Below, piece by piece: positions 1-64,000 of a DNA stretch of 64,000 nucleotides; within the stretch, counting starts at the first letter, position 1, and each line of letters begins with the position of its first letter. The notes below the pieces were generated by a model. That model was not told the DNA's origin. It searched no databases and saw only the letters and a program-made list of their open reading frames with translations. Position numbers and translations under genes: made by a program. The stretch comes from Liolophura sinensis (Eukaryota > Mollusca > Polyplacophora > Chitonida > Chitonidae). The stretch is taken from contig NC_088306.1 of assembly GCF_032854445.1 (NCBI RefSeq), positions 5,390,373 to 5,454,372 of the forward strand. The letters run 5' to 3'.

Positions 1-80
1 GGTTGTGTGGGGTTTTATGTATGATCACAAGTTGTGTGGGGTTTTATGTATGATCACAAGTTGTGTGGGGTTTTATATAT
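1..80. repeat. 29-bp tandem repeat, cut by window edge
   Basis: A 29-bp unit containing GTTGTGTGGGGTTTTAT begins at 2, 31 and 60 with almost no change. The array runs off the left edge, so its true size is unknown. It lies in what should be intron 1 of the minus-strand AMMECR1-family gene. Confidence 0.85.
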
Positions 81-1211
81 TTTCTTATTATTTGGTATGT
101 TTTGTTTTTTTCCTACTAGGATTCTTTATGAGAAAGTTGTCGGAGAATGTACCGGTACTGAAAATCATCTGATAACGCAATAGTTTATACTTCACCTGTC
201 TTGATTCTCGTATGTCATGCCGCACATGTTGAATTGTATGAACTGCTTGAGAGTGTGTGTTGTTAATCTTAAAAATAGCAAGCTCACTTCTGCAGTTTTA
301 TTCATTTGTCACGCTGCTGAGACAATTAAGTTCCGGGTTATGACTCAAGACAGCATTGTTTTTATTTGTATATAGTGTTATTCCTGGTAGTTTTCATAGG
401 TTTATCTAAATTTGTCAGTTGTTAATAATTGTGTTATCAGATGATTGTCAGTACCAGTACAATCTCCTACACCTTTCTCATACAGAATCGTAGTAAGGAA
501 ATAAAACACACCAAATAATTTAAAAAATAATAAATTTTTATGGGAACCTCTTACATCAGTCTCTTCAACCATCTCAACCTATAGAGAAATTTTTTCTGTA
601 GAATTTATGCATACAATTATTTTAAAAATGACCCTAAAAATGAGTTGATTGTGTCACTTGAGATAGGAGCTTAATAAAACTGTGCCAATTATTTCTCTAC
701 ACCTCATAGTTTTTTCAGAAAGTTTGATCAGCTCTAACGGTTGAAGAATTACAGTGTGTACTTGTACATACCATAGATATTCAACCTTTTCAACCATTAC
801 AGAACTTTTGTCTGTTAAATTAATGTGGACAATTATTATGAAAATGAGAAGTTAATCTGATACAGACATGCATGTATATTGCTTGGAAATGCCCCACAGC
901 TGGACTCTATGGTGCATACAACATCTACATACCACATCCTTGTGTACATAGCAACCTTTATCATCATACAGCTGTAGCTTAAGCCAAACCAATGGTCAGT
1001 CTGGAGACCTGTCAATAGGCACAGCTGATGTGTCTATTTCTGGCCTGTCAGTAATCAGAGTTATAGCACATGTACATGGGTCAGGCCAGCAGGCTAAAAG
1101 GTCAGGCTATGGACATGATGGACACCAGATTGTACCTACACATAGCAATACAGTACTAGTCTTAGTGTATTTTTGTATGTATATATGCAAAATAATATAT
1201 AATCACTGGGT
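81..1211. other. A/T-rich non-coding stretch, probable AMMECR1-family intron
   Basis: No coding sequence is recognisable here. Two related segments (about 553-650 and 777-850) share CAACC..., ACAATTATT and AAAATGA motifs. Together with GGTTGAAGAATTACAGTG near 740 they resemble degraded ends of the MITE family seen at 34668 and 49643. That assignment is tentative. Confidence 0.4.
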
Positions 1212-1221
1212 GCAAACCCAG

Positions 1222-1590
1222 GGCTGTACAATGAAATCCTGCTCAGGGCCGTACAATGAAACCCTGCTCAGGGCCGTACGATGAAACCTATCTCAGGACC
1301 GTAGAAAGAAATCTAGGTTTGCACAATGAAACCCAGGGCCGTACAGTAAAACCCAGGGCCGTACAATGAAACCCAGGTTTGCACAATGAAACCCAGGGCC
1401 ATACAATGATATCCTGGGCCACACAATGAAACCCAGGTTTGTACAATGAAACCCAAGTTTGCACAATGAAACCCAGGTTTGCACAATAAAACCCAGGGCC
1501 ATAGGTTTGCACAATGAAACCCAGGGCAGTGCAATGAAACCCAGGGCCGTACAATGAAACCAAGCACTGTACACTGAAACCCAGGATATC
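1222..1590. repeat. 20-bp minisatellite
   Basis: About 18 units of 20 bp, each built on ACAATGAAACCCAGGGCCGT or its variant with GGTTTGC in place of GGGCCGT. The two variants are interleaved. Open frames exist on the minus strand only because the unit lacks stops; there is no evidence of coding. Confidence 0.85.
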
Positions 1591-1734
1591 ACACTTTAAT
1601 CACTTTGGCTATCCTAAATACTGAGCTTTAATTTAGCCCCTACATATATACATGCATACAAATTTTAGAACCCTTGACTGGTGACTGGTAGAATTAGACC
1701 AGGGAGATACTAGACCAGTTTACTGAGCCATACA

Positions 1735-2006
1735 TGAGTTATTTATTTATTTATTTCATTGGTGTTTTATGCCGTACTCAAGAATATTCCCCTTATACGA
1801 TGGTGGCCAGCATTATGGAAGGAGGAAACCTGACAGAGCCCGGGGGAACACACAACCATCCGCAGGTTGTTCCCAGACATTCTCATGTAGGACTGGAGAG
1901 GAAGCCAGCATTAGCTGGACTTGACCTCACATCAGCCGCATTGGTGAGAGGCTCCTGGGTCATTGTGCCGTGATGGCGTGCTAACCACCAGGGCCACGGA
2001 GATCCC
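1735..2006 (-). mobile_element. tRNA-derived SINE (family A), minus
   Basis: A TTTATTTATTTA stretch (the reversed AAAT tail) is followed by the conserved body (GCCGTACTCAAGAATATT, GGCCAGCATTATGG, the hairpin around AGCCCGGGGG, CATCCGCAGGTTG) and ends near GGGCCACGGAG, the reverse of the tRNA-like head. The copy is nearly full length but diverged. Confidence 0.8.
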
Positions 2007-2014
2007 CAATACAT

Positions 2015-2275
2015 GAAGTATTTATTTTATTTCATTGGTGTTTATGCCGTATTCTTAAGTTACCCGACAGCTGCCAGCATTATGGTGGGACGAAAACCGG
2101 GCAGTGCCCGGGGGAACCCACGACCATCCGCAGGTTGCTGGCAGACCTTCCCATGTGCTGCTAGAGAGGAAGCCAACTTTAGCTGGACTTCACAGCGGCC
2201 TGATCAGTGGGAGGCTCCTGAGTTATTGCACGGTGCTGGTGTGCTACCCCCCCCCCCCTCAGCCACAGAGGCGCC
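2015..2275 (-). mobile_element. SINE family A, minus, second copy in tandem
   Basis: The same element in the same orientation follows the copy at 1735 directly. The body is recognisable (CAGCATTATGGTGGGA, CATCCGCAGGTTGCTGG). The head is interrupted by a run of C at about 2250-2259, and CAGCCACAGAGGC at its end matches the reversed A-box region. Confidence 0.75.
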
Positions 2276-3140
2276 CAACACACTATTTAAGATCATCATA
2301 TCTTACACTTACACATAAGTACAAGTACAAGCTACTTTGTATTCATCTGTATGTCTACATGCAGCAGAAAAAATAGCTACAGAAATTGTAATTGTCTATT
2401 GATATTGTCATATTACTCATGACTATTGCAGATGAAGAAGCTTCGAACTTCATTGTAGGCCTTAATTACACACATATTTGAACTGATATCTACGATATTG
2501 CCATTACCCAAATTTTAACACCGTTCTTTTACCACACCTACATAAGTCACATCATGGATGAGTATCACCTGACAGAAAAAAAATTAAAGGTCAAAATACA
2601 TCGAAATTCCTCCTCATAACTGAAGCCCAACCTTGACAATTAAGGTTTTATCACAATTAGAACATGTAATCATTACCATAACTGTAAAATACCAGTACTG
2701 TAATAGTACTAAAGCCAATACAAAGAATGTATTTAACTTCCTAGCTTGGTCTTCTTAATCGCTTGGCTTTAGTAACAAAGTGTTTTATTTGACAACCACC
2801 GTGTTATTTGTGAGAGTAAACAAAGAAACAAAAATGTGGCTATATTTAGGGGTTACACTTTCATGTTGATAGCTATCACATATATACGAACACCCCTAAA
2901 AAGCAAAATGGACTCCACTAGTGTCAATAATGCAGGGTATGCGGGAAGGCGATAGACGCTGGATTCGTGTGAAAATGTAGCGAAAATTGGCCACATATTA
3001 CCCAATCAAACACACTGACACACTCTTGAGAACCTCGCTCATGTAGGGCCGCTCAGGGAAATGTAAATAAGAATTGATAGCCGTGTAAAGAGTCGAGTTA
3101 GAATGAATATTTCCCATAAAATCCACCAGCAGGGACGGCC
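2276..3140. other. Non-coding, 5' part of AMMECR1-family intron 1
   Basis: No gene is seen apart from the start of the intron that follows the donor at 3148-3147 on the minus strand. From about 3030 towards 3140 the base composition becomes richer in CpG, in line with closeness to a promoter. Confidence 0.4.
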
Positions 3141-3148
3141 ATACTCAC

Positions 3149-3360
3149 TATGAATCGTTGGTAAACGACGGAATCTTGGGTGGGTCATAACTGTATAAAT
3201 GGCTGTGTAGGACGTCAAAACAGAAGAAACACATCTCCACGGAGGCGACAGTGTAGCCATTTTTGTGGGGGTTTGGATGAACTGATGAGCCGTTGCAGCA
3301 TATGGATGGCATAGAATTATTGAGCTTCTGCTTCTTCACCCCACAACAGCTTGCGGCCAT
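3149..3360 (-). CDS. AMMECR1: AMMECR1-family protein, first coding exon (partial gene)
   Basis: The minus-strand exon encodes 70 residues plus two bases. It begins MAASCCGVKKQKL and ends VEMCFFCFDVLHSHLY...PSFTND-S. The N-terminal AA-CCGVKKQKL motif and the EMC-FCFDVL-HLY segment that opens the AMMECR1 domain match vertebrate AMMECR1 and AMMECR1L; the human proteins have a longer low-complexity linker between these two parts. The ATG is at 3360-3358. The exon ends in TCA TA followed by the strong donor GTGAGT at 3148, phase 2, so the split codon would be Tyr, as in the family's FTN-(D/E)-PYPLF. The remaining domain exons were not found in 1-3140 and must lie left of the window. The molecular function of the family is unsettled. 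One gene in invertebrates may correspond to both human paralogues, so the symbol stands for the family. The start lies a few dozen bases from the WDR53 5' region on the other strand. Confidence 0.88.
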
Positions 3361-3540
3361 TTTTGAATGAACTGTCTCGCCAGGGTTTTCTCCCGTTACC
3401 TACGGAGATCTCCGCCAGCTGAATGGTTTCGTGGGCAAAACTGAATGTCAGTACACCTGGGCGTAAGTGTTCGAGTGTCGGAGAGACTCACAGAGGGCGC
3501 TGTGCATGTCAAAGGTCGAGGAGGAAACGCGACGAGGTAA
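3361..3540. promoter_or_regulatory. Probable bidirectional promoter and WDR53 5' UTR exon
   Basis: This short CpG-containing interval separates the minus-strand AMMECR1-family ATG (3360) from two good plus-strand donors, GGC|GTAAGTG after 3462 and GAG|GTAAAA after 3536. Either donor could end a non-coding first exon of WDR53, whose coding exon starts at an acceptor at 4698-4699. No TATA box is evident. Transcription start sites cannot be placed from sequence alone. Confidence 0.5.
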
Positions 3541-4699
3541 AACCTTTGCTTATTTCGGTTGTTAATATCAACAAAAAACCGGATATACTAGTTGCCTGTG
3601 ATTGGATAAATCTTTCTTTAAGGAAGAATGCATAATGGGATGTTGTCAATTTAAAATAATGAACTCTCTTCGCACCACATTTAGATCGACTCCTTCACTC
3701 AGTTGTATAACAGTCAATGCGCCAGCAGCCTACATTTTCTTTTTTTACAACTCGGACAATCTTCACCACACTGTCACAATATTCAGATTTTGAAGACTGT
3801 GTAGAAGCACTTGAACTACGTTTAATTTGTATTATGTAGAGAAAATTGATAGTACCCCAATCTGATATATTATACTAATTTAGCGGGCAAAATGATCTCC
3901 CTCATTTAACATGCCAAGGCTGTCTATGACTACATGTGTGCTTACCCGTGGCGCTGAATGACCAATAACACATGTAGCGTATTTACTCAGAAACTGATAC
4001 TTCTAAGCAAATGTCTGTGTCAAAGGACACATGGAAGGCTTGTATATCACATTGTCCTCACAGCATCAGTGATTGTCGATTGCCACTGCGGGTTAAAGCG
4101 GGTTAAAATGTTGTCATACACTTGTCAGAGCTGCAGGCCATGCCCACAATGGGTATATGAGATTTAAACCTTGCAGAGCTGAATTACTGTGCAGACTGAT
4201 GTCGTTTTTCTCTGTGACGCTAAATTTATAACGTGCACAGCTAAATTACTGCGCAGACTGACGTAATTTTTCTTTGTAACCCTGCATACCATGGCGCATC
4301 ATTGTGACGTCACGCCACTATACCAGTGCTGTCTGCAGTCGATATAGCTAGCACAATTGTTTATTAGCTCAGGTTTACATATACTCTAGATTAGCTTTCT
4401 ATTCTTATAAATAATGTAGGGACAAAATCGTTGTCCCTGTGTTGACAAGGGTATATGGGGATTTGGACGCTGGGTATGAAATGTGGCTCAGGTTTCAAAT
4501 TACACTCCCAGGGTTGAAGTCTGCCCTCCTGGCAAATTTCTTGTGCATGAAATTTTTTTTCAGACAACTGTTGGCTCAATTTTCTTCAGTGTGACAAGGA
4601 ATCATGGTAATAGTGTTATGAACATGTGCAAACAGAATGATACAGGTTGATTTCCTGACTTCTGTTTACTTCTTCTCATGAGTTAATGTTTGATTTCAG
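3541..4699 (+). other. Probable WDR53 5' UTR intron
   Basis: Between the candidate donors (3462 or 3536) and the acceptor TTGATTTCAG at 4690-4699 there is no recognisable coding sequence. A CRE-like TGACGTCA lies at 4305-4312. Two related segments near 4165-4200 and 4230-4265 (GCAGAGCTGAATTACTG.GCAGACTGA and GCACAGCTAAATTACTG.GCAGACTGA) form a short direct repeat. Confidence 0.45.
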
Positions 4700-4704
4700 A
4701 GAGA

Positions 4705-5736
4705 ATGGCTCGTATGCTAAAGGGAGGCCACTCTGACAGTGTTCTGTGTGTGGAGTGCAAGGAGCATCTCCTGGTGAGTGGAGGGGAAGGGGGAGAACTC
4801 TGTACCTGGGACCTCCGAACAGAAGAGCTCACCCACAAACTGACTAAATCTGATGGCTGCACTTCAATATGTCTTCCCAAAAACAAACCAGACACTCTGT
4901 ATGCTTCCTTCAGGGAAAATGTTGAACAGTACGATGTTCGTAACTTTGATTCTCCTGTGGACTCCCTTCCCGTCTGTGATGATGAAATTAATCAGATTGT
5001 TCTAAATGATAAGGAGGAGTTTCTTGCAGCTTGCGATGACACAGGTAACGTGAAAGTATTCACTGTTAGAGCTGGTGAAAACAAGGTGTTCAAAACCTTG
5101 AGGAACAAACACACGAACATCTGCTCCTCAGTGACGTTTCGTCCGGGAAAACCCTGGGATATTGTGACTGGAGGGTTTGATTTCAACCTCATACACTGGG
5201 ATTTTGGCAAGTTGAAGGTTTTGAACATGTGGAATATGCAGGAATTAATAAGTGATGAGAGTTTGGACAGTGTTAACTACCTCCTGAACCCCCCATTTGT
5301 TCATCATGTTAACGTGAATCCTGATGGAACCTTGGTGGCCTGTGGCCTTGGAAATGGGGGTGTGCTACTAATGGACTCTTCCAGACGGCATCTGAAGAAG
5401 GAGCACTACTTTCAGGCTCATTCGCAGGGCGTTTCTCAGGTTCATTTTGTTGACAGTACAAAGTTTATAACAGGAAGTAACGATGAACAGATCTTGATGT
5501 GGGACTTGTCGCGGGGCGAAGGCGCAGGAGAGGCGGCAGCTGCCCCCACACCCATCACGAATGGGCACAGAACTAACCCAGCCCCAGTTGTGCCCGCTTT
5601 AACTGAGAACGTCATCTGTCACAAAATTGATCACAAGTTCAAGATAAACTGGTTGACACCTGTCACACGGAATGGGGTTTTAGCTGTGGCAGTCGCTGAT
5701 CAGCGGTCAGACATAAGTTTATACGCAATTCCTTGA
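4705..5736 (+). CDS. WDR53: WD repeat-containing protein 53
   Basis: This is a complete 343-residue reading frame in one exon. It matches WDR53 (human protein about 358 residues) along its length: the N-terminal GGHSDSVLCVE...LLVSGGEGGEL segment, DEINQIVLN, TNICSSVTFRP, LLNPPFVHHV, GVSQVHFV..., GSNDEQILMWDL, and a C-terminal ISLYAIP strand. WD blades are visible at about residues 5-46, 47-85, 90-128, 133-170, 190-230, 235-275 and the C-terminal strands, consistent with a seven-bladed propeller. In mammals WDR53 is thought to act as a DDB1-CUL4 substrate receptor; that role is inferred here. I start at ATG 4705 (agaATGgct). The frame is open upstream only into a TTG overlapping the acceptor TTTCAG at 4694-4699, so upstream residues are intronic. 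A 5' UTR exon near 3462 or 3536 is likely. The region of residues 278-300 is Ala/Pro-rich and diverged. No frameshift is seen. Confidence 0.93.
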   Translation: MARMLKGGHSDSVLCVECKEHLLVSGGEGGELCTWDLRTEELTHKLTKSDGCTSICLPKNKPDTLYASFRENVEQYDVRNFDSPVDSLPVCDDEINQIVLNDKEEFLAACDDTGNVKVFTVRAGENKVFKTLRNKHTNICSSVTFRPGKPWDIVTGGFDFNLIHWDFGKLKVLNMWNMQELISDESLDSVNYLLNPPFVHHVNVNPDGTLVACGLGNGGVLLMDSSRRHLKKEHYFQAHSQGVSQVHFVDSTKFITGSNDEQILMWDLSRGEGAGEAAAAPTPITNGHRTNPAPVVPALTENVICHKIDHKFKINWLTPVTRNGVLAVAVADQRSDISLYAIP

Positions 5737-5996
5737 TATTAGGTTGTTAAGTTTCCTGTAAGGTTGATAACTGTACATAACCTGTATACAAATCCTCAGA
5801 ATGTGCCATCAGGTGCTTACAACTAGGACTGTCGTGGAAAAAAACATGAAGGTTTTTACCCCAAACTTTAAATAATGACACTGTGACCGTGCATCAAGAA
5901 TGTGCTGTAAAATGCCCTCGAAGAGCCTTTAAGCCTGTGACTGAAAGCAATTTGTATGAAAACTAAACCTTTTATGCGTAAAACGTCATATTTTTA
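5737..5996 (+). other. WDR53 3' UTR region
   Basis: This A/T-rich sequence after the WDR53 stop has no canonical AATAAA before the SINE that begins near 5997. The SINE tail (AATAAATAAAT at about 6193-6203) offers the first AATAAA, so the transcript may be polyadenylated inside the SINE. This is inference. Confidence 0.4.
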
Positions 5997-6208
5997 TCAC
6001 CAATGCAGTCACCAGTGCAGCTCACCAATGCAGCTCATGATGGCTTCCTCTCCGGCCGTACGTGGAAAGGTCTGCCAGCAACCTGCGGACGGTCGTGGGT
6101 TTACCCCAGGCTCTGCCTGTTTTCCTCCCACCATAATGCTGCCGGCTGTCCTATAAGTGAAATATTCTTGAGTACAGCGTAAAACATCAATCAAATAAAT
6201 AAATCAGT
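5997..6208 (+). mobile_element. SINE family A, plus, 5'-truncated
   Basis: The element starts within the B-box side (CACCAATGCAGTCACCAGTGC), has a small internal duplication of CACCAATGCAGCTCA, then the standard body (CTTCCTCTCCGGCCGTACGT, CCAGCAACCTGCGGACGGTC, CCATAATGCTG, TTCTTGAGTACAGCGTAAAAC) and an AAATAAATAAAT tail. It may supply the WDR53 poly(A) signal. Confidence 0.85.
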
Positions 6209-6699
6209 CAAATCCTATTTTTGTTGAAATACGTATTAGCTCTAGTACAGCTTCAAGCCAGGATATAATCTTCAAGTTGGTGCAGGACATGATTGGAAAA
6301 TTTTTCAAACTACCCACATTATAGACCTTTCCGAACTGTCAATCAAGAACATGCAGTTGACCAATCATGAGCAGTATGGTTGCGAATAGGTCCAAAGGAT
6401 GTCCCACACATTGGTTACAAATGTTCAATCCTTCTGTGACGTCATGACGTCACAGTTGCTTCCATCGGGAATGGAATGAGAAGTAATGTTGTCATGAGAA
6501 GTGATGGTGGGACATCAGATGTGTTAGATCCATCCATTGGAAATGTTGTTTACCGGACAGTTTTGTGATCTACCAAACAGCTGACCCATGCCAAAATCGT
6601 ACTGGATGATTTTCTGCTTAATAGGTAATGATCTACAGCTTGTATACTAGTACATGCATACAAACATGCAGTCATTAATGATAAACAGTGTTCTTCATG
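6209..6699. other. Intergenic, with CRE palindrome
   Basis: No gene is seen. A perfect 22-bp inverted repeat at 6434-6455 contains two TGACGTCA octamers overlapping by two bases. The segment around 6245-6300 (CAAGCCAGGATATAATCTTCAAGTTGGTGCA) resembles 20846-20880 and is probably a dispersed repeat. Confidence 0.4.
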
Positions 6700-8357
6700 T
6701 GAGGAATAAACATCTGAAAACCTAAACTCGCCTCCAAAGTAGCATTCTATCTCTGGTAATGATGTCAGGGAGCACGATGTGGCTTATACATGTAGTTGTT
6801 AGGTGTACAAACATCTGAAAACCTTAACTTGCCTCCAAAGTAGCATTCTATCTCTGGTAATAATGTCAGGGAGCACGATGGGGCTTATACATGTAGTTGT
6901 TAGGTGTACAAACATCTGAAAACCTAAACTTGCCTCCAAAGTAGCATTCTATATCTGGTAATAATGTCAGGGAGCACGATGGGGCTTATACATGTAGTTG
7001 TTAGGTGTACAAACATCTGAAAACCTAAACTTGCATCCAAAGTAGCATTCTGTCTCTGGTAATGATGTCAGGGAGCACGATGTGGCTTATGCATGTAGTT
7101 GTTAGGTGTACAAACATCTGAAAACCTAAACTTGCATCCAAAGTAGCATTCTGTCTCTGATAATGATGTCAGGGAGCATGATGTGGCTTATACATGTAGG
7201 TGTAAGGTGTACAAACATCTGAAAACCTAAACTTGCATCCAAAGTAGCATTCTGTCTCTGGTAATGATGTCAGGGAGCATGATGTGGCTTATACATGTAG
7301 GTGTAAGGTGTACAAACATCTGAAAACCTAAACTTGCATCCAAAGTAGCATTCTGTCTCTGGTAATGATGTCAGGGAGCACGATGTGGCTTATGCATGTA
7401 GTTGTTAGGTGTACAAACATCTGAAAACCTAAACTTGCCTCCAAAGTAGCATTCTATCTCTGGTAATAATGTCAGTGAGCACGATGGGGCTTATACATGT
7501 AGGTGTAAGGTGTACAAACATCTGAAAACCTTAACTTGCCTCCAAAGTAGCATTCTATATCTGGTAATAATGTCAGGGAGCACGATGTGGCTTATACATG
7601 TAGGTGTAAGGTGTACAAACATCTGAAAACCTAAACTTGCATCCAAAGCAGCATTCTGTCTCTGGTAATGATGTCAGGGAGCTCGATGTGGCTTATGCAT
7701 GTAGTTGTTAGGTGTACAAACATCTGAAAACCTAAACTTGCATCCAAAGCAGCATTCTGTCTCTGGTAATGATGTCAGGGAGCATGATGTGGCTTATACA
7801 TGTACTTGTAAGGTGTACAAACATCTGAAAACCTAAATTTGCATCCAAAGTAACATTCTGTCTCTGGTAATGATGTCAGGGAGCACGATGTGGCTTATAC
7901 ATGTAGTTGTAAGGTGTACAAACATCTGAAAACTTAAACTTGCCTCCAATGTAGCATTCTGTCTCTGGTAATGATGCCAGGGAGCACGATGTGGCTTATA
8001 CATGTAGTTGTAAGGTGTACAAACATCTGAAAACCTAAACTTGCCTCCAAAGTAGCATTCTATCTCTGGTAATGATGCCAGGGAGCACGATGTGGCTTAT
8101 ACATGTAGTTGTAAGGTGTACAAACATCTGAAAACCTAAACTTGCCTCCAAAGTAGCATTCTATCTCTGGTAATGATGTCAGGAAGCACGATGTGGCTTA
8201 TACATGTAGTTGTACGGTGTACAAACATCTGAAAACCTAAACTTGCATCCAAAGTAGCATTCTATCTCTGGTAATGATGCCAGGGAGCACGATGTGGCTT
8301 ATACATGTAGTTGTAAGGTGTACAAACATCTGAAAACCTAAACTTGCATCCAAAAAT
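6700..8357. repeat. 101-bp satellite array, about 16 copies
   Basis: Head-to-tail units of 101 bp; for example GGCTTATACATGTAG recurs at 6781 and 6882. Each contains CATCTGAAAACCTAAACTTG, CCAAAGTAGCATTCT, GGTAATGATGTCAGGGAGCA and GATGTGGCTTATACATGTAG. Copies differ at a few positions. Shared variants between neighbours (TAATGTCAGGGAGCACGATGGGG early, GATGCCAGGGAGCACG late) indicate local homogenisation. Confidence 0.92.
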
Positions 8358-8360
8358 ACC

Positions 8361-8540
8361 CTAATTCCTCAACCTTTTCATGAATGAAAGAGCAAATTCC
8401 AGTGCAGTTCGCTACATTGGTTGGATTGATCAGTTTCATGGCTTCACAGAAAATATAATTTTATCAGTCTGCACAGAGCAATGCCTTTAGAATATGGTTA
8501 AATTAACACCTTGCAAATGTGGGAAAAGGTTGAAGATGTT
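8361..8540. mobile_element. MITE family M1
   Basis: Terminal inverted repeats are visible: CTAATTCCTCAACCTTTTC at the left and GGGAAAAGGTTGAAG at the right. The interior (GGTTGGATTGATCAGTTTCATGG, AATATAATTTTATCAGTCTG, AATTAACACCTTGCAAAT) is shared with 34668-34875 and 49643-49853. No coding capacity, so a non-autonomous DNA transposon is the best reading. Confidence 0.7.
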
Positions 8541-8600
8541 AGCAAGCATGGTGTGGCTTGTATATGAAGTTGTAAGGTGCACAACTCCCAAGCACATAAT

Positions 8601-8915
8601 CCTTTACAGCACGTTGGACGTGCTGGCTTCAAATCACTGACACCATTATCAAATTTTGTACAGAAATCTTGAACAACTTCTCACTATGCTTCATACACAG
8701 ACAACCTCTTCATCTAAAATATTTGCAGCATGATTCTGACCAACATCTGAGACAATTTTATTGACGAATACTGATCAAATAGTTCCATGTGAGGACACCA
8801 GTGTTTAGGCTAAGTTGGAACAAGCATATGTGGGTCGCACTAACTCCAAAGGTCAAGTCTGTCTAGTGGTGGCAGTGATGTAAAGCGAGTGAGGAGAGTG
8901 GTGCATACGCTGTAT
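8601..8915. mobile_element. M3-related MITE, left end degraded
   Basis: TTTTGTACAGAAATCTTGAAC, ATTCTGACCAACATCTGAGACAATTTTATT, AATAGTTCCATGTGAGGACACCAGTG and GTGGCAGTGATGTAAAGCGAGTGAGGAGAG are shared with 39900-40281 and 47648-48049. The right terminal repeat is clear and the left is not. The same element is in copy 2 at 13273-13585. Confidence 0.6.
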
Positions 8916-8919
8916 GTAT

Positions 8920-9250
8920 GTACCTGTGCTTGTGGTTTAACATTTTTCAGTCATATGACGAGGAGGAGTTAAGTGTGTATACGTATAATGTGTCATCTTG
9001 TGGTAGGGAGAGTTCATACCGCCAAAGTGCTGATGTATCTGATGTATCATGCCGAAGCTAACAGACATGACTCCCCCTCCCAGTCACATTTTGCTGATAC
9101 CAGGTCAATCAGTTGTGTCCTTACTAACCTCTCGGTGCTCAGCGCCAAGCGAGGCAGCAACAAGTATCATTTTTAAAGTCTTTGGCATAACCCGACCCAG
9201 GTTTTGTCCTGAGGTCTCCTGACTTTAAGGTGAATGCTCTAATGATCAGG
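8920..9250. repeat. Dispersed repeat family B
   Basis: The segment runs from CTTGTGGTTTAACATTTTTCAGTCATATGACGAGGAGGAGT through CTAACCTCTCGGTGCTCAGCGCCAAGCGAGG to CCCGACCCAGGTTTTGTCCTGAGG. Related copies lie at 13590-13925, 28150-28445, 28990-29110 and, inverted, at 39280-39600 and 53880-54215. It looks like an old SINE-type element; no protein is encoded. Confidence 0.65.
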
Positions 9251-9291
9251 GCACCGAAGTGCTCTGTGCTGAAAGGAATATGCCCCAAGCA

Positions 9292-10110
9292 CTGGTACAG
9301 TAGCACATTAGGCCCAATTTGGTGTGGCACTCGTACAGTTGCACATTAGTACCAATTTGGTGGGGCACTAGTACAGTAGCAGTTTAGGCCCAATTTGGTG
9401 GGGCACTGATGGCAGTAGCACATCAAGCCCAATTTGGTGGTGCACTGATGGCAGTAGCACATCAAGCCCAATTCAATGGGACACTGATGGCAGTAGCACT
9501 TTAGGCCCAATTCGGTGGGGCACTGATGGCACAGCACATTAGGCCCAATCTGGTGGGGCACTGATGGCAGTAGCACATTAGGTCCAATCTGGTGGGACAC
9601 TGATGGCAGTAGCACATTAGGCCCAATCTGGTGGGACACTGATGGCAGTAGCACATTAGGCCCAATCTGGTGGGACACTGATGGCAGTAGCACATTAGGT
9701 CCAATCTGGTGGGACACTGATGGCAGTAGCACATTAGGTCCAATCTGGTGGGACACTGATGGCAGTAGCACATTAGGTCCAATCTGGTGGGACACTGATG
9801 GCAGTAGCACATTAGGCCCAATCTGGTGGGGCACTGATGGCAGTAGCACATTAGGCCCAATCTGGTGGGACACTGATGGCAGTAGCACATTAGGCCCAAT
9901 CTGGTGGGACACTGATGGCAGTAGCACATTAGGCCCAATCTGGTGGGACACTGATGGCAGTAGCACATTAGGCCCAATCTGGTGGGGCACTGATGGCAGT
10001 AGCACATAAGGCCCAATCTGGTGGGGCACTGATGGCAATAGCACATTAGGCCCAGTCTGGTGGGACACTGATGGCAGTAGCACATTAGGCCCAGTTCGGT
10101 GGGGCCCTAC
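9292..10110. repeat. 39-bp minisatellite (copy 1)
   Basis: About 20 units of 39 bp, core CACTGATGGCAGTAGCACAT plus TAGGCCCAATCTGGTGGGG. Because 39 is a multiple of 3, two minus-strand frames stay open for 194-245 codons, but these merely read the repeat. Units near the ends are more diverged than central ones. Confidence 0.93.
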
Positions 10111-13072
10111 TGACGACAGTAGGGCGAGATAAGCAATGGGCAGCAGTGCCTATGGTGTCATTTACACATCTGTTGAAGACCACTTGACTTAAAATTCCAC
10201 CATCAGGGCGTGTACCTCACACCTGGGACAGTCCATCAGTAACTTGCCAAAGGTCAATGGTTTACGCCCGCCACTTCATGTAGCTCAAACCAAAATACTG
10301 ATGGCCATTCAGGTATTAGTGAAATATTCTTGAGTAGATATCAAACATACGTGTACACCAAGAAACTGAATTTACGATGTAGCTAGGATACCTTAGCTAG
10401 GATAAACTGATTTCACCAAGCATTTGGTAATTACACGTAGCTTTATGACATGAGAAATTTTGACCTGGAATTCCAAGCAACCAAATTAGTAGTACATGTA
10501 TAATGAAAAATACATATTGAATGCCATAACTTTCTTTTACTTTTATTGTAAATCTGTATTGCACAGTAAGTAGTATTTTGACGGAATCACTTTCGGCTAT
10601 CTTAACATTCCCAGCAAGAAACAGGTAACACAATCCAAGAAATAGCCATATATCAGCTAGGAACCACAAATTATTCAATCACAAACCTTAGCAAAGCCAG
10701 GGAAAATTAGCCAGCTCAGTAGAAAATATCAAGATGGGGTCAATAACGGGGAACTTGTGAAACGCTCAGTATCAGGACTTTGATGTCATTTAATTGAAAT
10801 GAAATGTTTCTTACTGGCTCATCATCATGACCTAACCTTAAAAGCAGTACAGTGTAGAAATTGAAACACTGTAGACGTTGAGCTACATTCCAGTTTTGAT
10901 GTAGCAGTGGCTCAATGTCCTGCTTCACACTAATACCACCTTATAAAAAAACGTGCTGCCATCCCATGTGAAACAAATGTGTACAGCTGTACATACCAAT
11001 CAAAAAAGATTTTTGGGGGGACAGAGGTTTAAATGTGTCATCATTTCACCAGCAGTTTTGTGCATGGTTTGAAGTGAAAACTGACAACAAATCATTTAAA
11101 AATCTGCAGTATGTAAATTACATGTAACGGGATAGATCTATAATAGACAAGTCAGCATTTCCTTACTTCATAAATCTGAACATAAGACAGCAATGAAGTT
11201 TTATCCAAAGGAGATATTATCTGCACTTCTTAGTGTATATGCAGGTGAAATCATATAATGTTAACAATATATACTGATACTCAACAAAAATATACACACT
11301 CAAAGCAATTTTATATTGTTTTCTTTCAGTCTTAAATGACATGTTAACGATAAGGGGACATAATCCTTGTCAACTGTGGCTTTAATTTCCACCCGATTTT
11401 ACGGAAATAATCCAAGAGCTATGAAAGTGTGAAAACAGAATGGACGGTAATCACGGTTCATGCTCTTCGTGATTCTGACTTGAAGACACTCAGTATTGAC
11501 CCTAGTCGATGAGTTAACATGTTACTTAATATTGAGAGAAAACAACATAGAATTGCTTAGTGGGTTTATATTTTTGTTGAGCGTGACATTTGCAATTAGC
11601 ATACACAAAGCAGCATTATTCTGTCCTGACAAACACAGGTACACACAGGTACAAGTGTTAAATATACACGTGAGGATTTTATACAGGCACACTGTATATG
11701 AAAGAGAACATTTCATTGGAGTTAAATATTCAGATACAACCAATCACAACTCGGCTTTGTCAACTACACACACAAGTATACAAAACTTGGACGGTCTAAT
11801 ACACACGAAGAAATCCTGGTACCTCTGCATGCACCTACAACAAACACTAACAGACAGATAACATTTGACCTCTGAACTTCGCAGTGCCATCACACCAACA
11901 AGCAGACCAATCACTACACTCCGGTACCTTGATTCTTGGCCAATGGGAATGTATGTCCATAAAGGCACTATCATGGTAAAGTTCTGAAGTAAAAATGAAT
12001 CTAAAAATGTTCTCACTTCTACACTTTAATAGATATGTGTTAGCAAATTCCAGAACTGAAAAACTGAAAAACATTAGCTAAATGCTAGCATGAAAACAAA
12101 CCAGGTCCTGCAAGGTTTAACTGCCATGAATTACCAATTACTTTTCTGAAGATACAACTGCTAAGATTGTAGACGTTCAAAGAATAAGGAGCAGCCAATT
12201 AAGATTTGAAAATAAGCCAAAATTATGAAAGGTAGAAGGTAAACGAAAATGAATTATTCCCACTGACTGGCCGGTTTAAGATGCCGCCCCAGATGGAATA
12301 TGAAAACATTACATCTGCCACATACAATCCTTTAACGGAGAGTACAAAGGTCTGGTGCCACTTCCACAAAATAAGACCGCAAGGCGATGTCATTTACGAA
12401 AGACTAATTTACAATATTTTGTGAAAGAGGAGACTTGACTACATGAACTGAACTGCTTTGAGCCTTCTCTGAAGTGTGTCAAGGATCACACTGAATCTCG
12501 GTGCAAAGAAGGGGAAACCATCAAAAACAAGATTTGAATATATGCATTCATCTGATAAATATTTAACACGAGAAATTTTTAGTAACATTATTTTATCACT
12601 GTATTTAATTACTATTAAAGATCTATTAATAGATCCTGAAAGCAGGGTTAAATGATAAAGACCGAGATCGGAGTCTGAACAGCTTTCATAACATGTCGGA
12701 AAAAAAAATGTGCTGCACAAAAGCCTGTTAGTTTTGGAGGATAATACAGACGAACAATTTTCTGTCGTTTCCAATTTTGCCTGATGTGACATCATGCGAG
12801 AACATCTGGCATCACCGAATGCTGAGATACACCCGAGTAGCCATCACATAAGGAATATTACCATTTCACATCCGAAAAATTTTACAGAAAATGCCAAAGA
12901 TTGTGTTTTTGAGGACCCATCACTACTTATAGAGGTTAACATTTGTTACTTATTCATCACCAATCTTTTTGAACCTGGCTATTGGCTAAGTGTTCCATAG
13001 GGTGTACTACATGTCATTTCATTATTTCTGCCTAGATCCTGTTGAACTGAAGTAGCACTTTATAGACTGCCT
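10111..13072. other. Non-coding part of the large segment, copy 1
   Basis: No gene is recognised. A dispersed repeat (family G, about 10195-10345, with CCATCAGTAACTTGCCAAAGGTCAATGG-type sequence) is shared with 26206-26360. The rest recurs only in copy 2. Short open frames are not supported by any family resemblance. Bases 13066-13072 precede the gap. Confidence 0.5.
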
Positions 13073-13272
13073 NNNNNNNNNNNNNNNNNNNNNNNNNNNN
13101 NNNNNNNNNNNNNNNNNNNNNNNNNNNNNNNNNNNNNNNNNNNNNNNNNNNNNNNNNNNNNNNNNNNNNNNNNNNNNNNNNNNNNNNNNNNNNNNNNNNN
13201 NNNNNNNNNNNNNNNNNNNNNNNNNNNNNNNNNNNNNNNNNNNNNNNNNNNNNNNNNNNNNNNNNNNNNNNN
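13073..13272. other. Assembly gap, 200 N
   Basis: Exactly 200 undetermined bases, a round size typical of a placeholder for a gap of unknown length. It separates the two copies of the 4.5-kb segment. Confidence 0.99.
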
Positions 13273-16200
13273 CCTTTACAGCACGTTGGACGTGCTGGCT
13301 TCAAATCACTGACACCATTATCAAATTTTGTACAGAAATCTTGAACAACTTCTCATTATGCTTCATACACAGACAACCCTCTTCATCTAAAATATTTGCA
13401 GCATGATTCTGACCAACACCTGAGACAATTTTATTGACGAATACTGATCAAATAGTTCCATGTGAGGACACCGGTGTTTAGGCTAAGTTGGAACAAGCAT
13501 ATGTGGGTCGCACTAACTCCAAAGGTCAAGTCTGTCTAGTGGTGGCAGTGATGTAAAGCGAGTGAGGAGAGGGGTGCATACGCTGTATGTATGTACGTGT
13601 GCTTGTGGTTTAACATTTTTCAGTCATATGACGAGGAGGAGTTAAGTGTGTATACGTATAATGTGTCATCTTGTGGTAGGGAGAGTTCGTACCGCCAAAG
13701 TGCCGATGTATCTGATGTATCATGCCGAAGCTAACAGACATGACTCCCCCTCCCAGTCACATTTTGCTGATACCGAGTCAATCAGTTGTGTCCTTACTAA
13801 CCTCTCGGTGCTCAGCGCCAAGCGAGGCAGCAACAAGTATCATTTTTAAAGTCTTTGGCATAACCCCGACCCAGGTTTTATCCTGAGGTCTCCTGACTTT
13901 AAGGCGAATGCTCTAATGATCAGGGCAGCGAAGTGCTCTGTGCTGAAAGGAATATGCCCCAAGCACTGGTACAGTAGCACATTAGGCCCAATTTGGTGTG
14001 GCACTCGTACAGTTGCACATTAGGACCAATTTGGTGGGGCACTAGTACAGTAGCAGTTTAGGCCCAATTTGGTGGGGCACTGATGGCAGTAGCACATCAA
14101 GCCCAATTTGGTGGTGCACTGATGGCAGTAGCACATCAAGCCCAATTCAATGGGACACTGATGGCAGTAGCACTTTAGGCCCAATTCGGTGGGGCACTGA
14201 TGGCAGTAGCACATTAGGCCCAATCTGGTGGGGCACTGATGGCAGTAGCACATTAGGTCCAATCTGGTGGGGCACTGATGGCAGTAGCACATTAGGCCCA
14301 ATCTGGTGGGGCACTGATGGCAGTAGCACATTAGGTCCAATCTGGTGGGACACTGATGGCAGTAGCACATTAGGCCCAATCTGGTGGGACACTGATGGCA
14401 GTAGCACATTAGGCCCAATCTGGTGGGACACTGATGGCAGTAGCACATTAGGCCCAATTTGGTGGTGCACTGATGGCAGTAGCACATCAAGCCCAATTTG
14501 GTGGTGCACTGATGGCAGTAGCACATCAAGCCCAATTCAATGGGACACTGATGGCAGTAGCACTTTAGGCCCAATTCGGTGGGGCACTGATGGCACAGCA
14601 CATTAGGCCCAATCTGGTGGGGCACTGATGGCAGTAGCACATTAGGTCCAATCTGGTGGGACACTGATGGCAGTAGCACATTAGGCCCAATCTGGTGGGA
14701 CACTGATGGCAGTAGCACATTAGGCCCAATCTGGTGGGGCACTGATGGCAGTAGCACATTAGGTCCAATCTGGTGGGACACTGATGGCAGTAGCACATTA
14801 GGCCCAATCTGGTGGGACACTGATGGCAGTAGCACATTAGGCCCAATCTGGTGGGACACTGATGGCAGTAGCACATTAGGCCCAATCTGGTGGGGCACTG
14901 ATGGCAGTAGCACATAAGGCCCAATCTGGTGGGGCACTGATGGCAATAGCACATTAGGCCTAGTCTGGTGGGACACTGATGGCAGTAGCACATTAGGCCC
15001 AGTTCGGTGGGGCCCTACTGACGACAGTAGGGCCAGATAAGCAATGGGCAGCGGTGCCTATGGTGTCATTTACACATCTGTTGAAGACCACTTGACTTAA
15101 AATTCCACCATCAGGGCGTGTACCTCACACCTGGGACAGTCCATCAGTAACTTGCCAAAGGTCAATGGTTTACACCCGCCACTTCATGTAGCTCAAACCA
15201 AAATACTGATGGCCATTCAGGTATTAGTGAAATATTCTTGAGTAGATATCAAACATACGTGTACACCAAGAAACTGAATTTACGATGTAGCTAGGATACC
15301 TTAGCTAGGATAAACTGATTTCACCAAGCATTTGGTAATTACACGTAGCTTTATGACGTGAGAAATTTTGACCTGGAATTCCAAGCAACCAAATTAGTAG
15401 TACATGTATAATGAAAAATACATATTGAATGCCATAACTTTCTTTTACTTTTATTGTAAATCTGTATTGCACAGTAAGTAGTATTTTGACGGAATCACTT
15501 TCGGCTATCTTAACATTCCCAGCAAGAAACAGGTAACACAATCCAAGAAATAGCCATATATCAGCTAGGAATCACAAATAATTCAACCACAAACCTTAGC
15601 AAAGCCAGGGAAAATTAGCCAGCTCAGTAGAAAATATCAAGAAGGGGTCAATAACGGGGAACTTGTGAAACGCTCAGTATCATGACTTTGATGTCATTTA
15701 ATTGAAATGAAATGTTTCTTACTGGCTCATCATCATGACCTAACCCTAAAGGCAGTACAATGTAGAAATTGAAACACTGTAGACGTTGAGCTACATTCCA
15801 GTTTTGATGTAGCAGTGGCTCAATGTCCTGCTTCACACTAATACCACCTCATAAAAAAAAAATGTGCTGCCATCCCATGTGAAACAAATGTGTACAGCTG
15901 TACATACCAATCAAAAAAGATTTTTGGGGGGACAGAGGTTTAAATGTGTCATCATTTCACCAGCAGTTTTGTGCATCGTTTGAAGTGAAAACTGACAACA
16001 AATCATTTAAAAATCTGCAGTATGTAAATTACATGTAACGGGATAGATCTATAATAGACAAGTCAGCATTTCCTTACTTCATAAATTTGAACATAAGACA
16101 GCAATGAAGTTTTATCCAAAGGAGATATTATCTGCACTTCTCAGTGTATATGCAGGTGTAATCATATAATGTTAACAATATATACTGATACTCAACAAAA

Positions 16201-17941
16201 ATATACACACTCAAAGCAATTTTATATTGTTTACTTTCAGTATTAAATAACATGTTAACAACGATAAGGGGACATAATCCTTGTCAACTGCGGCTTTAAT
16301 TTCCACCCGATTTTACGGAAATAATCCAAGAGCTATGACAGTGTGAAAACAGAATGGAGGGTAATCACGGCTCATGCTCTTGGTGATTCTGACTTGAAGA
16401 CACTCGGTATTGACCCTAGTTGATGAGTTAACATGTTACTTAATATTGAAAGAAAACAACATAGAATTGCTTAGTGGGTTTATATTTTTGTTGAGCTGGA
16501 CATTTGCAATTAGCATACACAAAGCAGCATTATTCTGTCCTGACAAACACAGGTACACACAGGTACAAGTGTTAAATATACACGTGAGGATTTTATACAG
16601 GCACACTGTATATGAAAGAGAACATTTCATTGGAGTTAAATATTCAGATACAACCAATCACAACTCTGCTTTGTGAACTACACACACATGTATACAAAAC
16701 TTGGACGGTCTAACACACACGAAGAAATCCTGGTACCTCTGCATGCACCTACAACAAACACTAACAGACAGATAACATTTGACCTCTGAACTTCGCAGTG
16801 CCATCACACCAACAAGCAGACCAATCACTACACTCCGGTACCTTGATTCTTGGCCAATGGGAATGTATGTCCATAAAGGCACTATCATGGTAAAGTTCTG
16901 AAGTAAAAATGAATCTAAAAATGTTCTCACTTCTACACTTTAATAGATATGTGTTAACAAATTCCAGAACTGAAAAACTGAAAAACATTAGCTAAATGCT
17001 AGCATGAAAACAAACCAGGTCCTGCAAGGTTTAACTGCCATGAATTACCAATTACTTTTCTGAAGATACAACTGCTAAGACGTTCAAAGAATAAGGAGCA
17101 GCCAATTAAGATTTGAAAATAAGCCAAAATTATGAAAGGTAGAAGGTAAATGAAAATGAATTATTCCCACTGACTGGCCGGTTTAAGATGCCACCCCAGA
17201 TGGAATATGGAAACATTACATCTGCCACATACAATCCTTTAACGGAGAGTACAAAGGTCTGGTGCCACTTCCACAAAATAAGACCACAAGGCGATGTCAT
17301 TTACGAAAGACTAATTTACAATATTTTGTGAAAGAGGAGACTTGACTACATGAACTGAACTGCTTTGAGCCTTCTCTGAAGTGTGTCAAGGATCACACTG
17401 AATCCCGGTGCAAAGAAGGGGAAACCCTCAAAAACAAGATTTGAATATATGCATTCATCTGATAAATATTTAACACGAGAAATTTTTAGTAACATTATTT
17501 TATCTGTTAATAGATCCTGAAAGCAGGGTTAAATGATAAAGACCGAGATCGGAGTCTGAACAGCTTTCATAACATGTTGGAAAAAAAATGTGCTGCACAA
17601 AAGCCTGTTAGGAGGATAATACAGACGAACAATTTTCTGTCGTTTCCAATTTTGCCTGATGTGATATCATGCGAGAACATCTGGCATCACCCAATGCTGA
17701 GATACACCCGAGTAGCGATCACATAAGGAATATTACCATTTCACATCCGAAAAATTTTACAAAAAATGCCAAAGATTGTGTTTTTGAGGACCCATCACTA
17801 CTTATAGAGGTTAACATTTGTTACTTATTCATCACCAATCTTTTTGAACCTGGCTATTGGCTAAGTGTTCCATAGGGTGTACTACATGTCATTTCATTAT
17901 TTCTGCCTAGATCCTGTTGGAACTGAAGTAGCACTTTATAG
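13273..17941. repeat. Large tandem segment, copy 2 (about 4.7 kb)
   Basis: It matches 8601-13065 from its first base after the gap. It is about 200 bp longer, almost entirely because its 39-bp minisatellite has more units. Other differences are single substitutions and short indels, for example loss of a stretch near 17502 relative to 12598-12625. The divergence is low, like that between alleles in a heterozygous marine invertebrate. Confidence 0.9.
13968..15018. repeat. 39-bp minisatellite (copy 2), with nested duplication
   Basis: The same 39-bp unit as at 9292. A multi-unit block containing the diagnostic variants CACATCAAGCCCAATTTGG, CAATTCAATGGGACAC and CACTTTAGGCCCAATTCGG occurs once in copy 1 (about 9400-9540) but twice here (about 14090-14200 and 14460-14590), so the extra length arose by duplication of a block of units. 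Confidence 0.92.
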
Positions 17942-18129
17942 CAAACAATCTATAAGCCTGCTGTTTTAGTCTTTAGTCCTTTTCTTTCACCAGCATCCAT
18001 ACAAACTACTGTACAAATTTTATCACAATTCAGTTTACCGTCCCAAAAAAAAAAGAAAAAAAAAAACCCCACGATCTTCTGGCACCAAAAAACTATGCAC
18101 ATACACAAGCAATGTTTTCCTAACCTGTA
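15019..18129. other. Non-coding part of the large segment, copy 2, and junction
   Basis: The counterpart of 10111-13065, with family G repeat at about 15105-15255. After 17941 the sequence is no longer shared with copy 1. An A-rich run at about 18045-18067 precedes the next array. No gene recognised. Confidence 0.5.
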
Positions 18130-19250
18130 CAATGTACTCTACAAGTATCCCACGTACCCAGCTAGGAGTCTGTTATTGGCTTGTCTGGAGTGCACCTGTG
18201 GAACTGCAGTGCTGGAACACTCACGGAATGTTCCCTGCTTGTCACTATATCCTCAGCAAAAACGTTACATGTACAAAGTGTTCTACAAGCATCCCAGTAG
18301 CCAGCCAGGAACCTGTTAGTGGCTTGCATGGGGTGCACCTGTGGAACTGCAGTGCTGGAACACTCACGGAATGTCCCCTGCTTGTCACTATATCCTCAGC
18401 AAAAACGTTACATGTACAATGTGTTCTACAAGCATCCCTGTAGCCAGCCAGGAACCTGTTAGTGGCTTGCATGGGGTGCACCTGTGGAACTGCAGTGCTG
18501 GAACACTCACGGAATGTCCCCTGCTTGTCACTATATCCTCAGCAAAGATGTTACATGTACAAAGTGTTCTACAAGCATCCCAGTAGCCAGCCAGGAACCT
18601 GTCAGTGGCTTGCATGGGGTGCACTTTTGGAACTGCAGTGCTGGAACACTCACGGAATGTCCCCTGCTTGTCACTATATCCTCAGCAAAGATGTTACATG
18701 TACAAAGTGTTCTACAAGCATCCCAGTAGCCAGCCAGGAACCTGTCAGTGGCTTGCATGGGGTGCACTTTTGGAACTGCAGTGCTGGAACACTCACGGAA
18801 TGTCCCCTGCTTGTCACTATATCCTCAGCAAAGATGTTACATGTACAAAGTGTTCTACAAGCATCCCAGTAGCCAGCCAGGAACCTGTTAGTGACTTGCA
18901 TGGGGTGCACCTGTGGAACTGCAGTGCTGGAACACTCACGGAATGTCCCCTGCTTGTCACTATATCCCCAGCAAAGATGTTACATGTACAAAGTGTTCTA
19001 CAAGCATCCCAGTAGCCAGCCAGGAACCTGTCAGTGGCTTGCATGGGGTGCACCTGTGGAACTGCAGTGCTGGAACACTCACAGAAAGTTCCCTGCGTGT
19101 CAATATATCCTCAGCAAAGACCTAACATTTACAATGTGTTCTACAAGCATCCCTGTAGCCAGCCAGGAACCTGTTAGTGGCTTGCACGGGGTGCACTTGT
19201 GGAACTGCAGTGCTGGAACACTCACGGAATATTCCAGCTGCTACAAGTGT
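18130..19250. repeat. 143-bp tandem array, about 7.7 copies
   Basis: Units of 143 bp (for example CTGTGGAACTGCAGTGCTGGA recurs at about 18338 and 18481) contain GTGTTCTACAAGCATCCC, AGCCAGCCAGGAACCTGT, GAACACTCACGGAATG and CACTATATCCTCAGCAAA. The outer units are more diverged. As 143 is not a multiple of 3, the frames shift from unit to unit and no coding is implied. Confidence 0.92.
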
Positions 19251-19579
19251 CGCTGTAGCGAGCTACTGGCTAAAGTCCCACAGAGAACCTTCAGCCTGTT
19301 GATATTAGGCAAACCTGATTGCCCCAAGGACCTGGTGATATCTGCCACCAGTCTGATTGTCTGGATGCAAATACTTATCAATAGCAATGTCCTACAGACA
19401 GTATGCAGTTACATGTACATATACATGTAAACAGACCTACAGACTCAATACTGTAAACTTCTGAAACAATTAAACAGTTCAATTCACAACATAAACACAA
19501 CAAGGGAAAATTCTGCTTATTTGACAATAATCAACATATCACAATAATACAGTATTAAGTATGAACACTATTACAGCTT

Positions 19580-19714
19580 CTTAAAGGGGCACAGAGTTGA
19601 CTCTGATTTGGTGACAGTTGAGACAGAGTTTCCTGGGTTAAATCTTGCAGCCTTGGACTTGCCTACATGTATCTCTCACACAAGCCAATCAGAAGCCTAT
19701 CTATATCCCTTTAA
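19580..19714. mobile_element. MITE family M2
   Basis: Ends CTTAAAGGGG... and ...TATCCCTTTAAG are inverted repeats. The interior (GATTTGGTGACAGTTGAGACAG, CCAATCAGAAGCC) is shared with 23095-23258 and 26363-26521. No coding capacity. Confidence 0.7.
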
Positions 19715-19864
19715 GTGTTAAAACAAACATGATCTAACAAAAAATAACCTTTTCATTACTGGCAACAAATAAATCTTGATATGCTTTTGAAGCTTTTGAA
19801 ACAGCCCTACAAGTGTGGACTACATGAAGATTCAAGAGACGTCACAAAACTATAACAACAAACT

Positions 19865-20345
19865 TGCCTTCACATACTGTAACTTGCTTTCACATACTGT
19901 AACTTGCCTTAGTTTTACATACTGTAACTTGCCTTAGTTTAACATACCACAACTTGCTTTAGTTTTACATACTGTGACTTGCTTTAGTCTTACATACCGT
20001 AACTTGCTTTAGTATTACATACCATAACTTGCCTTAGTTTTACATACCGTAACTTGCTTTAGTTTTACATACCGTAACTTGCCATAGTTTTACATACCGT
20101 AACTTGCCTTATTTTTACATACCGTAACTTGCCATAGTTTTACATACCGTAACTTGCCATAGTTTTACCTACCGTAACTTGTCTTAGTTTTACATGCCGT
20201 AACCTTAGTTTTACATACAGGAAGTTGCCTTAGTTTTACATACCGTAACTTGCCATAGTTTTACATTCCGTAACTTGTCTTAGTTTTACATACCGTAACT
20301 TGCCTTTACATACCTAACTTGCCTTTATATACAGTATTAAACTTG
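19865..20345. repeat. ~25-bp minisatellite
   Basis: About 19 units of 24-27 bp of the form ACTTGCCTTAGTTTTACATACCGTA. Units vary in length and sequence, so the array is older or less homogenised than the others. Confidence 0.88.
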
Positions 20346-21000
20346 CCCTTAACATACCCTCTGCACACCGAAAAATGCTTATAAACACTTGTTTCTTTCC
20401 TGACATATCATATTGCATTATACACATGTTACTTAGAGCACAATCGGTGCAAGTGCTTCATTACAATTTGGACATAAACCTGCAGTGATACAATGATGTT
20501 TTGTCATCATTTCATAAAAGTGTCTAAAACTACCCTGTTCAGGCCTTGCCGTATTTTTAAAAGTACGGTATCTCTACATGTATATAATCAACACTACATG
20601 CTGATAAACACTGACAGAATAGCACACAATTAAGACTTGCCTTGACACCTGCAATGATTTTTATAACAAGGATCACTTTTAAAATCACATTAAAGAAAAA
20701 CTAAGATCTTAATTTTAGGTCTCCCTGAGTTCATGGTAAAAAATGACGATCACATATGGTCACCTCATTAGTACATACACGTAGAAAAGGTATGCCAGGC
20801 AAGCATACAAACACGGCATACTTGTGCTATGAACATTATGTACCAAGCCTGGAAGTAATTTTTAAGTTGGTGCACAACATAATGGCAAATCTTCCAGCTG
20901 TTCACATCATTAAAAAATTTACCATGTTATTTATATGGGCAGTTTGGTTCTGTACCATACAGTTTGCCCTCCTGCTGTCAAAACAGGTCTACTATTTGGT
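20346..21000. other. Intergenic, nothing recognised
   Basis: No gene or strong repeat is seen except a segment near 20846-20930 (CAAGCCTGGAAGTAATTTTTAAGTTGGTGCA) that resembles 6245-6300. It may be a dispersed repeat. Confidence 0.35.
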
Positions 21001-21004
21001 GCAG

Positions 21005-21340
21005 GATATTGTCTTTGTCCGGCTTATTTCCATGCTTGTGCACATATGCCTGAAGTAGTAAGTGGTATTTAATTGTACAGAGTTAAACATTGTCCTTGTC
21101 CTGCTTGTTTCCATGCTTGTGCACATATGCCTGAAGTAGTAAGTGGTATTTAATTGTACAGAGTTTAACATTGTTCTTGTCCTGCTTATTTCCATGCTTG
21201 TGCACATATGCCTGAAGTAGTAAGTGGTATTTAATTGTACAGAGTTTAACATTGTCCTTGTCCTGCTTATTTCCATGCTTGTGCACATATGCCTGAAGTA
21301 GTAAGTGGTATTTAATTGTACAGAGTTAAACACTGTCCTT
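21005..21340. repeat. 81-bp tandem repeat, about 4 copies
   Basis: CCATGCTTGTGCACATATGC occurs at 21030, 21111, 21192 and 21273, exactly 81 bp apart. The units are nearly identical. The minus-strand open frame through them is a consequence of the unit length. Confidence 0.93.
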
Positions 21341-24011
21341 TTCACTGTACAATTCAAACCCCATGATGTACATTACACCATTTAGACCCAACAATTCTAA
21401 CCCCATGATTTAGACCCCACAATTCAGACCCCACGATACAGACCCCACACACTACACAGTGTATCTAAAGTTAATAATCAGCTGTCCATACTGACAACCC
21501 CCAAAACTGTCACTCACATATACCCAGATCAGCATCCCAGAATACACCAAACCCAAGGTTTGTGACTCTTCACTAACCTCCTGACCCCTGCAGCTGAGCT
21601 AACCAGAGATGGGCTCCTGCAAAGATGGTCAAAAATGTTTCATCATTCACTCGTTTTTAACAACTTCAAATACTTTGTATCATTCATAAGTTTTTACACA
21701 TACGGTAATTAATAATTGTTTGTTGTATTTATCCAATTCCATGATTTTCGCAATGAAATGTCACACCTTTATATTGAATTGGATGACGTCAATTTTTGTT
21801 TAGCTTATCATTCTGAAGAGCACCAATTATTCAACAGTTTGACCCCTGCAGCATGCCAACTTCATATGCAAAACAGTTCAGGAATCAGAGTCTACTTACT
21901 TTTTCATTTGATTGGTGTTTTAAAAAAAAAATAGGTCTATTCACGAATTATTCACTTTTTAGATTGTAGTCAGGTTTATGTGTGGAAATGTGTTGAATAG
22001 ATCTACTCTCTCCCCATGGTAATCCACCATGAAAAACGACGGCAGGTTAGGCCTGATATGTTCCCATAAAGCATTTTCTACTTCAAGAGCAAACCACTAC
22101 AGACACAAAACATGGCTTGTAGCCTTCGTAACCCAGTTACTCGCCAAAGCACCCTATTTCATAATCAATAAATATGACATGTAAAACATAAACTACATAT
22201 TCCTTGTTTTTGTAATACCTAGATTACTTCCCTTTCATTGATCACACTCCCGCTCCTCCCTTGAAGGTAGGTGTCGGTTAAACTGTCCACTGCTGTTAGC
22301 ATTTGAAAGTACCAATTGGAATTTAAATTGTGATCAACTGTGACTAAACCGCTTCTACAATTTCTTGTACTTTTGACTCATTGATTGCAATTTGCTTCTG
22401 TACATTGAGAAACTGACAATGTAATATTTTCCACAGTCCCATGTACTTTAATACCGATACTGACAGCTATCCACCATCAAGGGAGGTAAATCCCTGAAAA
22501 AGGGAAGTAACCTATGTATTTGTATGCAAATACAGAATATATACACATGTAAAACTAACTGTTTTAACTGTTTATAATTATGTATGGCAAGCAAATAAGT
22601 ATATTATCATAGAATGGGGTAAAAAGAGTAGTAAATAAATCTGGATATTAAAGCAACATATATATTTATGTAAATATATATAGGATACACAAATACATGC
22701 TTATGTACTGTGTACCCAGTGTATAAATATTCTGTTCCACAAAGCAAAGTATGCATTCATCTATAAATACATACAAGTTTCTAGTGTTTGTCATTCACAG
22801 AAAACTAAAAAAAAAAAAAACATGATGTCCAGTATTGCTTGGTTCCAAGGGCATCTATTTGATGTGCCTGTCACAGAGGATAGTAAACGCCTACAAACAA
22901 TGCACTACTGTTTCAAGTCTGTCTGTAAAGCTTGGCTTACGACCCAACTCAACTCAACTCCATCGTTGCATCGGGCTGTTAACAAGGTAAGGGCTCATGC
23001 GCAACGCGACTCAACTGGAGTTATATTTCAGTTGTTAAGTGTTTCCCAGTTCAATCCCAAGTCGTACGACCATTTGAGTGAAGCTGAGTCACATCTTAAG
23101 GGATACTGACGCTGAGATTGGTTGACAGTGGAGACAGGGTTTCCTTTTGTTAAATGGGCTAAACTCTTTGAATAAAATGTGACCCAGGGTTCAGGCATAG
23201 CCTGGGCTTGTCTATCTCTCACACCAGCCAATCAGAGCCGATCCTGCATCCCTTTAAGCTCTCGTGTATGCCAAGCTTTACATCCTGTAGTTGTGATAGA
23301 GTGTCTCTCTGCAGAGAACTGATTCATCTTACTGACTTCAATAATAATGTGGATGCCAGTACGAAATATTTAAGAGATTATATTAAGTCATTATCTATCA
23401 GTTTCTGACATCAATCTTTAGTGACATTTTTTGTCTAGAAATTCACTTTAAATAATAAAAGATTTGTCATAATAAAGACATACATTTGAGTGAAATGCTT
23501 AGTATGTACCCGATAACAGAGACCTACCTGATTTATACAGAAATGTTAATGTTTACCATGGGTATGTAAAAAGCAATTAAGTACATTACTGGGACTCCAA
23601 TTTGACTGTATGAAAAGTATATGCTAAATAAATTTTAAAAAGTTTTATAAAGCTGAATTCTTATAAATATTTCCATTAAAAATATATCGCAAATGACAAC
23701 ACTGTTCATTCGTATGATGAGAACCTAAATATTACCCTTTCCTCACTGTGTAAAAAGTAGAGATGCAAGAGACGTGTAGATTTTCATATATCACACATAA
23801 ACACATATGAACATACACATAATATTAAATCAGTAATTTCTGTGCATTTGCAGTAATTTCTGTTCATATGATGTCATTACTTCAGCTTACAAAGGAATTA
23901 AAAAAAAAAAATAATGTAAACCAATGTCGGTTAAAAGCTTGTTAAAAGAAAAAAAAAGGTCAACAAACAATACTAAGTACACAACTGTACATGTATATTT
24001 ACACACTCCTG
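21341..24011. other. Downstream of PPM1L; probable 3' UTR near 24011, rest unassigned
   Basis: No coding sequence is recognised. A MITE lies at 23095-23258. The plus-strand frame at 22822-23109 overlaps that MITE and resembles no family. The PPM1L 3' UTR should extend left from 24011, but I could not place a poly(A) site. Confidence 0.35.
23095..23258. mobile_element. MITE family M2
   Basis: Inverted ends CTTAAGGGATAC... and ...GCATCCCTTTAAG. GATTGGTTGACAGTGGAGACAGGG and CCAGCCAATCAGAGCCGATC are shared with the other two copies. Confidence 0.75.
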
Positions 24012-24413
24012 CTATCTGGATGAGCGTCGCACTTGAGGACGTTTCACAGGTGTGTTCTTTGCGGCAAAGTTAACCACCATGACAGTTATGTTATCCAGAG
24101 AACCTCGATAATACGCCTGCAGCACCAGGCTTTTGGCTCCAAAATGAGGCTCGTCCAGCCTCTCTCTGATATAATCCACAGCCTCTTCATTTGAAAAACA
24201 ATCCCACAATCCATCAGTGGCCAGAATCATGAACTGTGGCTGGAGGTCATCCAGGTCAAAGGTTAAAATATCTGGCTCAGCTATGACAAATTGTTTTTCT
24301 TTCAACGGGTAATCTCCGAGCGCTCGGGACGTAGCTAAGACGCCTGCAACACGCCACACTCCATTAAAGCTTATGAAACCACCAGCCCTCTTGATGCGCT
24401 TTCTCTCTTTAAG
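24012..24413 (-). CDS. PPM1L: PPM1L exon 4 and stop
   Basis: Residues 226-358, from [13 protein letters not shown] to a TAG at 24014-24012. Acceptor CTTATTTTTCAG. It contains ATDGLWD and DNITVMVV. The last 14 residues ([12 protein letters not shown] end) are basic and not conserved with vertebrates. Confidence 0.96.
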   Translation of the reverse strand, partial: LKERKRIKRAGGFISFNGVWRVAGVLATSRALGDYPLKEKQFVIAEPDILTFDLDDLQPQFMILATDGLWDCFSNEEAVDYIRERLDEPHFGAKSLVLQAYYRGSLDNITVMVVNFAAKNTPVKRPQVRRSSR

Positions 24414-26820
24414 CTGAAAAATAAGTACAGGGTCATTTTTTTTTACTATGTACAGTACATGTACATCATTGTAAGCCAGTTTGAACTGATGTCCAATAGT
24501 GAAATTGACAGAAGTAGAAAGAAAGGCTTCACGAGACCTTTGTCTGCACCACAAAGTTGCAGTAATATTTGTTGAAGCGATCTGGGATTTCACGAATTCT
24601 TGGATACGACATACAGCTGATTTCTATAGCTCGGTCACATGTTTGCTCATGTTGCTCCGCCCGTGGGCGGGGTGGGAGGAGCTTCAACCTATGCTTGACA
24701 ACTCAGTCATGAAAATCCTCATTCCTCGCACTAATAAGCTACAGTGCTATTAAAGTATAACAGGTTCTCCAAATGAACAGCGAAATCAAACTGTTTGAAT
24801 ATTTGGACTCTTTTTTAAAGAAACCTTCCTCTTCCTCGGAGAGGTGATACATTGTCCATAGGTTTTGGCCAGAGGGGTGTTTCAGTGTCTTTGAGACACC
24901 CTATTCTCACAAAATTAACCTGGGAGAAATAGGGAACATAGACAAAATTGCAAATGTGACAGGCGGATTTCAAATTCTGGCTAAATTTATGATTGAATTT
25001 AGACATTTACTGTTCTCTTCCTGTTTCACTTGGGCTAGTGCTTCTTACCTTTCAATTTTAGTGTGAATTGCAATAAATAAAAATAAAATATTAACAGTTT
25101 TCCTGAGGATGTTTGCAAATTGGATAACAAACAATTTGAACACTATGACTGATTTAAACCATGGCAACACTGGTAAGTGCTGTATCCTTTTTACATCAGA
25201 GAATCTATTAACTGATACAAAGCCCTCCTCACCACCTCTCCCCCCCCCCCCAAAAAACCAATCAAAGTACAGTTTCTTTTATACAAAGTACTTATAAAGC
25301 AGATTTGTAACAACAAATAAGTTCTTTACAAATTATCCATTTTCAAAACACTTCACATGTATAAGAAGTCCAGATTTCTGTCTGCTTTGAAGAATTCTTC
25401 TCTTTCAATAGACCACTGCAGGCACCTCCATGGCCTAGTGGTTAGTGTGATAGCGCAACAAAATGACCCAGGAGCCTCTCACTATAAGCTCTTTCTCTCC
25501 AGTCATATGCGTAGGATGGTGTTCCAGCAACCTGTGGAGAGTCAAGGGTTTCCCACGGGTCTCTGCATGGTTTCCTCCCACCATAATGCTGGCCATCAAG
25601 TGAAATATCTGTGAGAGTGGAATAAACCTCCAAACAAATAAACAACCAACCAGCTTATACCTCTTCTGACAAGAGTTTAATCTCACAGTATTTATTTAAT
25701 TATTTCATTGGTGTTGTATGCCATACTCAAGAATATATAAAGCGGTGGCCAGCATTATGGTGGTAAGAAACTGTGCACAGACTGGGGGAAACCCACGACC
25801 ATCCCCAAAGCTCCTCACAGACCTTCCCATATGCGGCTGAAGGAAGCCAATATGAACTGGGCTTGAACTCACGCCGACTGCATTGGTGGGAGGCTCCTGG
25901 GTCATCACACCGTTAATCTCACAGTACAGAGCATTCACAACACTGTTCTCCTTACCTGTTGTGGTTTATGATCAAACGATAAAGGAATTGCTTTCCCATC
26001 TTTATTACAGATAACACCTCTTGAGTCTCCAACATTGGCAACTGTTAAAACATTATTTTTCAAAAGTGCTACCAAAGCTGTTGTCCCTGTTGAAAACAAA
26101 CCAAGAAGAAATCAGTTAACTCTATGAGAAAGCAATGTAGATGACAACTGACAGGTATTATACTGAGTTGAGTTGACTTCATGTAAAAGAATTTTGTTGG
26201 GATGGGCCATGCTTGGGTGGATAAAATGCTTGTCTTTCAAGCATTATAACTTACGATGTGTTGGTTTTATCCCAGCATTTATCAGTTAGATCATCATGAA
26301 ATAAGGTCCATCAGTTATTTGCCAAAGACCAGTGGTTTACTCCAGGAAATAATGGGTTTCTGCTAAAGGGATACAAAATCAATTCAGACTGGCTGCAGTG
26401 AGAGACAGTAAAGGCTATGTTTAGCCTAAGCTGAATTTTCGGTATGCTAAATTACAAACCTGACCCTGGAAACACTACGTCCACTGTCAGCCAACCAGCG
26501 TTGATTCTGTATCCCTTTAAAACTGACTGCCATTATAGAAATTTACGACATGCATATGTATTCCTGAGTATGATTCAACCCCAATCAACAAAATAAATAC
26601 GAGAATAATTTACTGAAAACATCCTGATAAAACAGAAACAAATTTCATATGCAACAGACAAGCATAATTTGGAGAAATTCAAAACTAGAACAAGTTACAT
26701 GGACAATGTACATATTTGACAGGAGAGCTCAGCTTGGATAAGGTACATGTAAACAATTTGTTAGTTTACAGTGACATCAAATGGAAAAGCATATATTAAA
26801 AAAAATCATTATCTTTGCTA

Positions 26821-26881
<61 letters not shown>

Positions 26882-29772
26882 TCTAGCTAACTCTTCAGTT
26901 CCGGAGGACAAAACCTTCATTGCTCAAGCTTAAACAAAATGAACAATCTTCTGGACAAACACTCTAATGTTACATCAAACCTATTTCAGGATTAATGAAA
27001 AGGGCTCTCATAAGATCTTATCAAAGTCAGGGGAATTACATTCACCAATGGCCTTGTGCTTTTCTGGACAATTTTTATCTCATTCTGTGGCATATACCCC
27101 TGGAAAATCTGTAATATGTCGCTTATACCAACAATATCAGCAATACCAACAAATGTCACCACGTAATCATTTCACACACGAGGTTATCGTTTTCAAGTGC
27201 AGCCAATGCACACCTGTTCTTGATATTTTAGAGGTGAAAAAAGAAATAAGTGTCAAAGTATGTAACTTAGTGTCCCAATTTCTTGTCATTTTAAAAGCAT
27301 CTGAACGTCCACACTTCTATTTCACTATGAAATAAGCTTTCAAAACAACACTGTTGTCTGCCTTTGCGTGTTGAGCTGTTTTATAGATTAGGATACATTT
27401 TAGATGATGTCAATTTCTAAAGGGTATTGATGTTTCAATGGAGGTCAATCAGGTGGTAGTGATGTCACGTGGCAAGCAGCTCAAAAAAGGCCTTATTTTT
27501 CAGTTCAACTGAGATTTTCTAAGGAAAAGTGTCAGTGGTTGCAAAATATTCATAAATGTCTTACACTGCAGACTGACCATGTATTCAGTGGATTTGGATG
27601 TTAAACATTGTGTATGGTGTGAGCATGCCAGTGGGGTAGCTAAATACAGATACAATATTATAATCTTGTGCACACATCGTCCAGGCTAAGGATGGCAGTG
27701 GTCTCTGAATATCAGCAAATATAAGGTAAATATAAGCCATCTAAATGCAGTCTAGTTCTGGTACCTGATATTTCCATTGTGGCTTTCTCCACAGATAGCA
27801 GCTGACTGTCAACGTGAAGGACCTCCTCTGTCAGGACCCGTGTCAAGTTCTCTGCCTCTCCTTCCAGGGCCGACTTCAACAGGCGAACCATAAGGCTTTT
27901 AAACAAGGTCTTCTCTGTGAAGTCTGCTGCAAACTGAGATACAACACAGCATACAGATTAATGAATGGGGATCTCACAACATCTTATAAAACAAGACAGA
28001 TATAAAGCTTTGTGTTTTGTAGGCCTAAATAAGAAATCAGGTGTCTAGTATCACAACACAATACACAATGCAAACATGAGCTATGATATCAAAAAAAATC
28101 TTTCCACATTCCCAAAAGATGACAGCTATGATTGTATGTACATGTATGTATGCTTGGGGCTTTACGTCAACCTTAACAAATTTTCAGTTATATGACAAGG
28201 AGGAGTGATTAAGTGCGAGTACATATACTGTGTTTTCTTGTGCCAGGTCGAGTCCACCATGCTACCACTGAAGCATCATGCTGAAGACACCAGACGTGAC
28301 ACCCCACCCAATGATGGTTTCCTGCTCTAACCTCTCAGTGCTAAGTGCCAAGTGAGGCATCAATAAGTGGGAGTGAAACTGATCACCCATCTAAAGTACC
28401 GTGTTTTAAGTCTTCCATGTGACCCAACCCGGGTTTGATCCCATTAAAATACTGTAGCTATGAGCAAGACTGCTTGTTGTTTTTTTTCATGTAGGCCTGG
28501 GCCCCTACATACACTGAGTTGCCAGATGTTAACATTTTGGATTCTCCCCTCTTGAGCTTCTACTCTTTAAACATTTAATAAAATGAAAATCACCCCTAGA
28601 TCTGCCATTCTGTGGATTCTGTAGTGGTCACTACAGGACTAATGGTTTTACAACTGTATTTAACTTTGGTGGGTAACTTTTAAGTTGACTGTAACTATAC
28701 ACTTTTCTTCAGCATGCCTGAAACCTGGGGCCAGTTTGGTTGGATATTGCTTGATGTTAGGTTTGGCAAAGTTTCGTACAGCCAAGCATAACCCAAAACA
28801 AATTTCAGAGCAGGCTCCATTCAACAACCTGATTAACCTGATTACCTGCCCTTGTCAAATATGTCAAGGATGTCAGTGCATGTCACTTTGAGCATCACAA
28901 TGACCACGAAGGAATCTTGGTTCCACATGGCCTAGGAAATAAGTGATTGACCCTGAGCTTGCAATAAATCAGCAGACACAGAGATAAGGTGAGAGAGTGC
29001 TTGGGGTTTAATGTCGTACTCAACAATTTTCCAGTCATATGATGATGATGGAATCCTTAGGGTGTATGTGAAATGCCTCCTTGTTGCAGGACGGATTTCC
29101 ACCCCTCTTGCATCAGGTGTTTAAATGGAGCGTGCTGTGACGTTTTTGGGGGGCCATTCTTGGCCGAACAAAATTTTGGCAAACCAAACATCAGTGTAAT
29201 GTCAGACTGAAGGCCATTTAGGTAAAGCACATTTAGCTAGATAAGGCCTTAATTAACTACCATGATGACAATGTATGTTGTAGCTACACTTAGCTAAGAG
29301 CTATTTACTTACTTAAGTTGGGGACTTACGCTTCATGAAACTGACCCCCATTTATTGACAGGAATTTAAAGTAAACTATTACAGCTATGTGCAGTACCTC
29401 TCCCCCGTGGCCGTCAAATATACCATATATTGACGTCTCCGTATGCTCTAAATCGTTAACAACGTTAAAACGGTCTTCCATATGCGGGCGTCGACCCTGG
29501 ATAGCGTACGTCGCCACATTGCCTTTCCTGAGCTCCCAAGACGCCTTATTTTTCTCGGACGTAACTTCTCTTTCGGCTTCAATGCCGATCTGATCGTATT
29601 TCCCACTCCACTTCAGCTGCATCTTGATTTTAGCTCGCTGTAAGTATTTCCACAGAGGCTGAACGTGGTACAGCGAGTTGTAGACTAACAACGCCAACAC
29701 ACACAGCACAACAGCCTCTGGGCTAAATATATACTTGCGAGCAAATCGGCTGATAGAGGCTATAATCGTCAT
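24012..29772 (-). CDS. PPM1L: Protein phosphatase 1L (PP2C epsilon), complete, 4 coding exons
   Basis: Exons 29772-29398, 27933-27765, 26086-25956 and 24413-24012 (minus strand) join in phase into 358 residues plus stop; human PPM1L has 360. PPM1L is a Mg/Mn-dependent Ser/Thr phosphatase anchored in the ER membrane, known for dephosphorylating TAK1, ASK1 and ceramide transfer protein. Visible here are an N-terminal hydrophobic segment (about residues 16-36), the catalytic [11 protein letters not shown] motif (Arg95, Glu99, Asp100), GIFDGHGG (Asp120, Gly121), [46 protein letters not shown] (Asp292) and DNITVMVV (Asp332). All metal-binding residues are kept, so the enzyme should be active. All three introns have GT-AG ends. 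The start is the first ATG after an in-frame TAG at 29829-29827. The C-terminal tail is basic (residues 345-358). Promoter likely right of 29772. Confidence 0.96.
25418..25648 (+). mobile_element. SINE family A, plus, in PPM1L intron 3
   Basis: The head TCCATGGCCTAGTGGTTAGTGTG, the ACAAAATGACCCAGGAGCCTCTCAC stretch, GTTCCAGCAACCTGTGGAG, TTTCCTCCCACCATAATGCTGG and a short CAAATAAACAA tail. Diverged but nearly full length. It faces the copy at 25690. Confidence 0.8.
25690..25915 (-). mobile_element. SINE family A, minus, in PPM1L intron 3
   Basis: TATTTATTTAATTATTTCATTGGTG (reversed tail), GCCATACTCAAGAATAT, GTGGCCAGCATTATGG, CACGACCATCC and GGGAGGCTCCTGGGTCAT. It is tail-to-tail with the copy at 25418, only about 40 bp apart. 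Confidence 0.82.
25956..26086 (-). CDS. PPM1L: PPM1L exon 3
   Basis: Residues 182-225: TTALVALL...[12 protein letters not shown]...[11 protein letters not shown]. Acceptor TTTTCAACAG, donor CAG|GTAAG. It lies only about 40 bp from an inverted SINE pair in the following intron. Confidence 0.95.
26206..26360 (+). repeat. Dispersed repeat family G
   Basis: GGGCCATGCTTGGGTGGATAAAATGC followed by GGTCCATCAGTTATTTGCCAAAGACCAGTGG. The second part is shared with 10195-10345 and 15105-15255. Possibly tRNA-derived, since the first part resembles an A-box region. Confidence 0.45.
26363..26521. mobile_element. MITE family M2
   Basis: CTAAAGGGATACAAAATCAA at the left and GTTGATTCTGTATCCCTTTAA at the right are near-perfect inverted repeats, the clearest termini of the three copies. 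It lies in PPM1L intron 2. Confidence 0.8.
26825..26879. repeat. (AT)n microsatellite
   Basis: About 27 uninterrupted AT dinucleotides in PPM1L intron 2. Confidence 0.98.
26880..27764 (-). other. PPM1L intron 2, remainder
   Basis: No gene or clear repeat is seen. The plus-strand open frame at 26967-27335 has no family resemblance and lies antisense within the intron. Confidence 0.4.
27765..27933 (-). CDS. PPM1L: PPM1L exon 2
   Basis: Residues 126-181 plus one base. Acceptor GTATCTCAG, donor TCAG|GTAC. It encodes FAADF..., a helical segment with [20 protein letters not shown] and SQLLSVEKA, matching the region before AGTTCL in human PPM1L. Confidence 0.93.
27934..29397 (-). other. PPM1L intron 1 with family B repeats
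   Basis: Family B sequence is at 28150-28445 (CAGTTATATGACAAGGAGGAGT, CTAACCTCTCAGTGCTAAGTGCCAAG, CCCAACCCGGGTTTGATCCC) and a partial copy is at 28990-29110. The rest has no recognisable content. Confidence 0.55.
29398..29772 (-). CDS. PPM1L: PPM1L exon 1
   Basis: Residues 1-125: membrane anchor, juxtamembrane basic segment, first metal-binding motif and the DGHGG motif. It ends GGA GAG with donor GTACTG, phase 0. The position just after DGHGGE is where human exon homology continues with AA-(E/D) in the next exon. Confidence 0.95.
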
Positions 29773-30678
29773 TTCGAATTGGGATGAGTAGGAGGAGAAG
29801 AAATTCGACAAGATGCTGATAAAATCCTAGATGTTTTCCAGGTGACGTTTCGCTAACCGACCACCGCCATGTTGGTATGTGGGTCGTGTGAAAACACGCA
29901 CCCAAAAATGGCACAGAATCTCTTTAAAACTGAAAAGTCCATATTGGTGGACATGCTGGTATGCTGGTATATATACGCAAGTTGAATTTTTGTAGTACTA
30001 TTTGTTAAAAGAACAACATGTGCGTGCAGTAAAGTGCAGATATACTCAACGTTAGCCAAAACTGAAAAAAATATGTGGTTTACTAGTAAGATGGCTGTAT
30101 TAATTTTTTGAGCTTTATTAATTTCTTTGAGCTTGGGTACTGTACACTTACGGACTTAAGCTATGATGTAATATGAACCTTAAAAAAACACGTTTTTAGA
30201 GGCATGTTTTATACCGTAATAGCCTCTTAATTTTTTGTTCAATTCATAATTAGTAAAATGAATACAAAATACCAACAATATTTTACATGTAAGTATAGTA
30301 ATATTCTTGGAAATTCTGCATGCAATTCTAGGAATAGTATCATTTTTCCCCCTTTAACTCTGCAGCAAAGTGCAAAGGATCTTCACACATTTCTATTAAT
30401 ATTATTAGAAAGTGCGACGTACGTTGCTAAAGTACAAAACTTGTTTAGAGTTCAGGGTTTCCGACCGGAAGGGTGGGGCCTGTTGGGTCCAGAGTGGGGG
30501 TGGGGGGGGGAGTGGTAATGTCGGTGGTGGCGATAGACGTAACAGTACTCGTCAGGCGGGGGGGGGGGGGGGGGGGGGGGGGGAGCGATACGGGCTTTGG
30601 GCTGGTACCTTATCTGCATTGACGGGTACCTTGTTCGCTTGTCTCTGTCGTTGTTGTTACCCTGTCGTTGTTGACAAC
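29773..30678. promoter_or_regulatory. Interval between PPM1L and the MINDY4B side; probable promoter region
   Basis: The PPM1L 5' UTR and promoter must start right of 29772. From about 30440 the sequence is G-rich, with a long G run at about 30558-30583 that could form G-quadruplex structures. No TATA box is obvious. If MINDY4B has its 5' UTR exon near 30600-30979, the two genes would be transcribed divergently from this interval. Confidence 0.4.
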
Positions 30679-30789
30679 ATGCCTAGACGAGTCGATCCCT
30701 ACATGGTGTGGAATGCTTGCTTGCTTCTCTGCCTCTTTATTTTGCTCGTCTACATATTTTTTTATGAGAGAAACATCCCGGAGAGTTGA
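30679..30789 (+). CDS. Candidate small membrane protein, 36 residues
   Basis: ATG at 30679 with A at -3 opens a 36-codon frame ending TGA at 30789. It starts with a charged MPRRVDPYM, has one strongly hydrophobic helix of about 20 residues (roughly 11-30, Leu/Ile/Phe-rich) and ends in a short polar YERNIPES tail. That is the layout of single-pass microproteins. I recognise no known family. It lies in a CpG-rich stretch upstream of MINDY4B. A CAG|GTGAAT donor after 30979 would place it in a 5' UTR exon of that gene, as an upstream ORF, or it may be its own transcript. It could also be chance. Confidence 0.4.
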   Translation: MPRRVDPYMVWNACLLLCLFILLVYIFFYERNIPES

Positions 30790-30979
30790 AATGTAACTGA
30801 AAAAACATAATGAAAGCTTTGAAGATGGGACTGCAATTGTCGTCCATTTGACACTCACAGTTCTCCGAATCGTATGTTGGTACCGGTACATGTAGAAAGA
30901 AACAGCCAGTGAAGACAGAACCTACTTAGTCTACCAGTACGTTGTGGAGGCCGGCTAGTTTAGGCAACGTAAAAAACAG

Positions 30980-32615
30980 GTGAATAAGTGATTTGTTATG
31001 TTGTTGTTGTGTTTAGGTACCTGTTCTCGGCTGTACCGGTAGTGAACAGACAACACCTGACTTCATTTCCATCACGAGTCAGTCTGTATAGCTAGGATTC
31101 CCACATCAAAAATAAACCAATAACTGTATTCATGAAATCTATATATTTAGTGAAAAAAGGTTACTTCAAAATACACAAAAGCGAATAAAAAACAGTGAAG
31201 TGGGCTACAGTTTGTCCCTTGGGGGTGATCAAGGGTAGGTAACTCTTACGAGAAAGTCTGAAAAAAATAGAGAAAAATAACCTCACTATATATAAGACAA
31301 ATAAAATGACATATTTTAACCCAAACAATTTTATTTTACTTGTTTAGGCTATGAATTAATATCCAGCTCATATTTACAACAAAACCCCATTGGTTTTGAA
31401 AATATATCACAGTTTTCTGGAAATTTCCACTGTTTTTCACAATTCCTAAAATCACTCGTGGCATTTGTGGTCTAAGAAAGCAATACCACTTAATATTTTT
31501 CTGCACGTACAGACACTGAAAGTCAAATGATTGAATAAAATGAGGGAAACAGAAAATTATATACCTTCGTTTATTGATTTTCATGCATGTAGATGAATTT
31601 TTCCATGAAACCATATTTTAGCTATAATTTCCTAAAAGCGGGACAAGTAACCTTTGTCCAAAAAACTGTATGGACAGGCCTTCTTAGTCAGTGCTAACAA
31701 AATAAGTACCTATGCAAATCATGAATTAAGGATGGCTTCGTATTCTTTAATCGTAGCTTTATGGTGACAACTATATTGCCTGCTCAAATCAAAGATATCC
31801 CAGCCCCTGGTTGATGGTCAGTTCATGTGTCCAGTTGTTATAGGCTACAAATAATATTAATATGCAGTAAATATCATGCGGATAATGTAGAAAAATGCCA
31901 ATAATAAAATGTATTATAATCTCATCACTTTATTAGTTTATACGTTTATTGTCCATACAAGTGTGTTGTTTGGTCTGAAGCATTTGCTTTACCATACTCT
32001 AATGTAGGCTGACATCAATAATGTTCGATCAGTAAGACATTCATTTCCATAAAGAACAACACAAAACAGTGACTCATAATTTTTATAGACTGTTCTCATG
32101 CCAAGTCAAAATGAAAATATAACCATAGCCTACCTGATCCAACGTCAAACAAAAGCTTCACTGCAGCAGTCTTGTATTACAGACAACTTCAACTGGTATA
32201 GTGGATTCCCATAAATAATTCATCGTCTGTGATAAAATAAAATGAGGGTCAGAGGAATATCATGTGCAGTTATTTATTGTAATAGTATATTGTAACAGGT
32301 TATATTTGTCAAAGGTGGGGGTTCAAACTTCATTGGTAAATTATTCAAAAGAAAATGTCCATGGTTATCAGTTACTGTAATCGTCCATGATCTGTTTTAA
32401 TTCCATGTGCAGGTTGATATCTTACTCTCATTTTGGGACAGCAGGTGTTTCAAGTGACTTTAATACATATTGACATGAGTGTGTCTTATGATAAGCTGTT
32501 GAACTGTGCTCAAAGAAGGCTGCACCTTGGCACATACTGAAGCCTAACAGCTAACAATGAAATCAATCATACACTGTGCCTGTAAATTTAAATTAAATTC
32601 ATGTTTCATTTTTAG
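30980..32615 (+). other. Possible MINDY4B 5' intron
   Basis: A/T-rich and without recognisable coding sequence. It runs from the candidate donor at 30979/30980 to the acceptor CATTTTTAG at 32607-32615. No second coding exon ending in the required phase could be identified. Confidence 0.35.
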
Positions 32616-32749
32616 AAGGCATTCATCCTGGATGGTCATGGTTACAAGCTGTTGTATTAGAGAAGAACAGCCTGGGACAGCATGGTGATCTTCAGAATCT
32701 TAGTGGAATTCATCAGCAAACACAGTTGGTCTCATTGACAAATACATGT

Positions 32750-32895
32750 ATGGCTGATGGAAGGTCTTTTTTCCGTGGAGGCACGGAAAACAACACCCGC
32801 CTCAGCAGCTTTCCAAGGAACCAGAGAGTGAAAATTTCAGGATTGGCCAATCAGCAATCAGATCCATTGACCCGAAGCAAGGCAGGTAGAGACAG
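32750..32895 (+). CDS. MINDY4B: MINDY4B exon 1 (first coding, start uncertain)
   Basis: Frame MADGRSFFRGG...LANQQSDPLTRSKAG. Donor GACAG|GTGAGT after 32895, phase 2. The same frame continues open to an acceptor at 32615, giving 44 more codons (HPGWSWLQAVVLEKNSLG...). So the exon is either 32616-32895 with coding upstream, or the start is ATG 32750 after a 5' UTR part. Confidence 0.65.
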
Positions 32896-35800
32896 GTGAG
32901 TCCTAGGTGAAAACAAGCTGTGATGAGATTCAACCCTCTCAATCGTAAGTTCAGAGGAGAATGACGAAGCATCTCAGTCATGAGGACTCCTGAGTCATGA
33001 CGAAGTGTTTCAATTGAGAAGAACATCATTTGCTGCATGCGTGATATTTAGCTGATTGAACTTATAACATTTACAGTACACACAGGATCTTAGCCGAATA
33101 TCCTTCGCCCATCTTAGCTGCACGGTCGGCATGTGGTAGGCCGACCATGGTCAGATGGTGTTCAGTTACCCCTACACAGTCTGCATAGGATCCGATCAAG
33201 ATCGGTGTACCAGGGTGCCATCACGTTACTGTCATGAGCATATGCTAATCATATGATTTTACGACATTAAAACGACATTTTTGCTACAACAGCCTTGAGC
33301 TTAGCACATAACAAGTTTGTCCGTATAAGGTGAAGTTATACAGTCACTTCAGCATTTATCAGTGGTAATCACATGTGAAGGAATATTAAAATACATGGAT
33401 ATGTATGCCTGTTGAGACTGTCACTAAAAATCCAGTTACAACCTCTGCCTTTGTAGCGTGTGTAAAGTCAGCGTGAAAAGCCTAAAACAGTGTAGGCCCT
33501 AACTATTAAGATGTCTGCTGATCATCCACAGTAGCTAATGATGATGTCACGGGATCATTCGCCCTCTATATGTTCCCAATCTATACAGGCATGCAAGTTA
33601 GGTTTTAAAGATACATATTGTATAACATGTTTATATGGCCGGCCAGTGCATGCGGTTAACAGGAAAGTCAATAGGCTACACTGCTATAAGACTGGAATTT
33701 TGCGAGAAATTGTTTAGTAGGAAGAAATACTTCTTGTCAATACACAAAGACATGACAGATTTTGCCGTGTATACATATATGCGTGAACAATGGCAAATTC
33801 TGATCAGAATGGCACGATGTTGGTAACATCAGGGCCCCACCATGGGTGAACGATTGCATCAGGATGACAGTAGAGAGTGGATCAGTTCCATGTACATGTA
33901 TGGCGACCGGACCCTCCGCTTATGGTAAGACCACGATGTGCATAGGGTATTCAACTAGGATCCAGTTGTACTGTACATGTACATGTAATTGTTTAATTTA
34001 ACCTTTAATATCACAACAAATGTTATGTCACATGCATGTATGCATGTAGTTTATAAACTGGTTTCATTTGTGGGTGGTTGTGGGTTTCCCCGGGGCTCTG
34101 CCCGGTTTCTTCCCACCTTAATGCTGGCTGCCGTTGGCTTCATACTGGATTATGATAATATCACAAGAAATTTTATGCAATAATGATTCATTAGAAACAT
34201 TTAATGCGTTGTTGCTTTAAGCAGTGTGCATCTTCTCCGAAAAAATTTTAAAATTTTTTAAAAGATGTGGTATAATTATGGCAGAGTGGGAGTTACTACA
34301 AAGACCAAGACAGAAGATGACAGACCTGAAGTCAACCTTAACATGATGCAGAATGGTGTGGGACATGTGGGTAGTACAGGCATACCTACAGGAGGACAGC
34401 GATCGTGCACCCCCGAGGACCCTCATGTACCAGCGGACAGCTCTGCCTCTCCTGGCAGTAACAAGTCACCTGACAAGGGAGACATCCTGGTTTTTACTGA
34501 GCGTCAGCTCAGTCGACTGGCGACATTCCTGGACGATTCTCTGATTAAAGCCCCTACACCTCACAAGGTAAGACTTCTGCTTGACACTTTTAATATATAA
34601 ATAAGGGAAGGATGAAGGATTAGCCATTCCTCAACATAACATCAAAGAGAAGATATTCATGTACACTAATTCCTCAAGCTTTTCACATATGAAAGACAAC
34701 TTTCAGTGTAGTGTATGCGCATTTATAATTTGAATTTTGGAGACAAAACTACATTGGTTGAATAAGCTAATTTCAGAGCTTAAAAAGTATAATTTTATCA
34801 ATCTACACAGAACAATACCTTCAGAATATGTCTGAATTAACACCTTGCAAACATGCAAAATGTTGAAGAATTACAGTAGTTAAAGATGGTCTGATTCAAC
34901 AGCTACTGTGGGGTGTTTAGGTACATGTTTTTTGAGATGTAGAGTTGTTTCCTCATGATTTGACACCTAGAATTGTTTCTTCATGATTTGACACCTAGAA
35001 TTGTTTTCTCATGATTTGACACCTAGAATTGTTTACTCATGACTTGAGACCTAGAATTGTTTGCCTATGATTTGAAAACTAGAATTGTTTACTCATGATT
35101 TGACACCATAGGTGCTTAAGTGCTCTGACTTTAACATCTGCTACATGTATATATATTGCAAAGAAGATCACTGCATGTTTTTTTTTTGTTTTTTTTTTCT
35201 AATTCTGCTTAAGCCATGGTGCTAAGGGCCGTGCTGTTTATGCGATTAGATGAACAGTTAGAATAAAACCCTACCTTCGGTAAATTAACAAGAGGCTGTA
35301 TTTCACCTGTGGCGTGTGATGATTTACCCATGTAGTTTTTTCTCCAAAATAAAATTAAAAATTTGAATAAATTTCACTGAAAGTTGATCTTTCACATGTC
35401 AGCTAGTGAAAAGATTGAGGAATTAGGATAGGTTGTTTATTTATGGAGGATTTGACAGCTACATGTACATGTATTTATGATTTATTTATCTGATTGGTGT
35501 TTTACACCATACTCCCAATATTTCACTTATATGACAGAGGCCAGCATTATGATGGGAGGGAACCAGGGCAGAGCCCTGGGGCAAAGCCCATGTACATGTA
35601 ATCTGGTTATGTACTAATGATTTGGCAGCTAGATTTGTTTATATATTTAGGATTTTACAGCTGGATTATACATGTATCGGTATATATACTCTGGATTCGA
35701 CATCTGGGCTGGTTATATCATAATGTACTCAGGATTTTACATAGATCTAGGCTTCTGATTTTCTCAGGATTTGACATCTAGGCTGCTTGTTCACTCCAGA

Positions 35801-38800
35801 TTTGACATCTAGGCTGCTTGTTCACTCCAGATTTGACATCTAGGCTTAAATACTCCAGATTTTACATGTTGGCTTATATACGGCGGATTTTACATCTATG
35901 CTGCTTATATACTCAGGATTTGACGTCTAGGCTCCTTATACATTCAGGATTTGACATCCTGAGTGTATAGGCAGACACATTTAAATGTAACTATTTGACA
36001 TCTAGGCACCTTATATACTCAGGAATTGACATCTATGCTCCTTATATGCTCAGGAATTGACATCTATGCTCTTTATATGCTCAGGAATTGACATCTATGC
36101 TGTTTATATATTCAGGATTTGATATCTGGGCTTCTTATATACTCAGGATTTGACATCTAGGCACCTTATATACTCAGGATTTGACATCTAGACTCCTTAT
36201 ATACTCAGGAATTGACACCTAGACTTTTTGACATTTGGGTTTATATACTCCAGATTTGACATCTTACCGTATATACTCAGAATTTGACATCTAGGCTGCT
36301 TATATACTCAGGAATTGACATCTATGCTGTTTATATATTCAGGATTTGATATCTGAGCTTCTTATATACTCAGGATTTGACATCTAGGCTGCTTGTATAC
36401 TCAGGATTTGACATCTAGACTCCTTATATACTCAGGAATTGACACCTAGACTTGTTATATACTCAGGATTTGACATTTGGGTTTATATACTCCAGATTTG
36501 ACATCTTACCGTATATACTCAGAATTTGACATCTAGGCTGCTTATATACTCAGGATTTGACATCTGTGCTGCTTATATACTCAGGATTTGACATCTAGGC
36601 TCCTTATGTACTCAGGATTTGACATCTGGGCTTATATACTCCAGATTTGACATCTTGCCTTATATACTCAGGGTTTGACATCTATGCTGCTTATATACTC
36701 CAGATTTGACGTCTAGGCTGCTTGTTCACTCCAGATTTGACATCTAGGCTGCTTGTTCACTCTAGATTTGACATCTAGGCTGCTTAACTACTTAGGATTT
36801 GACATCTATGGTGTACATGTATATTTATTTGACAAACTTTGACAAAGTTAGTGGCCAGTGGACTTGAGGCAGATTTCTATTTATAATATGTACAATAATA
36901 GGTTTTTATTCGAAAGAAAATGTCAGATATTGTGACCAGCATTAGTATACACATGTACTCGGGTATTTAATCACCTCTTTGTATTTGTAGATCCTGGAGA
37001 CAGATCCAAGACGTCCATCCACAGACAAAGTGAAAAGCTTCTATGTGGAAAAGTGGCCGGAGCCTACCGTTAGACTGGGTAACTGACAGTGTATACATGT
37101 GTAAAAAATGAGACACATTTAAATGTAACTATAACGGATATTTAAATTTAATTTAATAGTAACTCATTGGTTCATTGAGGTAGAGAGTTGTTCCCATTGG
37201 AGCCAGTCAGCACCTAGAATACACTTCATTTGTGGCTTTAATTGAGGGGATGTTTAGGACACTCCAAGTCTCACTGGTGCAAAGCCCACTTAAAGTTACA
37301 AGCATGTAATGGCCATGGAGACTTAATGCCTACACTAGTGCTGGTTGCCATGGTAGTTACCCGCTCATAGTGTTAATAAGGCTTTGTACAAGCGGACCCA
37401 GGTACTCTGGTTTCCTTTACCCGTAAGCCTGACTATACATGTAAAAAGACTGTTTATTACTGTGTATGGCCCAAATCAAACCATATAAGGAAAACAGAAA
37501 AAAAAGTGTGTGAAAATGAATGAAAAAAACTTACTGCAGTGATACAGGGGCCTCCGTGGCTCAGTTGGTTAGCGCGCTAGTGCAGCGTAATGACCCAGGA
37601 GTCTCTCACCAATGCGGTCGCTGTGAGTTCAAGTTCAGTTCATGCTGGCTTCCTCTCCGGCCGTACGTGGGAAGGTCTGCCAGCAACCTGCGGATGGTCA
37701 TGGGTTTCCCCCGGGCTGTGCCCGGTTTCCACCCACCATAATGCTGGCCGCCGTCGTATAAGTGAAATATTATTGAGTACGGCGTAAAACACCAATCAAA
37801 TAAATAAATAAATAAATACTGCAGTGATACAAGTAAGCTAGTACAGAATAAGCTTATTACATGTACCTGTATGAGCTTTTAGTGATTTATGCTCATAACT
37901 TTGATGTAAACTACAGGTAGATCTGTAAGATGTCTGTATCGTACATGCTACATGCATCCATAGTTTTCACCAGAGTTTGTAGTCATAGTGTCTCATTTAC
38001 AGATTGCATTTTTTTGTTCCTCTCCATAGTTTTCACCAGAGTTTGTAGTCATAGTGTCTTATTTACAGATTTCTTCCTTTTGTTCCTCTCCATAGTTTTC
38101 ACCAGAGTTTATAATCATAGTGTCTCATTTACAGATTTCTTCCTTTTGTTCCTCTCCATAGTTTTCACCAGAGTTTGTAATCGTAGTGTCTCATTTACAG
38201 ATTTCTTCCTCTTGTTCCTCTCCATAGTTTTCACCAGAGTTTATAATCATAGTGTCTCATTTACAGATTTCTTCCTTTTGTTCCTCTCCATAGTTTTCAC
38301 CAGAGTTTATAATCATAGTGTCTCATTTACAGATTTCTTCCTTTTGTTCCTCTGTCTCTCTCTCTCTTGTTTATTTTTTCGAAATAGGGTGACATCCCAC
38401 TGGCTAAACCTAAGCTTGCATCCATACTGTACTCTGTACATGGTGTAGTCTTAGTGACGGTTTGATAGACCGTATAATTGTGTGTCAGATAATTTGAATT
38501 TTGACATCATTAACATTTTTACCTTAAGAAATATTTTTATTTGCAAGTAAAGTTAGTTTCTCAGACATCCTTGTCCAGGTTTCACATCTATCAACCTTTT
38601 TACAAAAAATTACACACTTGTAATAAGTACAGGATCCTCTCACCAATGCGATCACTGGGAGTTCAAGTCCAGCTCATGCTCTCTTCGTTCATGTGTAGAA
38701 AGGTCTGCTAGCAACCTGGAGATCGATGGCCATGGATTTCCTCACGGCTCTGCCCAGTTTCCTTCCACCATGTGGCCGGCGTTGTATAAGTGAAATATTC

Positions 38801-41800
38801 TTGACTAAGGCATGAAGCACCATTGAAATAAATGAATAGATGGAGATAATGATTTGAAATGTTTTGAATGTAAAATGATTTTGTTTCATAAGTTTCTTAT
38901 ATCTACTATTTATTTTCTGTATGTGTAAGACTTATTGATGAACTGTTCACCTCATCCTCCTTTTTTTTATTTCATTATAGATAACACCATGGCCCCATAC
39001 AGTAGAACCTTACCGCCAAGACGAAGTTCTTCAAAAACAAAAGCTGTGCTGGGAGGGGAACCAATTTCAGTTGATACAGCTAAGGTATGAATTATGTATT
39101 ACCGTCACTTTGAGTTATTTTTCTTGAATTTTGAGGCTTGTCACGCCATAAAATTTGTGAGCTTCTGCGTCATATTTACATAGTAAGAGCTAAAAGGATG
39201 AAAAATAAATCACTTTAGTAAATAATTGAAAGGAACAGAGAATATATTATTTGCTCATACTCATAAATGAAAACATGTACATGTACGTCTGCCTTAAAGC
39301 CAGGAGACCTGGGATCAAACCCAGGTTGTGTCATATCAAAGACTTAAAAAATAGGGGACTTTTTGGTGCCTCGCTTGGCACTTAGTACTGAGAGGTGAGA
39401 GCAGGAAACAGGACTGATTGGCTCGGTGTCAGTATAATGTGACTGGCTGGGGTGTCATGCCTAGTGTCTTTAGCAAGACACTTCAGTAAGGGCATCAGTT
39501 TGACTGCATGGACTCACCCTTCTATAAGAAGATGCAGCATACTTGTGTGACTCTCCTCATAATATCACTGATAAATTGTTAAGTATGACGTTAGATGCTC
39601 AAGCATTCATTCATTCATAAACTTTGGCTGCTTCATTGTGGCCAGTATTGTGCAGAATGGGATTTTCCGGCTGTGTACGGTGACTTTGTGCTTGTATGTA
39701 CGAAGTGTTGTGTTTGTAACCTACATGTGCAGTACATGTACTGTATTTCATTGCATAATGCAGGTTAACGACTGCCAATGTTGCTCTTGTGAGATCTGTA
39801 AATGATATCCCATTAAACTAAAATCAGTATCTTTGTGGGATGTTTTTTTTTTCCAGCTCTCAGCAAAACAGTATGTATGGTTTAAATGTAACAGAACAGA
39901 CTCCTTATAGAGCATGCGCTGCTCTCTAGGTTGGGTTTACACCACTGCCACCGCTAGCAGCTTTTGTACAGAAATTTTGAATGATGCTGAGGTCACTGGA
40001 GTCACATTGATGAGGCTGGAAAGGATGTCAGAAAACACAAAAACTCTCAACCTTTGTGTCTAATGATACTTTTACACATGCATTCTCTTTATCTAAATTA
40101 AGTGTGATTCTAACCATCACCTGAAACCATTTTATCAATGAATGCTGATTAAATAGTTCTGCATGAGGACAGCAGTGACGAGGCTAATTAAGCGTGTGTC
40201 TCTCAGGCTCCAAAGGTCAGGCTTGTCTAGTGATGGCAGTGATGTAAAGTGAGAGAGTGATACATGCACTGCAAGGAGCATGATCACAGAACAGTATAAA
40301 TGGTATGTGTCTGTATGTTGGACATTTTTATCTGGCATTGAGATAAAAAGACCTGATTTCCTATCCTTGCATTTTACTCGGACTTTGAATGCTAACATCA
40401 GGTGTATACAGGTTTTAAAGTGAACTGCTGTCAAAAACAACATTAAACACCAGATTGAGTCAAGCTAAGAATTAAACTAATTTGAGAAATATTTAAGAAC
40501 TGTTAACAGCTAAGTTTTTAATAACTCCCACCTGCGTGTCATTTTGTTTTCTACACTACACAGGGACAGGTATCTGTGGTGTTTATGATTGGGAGTAAGT
40601 AAACCCGTTCTGTAACACCATTCTTAGCTGAGGTGTGATGTTTGTGAACAGCACTTCATGAGTAGGCTGAAATCACATGATAATATTTGTGAACACCACT
40701 TCATGAGCAGGCTGTGAACACCACTTCATCACCAGGCTAAATTCACATGGTAATGTTTGTGAACAGAACACCACTTCATCAGTACACTGTTTTCACATGA
40801 TATTGTTGTGAGCACCACCTCATGAGTAGGCTGAATTCACGTGATAGTGTTTGTGAACACCACTTAATGAGTAGGCTGATTCACATGATAATGTTTATGA
40901 AAAGCACTTCATCAGTAGTCTGAATTCACATGATAATGTTTGTGAACACCACTTCATGAGTAGGTTGAATTCGCATGATAATGTTTGTGAACACCACTTC
41001 ATGAGTAGGCTGAATTCACGTGATAATGTTTGTGAAAAGCAATTCATGAGTAGGCTGATTCACATGATAATGTTTGTGAACACCACTTCATGAGTAGGCT
41101 GAATTCACATTACAGTGATGTCAGCATCACTTCATCAGTAGACTGTCTTCACATGATAATGTTTGTGAACACCACTTCATCAGCAGGCTGAATTCACATT
41201 ACAGTGATGTCAGCATCACTTCATCAGTAGACTGTCTTCACATGATAATGTTTGTGAACACCACTTCATCAGTAGACTATCTTCACATGATAATGTTTGT
41301 GAACACCACTTCATGAGTAGGCTGAATTCACATTACAGTGATGTCAGCATCACTTCATCAGTAGACTGTCTTCACATGATAATGTTTGTGAACACCACTT
41401 CATGAGTAGGCTGAATTCACATTACAGTGATGTCAGCATCACCTGATCAGTAGACTATCTTCACATGATAATGTTTGTGAACACCACTTCATGAGTAGGC
41501 TGAATTCACATTACAGTGATGTCAGCATCACATCATCACTAGGCTGAATTCACATGATAATGTTGTGAATATCACTTCATCAGTAGACTGTCTTCACATG
41601 ATAATGTTGTGAGCTTAGATGTAAATTAGAGTGTCCTCTTGTGCAGATGTCAGCATCACTTCATCACTAGGCTGAATTCACATGATAATGTTGTGAATAT
41701 CACTTCATCAGTAGACTGTCTTCACATGATAATGTTGTGAGCTTAGATGTAAATTAGAGTGTCCTCTTGTGCAGATGTCAGCATCACTTCATCACTAGGC

Positions 41801-44800
41801 TGAATTCACATGATAATGTTGTGAATATCACTTCATCAGTAGACTGTCTTCACATGATAATGTTGTGAGCTTAGATGTAAATTAGAGTGTCCTCTTGTGC
41901 AGATGTCAGCATCACTTCATCACTAGGCTGAATTCACATGATAATGTTGTGAATATCACTTCATCAGTAGACTGTCTTCACATGATAATGTTGTGAATAT
42001 CACTTCATCAGTAGACTGTCTTCACATGATAATGTTGTGAGCTTAGATGTAAATTAGAGTGTCCTCTTGTGCAGATGTCAGCTTTATGTGTATCAGGTAC
42101 AAGTATATGTACAACATGCAGTGTGAAGTAGCTGTAACTCTTTTAGGTCACCACTGACTTAGGTTAGATGTTAGATTCTTGGATTTAGTCCAGCTCATCC
42201 TGGCTTCCTCTCTGGTCGTACGTGGAAAGGTCTGTCACCAACCTGCGGATGGTCATGGGTTTCCCTTGGGCTCTGCCCGGTCTCCACCCACCATAATGTT
42301 GGCTGCCGTCATATAAGTGACATATTCTTGAGTACGGCGTTGAACACCAATCCAATAAATAAATAAATAAATTCTGGGACTTGCATCGTCATTTCACCTG
42401 TCTGCTGAACTGTGTTTGATCTACTTGTTCTCACGGTTAGCTACATATACACGTTGACACAGGTCATGTAGAAGAATAGGTCTATTCGTAACAATAAACT
42501 TAACACTGTTAGAGTTGTGTACAGTTTCTGCTTTTCTATTTCCTATTACAGAGATGAACATAATTACTCAAACTCATTTAAGCTGGATAGTATATACTTT
42601 AAACACCCTTGTTATGAAAGAGGTGTGATTTTATCAACTAGGTAAAACTTAAGTCAGAATAAAATATCAGTTTGATTATTTTTTAAATTCATATGTGTGC
42701 ATATACCTATAAATCTCTGTATCGGTAACATCAGTCCAACTTTAGTATATGATTGTAATGCCACTTGGGAAGTTGAAATAGTTAATTGTGCACACATTTT
42801 TTTTCTGTGTGTGTTTTAGTCTTTTCTTGTTTTTTTGTGTATCGGGGGGTGGTGGGGGCCTCCATGGCTCAGTTGGTTAGCGCGCTAGTGCAGCATAATG
42901 ACCCAAGAGTCTCTAACCAATGCGGTCGCTGTGAGCTCAAGTCCAGCTCATGCTGGCTTCCTTTCGGGCCGTACGTGGGAAGGTCTGACAGCAACCTGCG
43001 GATGGTCATGGGTTTCCCCGGGCTCTGCCCTGTTTCCTCCCACCATAATGCTGGCCACCGTCGTATAAGTGAAATATTCTTGAGTACGGCCTAAAACACC
43101 AATCAAAGAAATAAAATAAATTTTATGTGTCTGTGTTGTAGTCTGTGCTTGTTAATTTACGTTTAGTAAATTAGTAAGATAAATGTGAAGATTATAATTT
43201 CTTCCTGATATACAGTATTAATCCTGCAGAGACAAAATATACCAAGAGGTGATCCTAAATACCCACCATACAAAAGTGTTACGGTATTGAAAACGGCAAC
43301 AGAAAACAGACTCTGTGACAATGTAAACAATGCTTTATATATAAAATGAGACGTACAGTTTTACAGACAGTTCAACAACAACAACATAAAAAAACACACA
43401 CATCAGTATTACCGGTCTTTAAAAGTTTCCTGTTCACCTTTGCATCCCAAGGAACGTATTCCAGGAGATCCAACGTAAAGACCATGGGATAAAGACACAC
43501 TTCACACAAGTCACAAATTGTCCCCGTCCGGTACTTCGCTAGGTTAGCGAACGCGAACACAGTACACAGGTTACACAGAACTGGAACAGTCAAGCCTTTG
43601 AATGACGTCACACCCGCAGAGCACAACACAGGGTAAATACAGGCATGTAGGTATAATCCACTTTAGAACAGTCACAGCTCCCGCAGGAACTCATAAACGA
43701 GCCGTTCAGAGACGTAGAGTAATGTCACCTTGTGGCAGAACGAACGTCCTTTGCAAAACTGAAAACTTCAGTTTAGAGTCCTTGACGACCTTGTCGGTCA
43801 GCGTGTTAAACAAATTAAACAGTCAACACTGTATAATCATAATAAAGATCCGAACACCAATAAACGTGACTTCCGCAGAAATTCACATAAACCAGACATC
43901 AGTACTACTGTGGTACACAAACGGTGCCGGCATAAAAATCTGTCCTCCCAAATGAAACTGGCATCACCAGCTCATATAAATATAATGGACTCGATACGAG
44001 AGCGTCGCACACTCTCCTGTTTTGGGAGCTTATTGTGTAGATACATCAGATATGTTATCCTGCATACTATACCCCACGAATGTACATTTTTGCACATGTT
44101 AAGTCACAACTTTCTTGCAGATACAGGTGTCAGTTTTAAGTGTGTTTGATGGTTATCAGCTCATGTTATCATGGTGTTTCATCAGGAGCTGCGAATGAGC
44201 ATATCAGGATCCTGTATTCACTCTTTGAGCCTGGACTGGAAAAAAGCCGGGATCCTCTTCCAGAATGTCACCAGTCCATTCCCATATGGACTGGTCACTC
44301 CTAAGGTAAGCTTTGCTGCGTGTAATATATCTTTCTGCATGATTATTTGGCTTGTTCATCATAAATACATAAAATTTCTTGAACTTGTGTCCAAAAGGCA
44401 AAATACTTATAAAGGGAGATAACTCTAATCAGTTTTCCATGAGCTTCTTTCCATGGCTATGCTGTTTTGGTCATGCGTGGCCATTTGTCACACTGATGTC
44501 ACTGTTCTGGTTTTTACTCTCCATGCTGTAGTCCCTTATATTGTATCGCTGCATAAACCAGGGTTCTGCTGGTGGACTAAGCACCACCGTTACATTGTTT
44601 TAAGGCTATTGATTAAAAGTGATGAGAACACAGCATTTTGAGTATTTCTATACCAGGGTCCGGTTGTGCCAAAGGGTGTTAGCGACTAAACCTGGTTTAA
44701 ATTTATGTTTAAAGCGATGTTAACGTTAACTAGGAGTTAAATCGGCTCTAACCCCGCATTAACTGTACCCCATTGATTGAGGAAGGTTAAGTCTGTCCAA

Positions 44801-47800
44801 CTCATGCAATAAAATTTCTTTTTTTTTTTGTACTTGTCAAACTCCAAAAATTAATACCTTATCAGTAATGGGAGGAATAGGCCTTCAATTTGACCCATGG
44901 TTCGTTCCACCACCTCTGATACTTATCGAAAGAATTTGTGAATATATTATCAATTAATGTTGCTGATCGAGATTGTACTCTAGTTGGCTTAGTAATTTGG
45001 AGGAGAAAGTAATTTGATTTCATTATTTCAAGAAAGTCTTTGGATGGAGCATGATATTCAGTTTTTAAAAGGTCAGTTTTAAAGTCCCCCATTATAACTT
45101 TTTGTTTTGACCCTCTTCGTCATTTTTCTACGATATGTAATATATGATTATTAAAATCATTGACATCTTTACTAGGTGATCTATATACAACACCAATAAG
45201 ATATGAATTTAATCTCTATGAACAGACATTCACAACAACCAGAGTTGCTGAGAAAACTTAGATCTTCCCTTACTTTAAATGATGTAATGTCTAATGTAAC
45301 ATAGGGAGCGATGCCTCCACCCTTATGCTGGGTACATTGCAAAGAGAACATATTGTAACCTGGAATTTCAAAAAGTTCTTCAGTGGTTGAGTTAAGCCAA
45401 CATTCCGAGAATCCAAGGACAGAAAAGGGATAAGAGAGACTATGAACAAAGGCAGTTTTTTCTGTGAAATGCTTGCTCAAGCTTCTGGCATTCCAATGAA
45501 AAAATGATTGATTGGTTGTAATCAAAATTTTGAAGCTGAGGTTGAGAATTGAAAGACAATTAGGAAAAGTAAATCACTTCATGTGAATTGGCTTCAGTCC
45601 AGTGCGTTGTCTCACAGTTATCGTCAGTTGATACTGATGTATGTTCAGTGGCATTTAAATCAGATGGATTAAAACACATGCTGTCTAACATCTCAAGATT
45701 ATACTGACCGGGTTGATGAGAGGATGGAGTATTTGGTGGTGGGATATGTTTTTTACATGAAAATGGGAAGACTAATGACAGGATCGAGAATGAAAAGTGT
45801 CCACTAATATCAGTCATTTGAGAAGACCTTACAGGTGCATATAGTACTCATGTAGGTAATGTTTCTTAACGTATAAATAAACAACATAAACCCAGAAACA
45901 GAAAAAAGGATCAGATGAAATTTAACATTTTCAATAAATAGATGAAATTTGTGTGCTCCTCAGTAGAGTGCTCTATAGTGAATAATAGCTAACTCATACT
46001 GAAATTTACAAGTTACTGACTTTAAACAGGAATAATACAGTGAATAATATTTTACCTCTATATTTACATAACAGCAAAAGGTTATAGTATAAGGGCTATT
46101 TCTGCTGCAGTTTGTGCATCTATTTGTCCATCTGTGGCTTGTACATCTTCTATTTGTCCATCTGTGGCTTGTACATCTGCCATTTGTCCATCTGTAGCTT
46201 TTCCATGTGCTATTTGTCCATCTGTGGCTTGTACATCTTCTATTTGTCCATCTGTGGCTTGTGCATTTGCTATTTGTCCATCTGTGGCTTGTGCATTTGC
46301 TATTTGTCCATCTGTGGCTTGTACATCTTCTATTTGTCCATCTGTGGCTTGTACATCTTCTATTTGTCCATCTGTGGCTTGTACATCTTCTATTTGTCCA
46401 TCTGTGGCTTGTACATCTGCTATTTGTCCATCTGTGGCTTGTACATCTTCTATTTGTCCATCTGTGGCTTGTACATCTGCTATTTGTCTATCTGTGGCTT
46501 GTACATCTGCTATTTGTCCATCTATGGCTTGTACATCTGCTATTTGTCTATCTGTGGCTTGTGCATCTGCTATTTGTCCATCTGTGGCTTGTACATCTGC
46601 TATTTGTATATCTGTGGCTGGTACAACTGCTATTTGTCCATCTGTGGCTGGTACATCTGCTACTTGTCCAGTTGTGCTTATACATCTGCTATTTGTCCAG
46701 TTGTGGTTGCACATCTGCTATTTGTCCATCTGTGGCTTGTACATGTATATTTGCTATTTGTCCATCTGTGGCTGGTACATCTGCTATTTGTCCAGTTGTG
46801 GTTGTACATGTGTTATTTGTCCAGTTGTGGTTGTACATCTGCTATTTGTCCAGTTGTGGTTGTACATCTGCTATTTGTCCATCTGTGGCTTGTACATGTA
46901 AATTTGCTATTTGTCCATCTGTGGCTGGTACAACTGCTATTTGTCCATCTTTCACTGCTTGGACAACTTCTCTTTGTGTGTCTGATCATCAGGCTGTTCA
47001 AATAAATGATCTCACACCATTGAGTATTTGTTTTCCAGATAGGAGGAGGGCGTGGCATAGTGCTAGCCATCCAGGGTCACATTTTGCAGCATTTGCTGTT
47101 TGACTCTGGGGCGGATTTCACTGATCTCAGGTAAATATTAACATGTTGTAATCTGTTAACTACTGTACAGCTTGGTAGACCTCTGGCTAACACATCTAGA
47201 CGTCCAGGTAGAGCTTTACTTCTTTATTTATTTTCTATTGATATTATTTTTTGGTAAATTTGTTATTCTAAAGTTCATATGTTAAACCCAAAACAAATGT
47301 CCTGTCTATTGTTAGTCATGTGTTTATGTTATTAAATGTGCGGGTGATAATAGCTACTTCCGAAACTAATGTTTATTTATTTATTTGATTGGTGTGTTGT
47401 GCCATATGCAGGAGTATTTCGACTCGGACACAACCCATTTGCGTGCATTCTTATTTTATTTATTTGATTGGTGTTTTACGCCGTACTCAAGAATATTTCA
47501 CATATACGACGACGGCCAGCATTATGGTGGAAGGAAACCGGACAAAGCCCGGGTGAAACTCATGACCATCCGCAGGTTGCTAGCAGATTTTCCCATGAAC
47601 GGGCATGCATTCTTAGGGCCTGACTATAATTACAATACCAGTCTGATACTTCTTATAGTAAAATGCATGTGCTGTGCTCTATTTTCGTTTTACATCATTG
47701 CCATTACTAGCAAATTTTGTACAGAAATCTTGAACAATACCAAGGTCACTGGGGTCATTTTGTTGAGGAAGGGAGTGATGTCAGAAACAGTTAATTCTCT

Positions 47801-50800
47801 GTTCATACTGGATATGTACATTCTTTTTGTATAAAGTTGGCCTATATACACAGCATCATTCCAACGGACACATGAAGCAATTTTATTGATGAATGGTGAT
47901 TATTAAATAGTTCTGCACAAGAAAAGCAATGGTTAGGCTAAGAATAAACAACCCTACATGCATCACACTGGTTCAATAGCTCAAGCTTGTCCAGTTGTGG
48001 CATTGATGTAAAGCAGGTGTAGAGAGTGGCACATGCGCTGTGAGGAGTATATATATATATACCAGGCGGTGTTCAATAAACTTGCAAAATGACAATAGTG
48101 CTTGGTGTGTTGTGAAAATAACTTTTAGTGTGGAATTGTCTGGATTGGCAAACATTGTCTGGTTTCTGTGTATACTTATTTTGATACAAGAGTAATGCTA
48201 TCACAACTGTCATTTCTCTTATTCAACTTTTTTGTGACCAAGTATAAGAAACGACAAATTTACTATCATTACTGGAATATAAACACAACAGACACATGAC
48301 AACCGTTCTTACTTCTGTCTAATTCCTAGCGAATTTGTCACTCAACCAACAGAAATTACATTTTCCCCTGCTGTTAGTGCCTTTAAGGGTGAAAAAAGAA
48401 ATGTTGGTTTGAGTAGGAACTTTGTCTGTCCTTAAATATGTATATGTGACCATTTTCTAAGCTTTATTTCAATCTCACCTCAAACTATTTTTTCTATTTG
48501 CCTAAGTCTTGTTTGGTGAATTTGTAGTTTGAGACTGTACACCTGTTTGTAATTTTTGGCTCCAGAGCCTTTGAGTGCCCAAAAATGTATTTGGATCGAT
48601 TTAGAGTAGAATCTATGTTTGCTTGTGAGTTCCTGCTTTTTTTTTTTATTTGTTTTTTTTCTTTTTTTCTCACAGTCAATTACGACCATCACCTGTAAAA
48701 TGCCGCAGTGTTGCTGTGAAGGCTGTATGTGATATGTGGTGGAGAGCTGGGTGTGGCCTAGAGAGCACAGTCTGTCTCCCCCAGGAGGACAGTGTCTTCA
48801 CAACCCAGACTGGGTACAGGGAAGACGGCATTACAGAAAAGGTAGGCACTTTTTTTTATTTTGCATGTACAAAGTACAGCAGCAGCTTTATGTCATACGC
48901 AGAACGTTGGCGTAGGTATCGACGTCAAAGACAGCACCTGGGTGAAACTTTTATCAATTGAAAGCAGAATACTCAAGGTTTCTGAAAAGTATCATAATTT
49001 ATTATTTTCATGAGATTTAACTAAATAACCTGTAGAACAAAATGGCAACGCTTCACAAATGGCTGGTGTGAGTCGAGGCAGCCATATTGAGAATTTTATC
49101 CAATCAAACATGTTGCTATTAGATTGTGCAGCCTAAGCTGTGACATAGCCTTTGCCCATTCACTCAATGAAGTGACATGATAACGCAGAACTATTGCGTG
49201 TTGAGATCATTTACCATGATTTAGTTAAGTGTAGCCAAAGGGCCATTTCACAAAGTGTTGCAGGGCAGGTCTGTATCATTTATGGACCACCACAGATGTA
49301 AAATTAATTGATTTACAAGCTGTGTAATATTCAATGACTGTATTACAAAATATGTTAGACAGTAGCATACCGCCTCAGCACAAACGACAGTCATCTCTCC
49401 AAATAAGCCAGACATAACTTGTGGGATATTTCCTGAGTTCAGTTTTTAACAAAACCGCTGAGTTTCAAGTTTGTCATGCAAGTCTAGAAAAACTTAAACT
49501 AGTCAAATAAAAAATGTTAAGATTAGTAATATTTTTAGAGCAGTAAATTGTTTTGAAGCCAAGACTTAGCCTATGTTAAGTCTAAGAGAGCTTTATGATT
49601 CCAGGCCATAGGAATCTGTGGAGGACAACAACTACATGTAACCTCATTCCTCAACCTTTTCGCACATGAAAGAACAATTTTCATTGCAATTTGTGCACAT
49701 TAATTTATTGATCTGATTTTGGGAACAAAACTGGACTGGATGGATTGGCCAGTTTCAGTGCTTCACAAAAAGTATAGTTTTATCAGTCAGAATGATACTT
49801 TCAGAATATGTTTGAAAAAATACCTTTGCAAAGATGCGAAAAGGTTGAAGACTTAGAGCATTCTGTTGTTTTGAACGTTGCGTGTTTTCTTCTTGAGCCA
49901 TGGGAAAGTGTAGGGGACCACAACTATACGAATGGTCAAACAATACTTTCATAATGCTTGACTCTTGAAGTCGTGATATATCTAAACTCTTAACGTTGTA
50001 AGAGATTCATTGTATTAGATGAATCTTAGTGCATGGATTTTTATATAAACAATTGAGTGCGGCTATTAATACAGTAGAGTGGTGATAATAGGGGAGTCTC
50101 AAGTTGGAACTCTTTTGTCATCACAGTGCCTCCTGTGTCATGTGAATGGTGACAAATGTTGTTGACATTAATTTACTGATCACCTGTCTCATCCTTTTCC
50201 AGAGGCTCAAATGACACATCTTTCCTTTAGGAACTCCTGAAGTTCACAAACAACCAAATTTTCAATCTTCTCTGTCATTCCCCCACTCTAAAGTACTTTT
50301 TATGACGCCTTTTTGAGGTGCCCATTTTGTAGTGAGGGAGATCAAAAGTGGTTTTTGACAGGTCACAAGATACAGTTGGTCAGAACTTTTTCTACCTTAA
50401 AAGATAGAAGAGCTCGAACTCAAAACACCCCTAATGAAATTAACCACTGCCAATTATATTCTGGCATGGTACGTGTACATTGATTTGGTGACTTTTGTTT
50501 TATTTTCCAGCTTCATCTGTTTAAGTTTAACAACTATGATGACCTGGAGAGCTTTGTGAAGAGGTACTTTGATTATGTAAGTCTGATTGTTTCTACAGCA
50601 TTTGTTGATAGTTTATTCCATGGGTTTAACATTGGGGTAAAATTGTTTCACATACTGGGGCATATGTTAATGCGATGAAACTTATGGGTTGAGAAAACTG
50701 TCATCCATCGATAAATGTCTGACGGTGACCTCCATGGCTTAGTGGTCAGTGTGCTAGCGCAGCACAATAACCCAGCAATTTCCAACCAACATGACCAATG

Positions 50801-53800
50801 CAGTTATGGTGAGTTCAAGTCCATTTTCTGCAAGCAGTGTGAGAATGCCTTTCAGCTTATTACCCAATATATATTACATTTGAATTTGTCCGTGACATTC
50901 ATAGCTGATATGTAATTTGGACATGTGTTTGTGACTGTGCATTTTCGCCTAAATCTGATTTTTCGCATGGCCAGCGTTGCCCATGTACATTGTGTATACA
51001 CAGGTGGCTGACATGCTTGAACTGTAAATGATGGGTTTTTCCCTACTTCTCAGTTTGAGGGTGACTTGGATTACCTACACACTTGATGTGTAATTTGTGG
51101 ATTTTTCTTCTCAGTTTGAGGGTGACCAGGGCTGCCTTCTCTTCCTTTACAGTCTAGTATTATCCAGGGGATTCCCCAGGTGGGTACATGTAACAACCGA
51201 GAACTGTACCAGCTGCATGTCGGATATGCTTTGTTGTTCTTTGTTTTCTTTTTCTACATTTAGAATGGTAATTTTTTGCTAACATTTCATTCTTTGCACA
51301 TTATTAAATTAAATGTAGATTTTTTGCTAACATTTGACATCTAGTGCATCATCTTTTGCATGGCTGACATTGTCAGGTACATCATTAACATAATATTTCA
51401 CATTTGCTGCAAATCTTCTTTCATGTATTTCATAAATGTTGCACACCTTAATAGTCTTGTGCATTTGATTTTCTGGGTGACATGTATGCATTCTCATTGT
51501 ACTTGTACATATGATAGGGGTAATACTGCAATGGTATCATTGAGGCAGTTAAGTAAAGCTAACCTCTAAAGCTCTTAATCTGAAACTTTTAAATTGGCTG
51601 AGGGTACATGCTCAGTTAATTATTCAAAATTATCAAAGTTTCTGAGGTGTACATGAGGTACATTATTCATTTCGTACATTATTTCATGTTGAAAACTGTT
51701 CCCAAGGTGTATCTGAAATATAGGTACATGTAGGTGGTTATTATCGGATTGTATAAATGAGGTGTACATCTTTACCTCACACTGAGGTATGCACCTCATC
51801 TATTCCTCACACTGAGGTGTACACCTCATCTATACCTCACACTGAGGTATACACCTCATCTATTCCTCGCACTGAGGTATACACCTCATCTATACCTCAC
51901 ACTGAGGTATACACCTCATCTATTCCTCGCACTGAGGTATACACCTCATCTATACCTCACACTGAGGTATACACCTCATCTATTCCTCGCACTGAGGTAT
52001 ACACCTCATCTATACCTCACACCGAGGTATACACCTAATGTCATTAAGAGATGGCACCAGAAATCTAGAACATATTCAGTGTGCAGATTTTTGACAGATC
52101 ATAACGAAATTGTGTAAAGCATTGTTGCATGGATTGAAACTACTAGAAGCATGCAACTACTGTGTTATTTAAAATAAGAATTTAAAGACTGCATGTTTTA
52201 GCTGCTTTTGTTTTCAGAATTGCTGATGACCAGGGAACGAGTTCAGGAGGGTGTCAGAAACTACTGACAGACACGGAGAACTGTACTTTCTCCCTCATCA
52301 ACCTGATGCTTACTGGTAGAGCAGTACAGTACCTACACAATGGAGTGTCCCTCTATAATGAGTTTGGCCACCTAGTGGTAAGACATGACCACATTTAATT
52401 CAGACATTTCAAAAATTTAATTTCTTTTGTTGGGACCAATGCAGTCGCTGTGAGTTCAAGTCCAGCTCATGCTGGCTTATTCTCCGGCTGTATGTGGGAA
52501 GGTCTTCCAGCAGCCTGCGGATGGTCGTGGGTTTCGCCCGGGCTCTGCCCGGTTTCCACCCACCATAATGCTGGCCGCCGTCGTATAAGTGAAATATTCT
52601 TGAGTACGGCGTACCAATCACCAATCCAAAAAAAAAAAAAAAAATCTTTTCTTGGGTACCTGTCAAACGTCGGGACTTAAAGCCACAACTTCATTGGAGC
52701 ATTCAGGGACAAGTCAATGCAACTTACCAGATTTCTAGTACAAATGTAACGTTATCTCTGCTTACATTTTATGTGCGTCATCAAGGCAATATGATCGTTT
52801 TCTGTCCACATGTTGCTAAACCAAAGTTCTATACTGCATGTCATTGATACATGTACATGTACAATGTCCAGTAGGATTATGTAACCTGATTTTCAATCAT
52901 TAACATTCTGTTTTAATACAGGTTTTCCTTTTGTTTATAGTTAACTTTTTGTGTCATCTTGCATAAAGGTTATTGTCTTAAAGCAAAATGTTTTTTTCCT
53001 GTAATGAGTGGCTAAATATTGGCCTTGGTTTATTTTCCAGCCAAAGCCATTGAAGGGCGTGGAGGAAAGGTGTTCTGTTGGGTTCTTGTATCTAGACAAG
53101 AGTGAGTCACGGGAAACAAGGACACAGGTTTGTTCTCTCTGTATTGTCACTTGTGTCCTGTGTTCTGTTGGGTTCTTGTATCTGGACAAGAGTGAGTCAC
53201 AAGAAACAAGGACACAGGTTTGTTCTCTCTGTATGATCTCTTGTGTCCTTCTGTGTTGTGTGAGGTTCTTGTATCTGGACAAGAGTGAGTCACAAGAAAC
53301 AAGGACACAGGTTTGTTCTCTCTGTATTGTCACTTGTGTCCTGTGTTCTGTGAGGTTCTTGTATCTGGACAAGTGTGAGTCATGGGGAACAAGGGCACAG
53401 GTTTGTTCTCTCTGTATTCTCACTTGTGTCCTGCGTTCTGTGAGGTTCTTGTATCTGGACAAGAGTGAGTCACAAGAAACAAGGACACAGGTTTGTTCTC
53501 TCTGTATGGTCTCTTGTGTCCTTCTGTGTTGTGTGGCGTTCTTGTATCTGGACAAGTGTGAGTCATGGGGAACAAGGACACAGGTTTGTTCTCTCTGTTT
53601 GATCTCTTGTGTACTCTTGTGTGCTGACCCATACAAGTGGCTGTCATCATATATGTTACGCTACAATGAATAAGTCAGTGATATTTAAGTTTCAGGGTTT
53701 CACAACAGGTTCTCCCTTTAAGGTTCAGTTTTGCATCCTAAATGCCATTTTCGTACTAATACATGAATAATACAATGTACATATCATGGTGGTGGAAATT

Positions 53801-56800
53801 AAGGTGGAATTATACATACATGTTACTTCTCACACAGTCGACTAGGAGACAATTTAATTACTTATCTTTAAATCATCAGGTAGATCCAGGGTCAGTACTG
53901 GGTCGAGTCACACCTACAACCCTTAAAGAGGAAGTTGTAACTTCCTCGCTTGGCGTTCAGCATGAAGGGAATAGTGCAACGACTGGTTGACCCATGTCAG
54001 TGTAATGACTCTGGCAGGGTGCATTACTTGCCTTCAGTAAGGCGTCTAAGTGAAGTAGCACCAGGTAAAAGAGCAGTGGAAACCCATCCTGCAACAAAGA
54101 GGCACATTACATGCACTCTAAGCATTCCTGATTCCTTCGTTGTCATATGACTGAAAAATTGTTAAGTACGATGTTAAACCCCAAGCACTCACTCGCTCAC
54201 TCACTCAATCACTTAGATCATCAGGGACCTCCATGGCCTGGTGGTTAGCGTGCTAGTCTAGCGCAATGACCCATGGGCCCCTCACCAACTTACTGTGAAT
54301 TCAAGTTCAACTTATGCTGGCTTCCTCTCAGGTCTCCTCCTGCCCAGTTCCTCCCACCAAAATGTTAGCTGCTGTAAGTCAGTGTATATTAGTAAGTTAA
54401 ATATTCTTCAGCACGGCATAAAACATCAGTCAAATAAATAAATAAATAAATATGAAACATTAAAGTTGTATGTGTGTATTTTCAGGTTGGGAGTATGCTT
54501 AAGACACCCAGGTGCCCAATATGGCTGACACAGGTGAACGGCATGATGGGTATTCTGTTCAGCACAAATCCTGAGCTGGTCAGTCACTGGAGGGTAGAAC
54601 ATCGCTTCTTTCTGTACTACTACACAGGGCAGCCTAATCAGAAACAGCAAACCTGTCTCAGTATAGGTCAGTACATGTACCAAACTCTAAAACTCATCTT
54701 CTCCATTTTAGAGCAAAAACCTGAAAAATATTAAATTTTATTTGTTCGATTTCTCAAGAGTAATTCATGTCACATGTAGTTTCATGGGTGGCGGAACCAT
54801 AGTGCCTGGGATAAACTACAATGGCAGCCCTGATGGATGATCCACTGGAAAGTTTCCATGTCACATTTTCTAGTGAATTCAGTGTTCAAATAGTGTATCA
54901 TGCTAGTATATATATGTAGGTTGTCACTTATCGCATTTATTGCAACTGTTAATATATCCAACGTGGCTATCTAACCTATCCAACACAATGAATATACAGC
55001 CCCTAGTCTCGGGTTATTAAGTAGAAATAGGAAGGTCTGTCAGCAACCTGCGAATCGTCGTGGGTTTCCCACGGGCTCTGCCCGGTTTCCTTCCACTATA
55101 ATGCTGGCCGCCGTCATATAAGTGAAATATTTTTGAGTAGGGCATAAAACACCAATAAAAAGTAAAATAAATTAAGTAGAAATAGACACAATTATGAAGC
55201 AGACTGCCAGCAGTTTTGTGTGCTCTGTCCATATTACTTACAAGATAATTATATTCATTGTAAAACTTAAGAAACATTTGGTGGAATAACCTTGACACAC
55301 CTCTTTTCTCAGTAATAACTTGTGAAGTTGATTAAAATCTTCCCATGTCACACAGGATCTAACAAATGCTTTAAGATCAGATACATGTATGTACGTGCCA
55401 TATGCAGACGCATTTTGTAAAACTTGCGCAGATATGCATGTAAATGTATATCTCTTTTGTCCCATTTTATTCATATACTTTTGCATTCCTGTAAACACTT
55501 ACATTTACTTACGCATCCCTGTAAACACATACATGTACTTACGCATTCCTATAAACACGTACATGCACTTACGCATCCCTGTAAACACTTCCATGTACTT
55601 ACGCATCCCTGTAAACACTTACATGTACTTACGCATTTTTGTAAACAAGTACATGTACTTGCGCATTCCTGTAAACACTTACATGTACTTATGCATTCCT
55701 GTAAACACGTAATGTATTTGCTCATTTTGTAAACACTTACGTACACTTACGCATTCCTGTAAAGACGAACATGTACTTACGCATTCCTGTAAATGTGTGC
55801 ATTTACTTTTGCATTGTTGTAAATAGTTTAGTAATAACTGGATTTTTTTATCTCTTTGCAGACACGCGGTTTAACAGGCGTGGCCGAATCAAAACAGCTC
55901 TTGCTAGGAGAGATGCTGAAGACAAAACACCTGCGCTGGAGAGCTGTATTTTAACAAAGTAAGTTCTTTTGTAGCTTGAAGACTGGAGGTTTGTTAGGTA
56001 CAGTAAATGGTTAGAAAGATGGCCAATTTGTAAGGTACAGTAAATGGTTGGAATGATGGCCGATTTGTTAGGTACAGTAAATGATTAGGATGATGGTCGA
56101 TTTGTTAGGTACAGTAAATGGGTAGAAAGATGGCCGATTTGTAAGGTACAGCAAATGATTAGAATGACGGACGATTTGTTAGATACAGTAAATGGTTGGA
56201 ATGATGGTCGATTTGTTAGGTACAGCAAATGGTTAGAATGATGGCCGGTTTGTCAAGTACAGTAAATAGGTTAGAATGGTGGCCGATTTGTTAGGTACAG
56301 TAAATGATTGGAATGAGGGCCAATTTGTTAGGTACAGTAAATGGTTAGAATGATGGATGATTTGTTAGGTACAGTAAATGGTTGGAATGATGGACGATTT
56401 GTTAGGTACAGTAAATGGGTAGAAAGATGGCCAATTTGTAAGGTGCAGCAAATGGGTAGAAAAATGGCCGATTTGTAAGGTACAGTAAATGGTTGGAATG
56501 ATGGCCAATTTGTTAGGTACAGTAAACAGTTAAAATGATGGCCGATTTGTTAGGTACAGTAAATGGTTAGAATGATGGCCGATTTGTTAGGTACAGTAAA
56601 TGGTTAAAATTATGGCCGATTTGTTAGGTACAGTAAATGGTTAGAATGATGGCCAATTTGTTAGGTACAGTAAATGGTTAGAATGATGGCCGATTTGTTA
56701 GGTACAGTAAATAGGTTAAAATGATGGCCGATTTGTTGGGTACAGTGAATGGGTAGAAAGATGGCCGATTTGTAAGGTACAGTAAATGGGTAGAAAGATG

Positions 56801-59434
56801 ACCGATTTGTAAGGTACAGTAAATGATTAGAATGATGGCTGATTAGTTGGGTACAGTAAATGGTTAGAATGATGGCTGATTTGTTACGTACAGTAAACGG
56901 TTAGAATGATGACCGATTTGATGGGTACAATAAAGGGTTAGAATGATGGCCGATTTGTTAGGTACAGTAAATGGTTAGAAAGATGGCCGATTTGTTAGGT
57001 ACAGTAAATGGTTAGAATGATGATCGATTTGTAAGGTAGAGTGAATGGTTAGAATGATGGCGGATTTGTTAGGTACAGTAAATAGGTTAGAATGATGACC
57101 GTTTTGTTAGGTACAGTAAAGGGTTAGAATGATGGCCGGTTTGTTAGGAACAGTAAATGGTTAGAATGATGGCTGATTTGTTAGGAACGGTAAATGGTTA
57201 GAATGATGGCCAATTTGCTAGGTACAGTAAATGGTTGGAATGATGGCCGATTTGTTGGCTACAGTAAATGGTTAGAATGATGGCCAATTTGTTAGGTACA
57301 GTAAATGGTTAGAATGATGATCGATTTGTAAGGTACAGTAAATGGTTAGAATGATGGCCGATTTGTTAGATACAGCAAATGGGTAGAAATATGGCCGATT
57401 TGTAAGGTACAGTAAATGGTTAGAATGATGGCTGATTTGTGAGGTACAGTAAACAGTTAGAATGATGATTGATTTGTAAGGTACAGTAAATGGTTAGAAT
57501 GATGGCTGATTTGTTAGGTACAGTAAACGGTCTGAAACCCATTTACTGAAATTTGGCCGATTTGTTAGGTACAGTAAATAGTTGGAATGATGGCCGATTT
57601 GTAAGGTACAGTAAATGGTGAGAATGATGGCTGATTTGTTAGGTACAGTAAATGGTTGGAATGATGGCCGATTTGCTAGGTACAGTAAATGGTTAGAATG
57701 ATGGCTGATTTGTTAGGTACAGTAAACGGTTAGAATGATGGCCAATTTGTTAGGTACAGTAAATGGTTAGAATGAGGATCGATTTGTGAGGTACAGTAAA
57801 TATTTAGAATGATGGCCAATTTGTTTGTGGAATGATGGCCGATCTAATCCCTTTTCCTCCACCTATAAACCCGACTTCCGCCTTATGAGTGAGCAATTCT
57901 TAAAAGTGGGATTAAACAACCAGTAAACACATTTAACAAATAAGGTAAATCAAAAATGTGATATTTTTTCTGATTAAAGGATATATATATATTTCGGCCA
58001 TTCTCAGAACCGAATCTGTTATATGTATAATCTTCTCCGAGAACAAATTTCATGTTTTAAACAATTTTGTTGCCATTTATGATCTACATTTAGAAGAGGA
58101 ATTATGTATTTAAACTAATTATTTGCACCTTCAGAGTTAAATCACAGACCATCTCAAAACAGTTTGCCGACCTTTTTTTTCGTTAGAGATGTTTCATTGT
58201 ATTGAAATGCAAACATGGTACCTGAATTCTCCATGGCAAATTACAGATCGAGTTTGGGTTTCAGACCATTTCATCTATTTCTGACAAAATTCCAGCCATT
58301 TTTGTCCACTTTTGGCCCTACATAATGTTTGGAATATTTCTTTAGAATTAGAATGAATAGAAGCATTCACATTGCTTGACCATGGCAGGTTATCAAATTT
58401 CAAAGTTTATACATTTTCAACAAAATTATGATGTTTTTTTATCCACTTTTTGGTCTTAAACTGTTTTCTGGATTTTTGTCGGAACGATGTCTGTTAAAAT
58501 GAAATTAGGTATGTGGCTTCACCATGACACGTTTTCTTCACTTCTGTGTTTTCTTGGTACATGGCTTCACCGTGACACATTTTCTTCACTTCTGAGTTTT
58601 CTTGGTACAAAGCTTTACCATGACACGTTTTCTTCACTTCTGTGTTTTCTTGGTACATGGCTTCACCGTGACACATTTTCTTCACTTCTGAGTTTTCTTG
58701 GTACAAAGCTTTACCATGACACGTTTTCTTCACTTCTGTGTTTTCTTGGTACATGGCTTCACCATGACACGTTTTCTTCACTTCTGAGTTTTCTTGGTAC
58801 AAAGCTTTACCATGACACGTTTTCTTCACTTCTGTGTTTTCTTGGTACATGGCTTCACCATGACACGTTTTCTTCACTTCTGAGTTTTCTTGGTACAAAG
58901 CTTTACCATGACACGTTTTCTTCACTTCTGAGTTTTCTTGGTACAAAGCTTTACCATGACACGTTTTCTTCACTTCTGTGTTTTCTTGGTACACAGCTTT
59001 ACCATGACACGTTTTCTTCACTTCTGTGTTTTCTTGGTACACAGCTTTACCATGACACGTTTTCTTCACTTCTGTGTTTTCTTGGTACACAGCTTTACCA
59101 TGACACGTTTTCTTCACTTTCTGCGTTTTCTTGGTACACAGCTTTACCATGACGCGTTTTCTTCACTTCTGCATTGTCTTGTGTTCATAACTTCACCATT
59201 ACATGTTCTTCACTTCTGTGTTTTTCGTGGTAGATGGCTTTACCAGGACAGTTTTTTTCACTTCTATATTTTCTTTGGTAGATAGCTTCACCTTGACAGG
59301 TTTTCTTCACTCCTGCATTTTCCTCAATACATGGCTTCACCATTACAGATTTTCTTCACTTCTGTTTTTTTTCTTTTCTCTGCAGGTGGTATGACGCCGA
59401 GATCAGCTGGAACGGAACAACACCCTTTTATTGA
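32750..59434 (+). CDS. MINDY4B: MINDY4B-type protein, predicted inactive deubiquitinase, 14 exons
   Basis: Exons 32750-32895, 34285-34567, 36991-37078, 38981-39084, 44186-44305, 47039-47130, 48676-48841, 50511-50576, 51115-51179, 52218-52377, 53041-53127, 54486-54666, 55862-55958 and 59386-59434 all have GT-AG borders and join in phase to 567 residues. The N-terminal 140 are polar and probably disordered. The rest follows the MINDY4/FAM188B fold: GGEPIS...LR, FPYGLV, GIVLAIQGHILQHLLF, MWWRAG, GFLYL, GSMLKTPRCPIW, GILFSTNPEL...WRVE...LYYYTG, LESCILTKWYDAEISWNG. MINDY enzymes trim K48-linked ubiquitin chains with a Gln, Cys and His. Here the Cys of GGPCG is Arg252 (GGGRG), the His of SHFSILFS is Met479 (MMGILFS), and the upstream Gln is Thr or Pro, as expected for MINDY4B, annotated inactive in human. 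The start is uncertain: the frame is open back to the acceptor at 32615. Introns hold many arrays. Confidence 0.88.
34068..34150 (+). mobile_element. SINE family A fragment, plus
   Basis: GGTGGTTGTGGGTTTCCCCGG, GCTCTGCCCGGTTTCTTCCC and ATGCTGGCTGCCG. Only the middle of the element remains. Confidence 0.7.
34285..34567 (+). CDS. MINDY4B: MINDY4B exon 2
   Basis: Acceptor ATTATGGCAG at 34275-34284, chosen because it accepts phase 2 from exon 1. An alternative would be an unspliced start at ATG 34265. It encodes a Ser/Pro/Asp-rich stretch, then LVFTERQLSRLATFLDDSL. Donor AAG|GTAAGA. Confidence 0.75.
34668..34875. mobile_element. MITE family M1
   Basis: CTAATTCCTCAAGCTTTTCACATATG at the left and CATGCAAAATGTTGAAGAATTA at the right are inverted repeats. 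The interior is shared with the copies at 8361 and 49643. It lies in MINDY4B intron 2. Confidence 0.75.
34935..35110. repeat. 27-bp minisatellite
   Basis: About six units of CTCATGATTTGACACCTAGAA plus TTGTTT. The TTTGACA-CTAG core is also the core of the larger array at 35690, so the two probably share an origin. Confidence 0.85.
35160..35345. repeat. Dispersed repeat family D
   Basis: AATTCTGCTTAAGCCATGGTG, TTAGAATAAAACCCTACC and GGTAAATTAACAAGAGGC recur in diverged form at 62990-63170. No coding capacity. Confidence 0.6.
35473..35592 (-). mobile_element. SINE family A fragment, minus
   Basis: GATTTATTTATCTGATTGGTG, ACACCATACTCCCAATATTTC, GAGGCCAGCATTATGATGGG and GGGCAGAGCCCTGGGGC. Only the tail half is present. 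It is inserted between the two parts of the TTTGACA-type arrays. Confidence 0.8.
35690..36815. repeat. ~28-31-bp minisatellite in MINDY4B intron 2
   Basis: About 38 units of the type TATACTCAGGATTTGACATC plus TAGGCTGCTTA. Blocks of several variant units recur together, for example the CAGGAATTGACACCTAGAC ... CTTACCGTATATACTCAG block at about 36200-36300 and again at 36430-36540, so segments of the array have been copied as groups. Confidence 0.9.
36991..37078 (+). CDS. MINDY4B: MINDY4B exon 3
   Basis: Acceptor GTATTTGTAG, donor CTGG|GTAACT, phase 1 out. It encodes ILETDPRRPSTDKVKSFY...WPEPTVRL. It directly follows the ~30-bp array that ends about 170 bp upstream. Confidence 0.85.
37548..37818 (+). 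mobile_element. SINE family A, full length, plus
   Basis: The best copy in the window. A-box TGGCTCAGTTGG at 37557-37568, B-box-like GTGAGTTCAAGTTC at 37623-37636, the conserved central and 3' body, and an (AAAT)n tail to 37818. The head has the look of a tRNA. It lies in MINDY4B intron 3. Confidence 0.92.
37955..38355. repeat. 66-bp tandem repeat, about 6 copies
   Basis: TAGTTTTCACCAGAGTTT recurs at 37961, 38027 and 38093, then every 66 bp. Since 66 is a multiple of 3 the plus frame stays open, but it repeats one 22-residue hydrophobic segment and shows no splice context in frame with MINDY4B. Confidence 0.93.
38630..38838 (+). mobile_element. SINE family A, plus, 5'-truncated
   Basis: GGATCCTCTCACCAATGCGATC, GTTCAAGTCCAGCTCATGC, GTCTGCTAGCAACCTGG, CTGCCCAGTTTCCTTCCACC and TTGAAATAAATGAATAG. 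Diverged copy in MINDY4B intron 3. Confidence 0.85.
38981..39084 (+). CDS. MINDY4B: MINDY4B exon 4
   Basis: Acceptor TTTCATTATAG, donor AAG|GTATGA. Encodes NTMAPYSRTLPPRRSSSKTK and then GGEPISVDTAK, the segment that opens the MINDY4 catalytic-domain homology. Confidence 0.88.
39280..39600. repeat. Dispersed repeat family B, inverted
   Basis: Reads GGGATCAAACCCAGGTTGTGTC, GCCTCGCTTGGCACTTAGTACTGAGAGG and TGATAAATTGTTAAGTATGACGTTAGATG, the reverse complement of the arrangement at 28150-28445. It lies in MINDY4B intron 4. Confidence 0.65.
39900..40281. mobile_element. MITE family M3
   Basis: Left end CTCCTTATAGAGCATGCGCT...TTACACCACTGCCACC is inverted at the right end as GGCAGTGATGTAAAG...CATGCACTGCAAGGAG, giving imperfect terminal repeats of about 50 bp. 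The interior matches 8601-8915 and 47648-48049. No coding capacity. Confidence 0.75.
40620..42085. repeat. 44-bp array with 128-bp higher-order units
   Basis: The monomer, about 44-46 bp, reads ACCACTTCATGAGTAGGCTGA then TTCACATGATAATGTTTGTGA. On the left the monomers vary. From about 41520 a 128-bp composite unit appears that includes GAGCTTAGATGTAAATTAGAG, spaced 41611, 41739, 41867 and then 42039 (128 plus 44). That last spacing shows gain of a single monomer inside a composite unit. Confidence 0.92.
42180..42375 (+). mobile_element. SINE family A, plus, 5'-truncated
   Basis: GTCCAGCTCATCCTGGCTTCC, GTCTGTCACCAACCTGCGG, CTCTGCCCGGTCTCCACCC and AATAAATAAATAAATAAATT. It lies in MINDY4B intron 4. 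Confidence 0.9.
42855..43120 (+). mobile_element. SINE family A, full length, plus
   Basis: Head GGCCTCCATGGCTCAGTTGG with A-box at 42865-42876, B-box-like GTGAGCTCAAGTCC, full body and a short AAATAAAATAAA tail. Close in sequence to the copy at 37548. Confidence 0.92.
43380..44120. other. CpG-rich block in MINDY4B intron 4
   Basis: This block holds more CpG than the surrounding A/T-rich intron (CCCCGTCCGGTACTTCGC, GCGAACGCGAACAC, GACTCGATACGAGAGCGTCG), a TGACGTCA octamer at 43603-43610, and a TATATTTATATGAGC-like TATA motif when read on the minus strand. It may be a solo LTR or other recent insertion, or an internal promoter. No terminal repeats could be defined. The short open frames resemble no family. 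Confidence 0.35.
44186..44305 (+). CDS. MINDY4B: MINDY4B exon 5
   Basis: Acceptor GTTTCATCAG, donor AAG|GTAAGC, 40 codons. Encodes ELRMSISGSCIHSLSLDW and PFPYGLVTPK, the position before the (lost) nucleophile. Confidence 0.9.
44655..44780. repeat. MITE-like dispersed element
   Basis: CCGGTTGTGCCAAAGGGTGTTAGCG and TTAACGTTAACTAGGAGTTAAATCGG form an A/T-rich, partly palindromic segment of the type seen in many invertebrate MITEs. Only one copy is visible here. Confidence 0.35.
44818..45530 (-). pseudogene. Non-LTR retrotransposon endonuclease fragment
   Basis: On the minus strand, 45525-45181 encodes WNARSLSKHF, GFSECWLN (the SE-WL motif), GGGIAPYV and, after a frameshift near 45190, a VVYRSPS-type strand. 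Then 45092-44895 encodes MGDFKTDLL and ITKPTRV, SATLIDNIFTN. These are successive motifs of an apurinic-type LINE endonuclease (CR1/L2/Jockey-like). There is a frameshift and an in-frame stop, no reverse transcriptase, and an A-rich run (plus-strand T run at 44818-44830) at the 3' end, so the copy is a truncated relic. It lies in MINDY4B intron 5. Confidence 0.8.
46110..46960. repeat. 30-bp minisatellite in MINDY4B intron 5
   Basis: About 28 units of TATTTGTCCATCTGTGGCTTGT plus ACATCTGC. The 30-bp period keeps three plus frames and one minus frame open for 200-300 codons. The array ends about 75 bp before the acceptor of exon 6. Towards the right the variant GTCCAGTTGTGGTTG replaces GTCCATCTGTGGCTTG. 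Confidence 0.93.
47039..47130 (+). CDS. MINDY4B: MINDY4B exon 6, substituted active-site Cys
   Basis: Acceptor TTGTTTTCCAG, donor CTCAG|GTAAAT, phase 2 out. Begins IGGGRGIVLAIQGHILQH. In active MINDY4 the equivalent is GGPCGVLA-VQ, so CGT (Arg252) at 47051-47053 replaces the catalytic Cys codon. Confidence 0.92.
47369..47605 (-). mobile_element. SINE family A, minus, nested or duplicated tail
   Basis: TTTATTTATTTATTTGATTGGTG at 47369 starts one copy that breaks off after about 55 bp. A second, better copy starts near 47450 (TTTACGCCGTACTCAAGAATATTTC, GACGGCCAGCATTATGGTGG, CATCCGCAGGTTGC). One inserted in or beside the other. MINDY4B intron 6. Confidence 0.85.
47648..48049. mobile_element. 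MITE family M3
   Basis: Left CTTATAGTAAAATGCATGTGCTGTGCTC...TTTACATCATTGCC and right GGCATTGATGTAAAG...GCACATGCGCTGTGAGGAG are inverted repeats. The interior is shared with 39900-40281. MINDY4B intron 6. Confidence 0.75.
48676..48841 (+). CDS. MINDY4B: MINDY4B exon 7
   Basis: Acceptor TTTTTTTCTCACAG after a very long T tract, donor AAAG|GTAGGC. Encodes VAVKAVCDMWWRAGCG and TGYREDGITEK, matching the AIADILWRAG and KY-ADGV-E stretches of MINDY4. Confidence 0.9.
49643..49853. mobile_element. MITE family M1
   Basis: The best copy: CTCATTCCTCAACCTTTTCGCACATG at the left, AGATGCGAAAAGGTTGAAGA at the right. MINDY4B intron 7. Confidence 0.8.
50511..50576 (+). CDS. MINDY4B: MINDY4B exon 8
   Basis: A 22-codon exon, LHLFKFNNYDDLESFVKRYF. 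Acceptor TATTTTCCAG, donor TAT|GTAAGT. It corresponds to the L-CYEDL--FL segment of MINDY4. Confidence 0.88.
50728..50830 (+). mobile_element. SINE family A, head only, plus
   Basis: ACCTCCATGGCTTAGTGGTCAGTGTGC, CACAATAACCCAGCAA and GTGAGTTCAAGTCC, then unrelated sequence. A tRNA-like head without the body. MINDY4B intron 8. Confidence 0.75.
51115..51179 (+). CDS. MINDY4B: MINDY4B exon 9
   Basis: FEGDQGCLLFLYSLVLSRGF. Acceptor TTCTTCTCAG, donor CCCAG|GTGGGT, phase 2 out. A near-copy of the acceptor and first bases lies 61 bp upstream and leads to a stop if used. Confidence 0.88.
51757..52036. repeat. 30-bp minisatellite with 60-bp alternation
   Basis: Units of CTCACACTGAGGTATACACC plus TCATCTATAC. 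Two variants (CCTCACACTG and CCTCGCACTG) alternate, giving a 60-bp higher-order period. MINDY4B intron 9. Confidence 0.93.
52218..52377 (+). CDS. MINDY4B: MINDY4B exon 10
   Basis: IADDQGTSSGGCQKLLTD...LINLMLTGRAVQYLHNGV. Acceptor TTTGTTTTCAG, donor GTG|GTAAGA. LINLMLTGRAV matches ELVNLLLTGKAV of MINDY4. It follows the 30-bp array at 51757-52036. Confidence 0.92.
52434..52640 (+). mobile_element. SINE family A, plus, 5'-truncated
   Basis: ACCAATGCAGTCGCTGTGAGTTC, CCGGCTGTATGTGGGAAGG, CTCTGCCCGGTTTCCACCC, TTCTTGAGTACGGCGTACC and a poly(A) run rather than (AAAT)n. MINDY4B intron 10. Confidence 0.9.
53041..53127 (+). CDS. MINDY4B: MINDY4B exon 11, first unit of a donor-bearing repeat
   Basis: PKPLKGVEERCSVGFLYLDK...TRTQ. 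Acceptor TATTTTCCAG, donor CAG|GTTTGT after 53127. Family alignment (GFLSL..., then VG-FLKTPR-PIW) supports use of this first donor. Five more copies of the same donor follow in phase at 53217, 53310, 53400, 53490 and 53583. Confidence 0.85.
53066..53640 (+). repeat. 90/93-bp array made of exon 11 end, splice donor and intron start
   Basis: GTTCTTGTATCT recurs at 53082, 53172, 53265, 53355, 53445 and 53538 (spacing 90, 93, 90, 90, 93). Each unit holds coding sequence for FLYLDK...TQ, then CAG|GTTTGTTCTCTCTGT. All units are in the MINDY4B frame and the frame stays open to about 53671. The first unit is the real exon end. Confidence 0.95.
53880..54215. repeat. Dispersed repeat family B, inverted, with CTCA microsatellite
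   Basis: CCTCGCTTGGCGTTCAGCATG, GTGCATTACTTGCCTTCAGTAAGG and CATATGACTGAAAAATTGTTAAGTACGATGTTAAACC match the inverted form at 39280. It ends in a short CTCACTCG-type repeat (about 54186-54210). Confidence 0.65.
54225..54452 (+). mobile_element. SINE family A, plus, with internal deletion
   Basis: Head ACCTCCATGGCCTGGTGGTTAGCG, GCGCAATGACCCATGGG, then a shortened body (CTGGCTTCCTCTCAGGTC, CCCAGTTCCTCCCACC) and an AAATAAATAAATAAAT tail about 30 bp before the exon 12 acceptor. Confidence 0.85.
54486..54666 (+). CDS. MINDY4B: MINDY4B exon 12, substituted active-site His
   Basis: VGSMLKTPRCPIWLTQV then NGMMGILFSTNPELVSHW and FFLYYYTGQPNQ. Acceptor ATTTTCAG, donor ATAG|GTCAGT, phase 1 out. The active enzyme has SHFSILFS here; Met479 occupies the His position. 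Confidence 0.93.
55025..55172 (+). mobile_element. SINE family A, 3' half, plus
   Basis: GGAAGGTCTGTCAGCAACC, CCCACGGGCTCTGCCCGG, ATAATGCTGGCCGCCGTC and AACACCAATAAAAAGTAAAATAAA. MINDY4B intron 12. Confidence 0.88.
55490..55830. repeat. 30-bp minisatellite in MINDY4B intron 12
   Basis: About 11 units of CTTACGCATTCCTGTAAACA plus C.TACATGTA. It ends about 30 bp before the exon 13 acceptor. Confidence 0.9.
55862..55958 (+). CDS. MINDY4B: MINDY4B exon 13
   Basis: TRFNRRGRIKTALARRDAED and PALESCILTK. Acceptor TCTCTTTGCAG, donor ACAAA|GTAAGT, phase 2 out. The 37-bp array begins about 25 bp after the donor. Confidence 0.9.
55985..57835. repeat. 37-bp minisatellite, about 50 copies, MINDY4B intron 13
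   Basis: Units of GGTTAGAATGATGGCCGATT plus TGTTAGGTACAGTAAAT, nearly all 36-38 bp. This is the longest array in the window. It begins about 25 bp after the exon 13 donor. Confidence 0.95.
57836..58500 (+). other. MINDY4B intron 13, between arrays
   Basis: A/T-rich, no gene and no recognised repeat. Confidence 0.4.
58505..59375. repeat. 48-bp minisatellite ending at exon 14 acceptor
   Basis: About 18 units of CACTTCTG.GTTTTCTTGGTAC plus the alternating ATGGCTTCACC or AAAGCTTTACC and ATGACACGTTTTCTT. The period keeps frames open on both strands. Units degrade to the right and run into the pyrimidine tract of the exon 14 acceptor. Confidence 0.94.
59386..59434 (+). CDS. MINDY4B: MINDY4B exon 14 and stop
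   Basis: WYDAEISWNGTTPFY and TGA at 59432-59434, matching the K-W---NWNGSDP C-terminus of MINDY4. Acceptor TTTTCTCTGCAG, whose pyrimidine tract is continuous with the degenerate end of the 48-bp array. Confidence 0.93.
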
Positions 59435-59627
59435 GTGAACCAGTTTGGGTTGACTTGTAGACCTAAAATGGAGCTTCCCATGACAAATACAAGCGTACAC
59501 ATTCGCGTTGCATAGTAGCAGTGTTATTTTAAACCAGCAGTTCAGTAAAAAACCATCACGTGGAAACAGTATTACAGCAACATTACATGTAGAGACATTA
59601 ATATTAATAATACGATATCATACCTGG
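59435..59627 (+). other. MINDY4B 3' UTR region
   Basis: Non-coding sequence after the stop. The first clear AATAAA downstream is near 60351-60356, so the 3' UTR may include the SINE fragment at 59628. This is inference. Confidence 0.35.
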
Positions 59628-59742
59628 TAAAATCTGCCAGCTACCTGCGATGGTCGTAGATTTCTTCCGGGCTCTACCCCCGTTCTATACCTGAAATTAT
59701 ATTCTTGAGTACAGCGTAAAGTTCCAATCAAATGGGTAAATA
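59628..59742 (+). mobile_element. SINE family A, diverged 3' half, plus
   Basis: AATCTGCCAGCTACCTGCGATGG, GGGCTCTACCCCCGTTC and TTCTTGAGTACAGCGTAAAG. The CCATAATGCTGG block is deleted. Confidence 0.75.
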
Positions 59743-60384
59743 ATACAGTACAGGTACATACAGTACATGTACGTCTAAGAAACACGTACAGTACATGTAC
59801 GTGATAAAAGCAGATAATTACATAGCTACACTAAATTCTTGTGCGTGATATAGAAACATGATCAGATGATGAACCTAGCAACATCGTTTAAACACAATCC
59901 TGTATATGATGCGGAAATTTGATTAACATGATTAACATAGGGACATTACATACACTGATCAGGAGCTTGAGTATTGTAGCAGATTACTAACGTAGATATG
60001 CGTGTACCAAACCCACAGGTTCAAAACCATGCATACCCTTTTCCCGCAGGCTCTCATAGTGTTTAAATTAAATTTGGGCATGTGTGTTTTTCAGCGTAAC
60101 GGTTTAGTTAATGAAAACTGCACGACTGTATAGACCTGTGTTAGCATATTGTGCGGGAAAAAAACATGGGAAAGCTCTGATGAAATCAGATTTTCTTTGT
60201 TTTTTTCAAAACACAAATAGTAACGTCTTCGAAAATATCAACTTCATCAGTTATGTAGTGTAACAGACTTAAATGGAAATGGCACTTGTGAAAATGTAAC
60301 GAAAATTATCACAGAAAATCCATAGGTGGCCTCCGGACTAATGGTATAAAAATAAAACTTGGCGGCGGCTTTGAGCCTTGATCT
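59743..60384. other. Intergenic, nothing recognised
   Basis: A/T-rich. GTACAGTACATGTACG-type palindromes recur near 59755-59800. No gene seen. Confidence 0.35.
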
Positions 60385-60625
60385 GAAATTTGTTTCATTA
60401 TTCCCAGCTTAGTTTTCTAAAATACAGATTTGTATTTTTTGTTGTACTCGGCCTTGTGGAGTGTGCTGCCCTCAACCTGTCATTGTCGGCGCCTTTGAGT
60501 TCCTCACGTCTAGACCTAAATCTGAGATTTGTTTCATTCTTGCCAGCTTAGTTTCTAAAATACAGATCTGTATTCTGTTGTTGAACTCGGTCATGCGGAA
60601 TGTGCTGCCATCGACAGGTCAAAGC
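60385..60625. repeat. ~139-bp direct duplication
   Basis: GAAATTTGTTTCATTATTCCCAGC...CTAAAATACAGATTTGTATT...GGAGTGTGCTGCC recurs from about 60524 as GAGATTTGTTTCATTCTTGCCAGC...CTAAAATACAGATCTGTATT...GGAATGTGCTGCC. The two copies are clearly diverged. Confidence 0.8.
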
Positions 60626-61748
60626 TGTACGGCGCAAAGACATTTTACTTTTAATCGTACAGCAATCCCGACTTCCCCTTGTTTGTCGTTAATAATAAAG
60701 ACAATACCGTCACAATAAGTCAAATTTACCTGGCGCATCGACAACAGTTAAAACTTCTCTGCCGATCATTTTCGATTCGAGCGGCCGCAACCGATGTCGT
60801 CCCTGAAAAGGTAAACTCCTGGAACATTTTAATTGAAATCAAAAACAATACACAATTAAAATGGCGAATGAATTATTATGTTTTAATAATGGACATAAAG
60901 AACTGTAAGAAACTATTGTGAAAAGAAAACAATCTTAAATTTAGGAAGAACATCGGAGCCCACCCTTGCTTCGTAATGATGTGATTCGTACATTGCGATG
61001 TTCCGGTGATATCCGAATCGATGCTCCGGTTAAAAGAATTAAGAATTACCTTAACATTAGGGGAAAGCTGTAGCATTTTGAGGACAACGCAGCAGACAGG
61101 ACCGCGAATTCCGCTTTAGTGAATGTAACGATTCTACAAGGTTAGTGTGAAAGCTAAGCTTTGAACATGCCCAACTGTTTTCACTGTCGACTGGGCTTGA
61201 ATTCCGTGCAGGTTAACACGGCTTCTCCGAGCGTAATGTACTCTACTGCAGTGTCTCTACTCACACTTTTAAATTTTCAATAAATCGAAGTTACCACCAA
61301 CGATTTGGTCATATGAGTATTGTTACCAGATTAATGGAATTTCATGAAACTTTTTCCATGCCTGTTTCAGCCAGAATTCTCTGGCATAGCCTTTGTGAGA
61401 TATTGGTAAATACAGTATGTTTACATAGGAAGGAGTTCTAAGGAGCGCCTGTAAGTACTTCTACTATCTGTATTAAACACCTATAGTTACGAGGGTATCT
61501 GCCTTGCATGCTCCACGTGTGTATGTATATATGTTGTACATATAAGGTTTTATATGGTTATAATGCTTGTTATACAGTAATTCATGTACATGTGTTTTTT
61601 TATAACTTTATGTTTTATGTGTTTTACTTGTGAAATTTTAACGTAGGCAAAAAATACTGTATTGGGATTACTGCTAACACAGAGACCTTGTACATATACA
61701 GTGAAAACTTCTTGTCTGCAGCATTAAACACCTTGGCAGCTTTTCTTT
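60626..61748. other. Intergenic with a CpG-containing stretch
   Basis: From about 60600 to 60810 the sequence is richer in CpG (TTCGATTCGAGCGGCCGC) and ends at a donor-like GAAAAG|GTAAAC after 60810. It could be a first exon of a gene to the right, but no coding family is recognised. Confidence 0.3.
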
Positions 61749-61976
61749 ACTGGGCCCGTATTTATCAAACATCGTAAGACTTAAGTCAAAAATTCAAACA
61801 CGGCTACACGTAAAATGTTTAGCTGTAGAATGTTTAAAAAATATACACTGATTCCTTACTGCAAAACAATTTACTAACAACAAGTTTTGTTCTTTCCTGT
61901 TCTGGATTTGTCCTTTTTCGGGCTTGCAGTTTAAGACTAAGTTCTTAATTTGGTGAATAAATACTGGCCCTAGGCC
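61749..61976. mobile_element. MITE-like element
   Basis: GGGCCCGTATTTATCAAACATC at the left and GTGAATAAATACTGGCCCTAG at the right form imperfect terminal inverted repeats around a non-coding interior. Two more diverged relatives seem to follow at about 61972-62170 and 62170-62400 (shared TTAAGAC, TTTACTGCA-AGCAAT and CTTTCCTGTTC segments). Confidence 0.55.
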
Positions 61977-62400
61977 CATATGCCTTAAGACAGGTAAAAA
62001 ACTCATATACAGCTACAACTAAATATCCTTTCTCCAGGAAGTTTAAACTTTGCACACTATTTCTTTACTGCAGAGCAATATATACCAATCACAATTACTT
62101 TCCTGTTCAGAGTTAGGGATTTAAACACTTTCGATTTATTACTCAAGTCTGGAGTTGCTTAATTAATACAGCCCTGGCCCTGGAATCAGGAAGCAATATT
62201 AGACTTAAATTAAAATTTCAAATCGCTTTAAAATTGATATTTCTGATATAAAAGGGTCAGAATATTCCTTGATAACGTAAATTCCGGGTAAGTTGTTGAA
62301 CAAAAAACTTCAGTTAAAATTACGAAAAGGAACATAGACGGATTTAATAATTCAAATTTTGTTGTAAGTCTAAAGTTCATTCCGTTATCCCGGAGATAGA

Positions 62401-62989
62401 TCTCAACCAGAACCGTAGAAATAGAGACATTAGCTTTCCTGAACAAATCATTTAGTAGACGTCTTTGTGGCTTCCTATTTGAATATAGAGCTCCGCCTTC
62501 ACATGAGATTCTCTTTAATGTTTAAATGTAATCAATCCATTGTCAAGGTAACGAAGAAATGGGTTAGATCCAAAACAGCAGCATCGACTTTTTTCCATAT
62601 TAATTTTTTTTCGCCTTCTTTTGACTGTTTTCTTTTTGTTAGCTATTAATAATAGAAACACGAACAGCCGTAAGAAAGCACACATGTGCGACATGTAAAT
62701 ACTCATACTTTGATGTCAGTTTACAGTTGTAAAAGTGTAAAATATTTTTAAGGGTAGCGTTAATTAAACACCAATCGTTCAGTTAATCAGTCAATGAGGA
62801 CAGTATAGCATGACGACAAAAAACTCTGTTATATGGGAAATACATAATGAATCAAAGACGAATGCTGCTAATGTAGAAGCGGTTTGTTTTCTTTTTTTGT
62901 TGTTGTTTTTGGTCAGTTTGCTTACATTTTATGTGAATTTTGCTCTGTTCTGCTGTTAAACCAACAGCTTGTGCCTTCATGGAAGTTGA
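62401..62989. other. Intergenic, nothing recognised
   Basis: A/T-rich sequence with short T runs. No gene or clear repeat. Confidence 0.35.
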
Positions 62990-63170
62990 CCGTAACATTT
63001 TTGTTTATCTAATCCTGCTTAAGCCATGCGTGGTGCTTGGGGGAGGAGAGGCTGTAATTTGCTACTGTTTAAGCAATTACACGAACATCTAGAATAAAAC
63101 CCTGACCAAAGTAAATTGACTAATAGGCCGGGTTTCATGGGTAGTACCTGTGGCTATTTGCCAACTAACA
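62990..63170. repeat. Dispersed repeat family D
   Basis: CTAATCCTGCTTAAGCCATGCGTGG, TAGAATAAAACCCTGACC and GTAAATTGACTAATAGGCCGGG correspond to 35160-35345. Confidence 0.6.
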
Positions 63171-63194
63171 CACTGTCATCACTGGTCTGATTTT

Positions 63195-63285
63195 ACTTGT
63201 CTTCATGAGAGTTACCGGCAACTTGTCTTGAAGAGAGTTACTGGCAACTTGTCTTCATCAGAGTTACCATCAATTATCTTTATTG
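63195..63285. repeat. ~31-bp repeat, 3 units
   Basis: CTTGTCTTCATGAGAGTTACCGG, CTTGTCTTGAAGAGAGTTACTGG and CTTGTCTTCATCAGAGTTACC, spaced about 31 bp apart. Confidence 0.7.
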
Positions 63286-63894
63286 CATTGTGAGATATGC
63301 TTACCACAGGATGATGAAGTTGCCATAGACTCAAGTCAGGTATACTGTAGTCTTCAGTAGCTTGTGGCATTGCTCTTAAATGAGATTTGAACTAGCATGC
63401 AAAGTTTTGATTTTGTCACTGTAGTCTTAAACAACACTTGTAATCAAAATAAATGTATGCCACACGTTTAAGTGTAGTAAACTGTTCAAGAGTTCATTTA
63501 CATGCAAGTCTCTGTTAACAAGCCTGAGAGAATTTCGTGACCCTGGGTGAGATTATAGAATAACCTAAGACTAATGTGAACGTTATAAACTTTAAGAGTG
63601 ACTGATTATTACTGCAGTCCGCGTCGAAAGTTTGTCAGCCATATCAAGGCGTAAATATAATACATGAGTTTATATGTGAATTGTATTAACTATAGTGCAG
63701 TGCAGTTCAGTGCAGTGCAATTTGTAAACGTGCCATATGTATTTACATCACATCTTCCTGAGAATATAAAAAATGTTATTTATTTTCTTTTATGTTTGTG
63801 TGTCTTTGTTTTTTGTAATTCATTCTGTCTTCAACAGACTTATTTAGGCGGGAAATGATTCTGATAACAAAGCGAATTCACTTCGTACTGATCA
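63286..63894. other. Intergenic, nothing recognised
   Basis: No gene seen. A short GTGCAGTGCAGTTCAGTGCAG repeat lies near 63694-63718. Confidence 0.35.
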
Positions 63895-64000
63895 AGCACG
63901 CCAGCACGATGCTATGATCCAGGAGCCTCCCACCAATGCGGTCAATGTGAGTTCAAGTCCAGCTCATGCTGGCTTCCTCTGCACGAGTACGTAGAAAGGT
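63895..64000 (+). mobile_element. SINE family A, plus, cut by window edge
   Basis: ATGATCCAGGAGCCTCCCACC, CAATGCGGTCAATGTGAGTTC and AGCTCATGCTGGCTTCCTCTG. The 3' half lies outside the window. Confidence 0.85.

Follow-up and report, generated by a model that had tools for sequence, protein, structure and literature searches.

A minisatellite built from an exon end, its splice donor and the intron start in a MINDY-3/4 family gene of Liolophura sinensis

In the human gene IFI6, a minisatellite with a repeat unit of 12 bp spans an exon-intron boundary. This array, also known under the gene name 6-16, was reportedly found by Turri and co-workers in 1995 to carry multiple splice donors. Downstream repeat units of IFI6 can act as donors, as stated in PMC4526556. 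The array analyzed here is located in the window, i.e., the complete stretch of 64,000 nucleotides of Liolophura sinensis DNA that was studied, and its kind has already been described, with the human IFI6 minisatellite being the closest precedent. In both cases, a tandem repeat supplies several donors to one transcript. The unit of the L. sinensis array is much longer (90-93 bp), and downstream use has been reported for IFI6, whereas the downstream donors described here are putative ones read from the sequence.

Tandem duplications of exonic or exon-edge segments that include splice signals are also treated for ATP2A1, potato RdRp and the fission yeast genes SPOG_01682 and SOCG_00815 (PMC4974935, PMC3629103). 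Here, too, a segment with splice signals was duplicated in tandem at an exon, but instead of the creation of a new intron as in these cases, an existing donor appears to have been multiplied beside an ancestral intron; the intron position at the array is common to two paralogues and a new intron is not evident by sequence. Furthermore, the locus resembles the competing alternative 5′ splice sites described in PMC9225289, where identical duplicated donors were studied, in that several donors face one acceptor. The events described there are donor pairs, whereas six exact donor copies at steps of 90-93 nt are found here.

The window gene was confirmed by profile comparison as a member of the Pfam family MINDY-3/4 (PF13898, family cut-off 27 bits). 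Exon 11, ending at the first donor, and exon 12 in joined form match positions 222-306 of the profile (1.8e-28, 100 bits). Exon 12 alone resulted in 74.6 bits, and exon 11 alone (29 aa) in a weak match below the cut-off (positions 222-240, 14.5 bits, E 0.018). The introns flanking exon 11 have a length of 663 and 1358 nt. A whole-genome family search, in which 14 candidates were scored, revealed 13 matches in three groups, namely the window and two regions of contig C11 at about 6.07 Mb and about 13.55 Mb. In two paralogues on this contig, an exon ends in phase 0 directly before VG (FEHYKSCQ/VGTYYKTPRFPIW and LEHYRYCE/VGWYLKNPMYPIW; the slash marks the splice position), and the window gene reads DKSESRETRTQ/VGSMLKTPRCPIW at the same place if donor 53127 is used. 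Since both paralogues have a phase 0 intron at the matching place ([QE]/VG), donor 53127 is, on this comparison, the ancestral donor. Compared with FEHYKSCQ and LEHYRYCE, the exon end DKSESRETRTQ has three additional residues and is dissimilar. A sequence search with E-values of up to 1 gave a single relative of solved structure, MINDY-3 (9rmd, E 0.0027), which aligns across the junction with a gap of three residues.

In a strong match, VNGMM is found in exon 12 at the place of SESHF and SETHL of the paralogues, so that the His position appears to be lost. At the Cys position, GGGRG (at 47042; window 47042-47101) stands against GGPCG and GGPCA in a weak local match (E 0.015-0.018). The apparent loss of these two positions, which we take to be the catalytic ones of the window gene, suggests that its protein is catalytically dead. 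Human MINDY4B is annotated as inactive. A dead enzyme would fit the putative label MINDY4B of the initial annotation. The triad of the MINDY family consists of Cys, His and Gln (PMC8424594), and MINDY4B is listed as a K48 cysteine protease in a table of PMC8424594, which speaks against the dead-enzyme reading.

Table 1. Features at the exon-edge array and its second place in the genome. Donor positions are the last exonic bases before GT.
Feature	Position	Strand	Remarks
Predicted ancestral exon (exon 11), 87 nt, encodes PKPLKGVEERCSVGFLYLDKSESRETRTQ	53041..53127	+	acceptor ttccag/CCA, donor CAG/GTTTGT; phase 0 at both ends
Repeat unit 1, 90 bp	53070..53159	+	holds the predicted ancestral exon end and donor 53127
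Repeat unit 2, 93 bp	53160..53252	+	donor 53217
Repeat unit 3, 90 bp	53253..53342	+	donor 53310
Repeat unit 4, 90 bp	53343..53432	+	donor 53400; opens the second 273-bp higher-order copy
Repeat unit 5, 93 bp	53433..53525	+	donor 53490; extra TCT as in unit 2
Repeat unit 6, 87 bp, cut short	53526..53612	+	donor 53583
First in-frame stop (TAA) on reading through the array	53671..53673	+	exon frame
Intron 11 if spliced from donor 1, 1358 nt	53128..54485	+	contains most of the array and the SINE-like repeat
SINE-like repeat	53880-54093		in intron 11; 4117 first-look candidates genome-wide, 40 scored
Exon 12, starts VGSMLKTPRCPIW	54486..54666	+	VNGMM at SESHF / SETHL of the paralogues
Second place, two full units and a partial third one	C12:6225173-6225432 (L002:1501-1754); search match at C12:6225173-6225426	-	whole-genome DNA search, ~80% identical

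The array was detected in the window by TRF at 53070-53612 (+) with a period of 90 (6.0 copies, 88% matches) and additionally with periods of 183 and 273. It spans the exon-intron boundary, starting within exon 53041-53127 and continuing into the intron. The array is a minisatellite whose six units each combine the final 58 nt of the MINDY-3/4 family exon, or a copy of them, with the donor CAG/GTTTGT and the start of the intron (Table 1). In the initial annotation, the 3′ half of the exon was described as repeated six times. The six repeats were recovered, and the repeated portion was corrected to 58 of the 87 nt, i.e., two thirds. A simple assembly artefact was rejected in view of the differences between the units, which amount to 4-11 sites.

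All six donors read CAG/GTTTGTTC and are in phase 0, and the 11 nt around each of them are identical. The donor-centred 28-mer occurs six times at 0-1 mismatches, compared to a mean of 0.00 in 100 shuffles. By sequence, each unit carries a putatively usable donor. The predicted strength of the array donors is only average, with a U1 duplex of -7.5 kcal/mol for each of them versus a range of -5.7 to -10.8 kcal/mol among six further family donors. Starting at 53008, the exon frame stays open up to the TAA at 53671-53673, and the exon would have a length of 87 nt with donor 1 and of 177, 270, 360, 450 and 543 nt with the following donors. Skipping of exon 11 (52377 to 54486) would likewise preserve the frame. 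The opposite strand is open as well (239 aa, 52941-53660). The donor positions given initially, their common phase 0 without a stop until about 53671, the unit spacing of 90 or 93 bp and the begin of the next exon at 54486 were all read again from the sequence, and the 0, 30, 61, 91, 121 or 152 added residues follow from the donor spacing.

The array probably arose by a tandem duplication of a segment that comprised the last 58 nt of the exon, the donor and 32-35 nt of adjoining intron sequence, after which a block of three units (273 bp) was amplified further. The surrounding genome stretch is very rich in tandem repeats. In the window, 22 arrays cover 13,584 of the 64,000 bases (about 21%), so that an exon edge inside an array is not surprising; this number is based on a hand-merged TRF list, in which short or overlapping rows were merged or dropped and each array was counted by its shortest period. 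The units differ pairwise at 4-11 of about 90 sites. For this reason, the complete array is not of very recent age, whereas very recent expansion had initially been one of two explanations proposed for the 3-bp indels; the ~80% identity of the second place suggests that the array may be old. The lengths of 90 and 93 bp differ by one 3-bp indel type, a TCT, which units 2 and 5 contain. Because only this one indel type occurs inside the 273-bp higher-order repeat, the length difference is most simply explained by one event. As the extra TCT also occurs in each of the two complete units at the second place, 93 bp is probably the older unit length, and the 90-bp form is most simply explained by a single 3-bp deletion that was copied with the units.

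The second place is located on the same contig as the gene at a distance of 781 kb. It was the only other match in the whole-genome DNA search (609 Mb, best candidates scored) and was recovered in the reverse search. Two patterns with up to 3 mismatches gave 8 and 7 matches, both places together, and 0 matches with the reversed controls. The genome searches score the best candidates only and further diverged copies are possible. What is new by these searches is that the exon-derived unit is now present at two places in the genome. At the second place, the frame seen in the array is likewise open across the two complete units (131 aa), and the donor in one of them reads GC instead of GT. A MINDY exon was not found beside it, since 0 of the 13 family matches (14 candidates scored) are located there. 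A second haplotype of the array was not among the matches listed for this one assembly. The second place was also considered as a MINDY pseudogene or segmental duplicate, which was rejected: about 20 kb around it match window positions 47000-58000 in the array and otherwise in pieces mostly recurring elsewhere, and these non-array matches look like dispersed repeats. At 8-9 kb from the second place, reverse transcriptase-like fragments (YIDDLL; L012:8294-9189, minus strand) were recognized by eye.

Two to three units 781 kb away without a MINDY exon found alongside, together with the exon end DKSESRETRTQ that is longer than and unlike those of the paralogues, would also fit a minisatellite that is an independent dispersed repeat, which entered the exon edge and supplied the donor. 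This origin is very unlikely, as the unit includes the family GFL.L-type stretch (VGFLYL) at the right alignment position, the donor sits at the ancestral intron position, and only two places were found in 609 Mb among the best candidates scored. The gene is the likelier source of the unit because the latter contains family exon sequence. Two neighboring bases read GA in units 3-5 as well as in the two complete units at the second place, which changes the family Gly codon, in contrast to TG in units 1-2. Therefore, on the basis of this one short motif, the second copy was probably derived from an already duplicated unit.

The SINE-like repeat of intron 11, which also occurs near the second place, was considered as a link between both arrays and rejected due to the opposite relative orientation and the 4117 first-look candidates genome-wide. 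Two donor-like sites with slightly better U1 pairing than the array donors are located at its edge (53879, CAG/GTAGAT) and inside it (54064, CAG/GTAAAA). Elsewhere in the window, two arrays of nearly one 39-bp unit (9298-10093 and 13972-15013) lie about 4 kb apart, and both are preceded by a stretch with weak similarity (71-72%) to the SINE-like repeat. By its sequence, this pair looks as if a repeat-bearing mobile element had been copied twice.

In the initial annotation, the 3-bp indels were also attributed to selection for frame. All six units share one frame without a stop and with only a 3-bp indel, as would be the case for a selected protein-length polymorphism with functional longer isoforms, an array kept in frame and a varying copy number. 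Furthermore, all six retain an intact donor and the open frame despite 4-11 differences, and a functional array would look likewise. However, the 3-bp indel is of a single type and carries little weight, because one event of such a length keeps the frame with a chance of about one in three. The mean dN of 0.108 is above the mean dS of 0.078 (15 unit pairs), i.e., purifying selection between the units was not seen in these pairs, and the 16 variable columns are distributed over codon positions 1, 2 and 3 as 8, 4 and 4. The family Gly of VGFL is kept in units 1-2 and replaced by R in units 3-5 and by A in unit 6.

Open frames also occurred in shuffled units and in other arrays. In tiled dinucleotide shuffles of one 93-bp unit, a given forward frame was open in 19-22% of 2000 cases and 1.03 of 6 frames were open on average. 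The null is somewhat generous, because it treats the copies as identical and the period as a multiple of three; six diverged units would all remain open with a somewhat lower probability than this figure. Among the other arrays of the window, 7 of 21 have at least one fully open frame (3 of these are under 80 bp). Eight other arrays reach 250 bp or more and have a shortest period divisible by three; four of these have a frame that is open throughout. The proportion changes to 4 of 11 if three arrays with an additional row divisible by three are counted too, none of which is fully open (1219-1585 with periods of 20 and 60, 55990-57825 with 37 and 111, 40713-42040 with 44 and 312). The second place, which has no evident coding role, is open in the same frame. 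Frame selection is not supported by dN/dS, codon columns, shuffles, other arrays and the open antisense strand (239 aa), and a selected length polymorphism is accordingly regarded as highly improbable. Special conservation of the donor was likewise rejected, as the longest invariant run, 20 bp around the donor, has a permutation p of 0.23; complete identity of the six units was seen in 21 of 85 nine-base windows.

The favored explanation, which we hold to be probable, is an exon-edge minisatellite in which donor 53127 remains the main donor and the five downstream decoys are rarely used, without selected isoforms; donor choice and neutrality are what we infer within it. The ancestral donor would stay the main one, and the downstream donors would be sequence-identical decoys inside an enlarged intron. 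Their use would be rare, as the exon lies between long introns (663 and 1358 nt) and 87 nt is the length at which it is best defined. As described in PMC9225289 for human minigenes in which 365-nt introns enclose a pair of identical strong donors, only the upstream donor was used. According to the same source, the upstream donor is preferred in strict exon-definition events with near-equal donors, and smaller exons are preferred in the exon-size data (all human). From the long flanking introns and this preference for upstream donors and small exons, donor 1 is expected to dominate, and we expect by this analogy that mainly donor 1 is used. Counter to this expectation, the donor-choice data are human, larger exons were skipped in PMC9225289 when both donors were weakened, the array donor is of only average strength, and downstream units are described as being used in IFI6 (PMC4526556).

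Alternatively, the equal donors could compete, with the intron-proximal ones prevailing in part of the cases. The downstream donors would then be used substantially without being selected, resulting in a protein ladder whose members carry between 0 and 152 additional residues. The six donors are identical over 11 nt with equal U1 duplex energy and the frame is open to 53671. Classical work, as summarized in PMC9225289, favors the donor nearest to the 3′ splice site, and in human events not matched for strength the downstream donor is preferred in all four intron-length classes (PMC9225289). This alternative is nevertheless rather unlikely: both introns are long, the strength-matched data favor the upstream donor and shorter exons, and donors 3-6 lead to exons of 270-543 nt. 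Moreover, every insert brings a membrane-like hydrophobic stretch, as each added unit contains a 19-aa window with a Kyte-Doolittle mean of 1.78-2.53, compared to at most 0.73 at the canonical junction. A hydrophobic insert at a conserved point of the fold would be more likely to harm than to benefit the protein. With donor 53127 as the main donor, occasional use of a downstream donor would result in longer in-frame proteins without a sign of selection.

In a much bolder reading, the array would be a graded protein-length dial: a dead MINDY protein would exist as an isoform ladder with 0-5 hydrophobic, possibly membrane-inserting segments at a conserved fold point, the rungs would vary between individuals, and the unit would have begun to spread as a dispersed minisatellite. 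We regard this combination as quite improbable. Most likely, the array arose as a neutral by-product in a genome rich in repeats, and it probably has little consequence for the biology of the window gene. In this array, the end of a coding exon has become a minisatellite, and the genome contains a further copy at another place. With six identical in-frame donors at regular steps and one acceptor, the array is also a natural test bed for donor choice, in which junction counts would therefore show the weight of exon length and distance.
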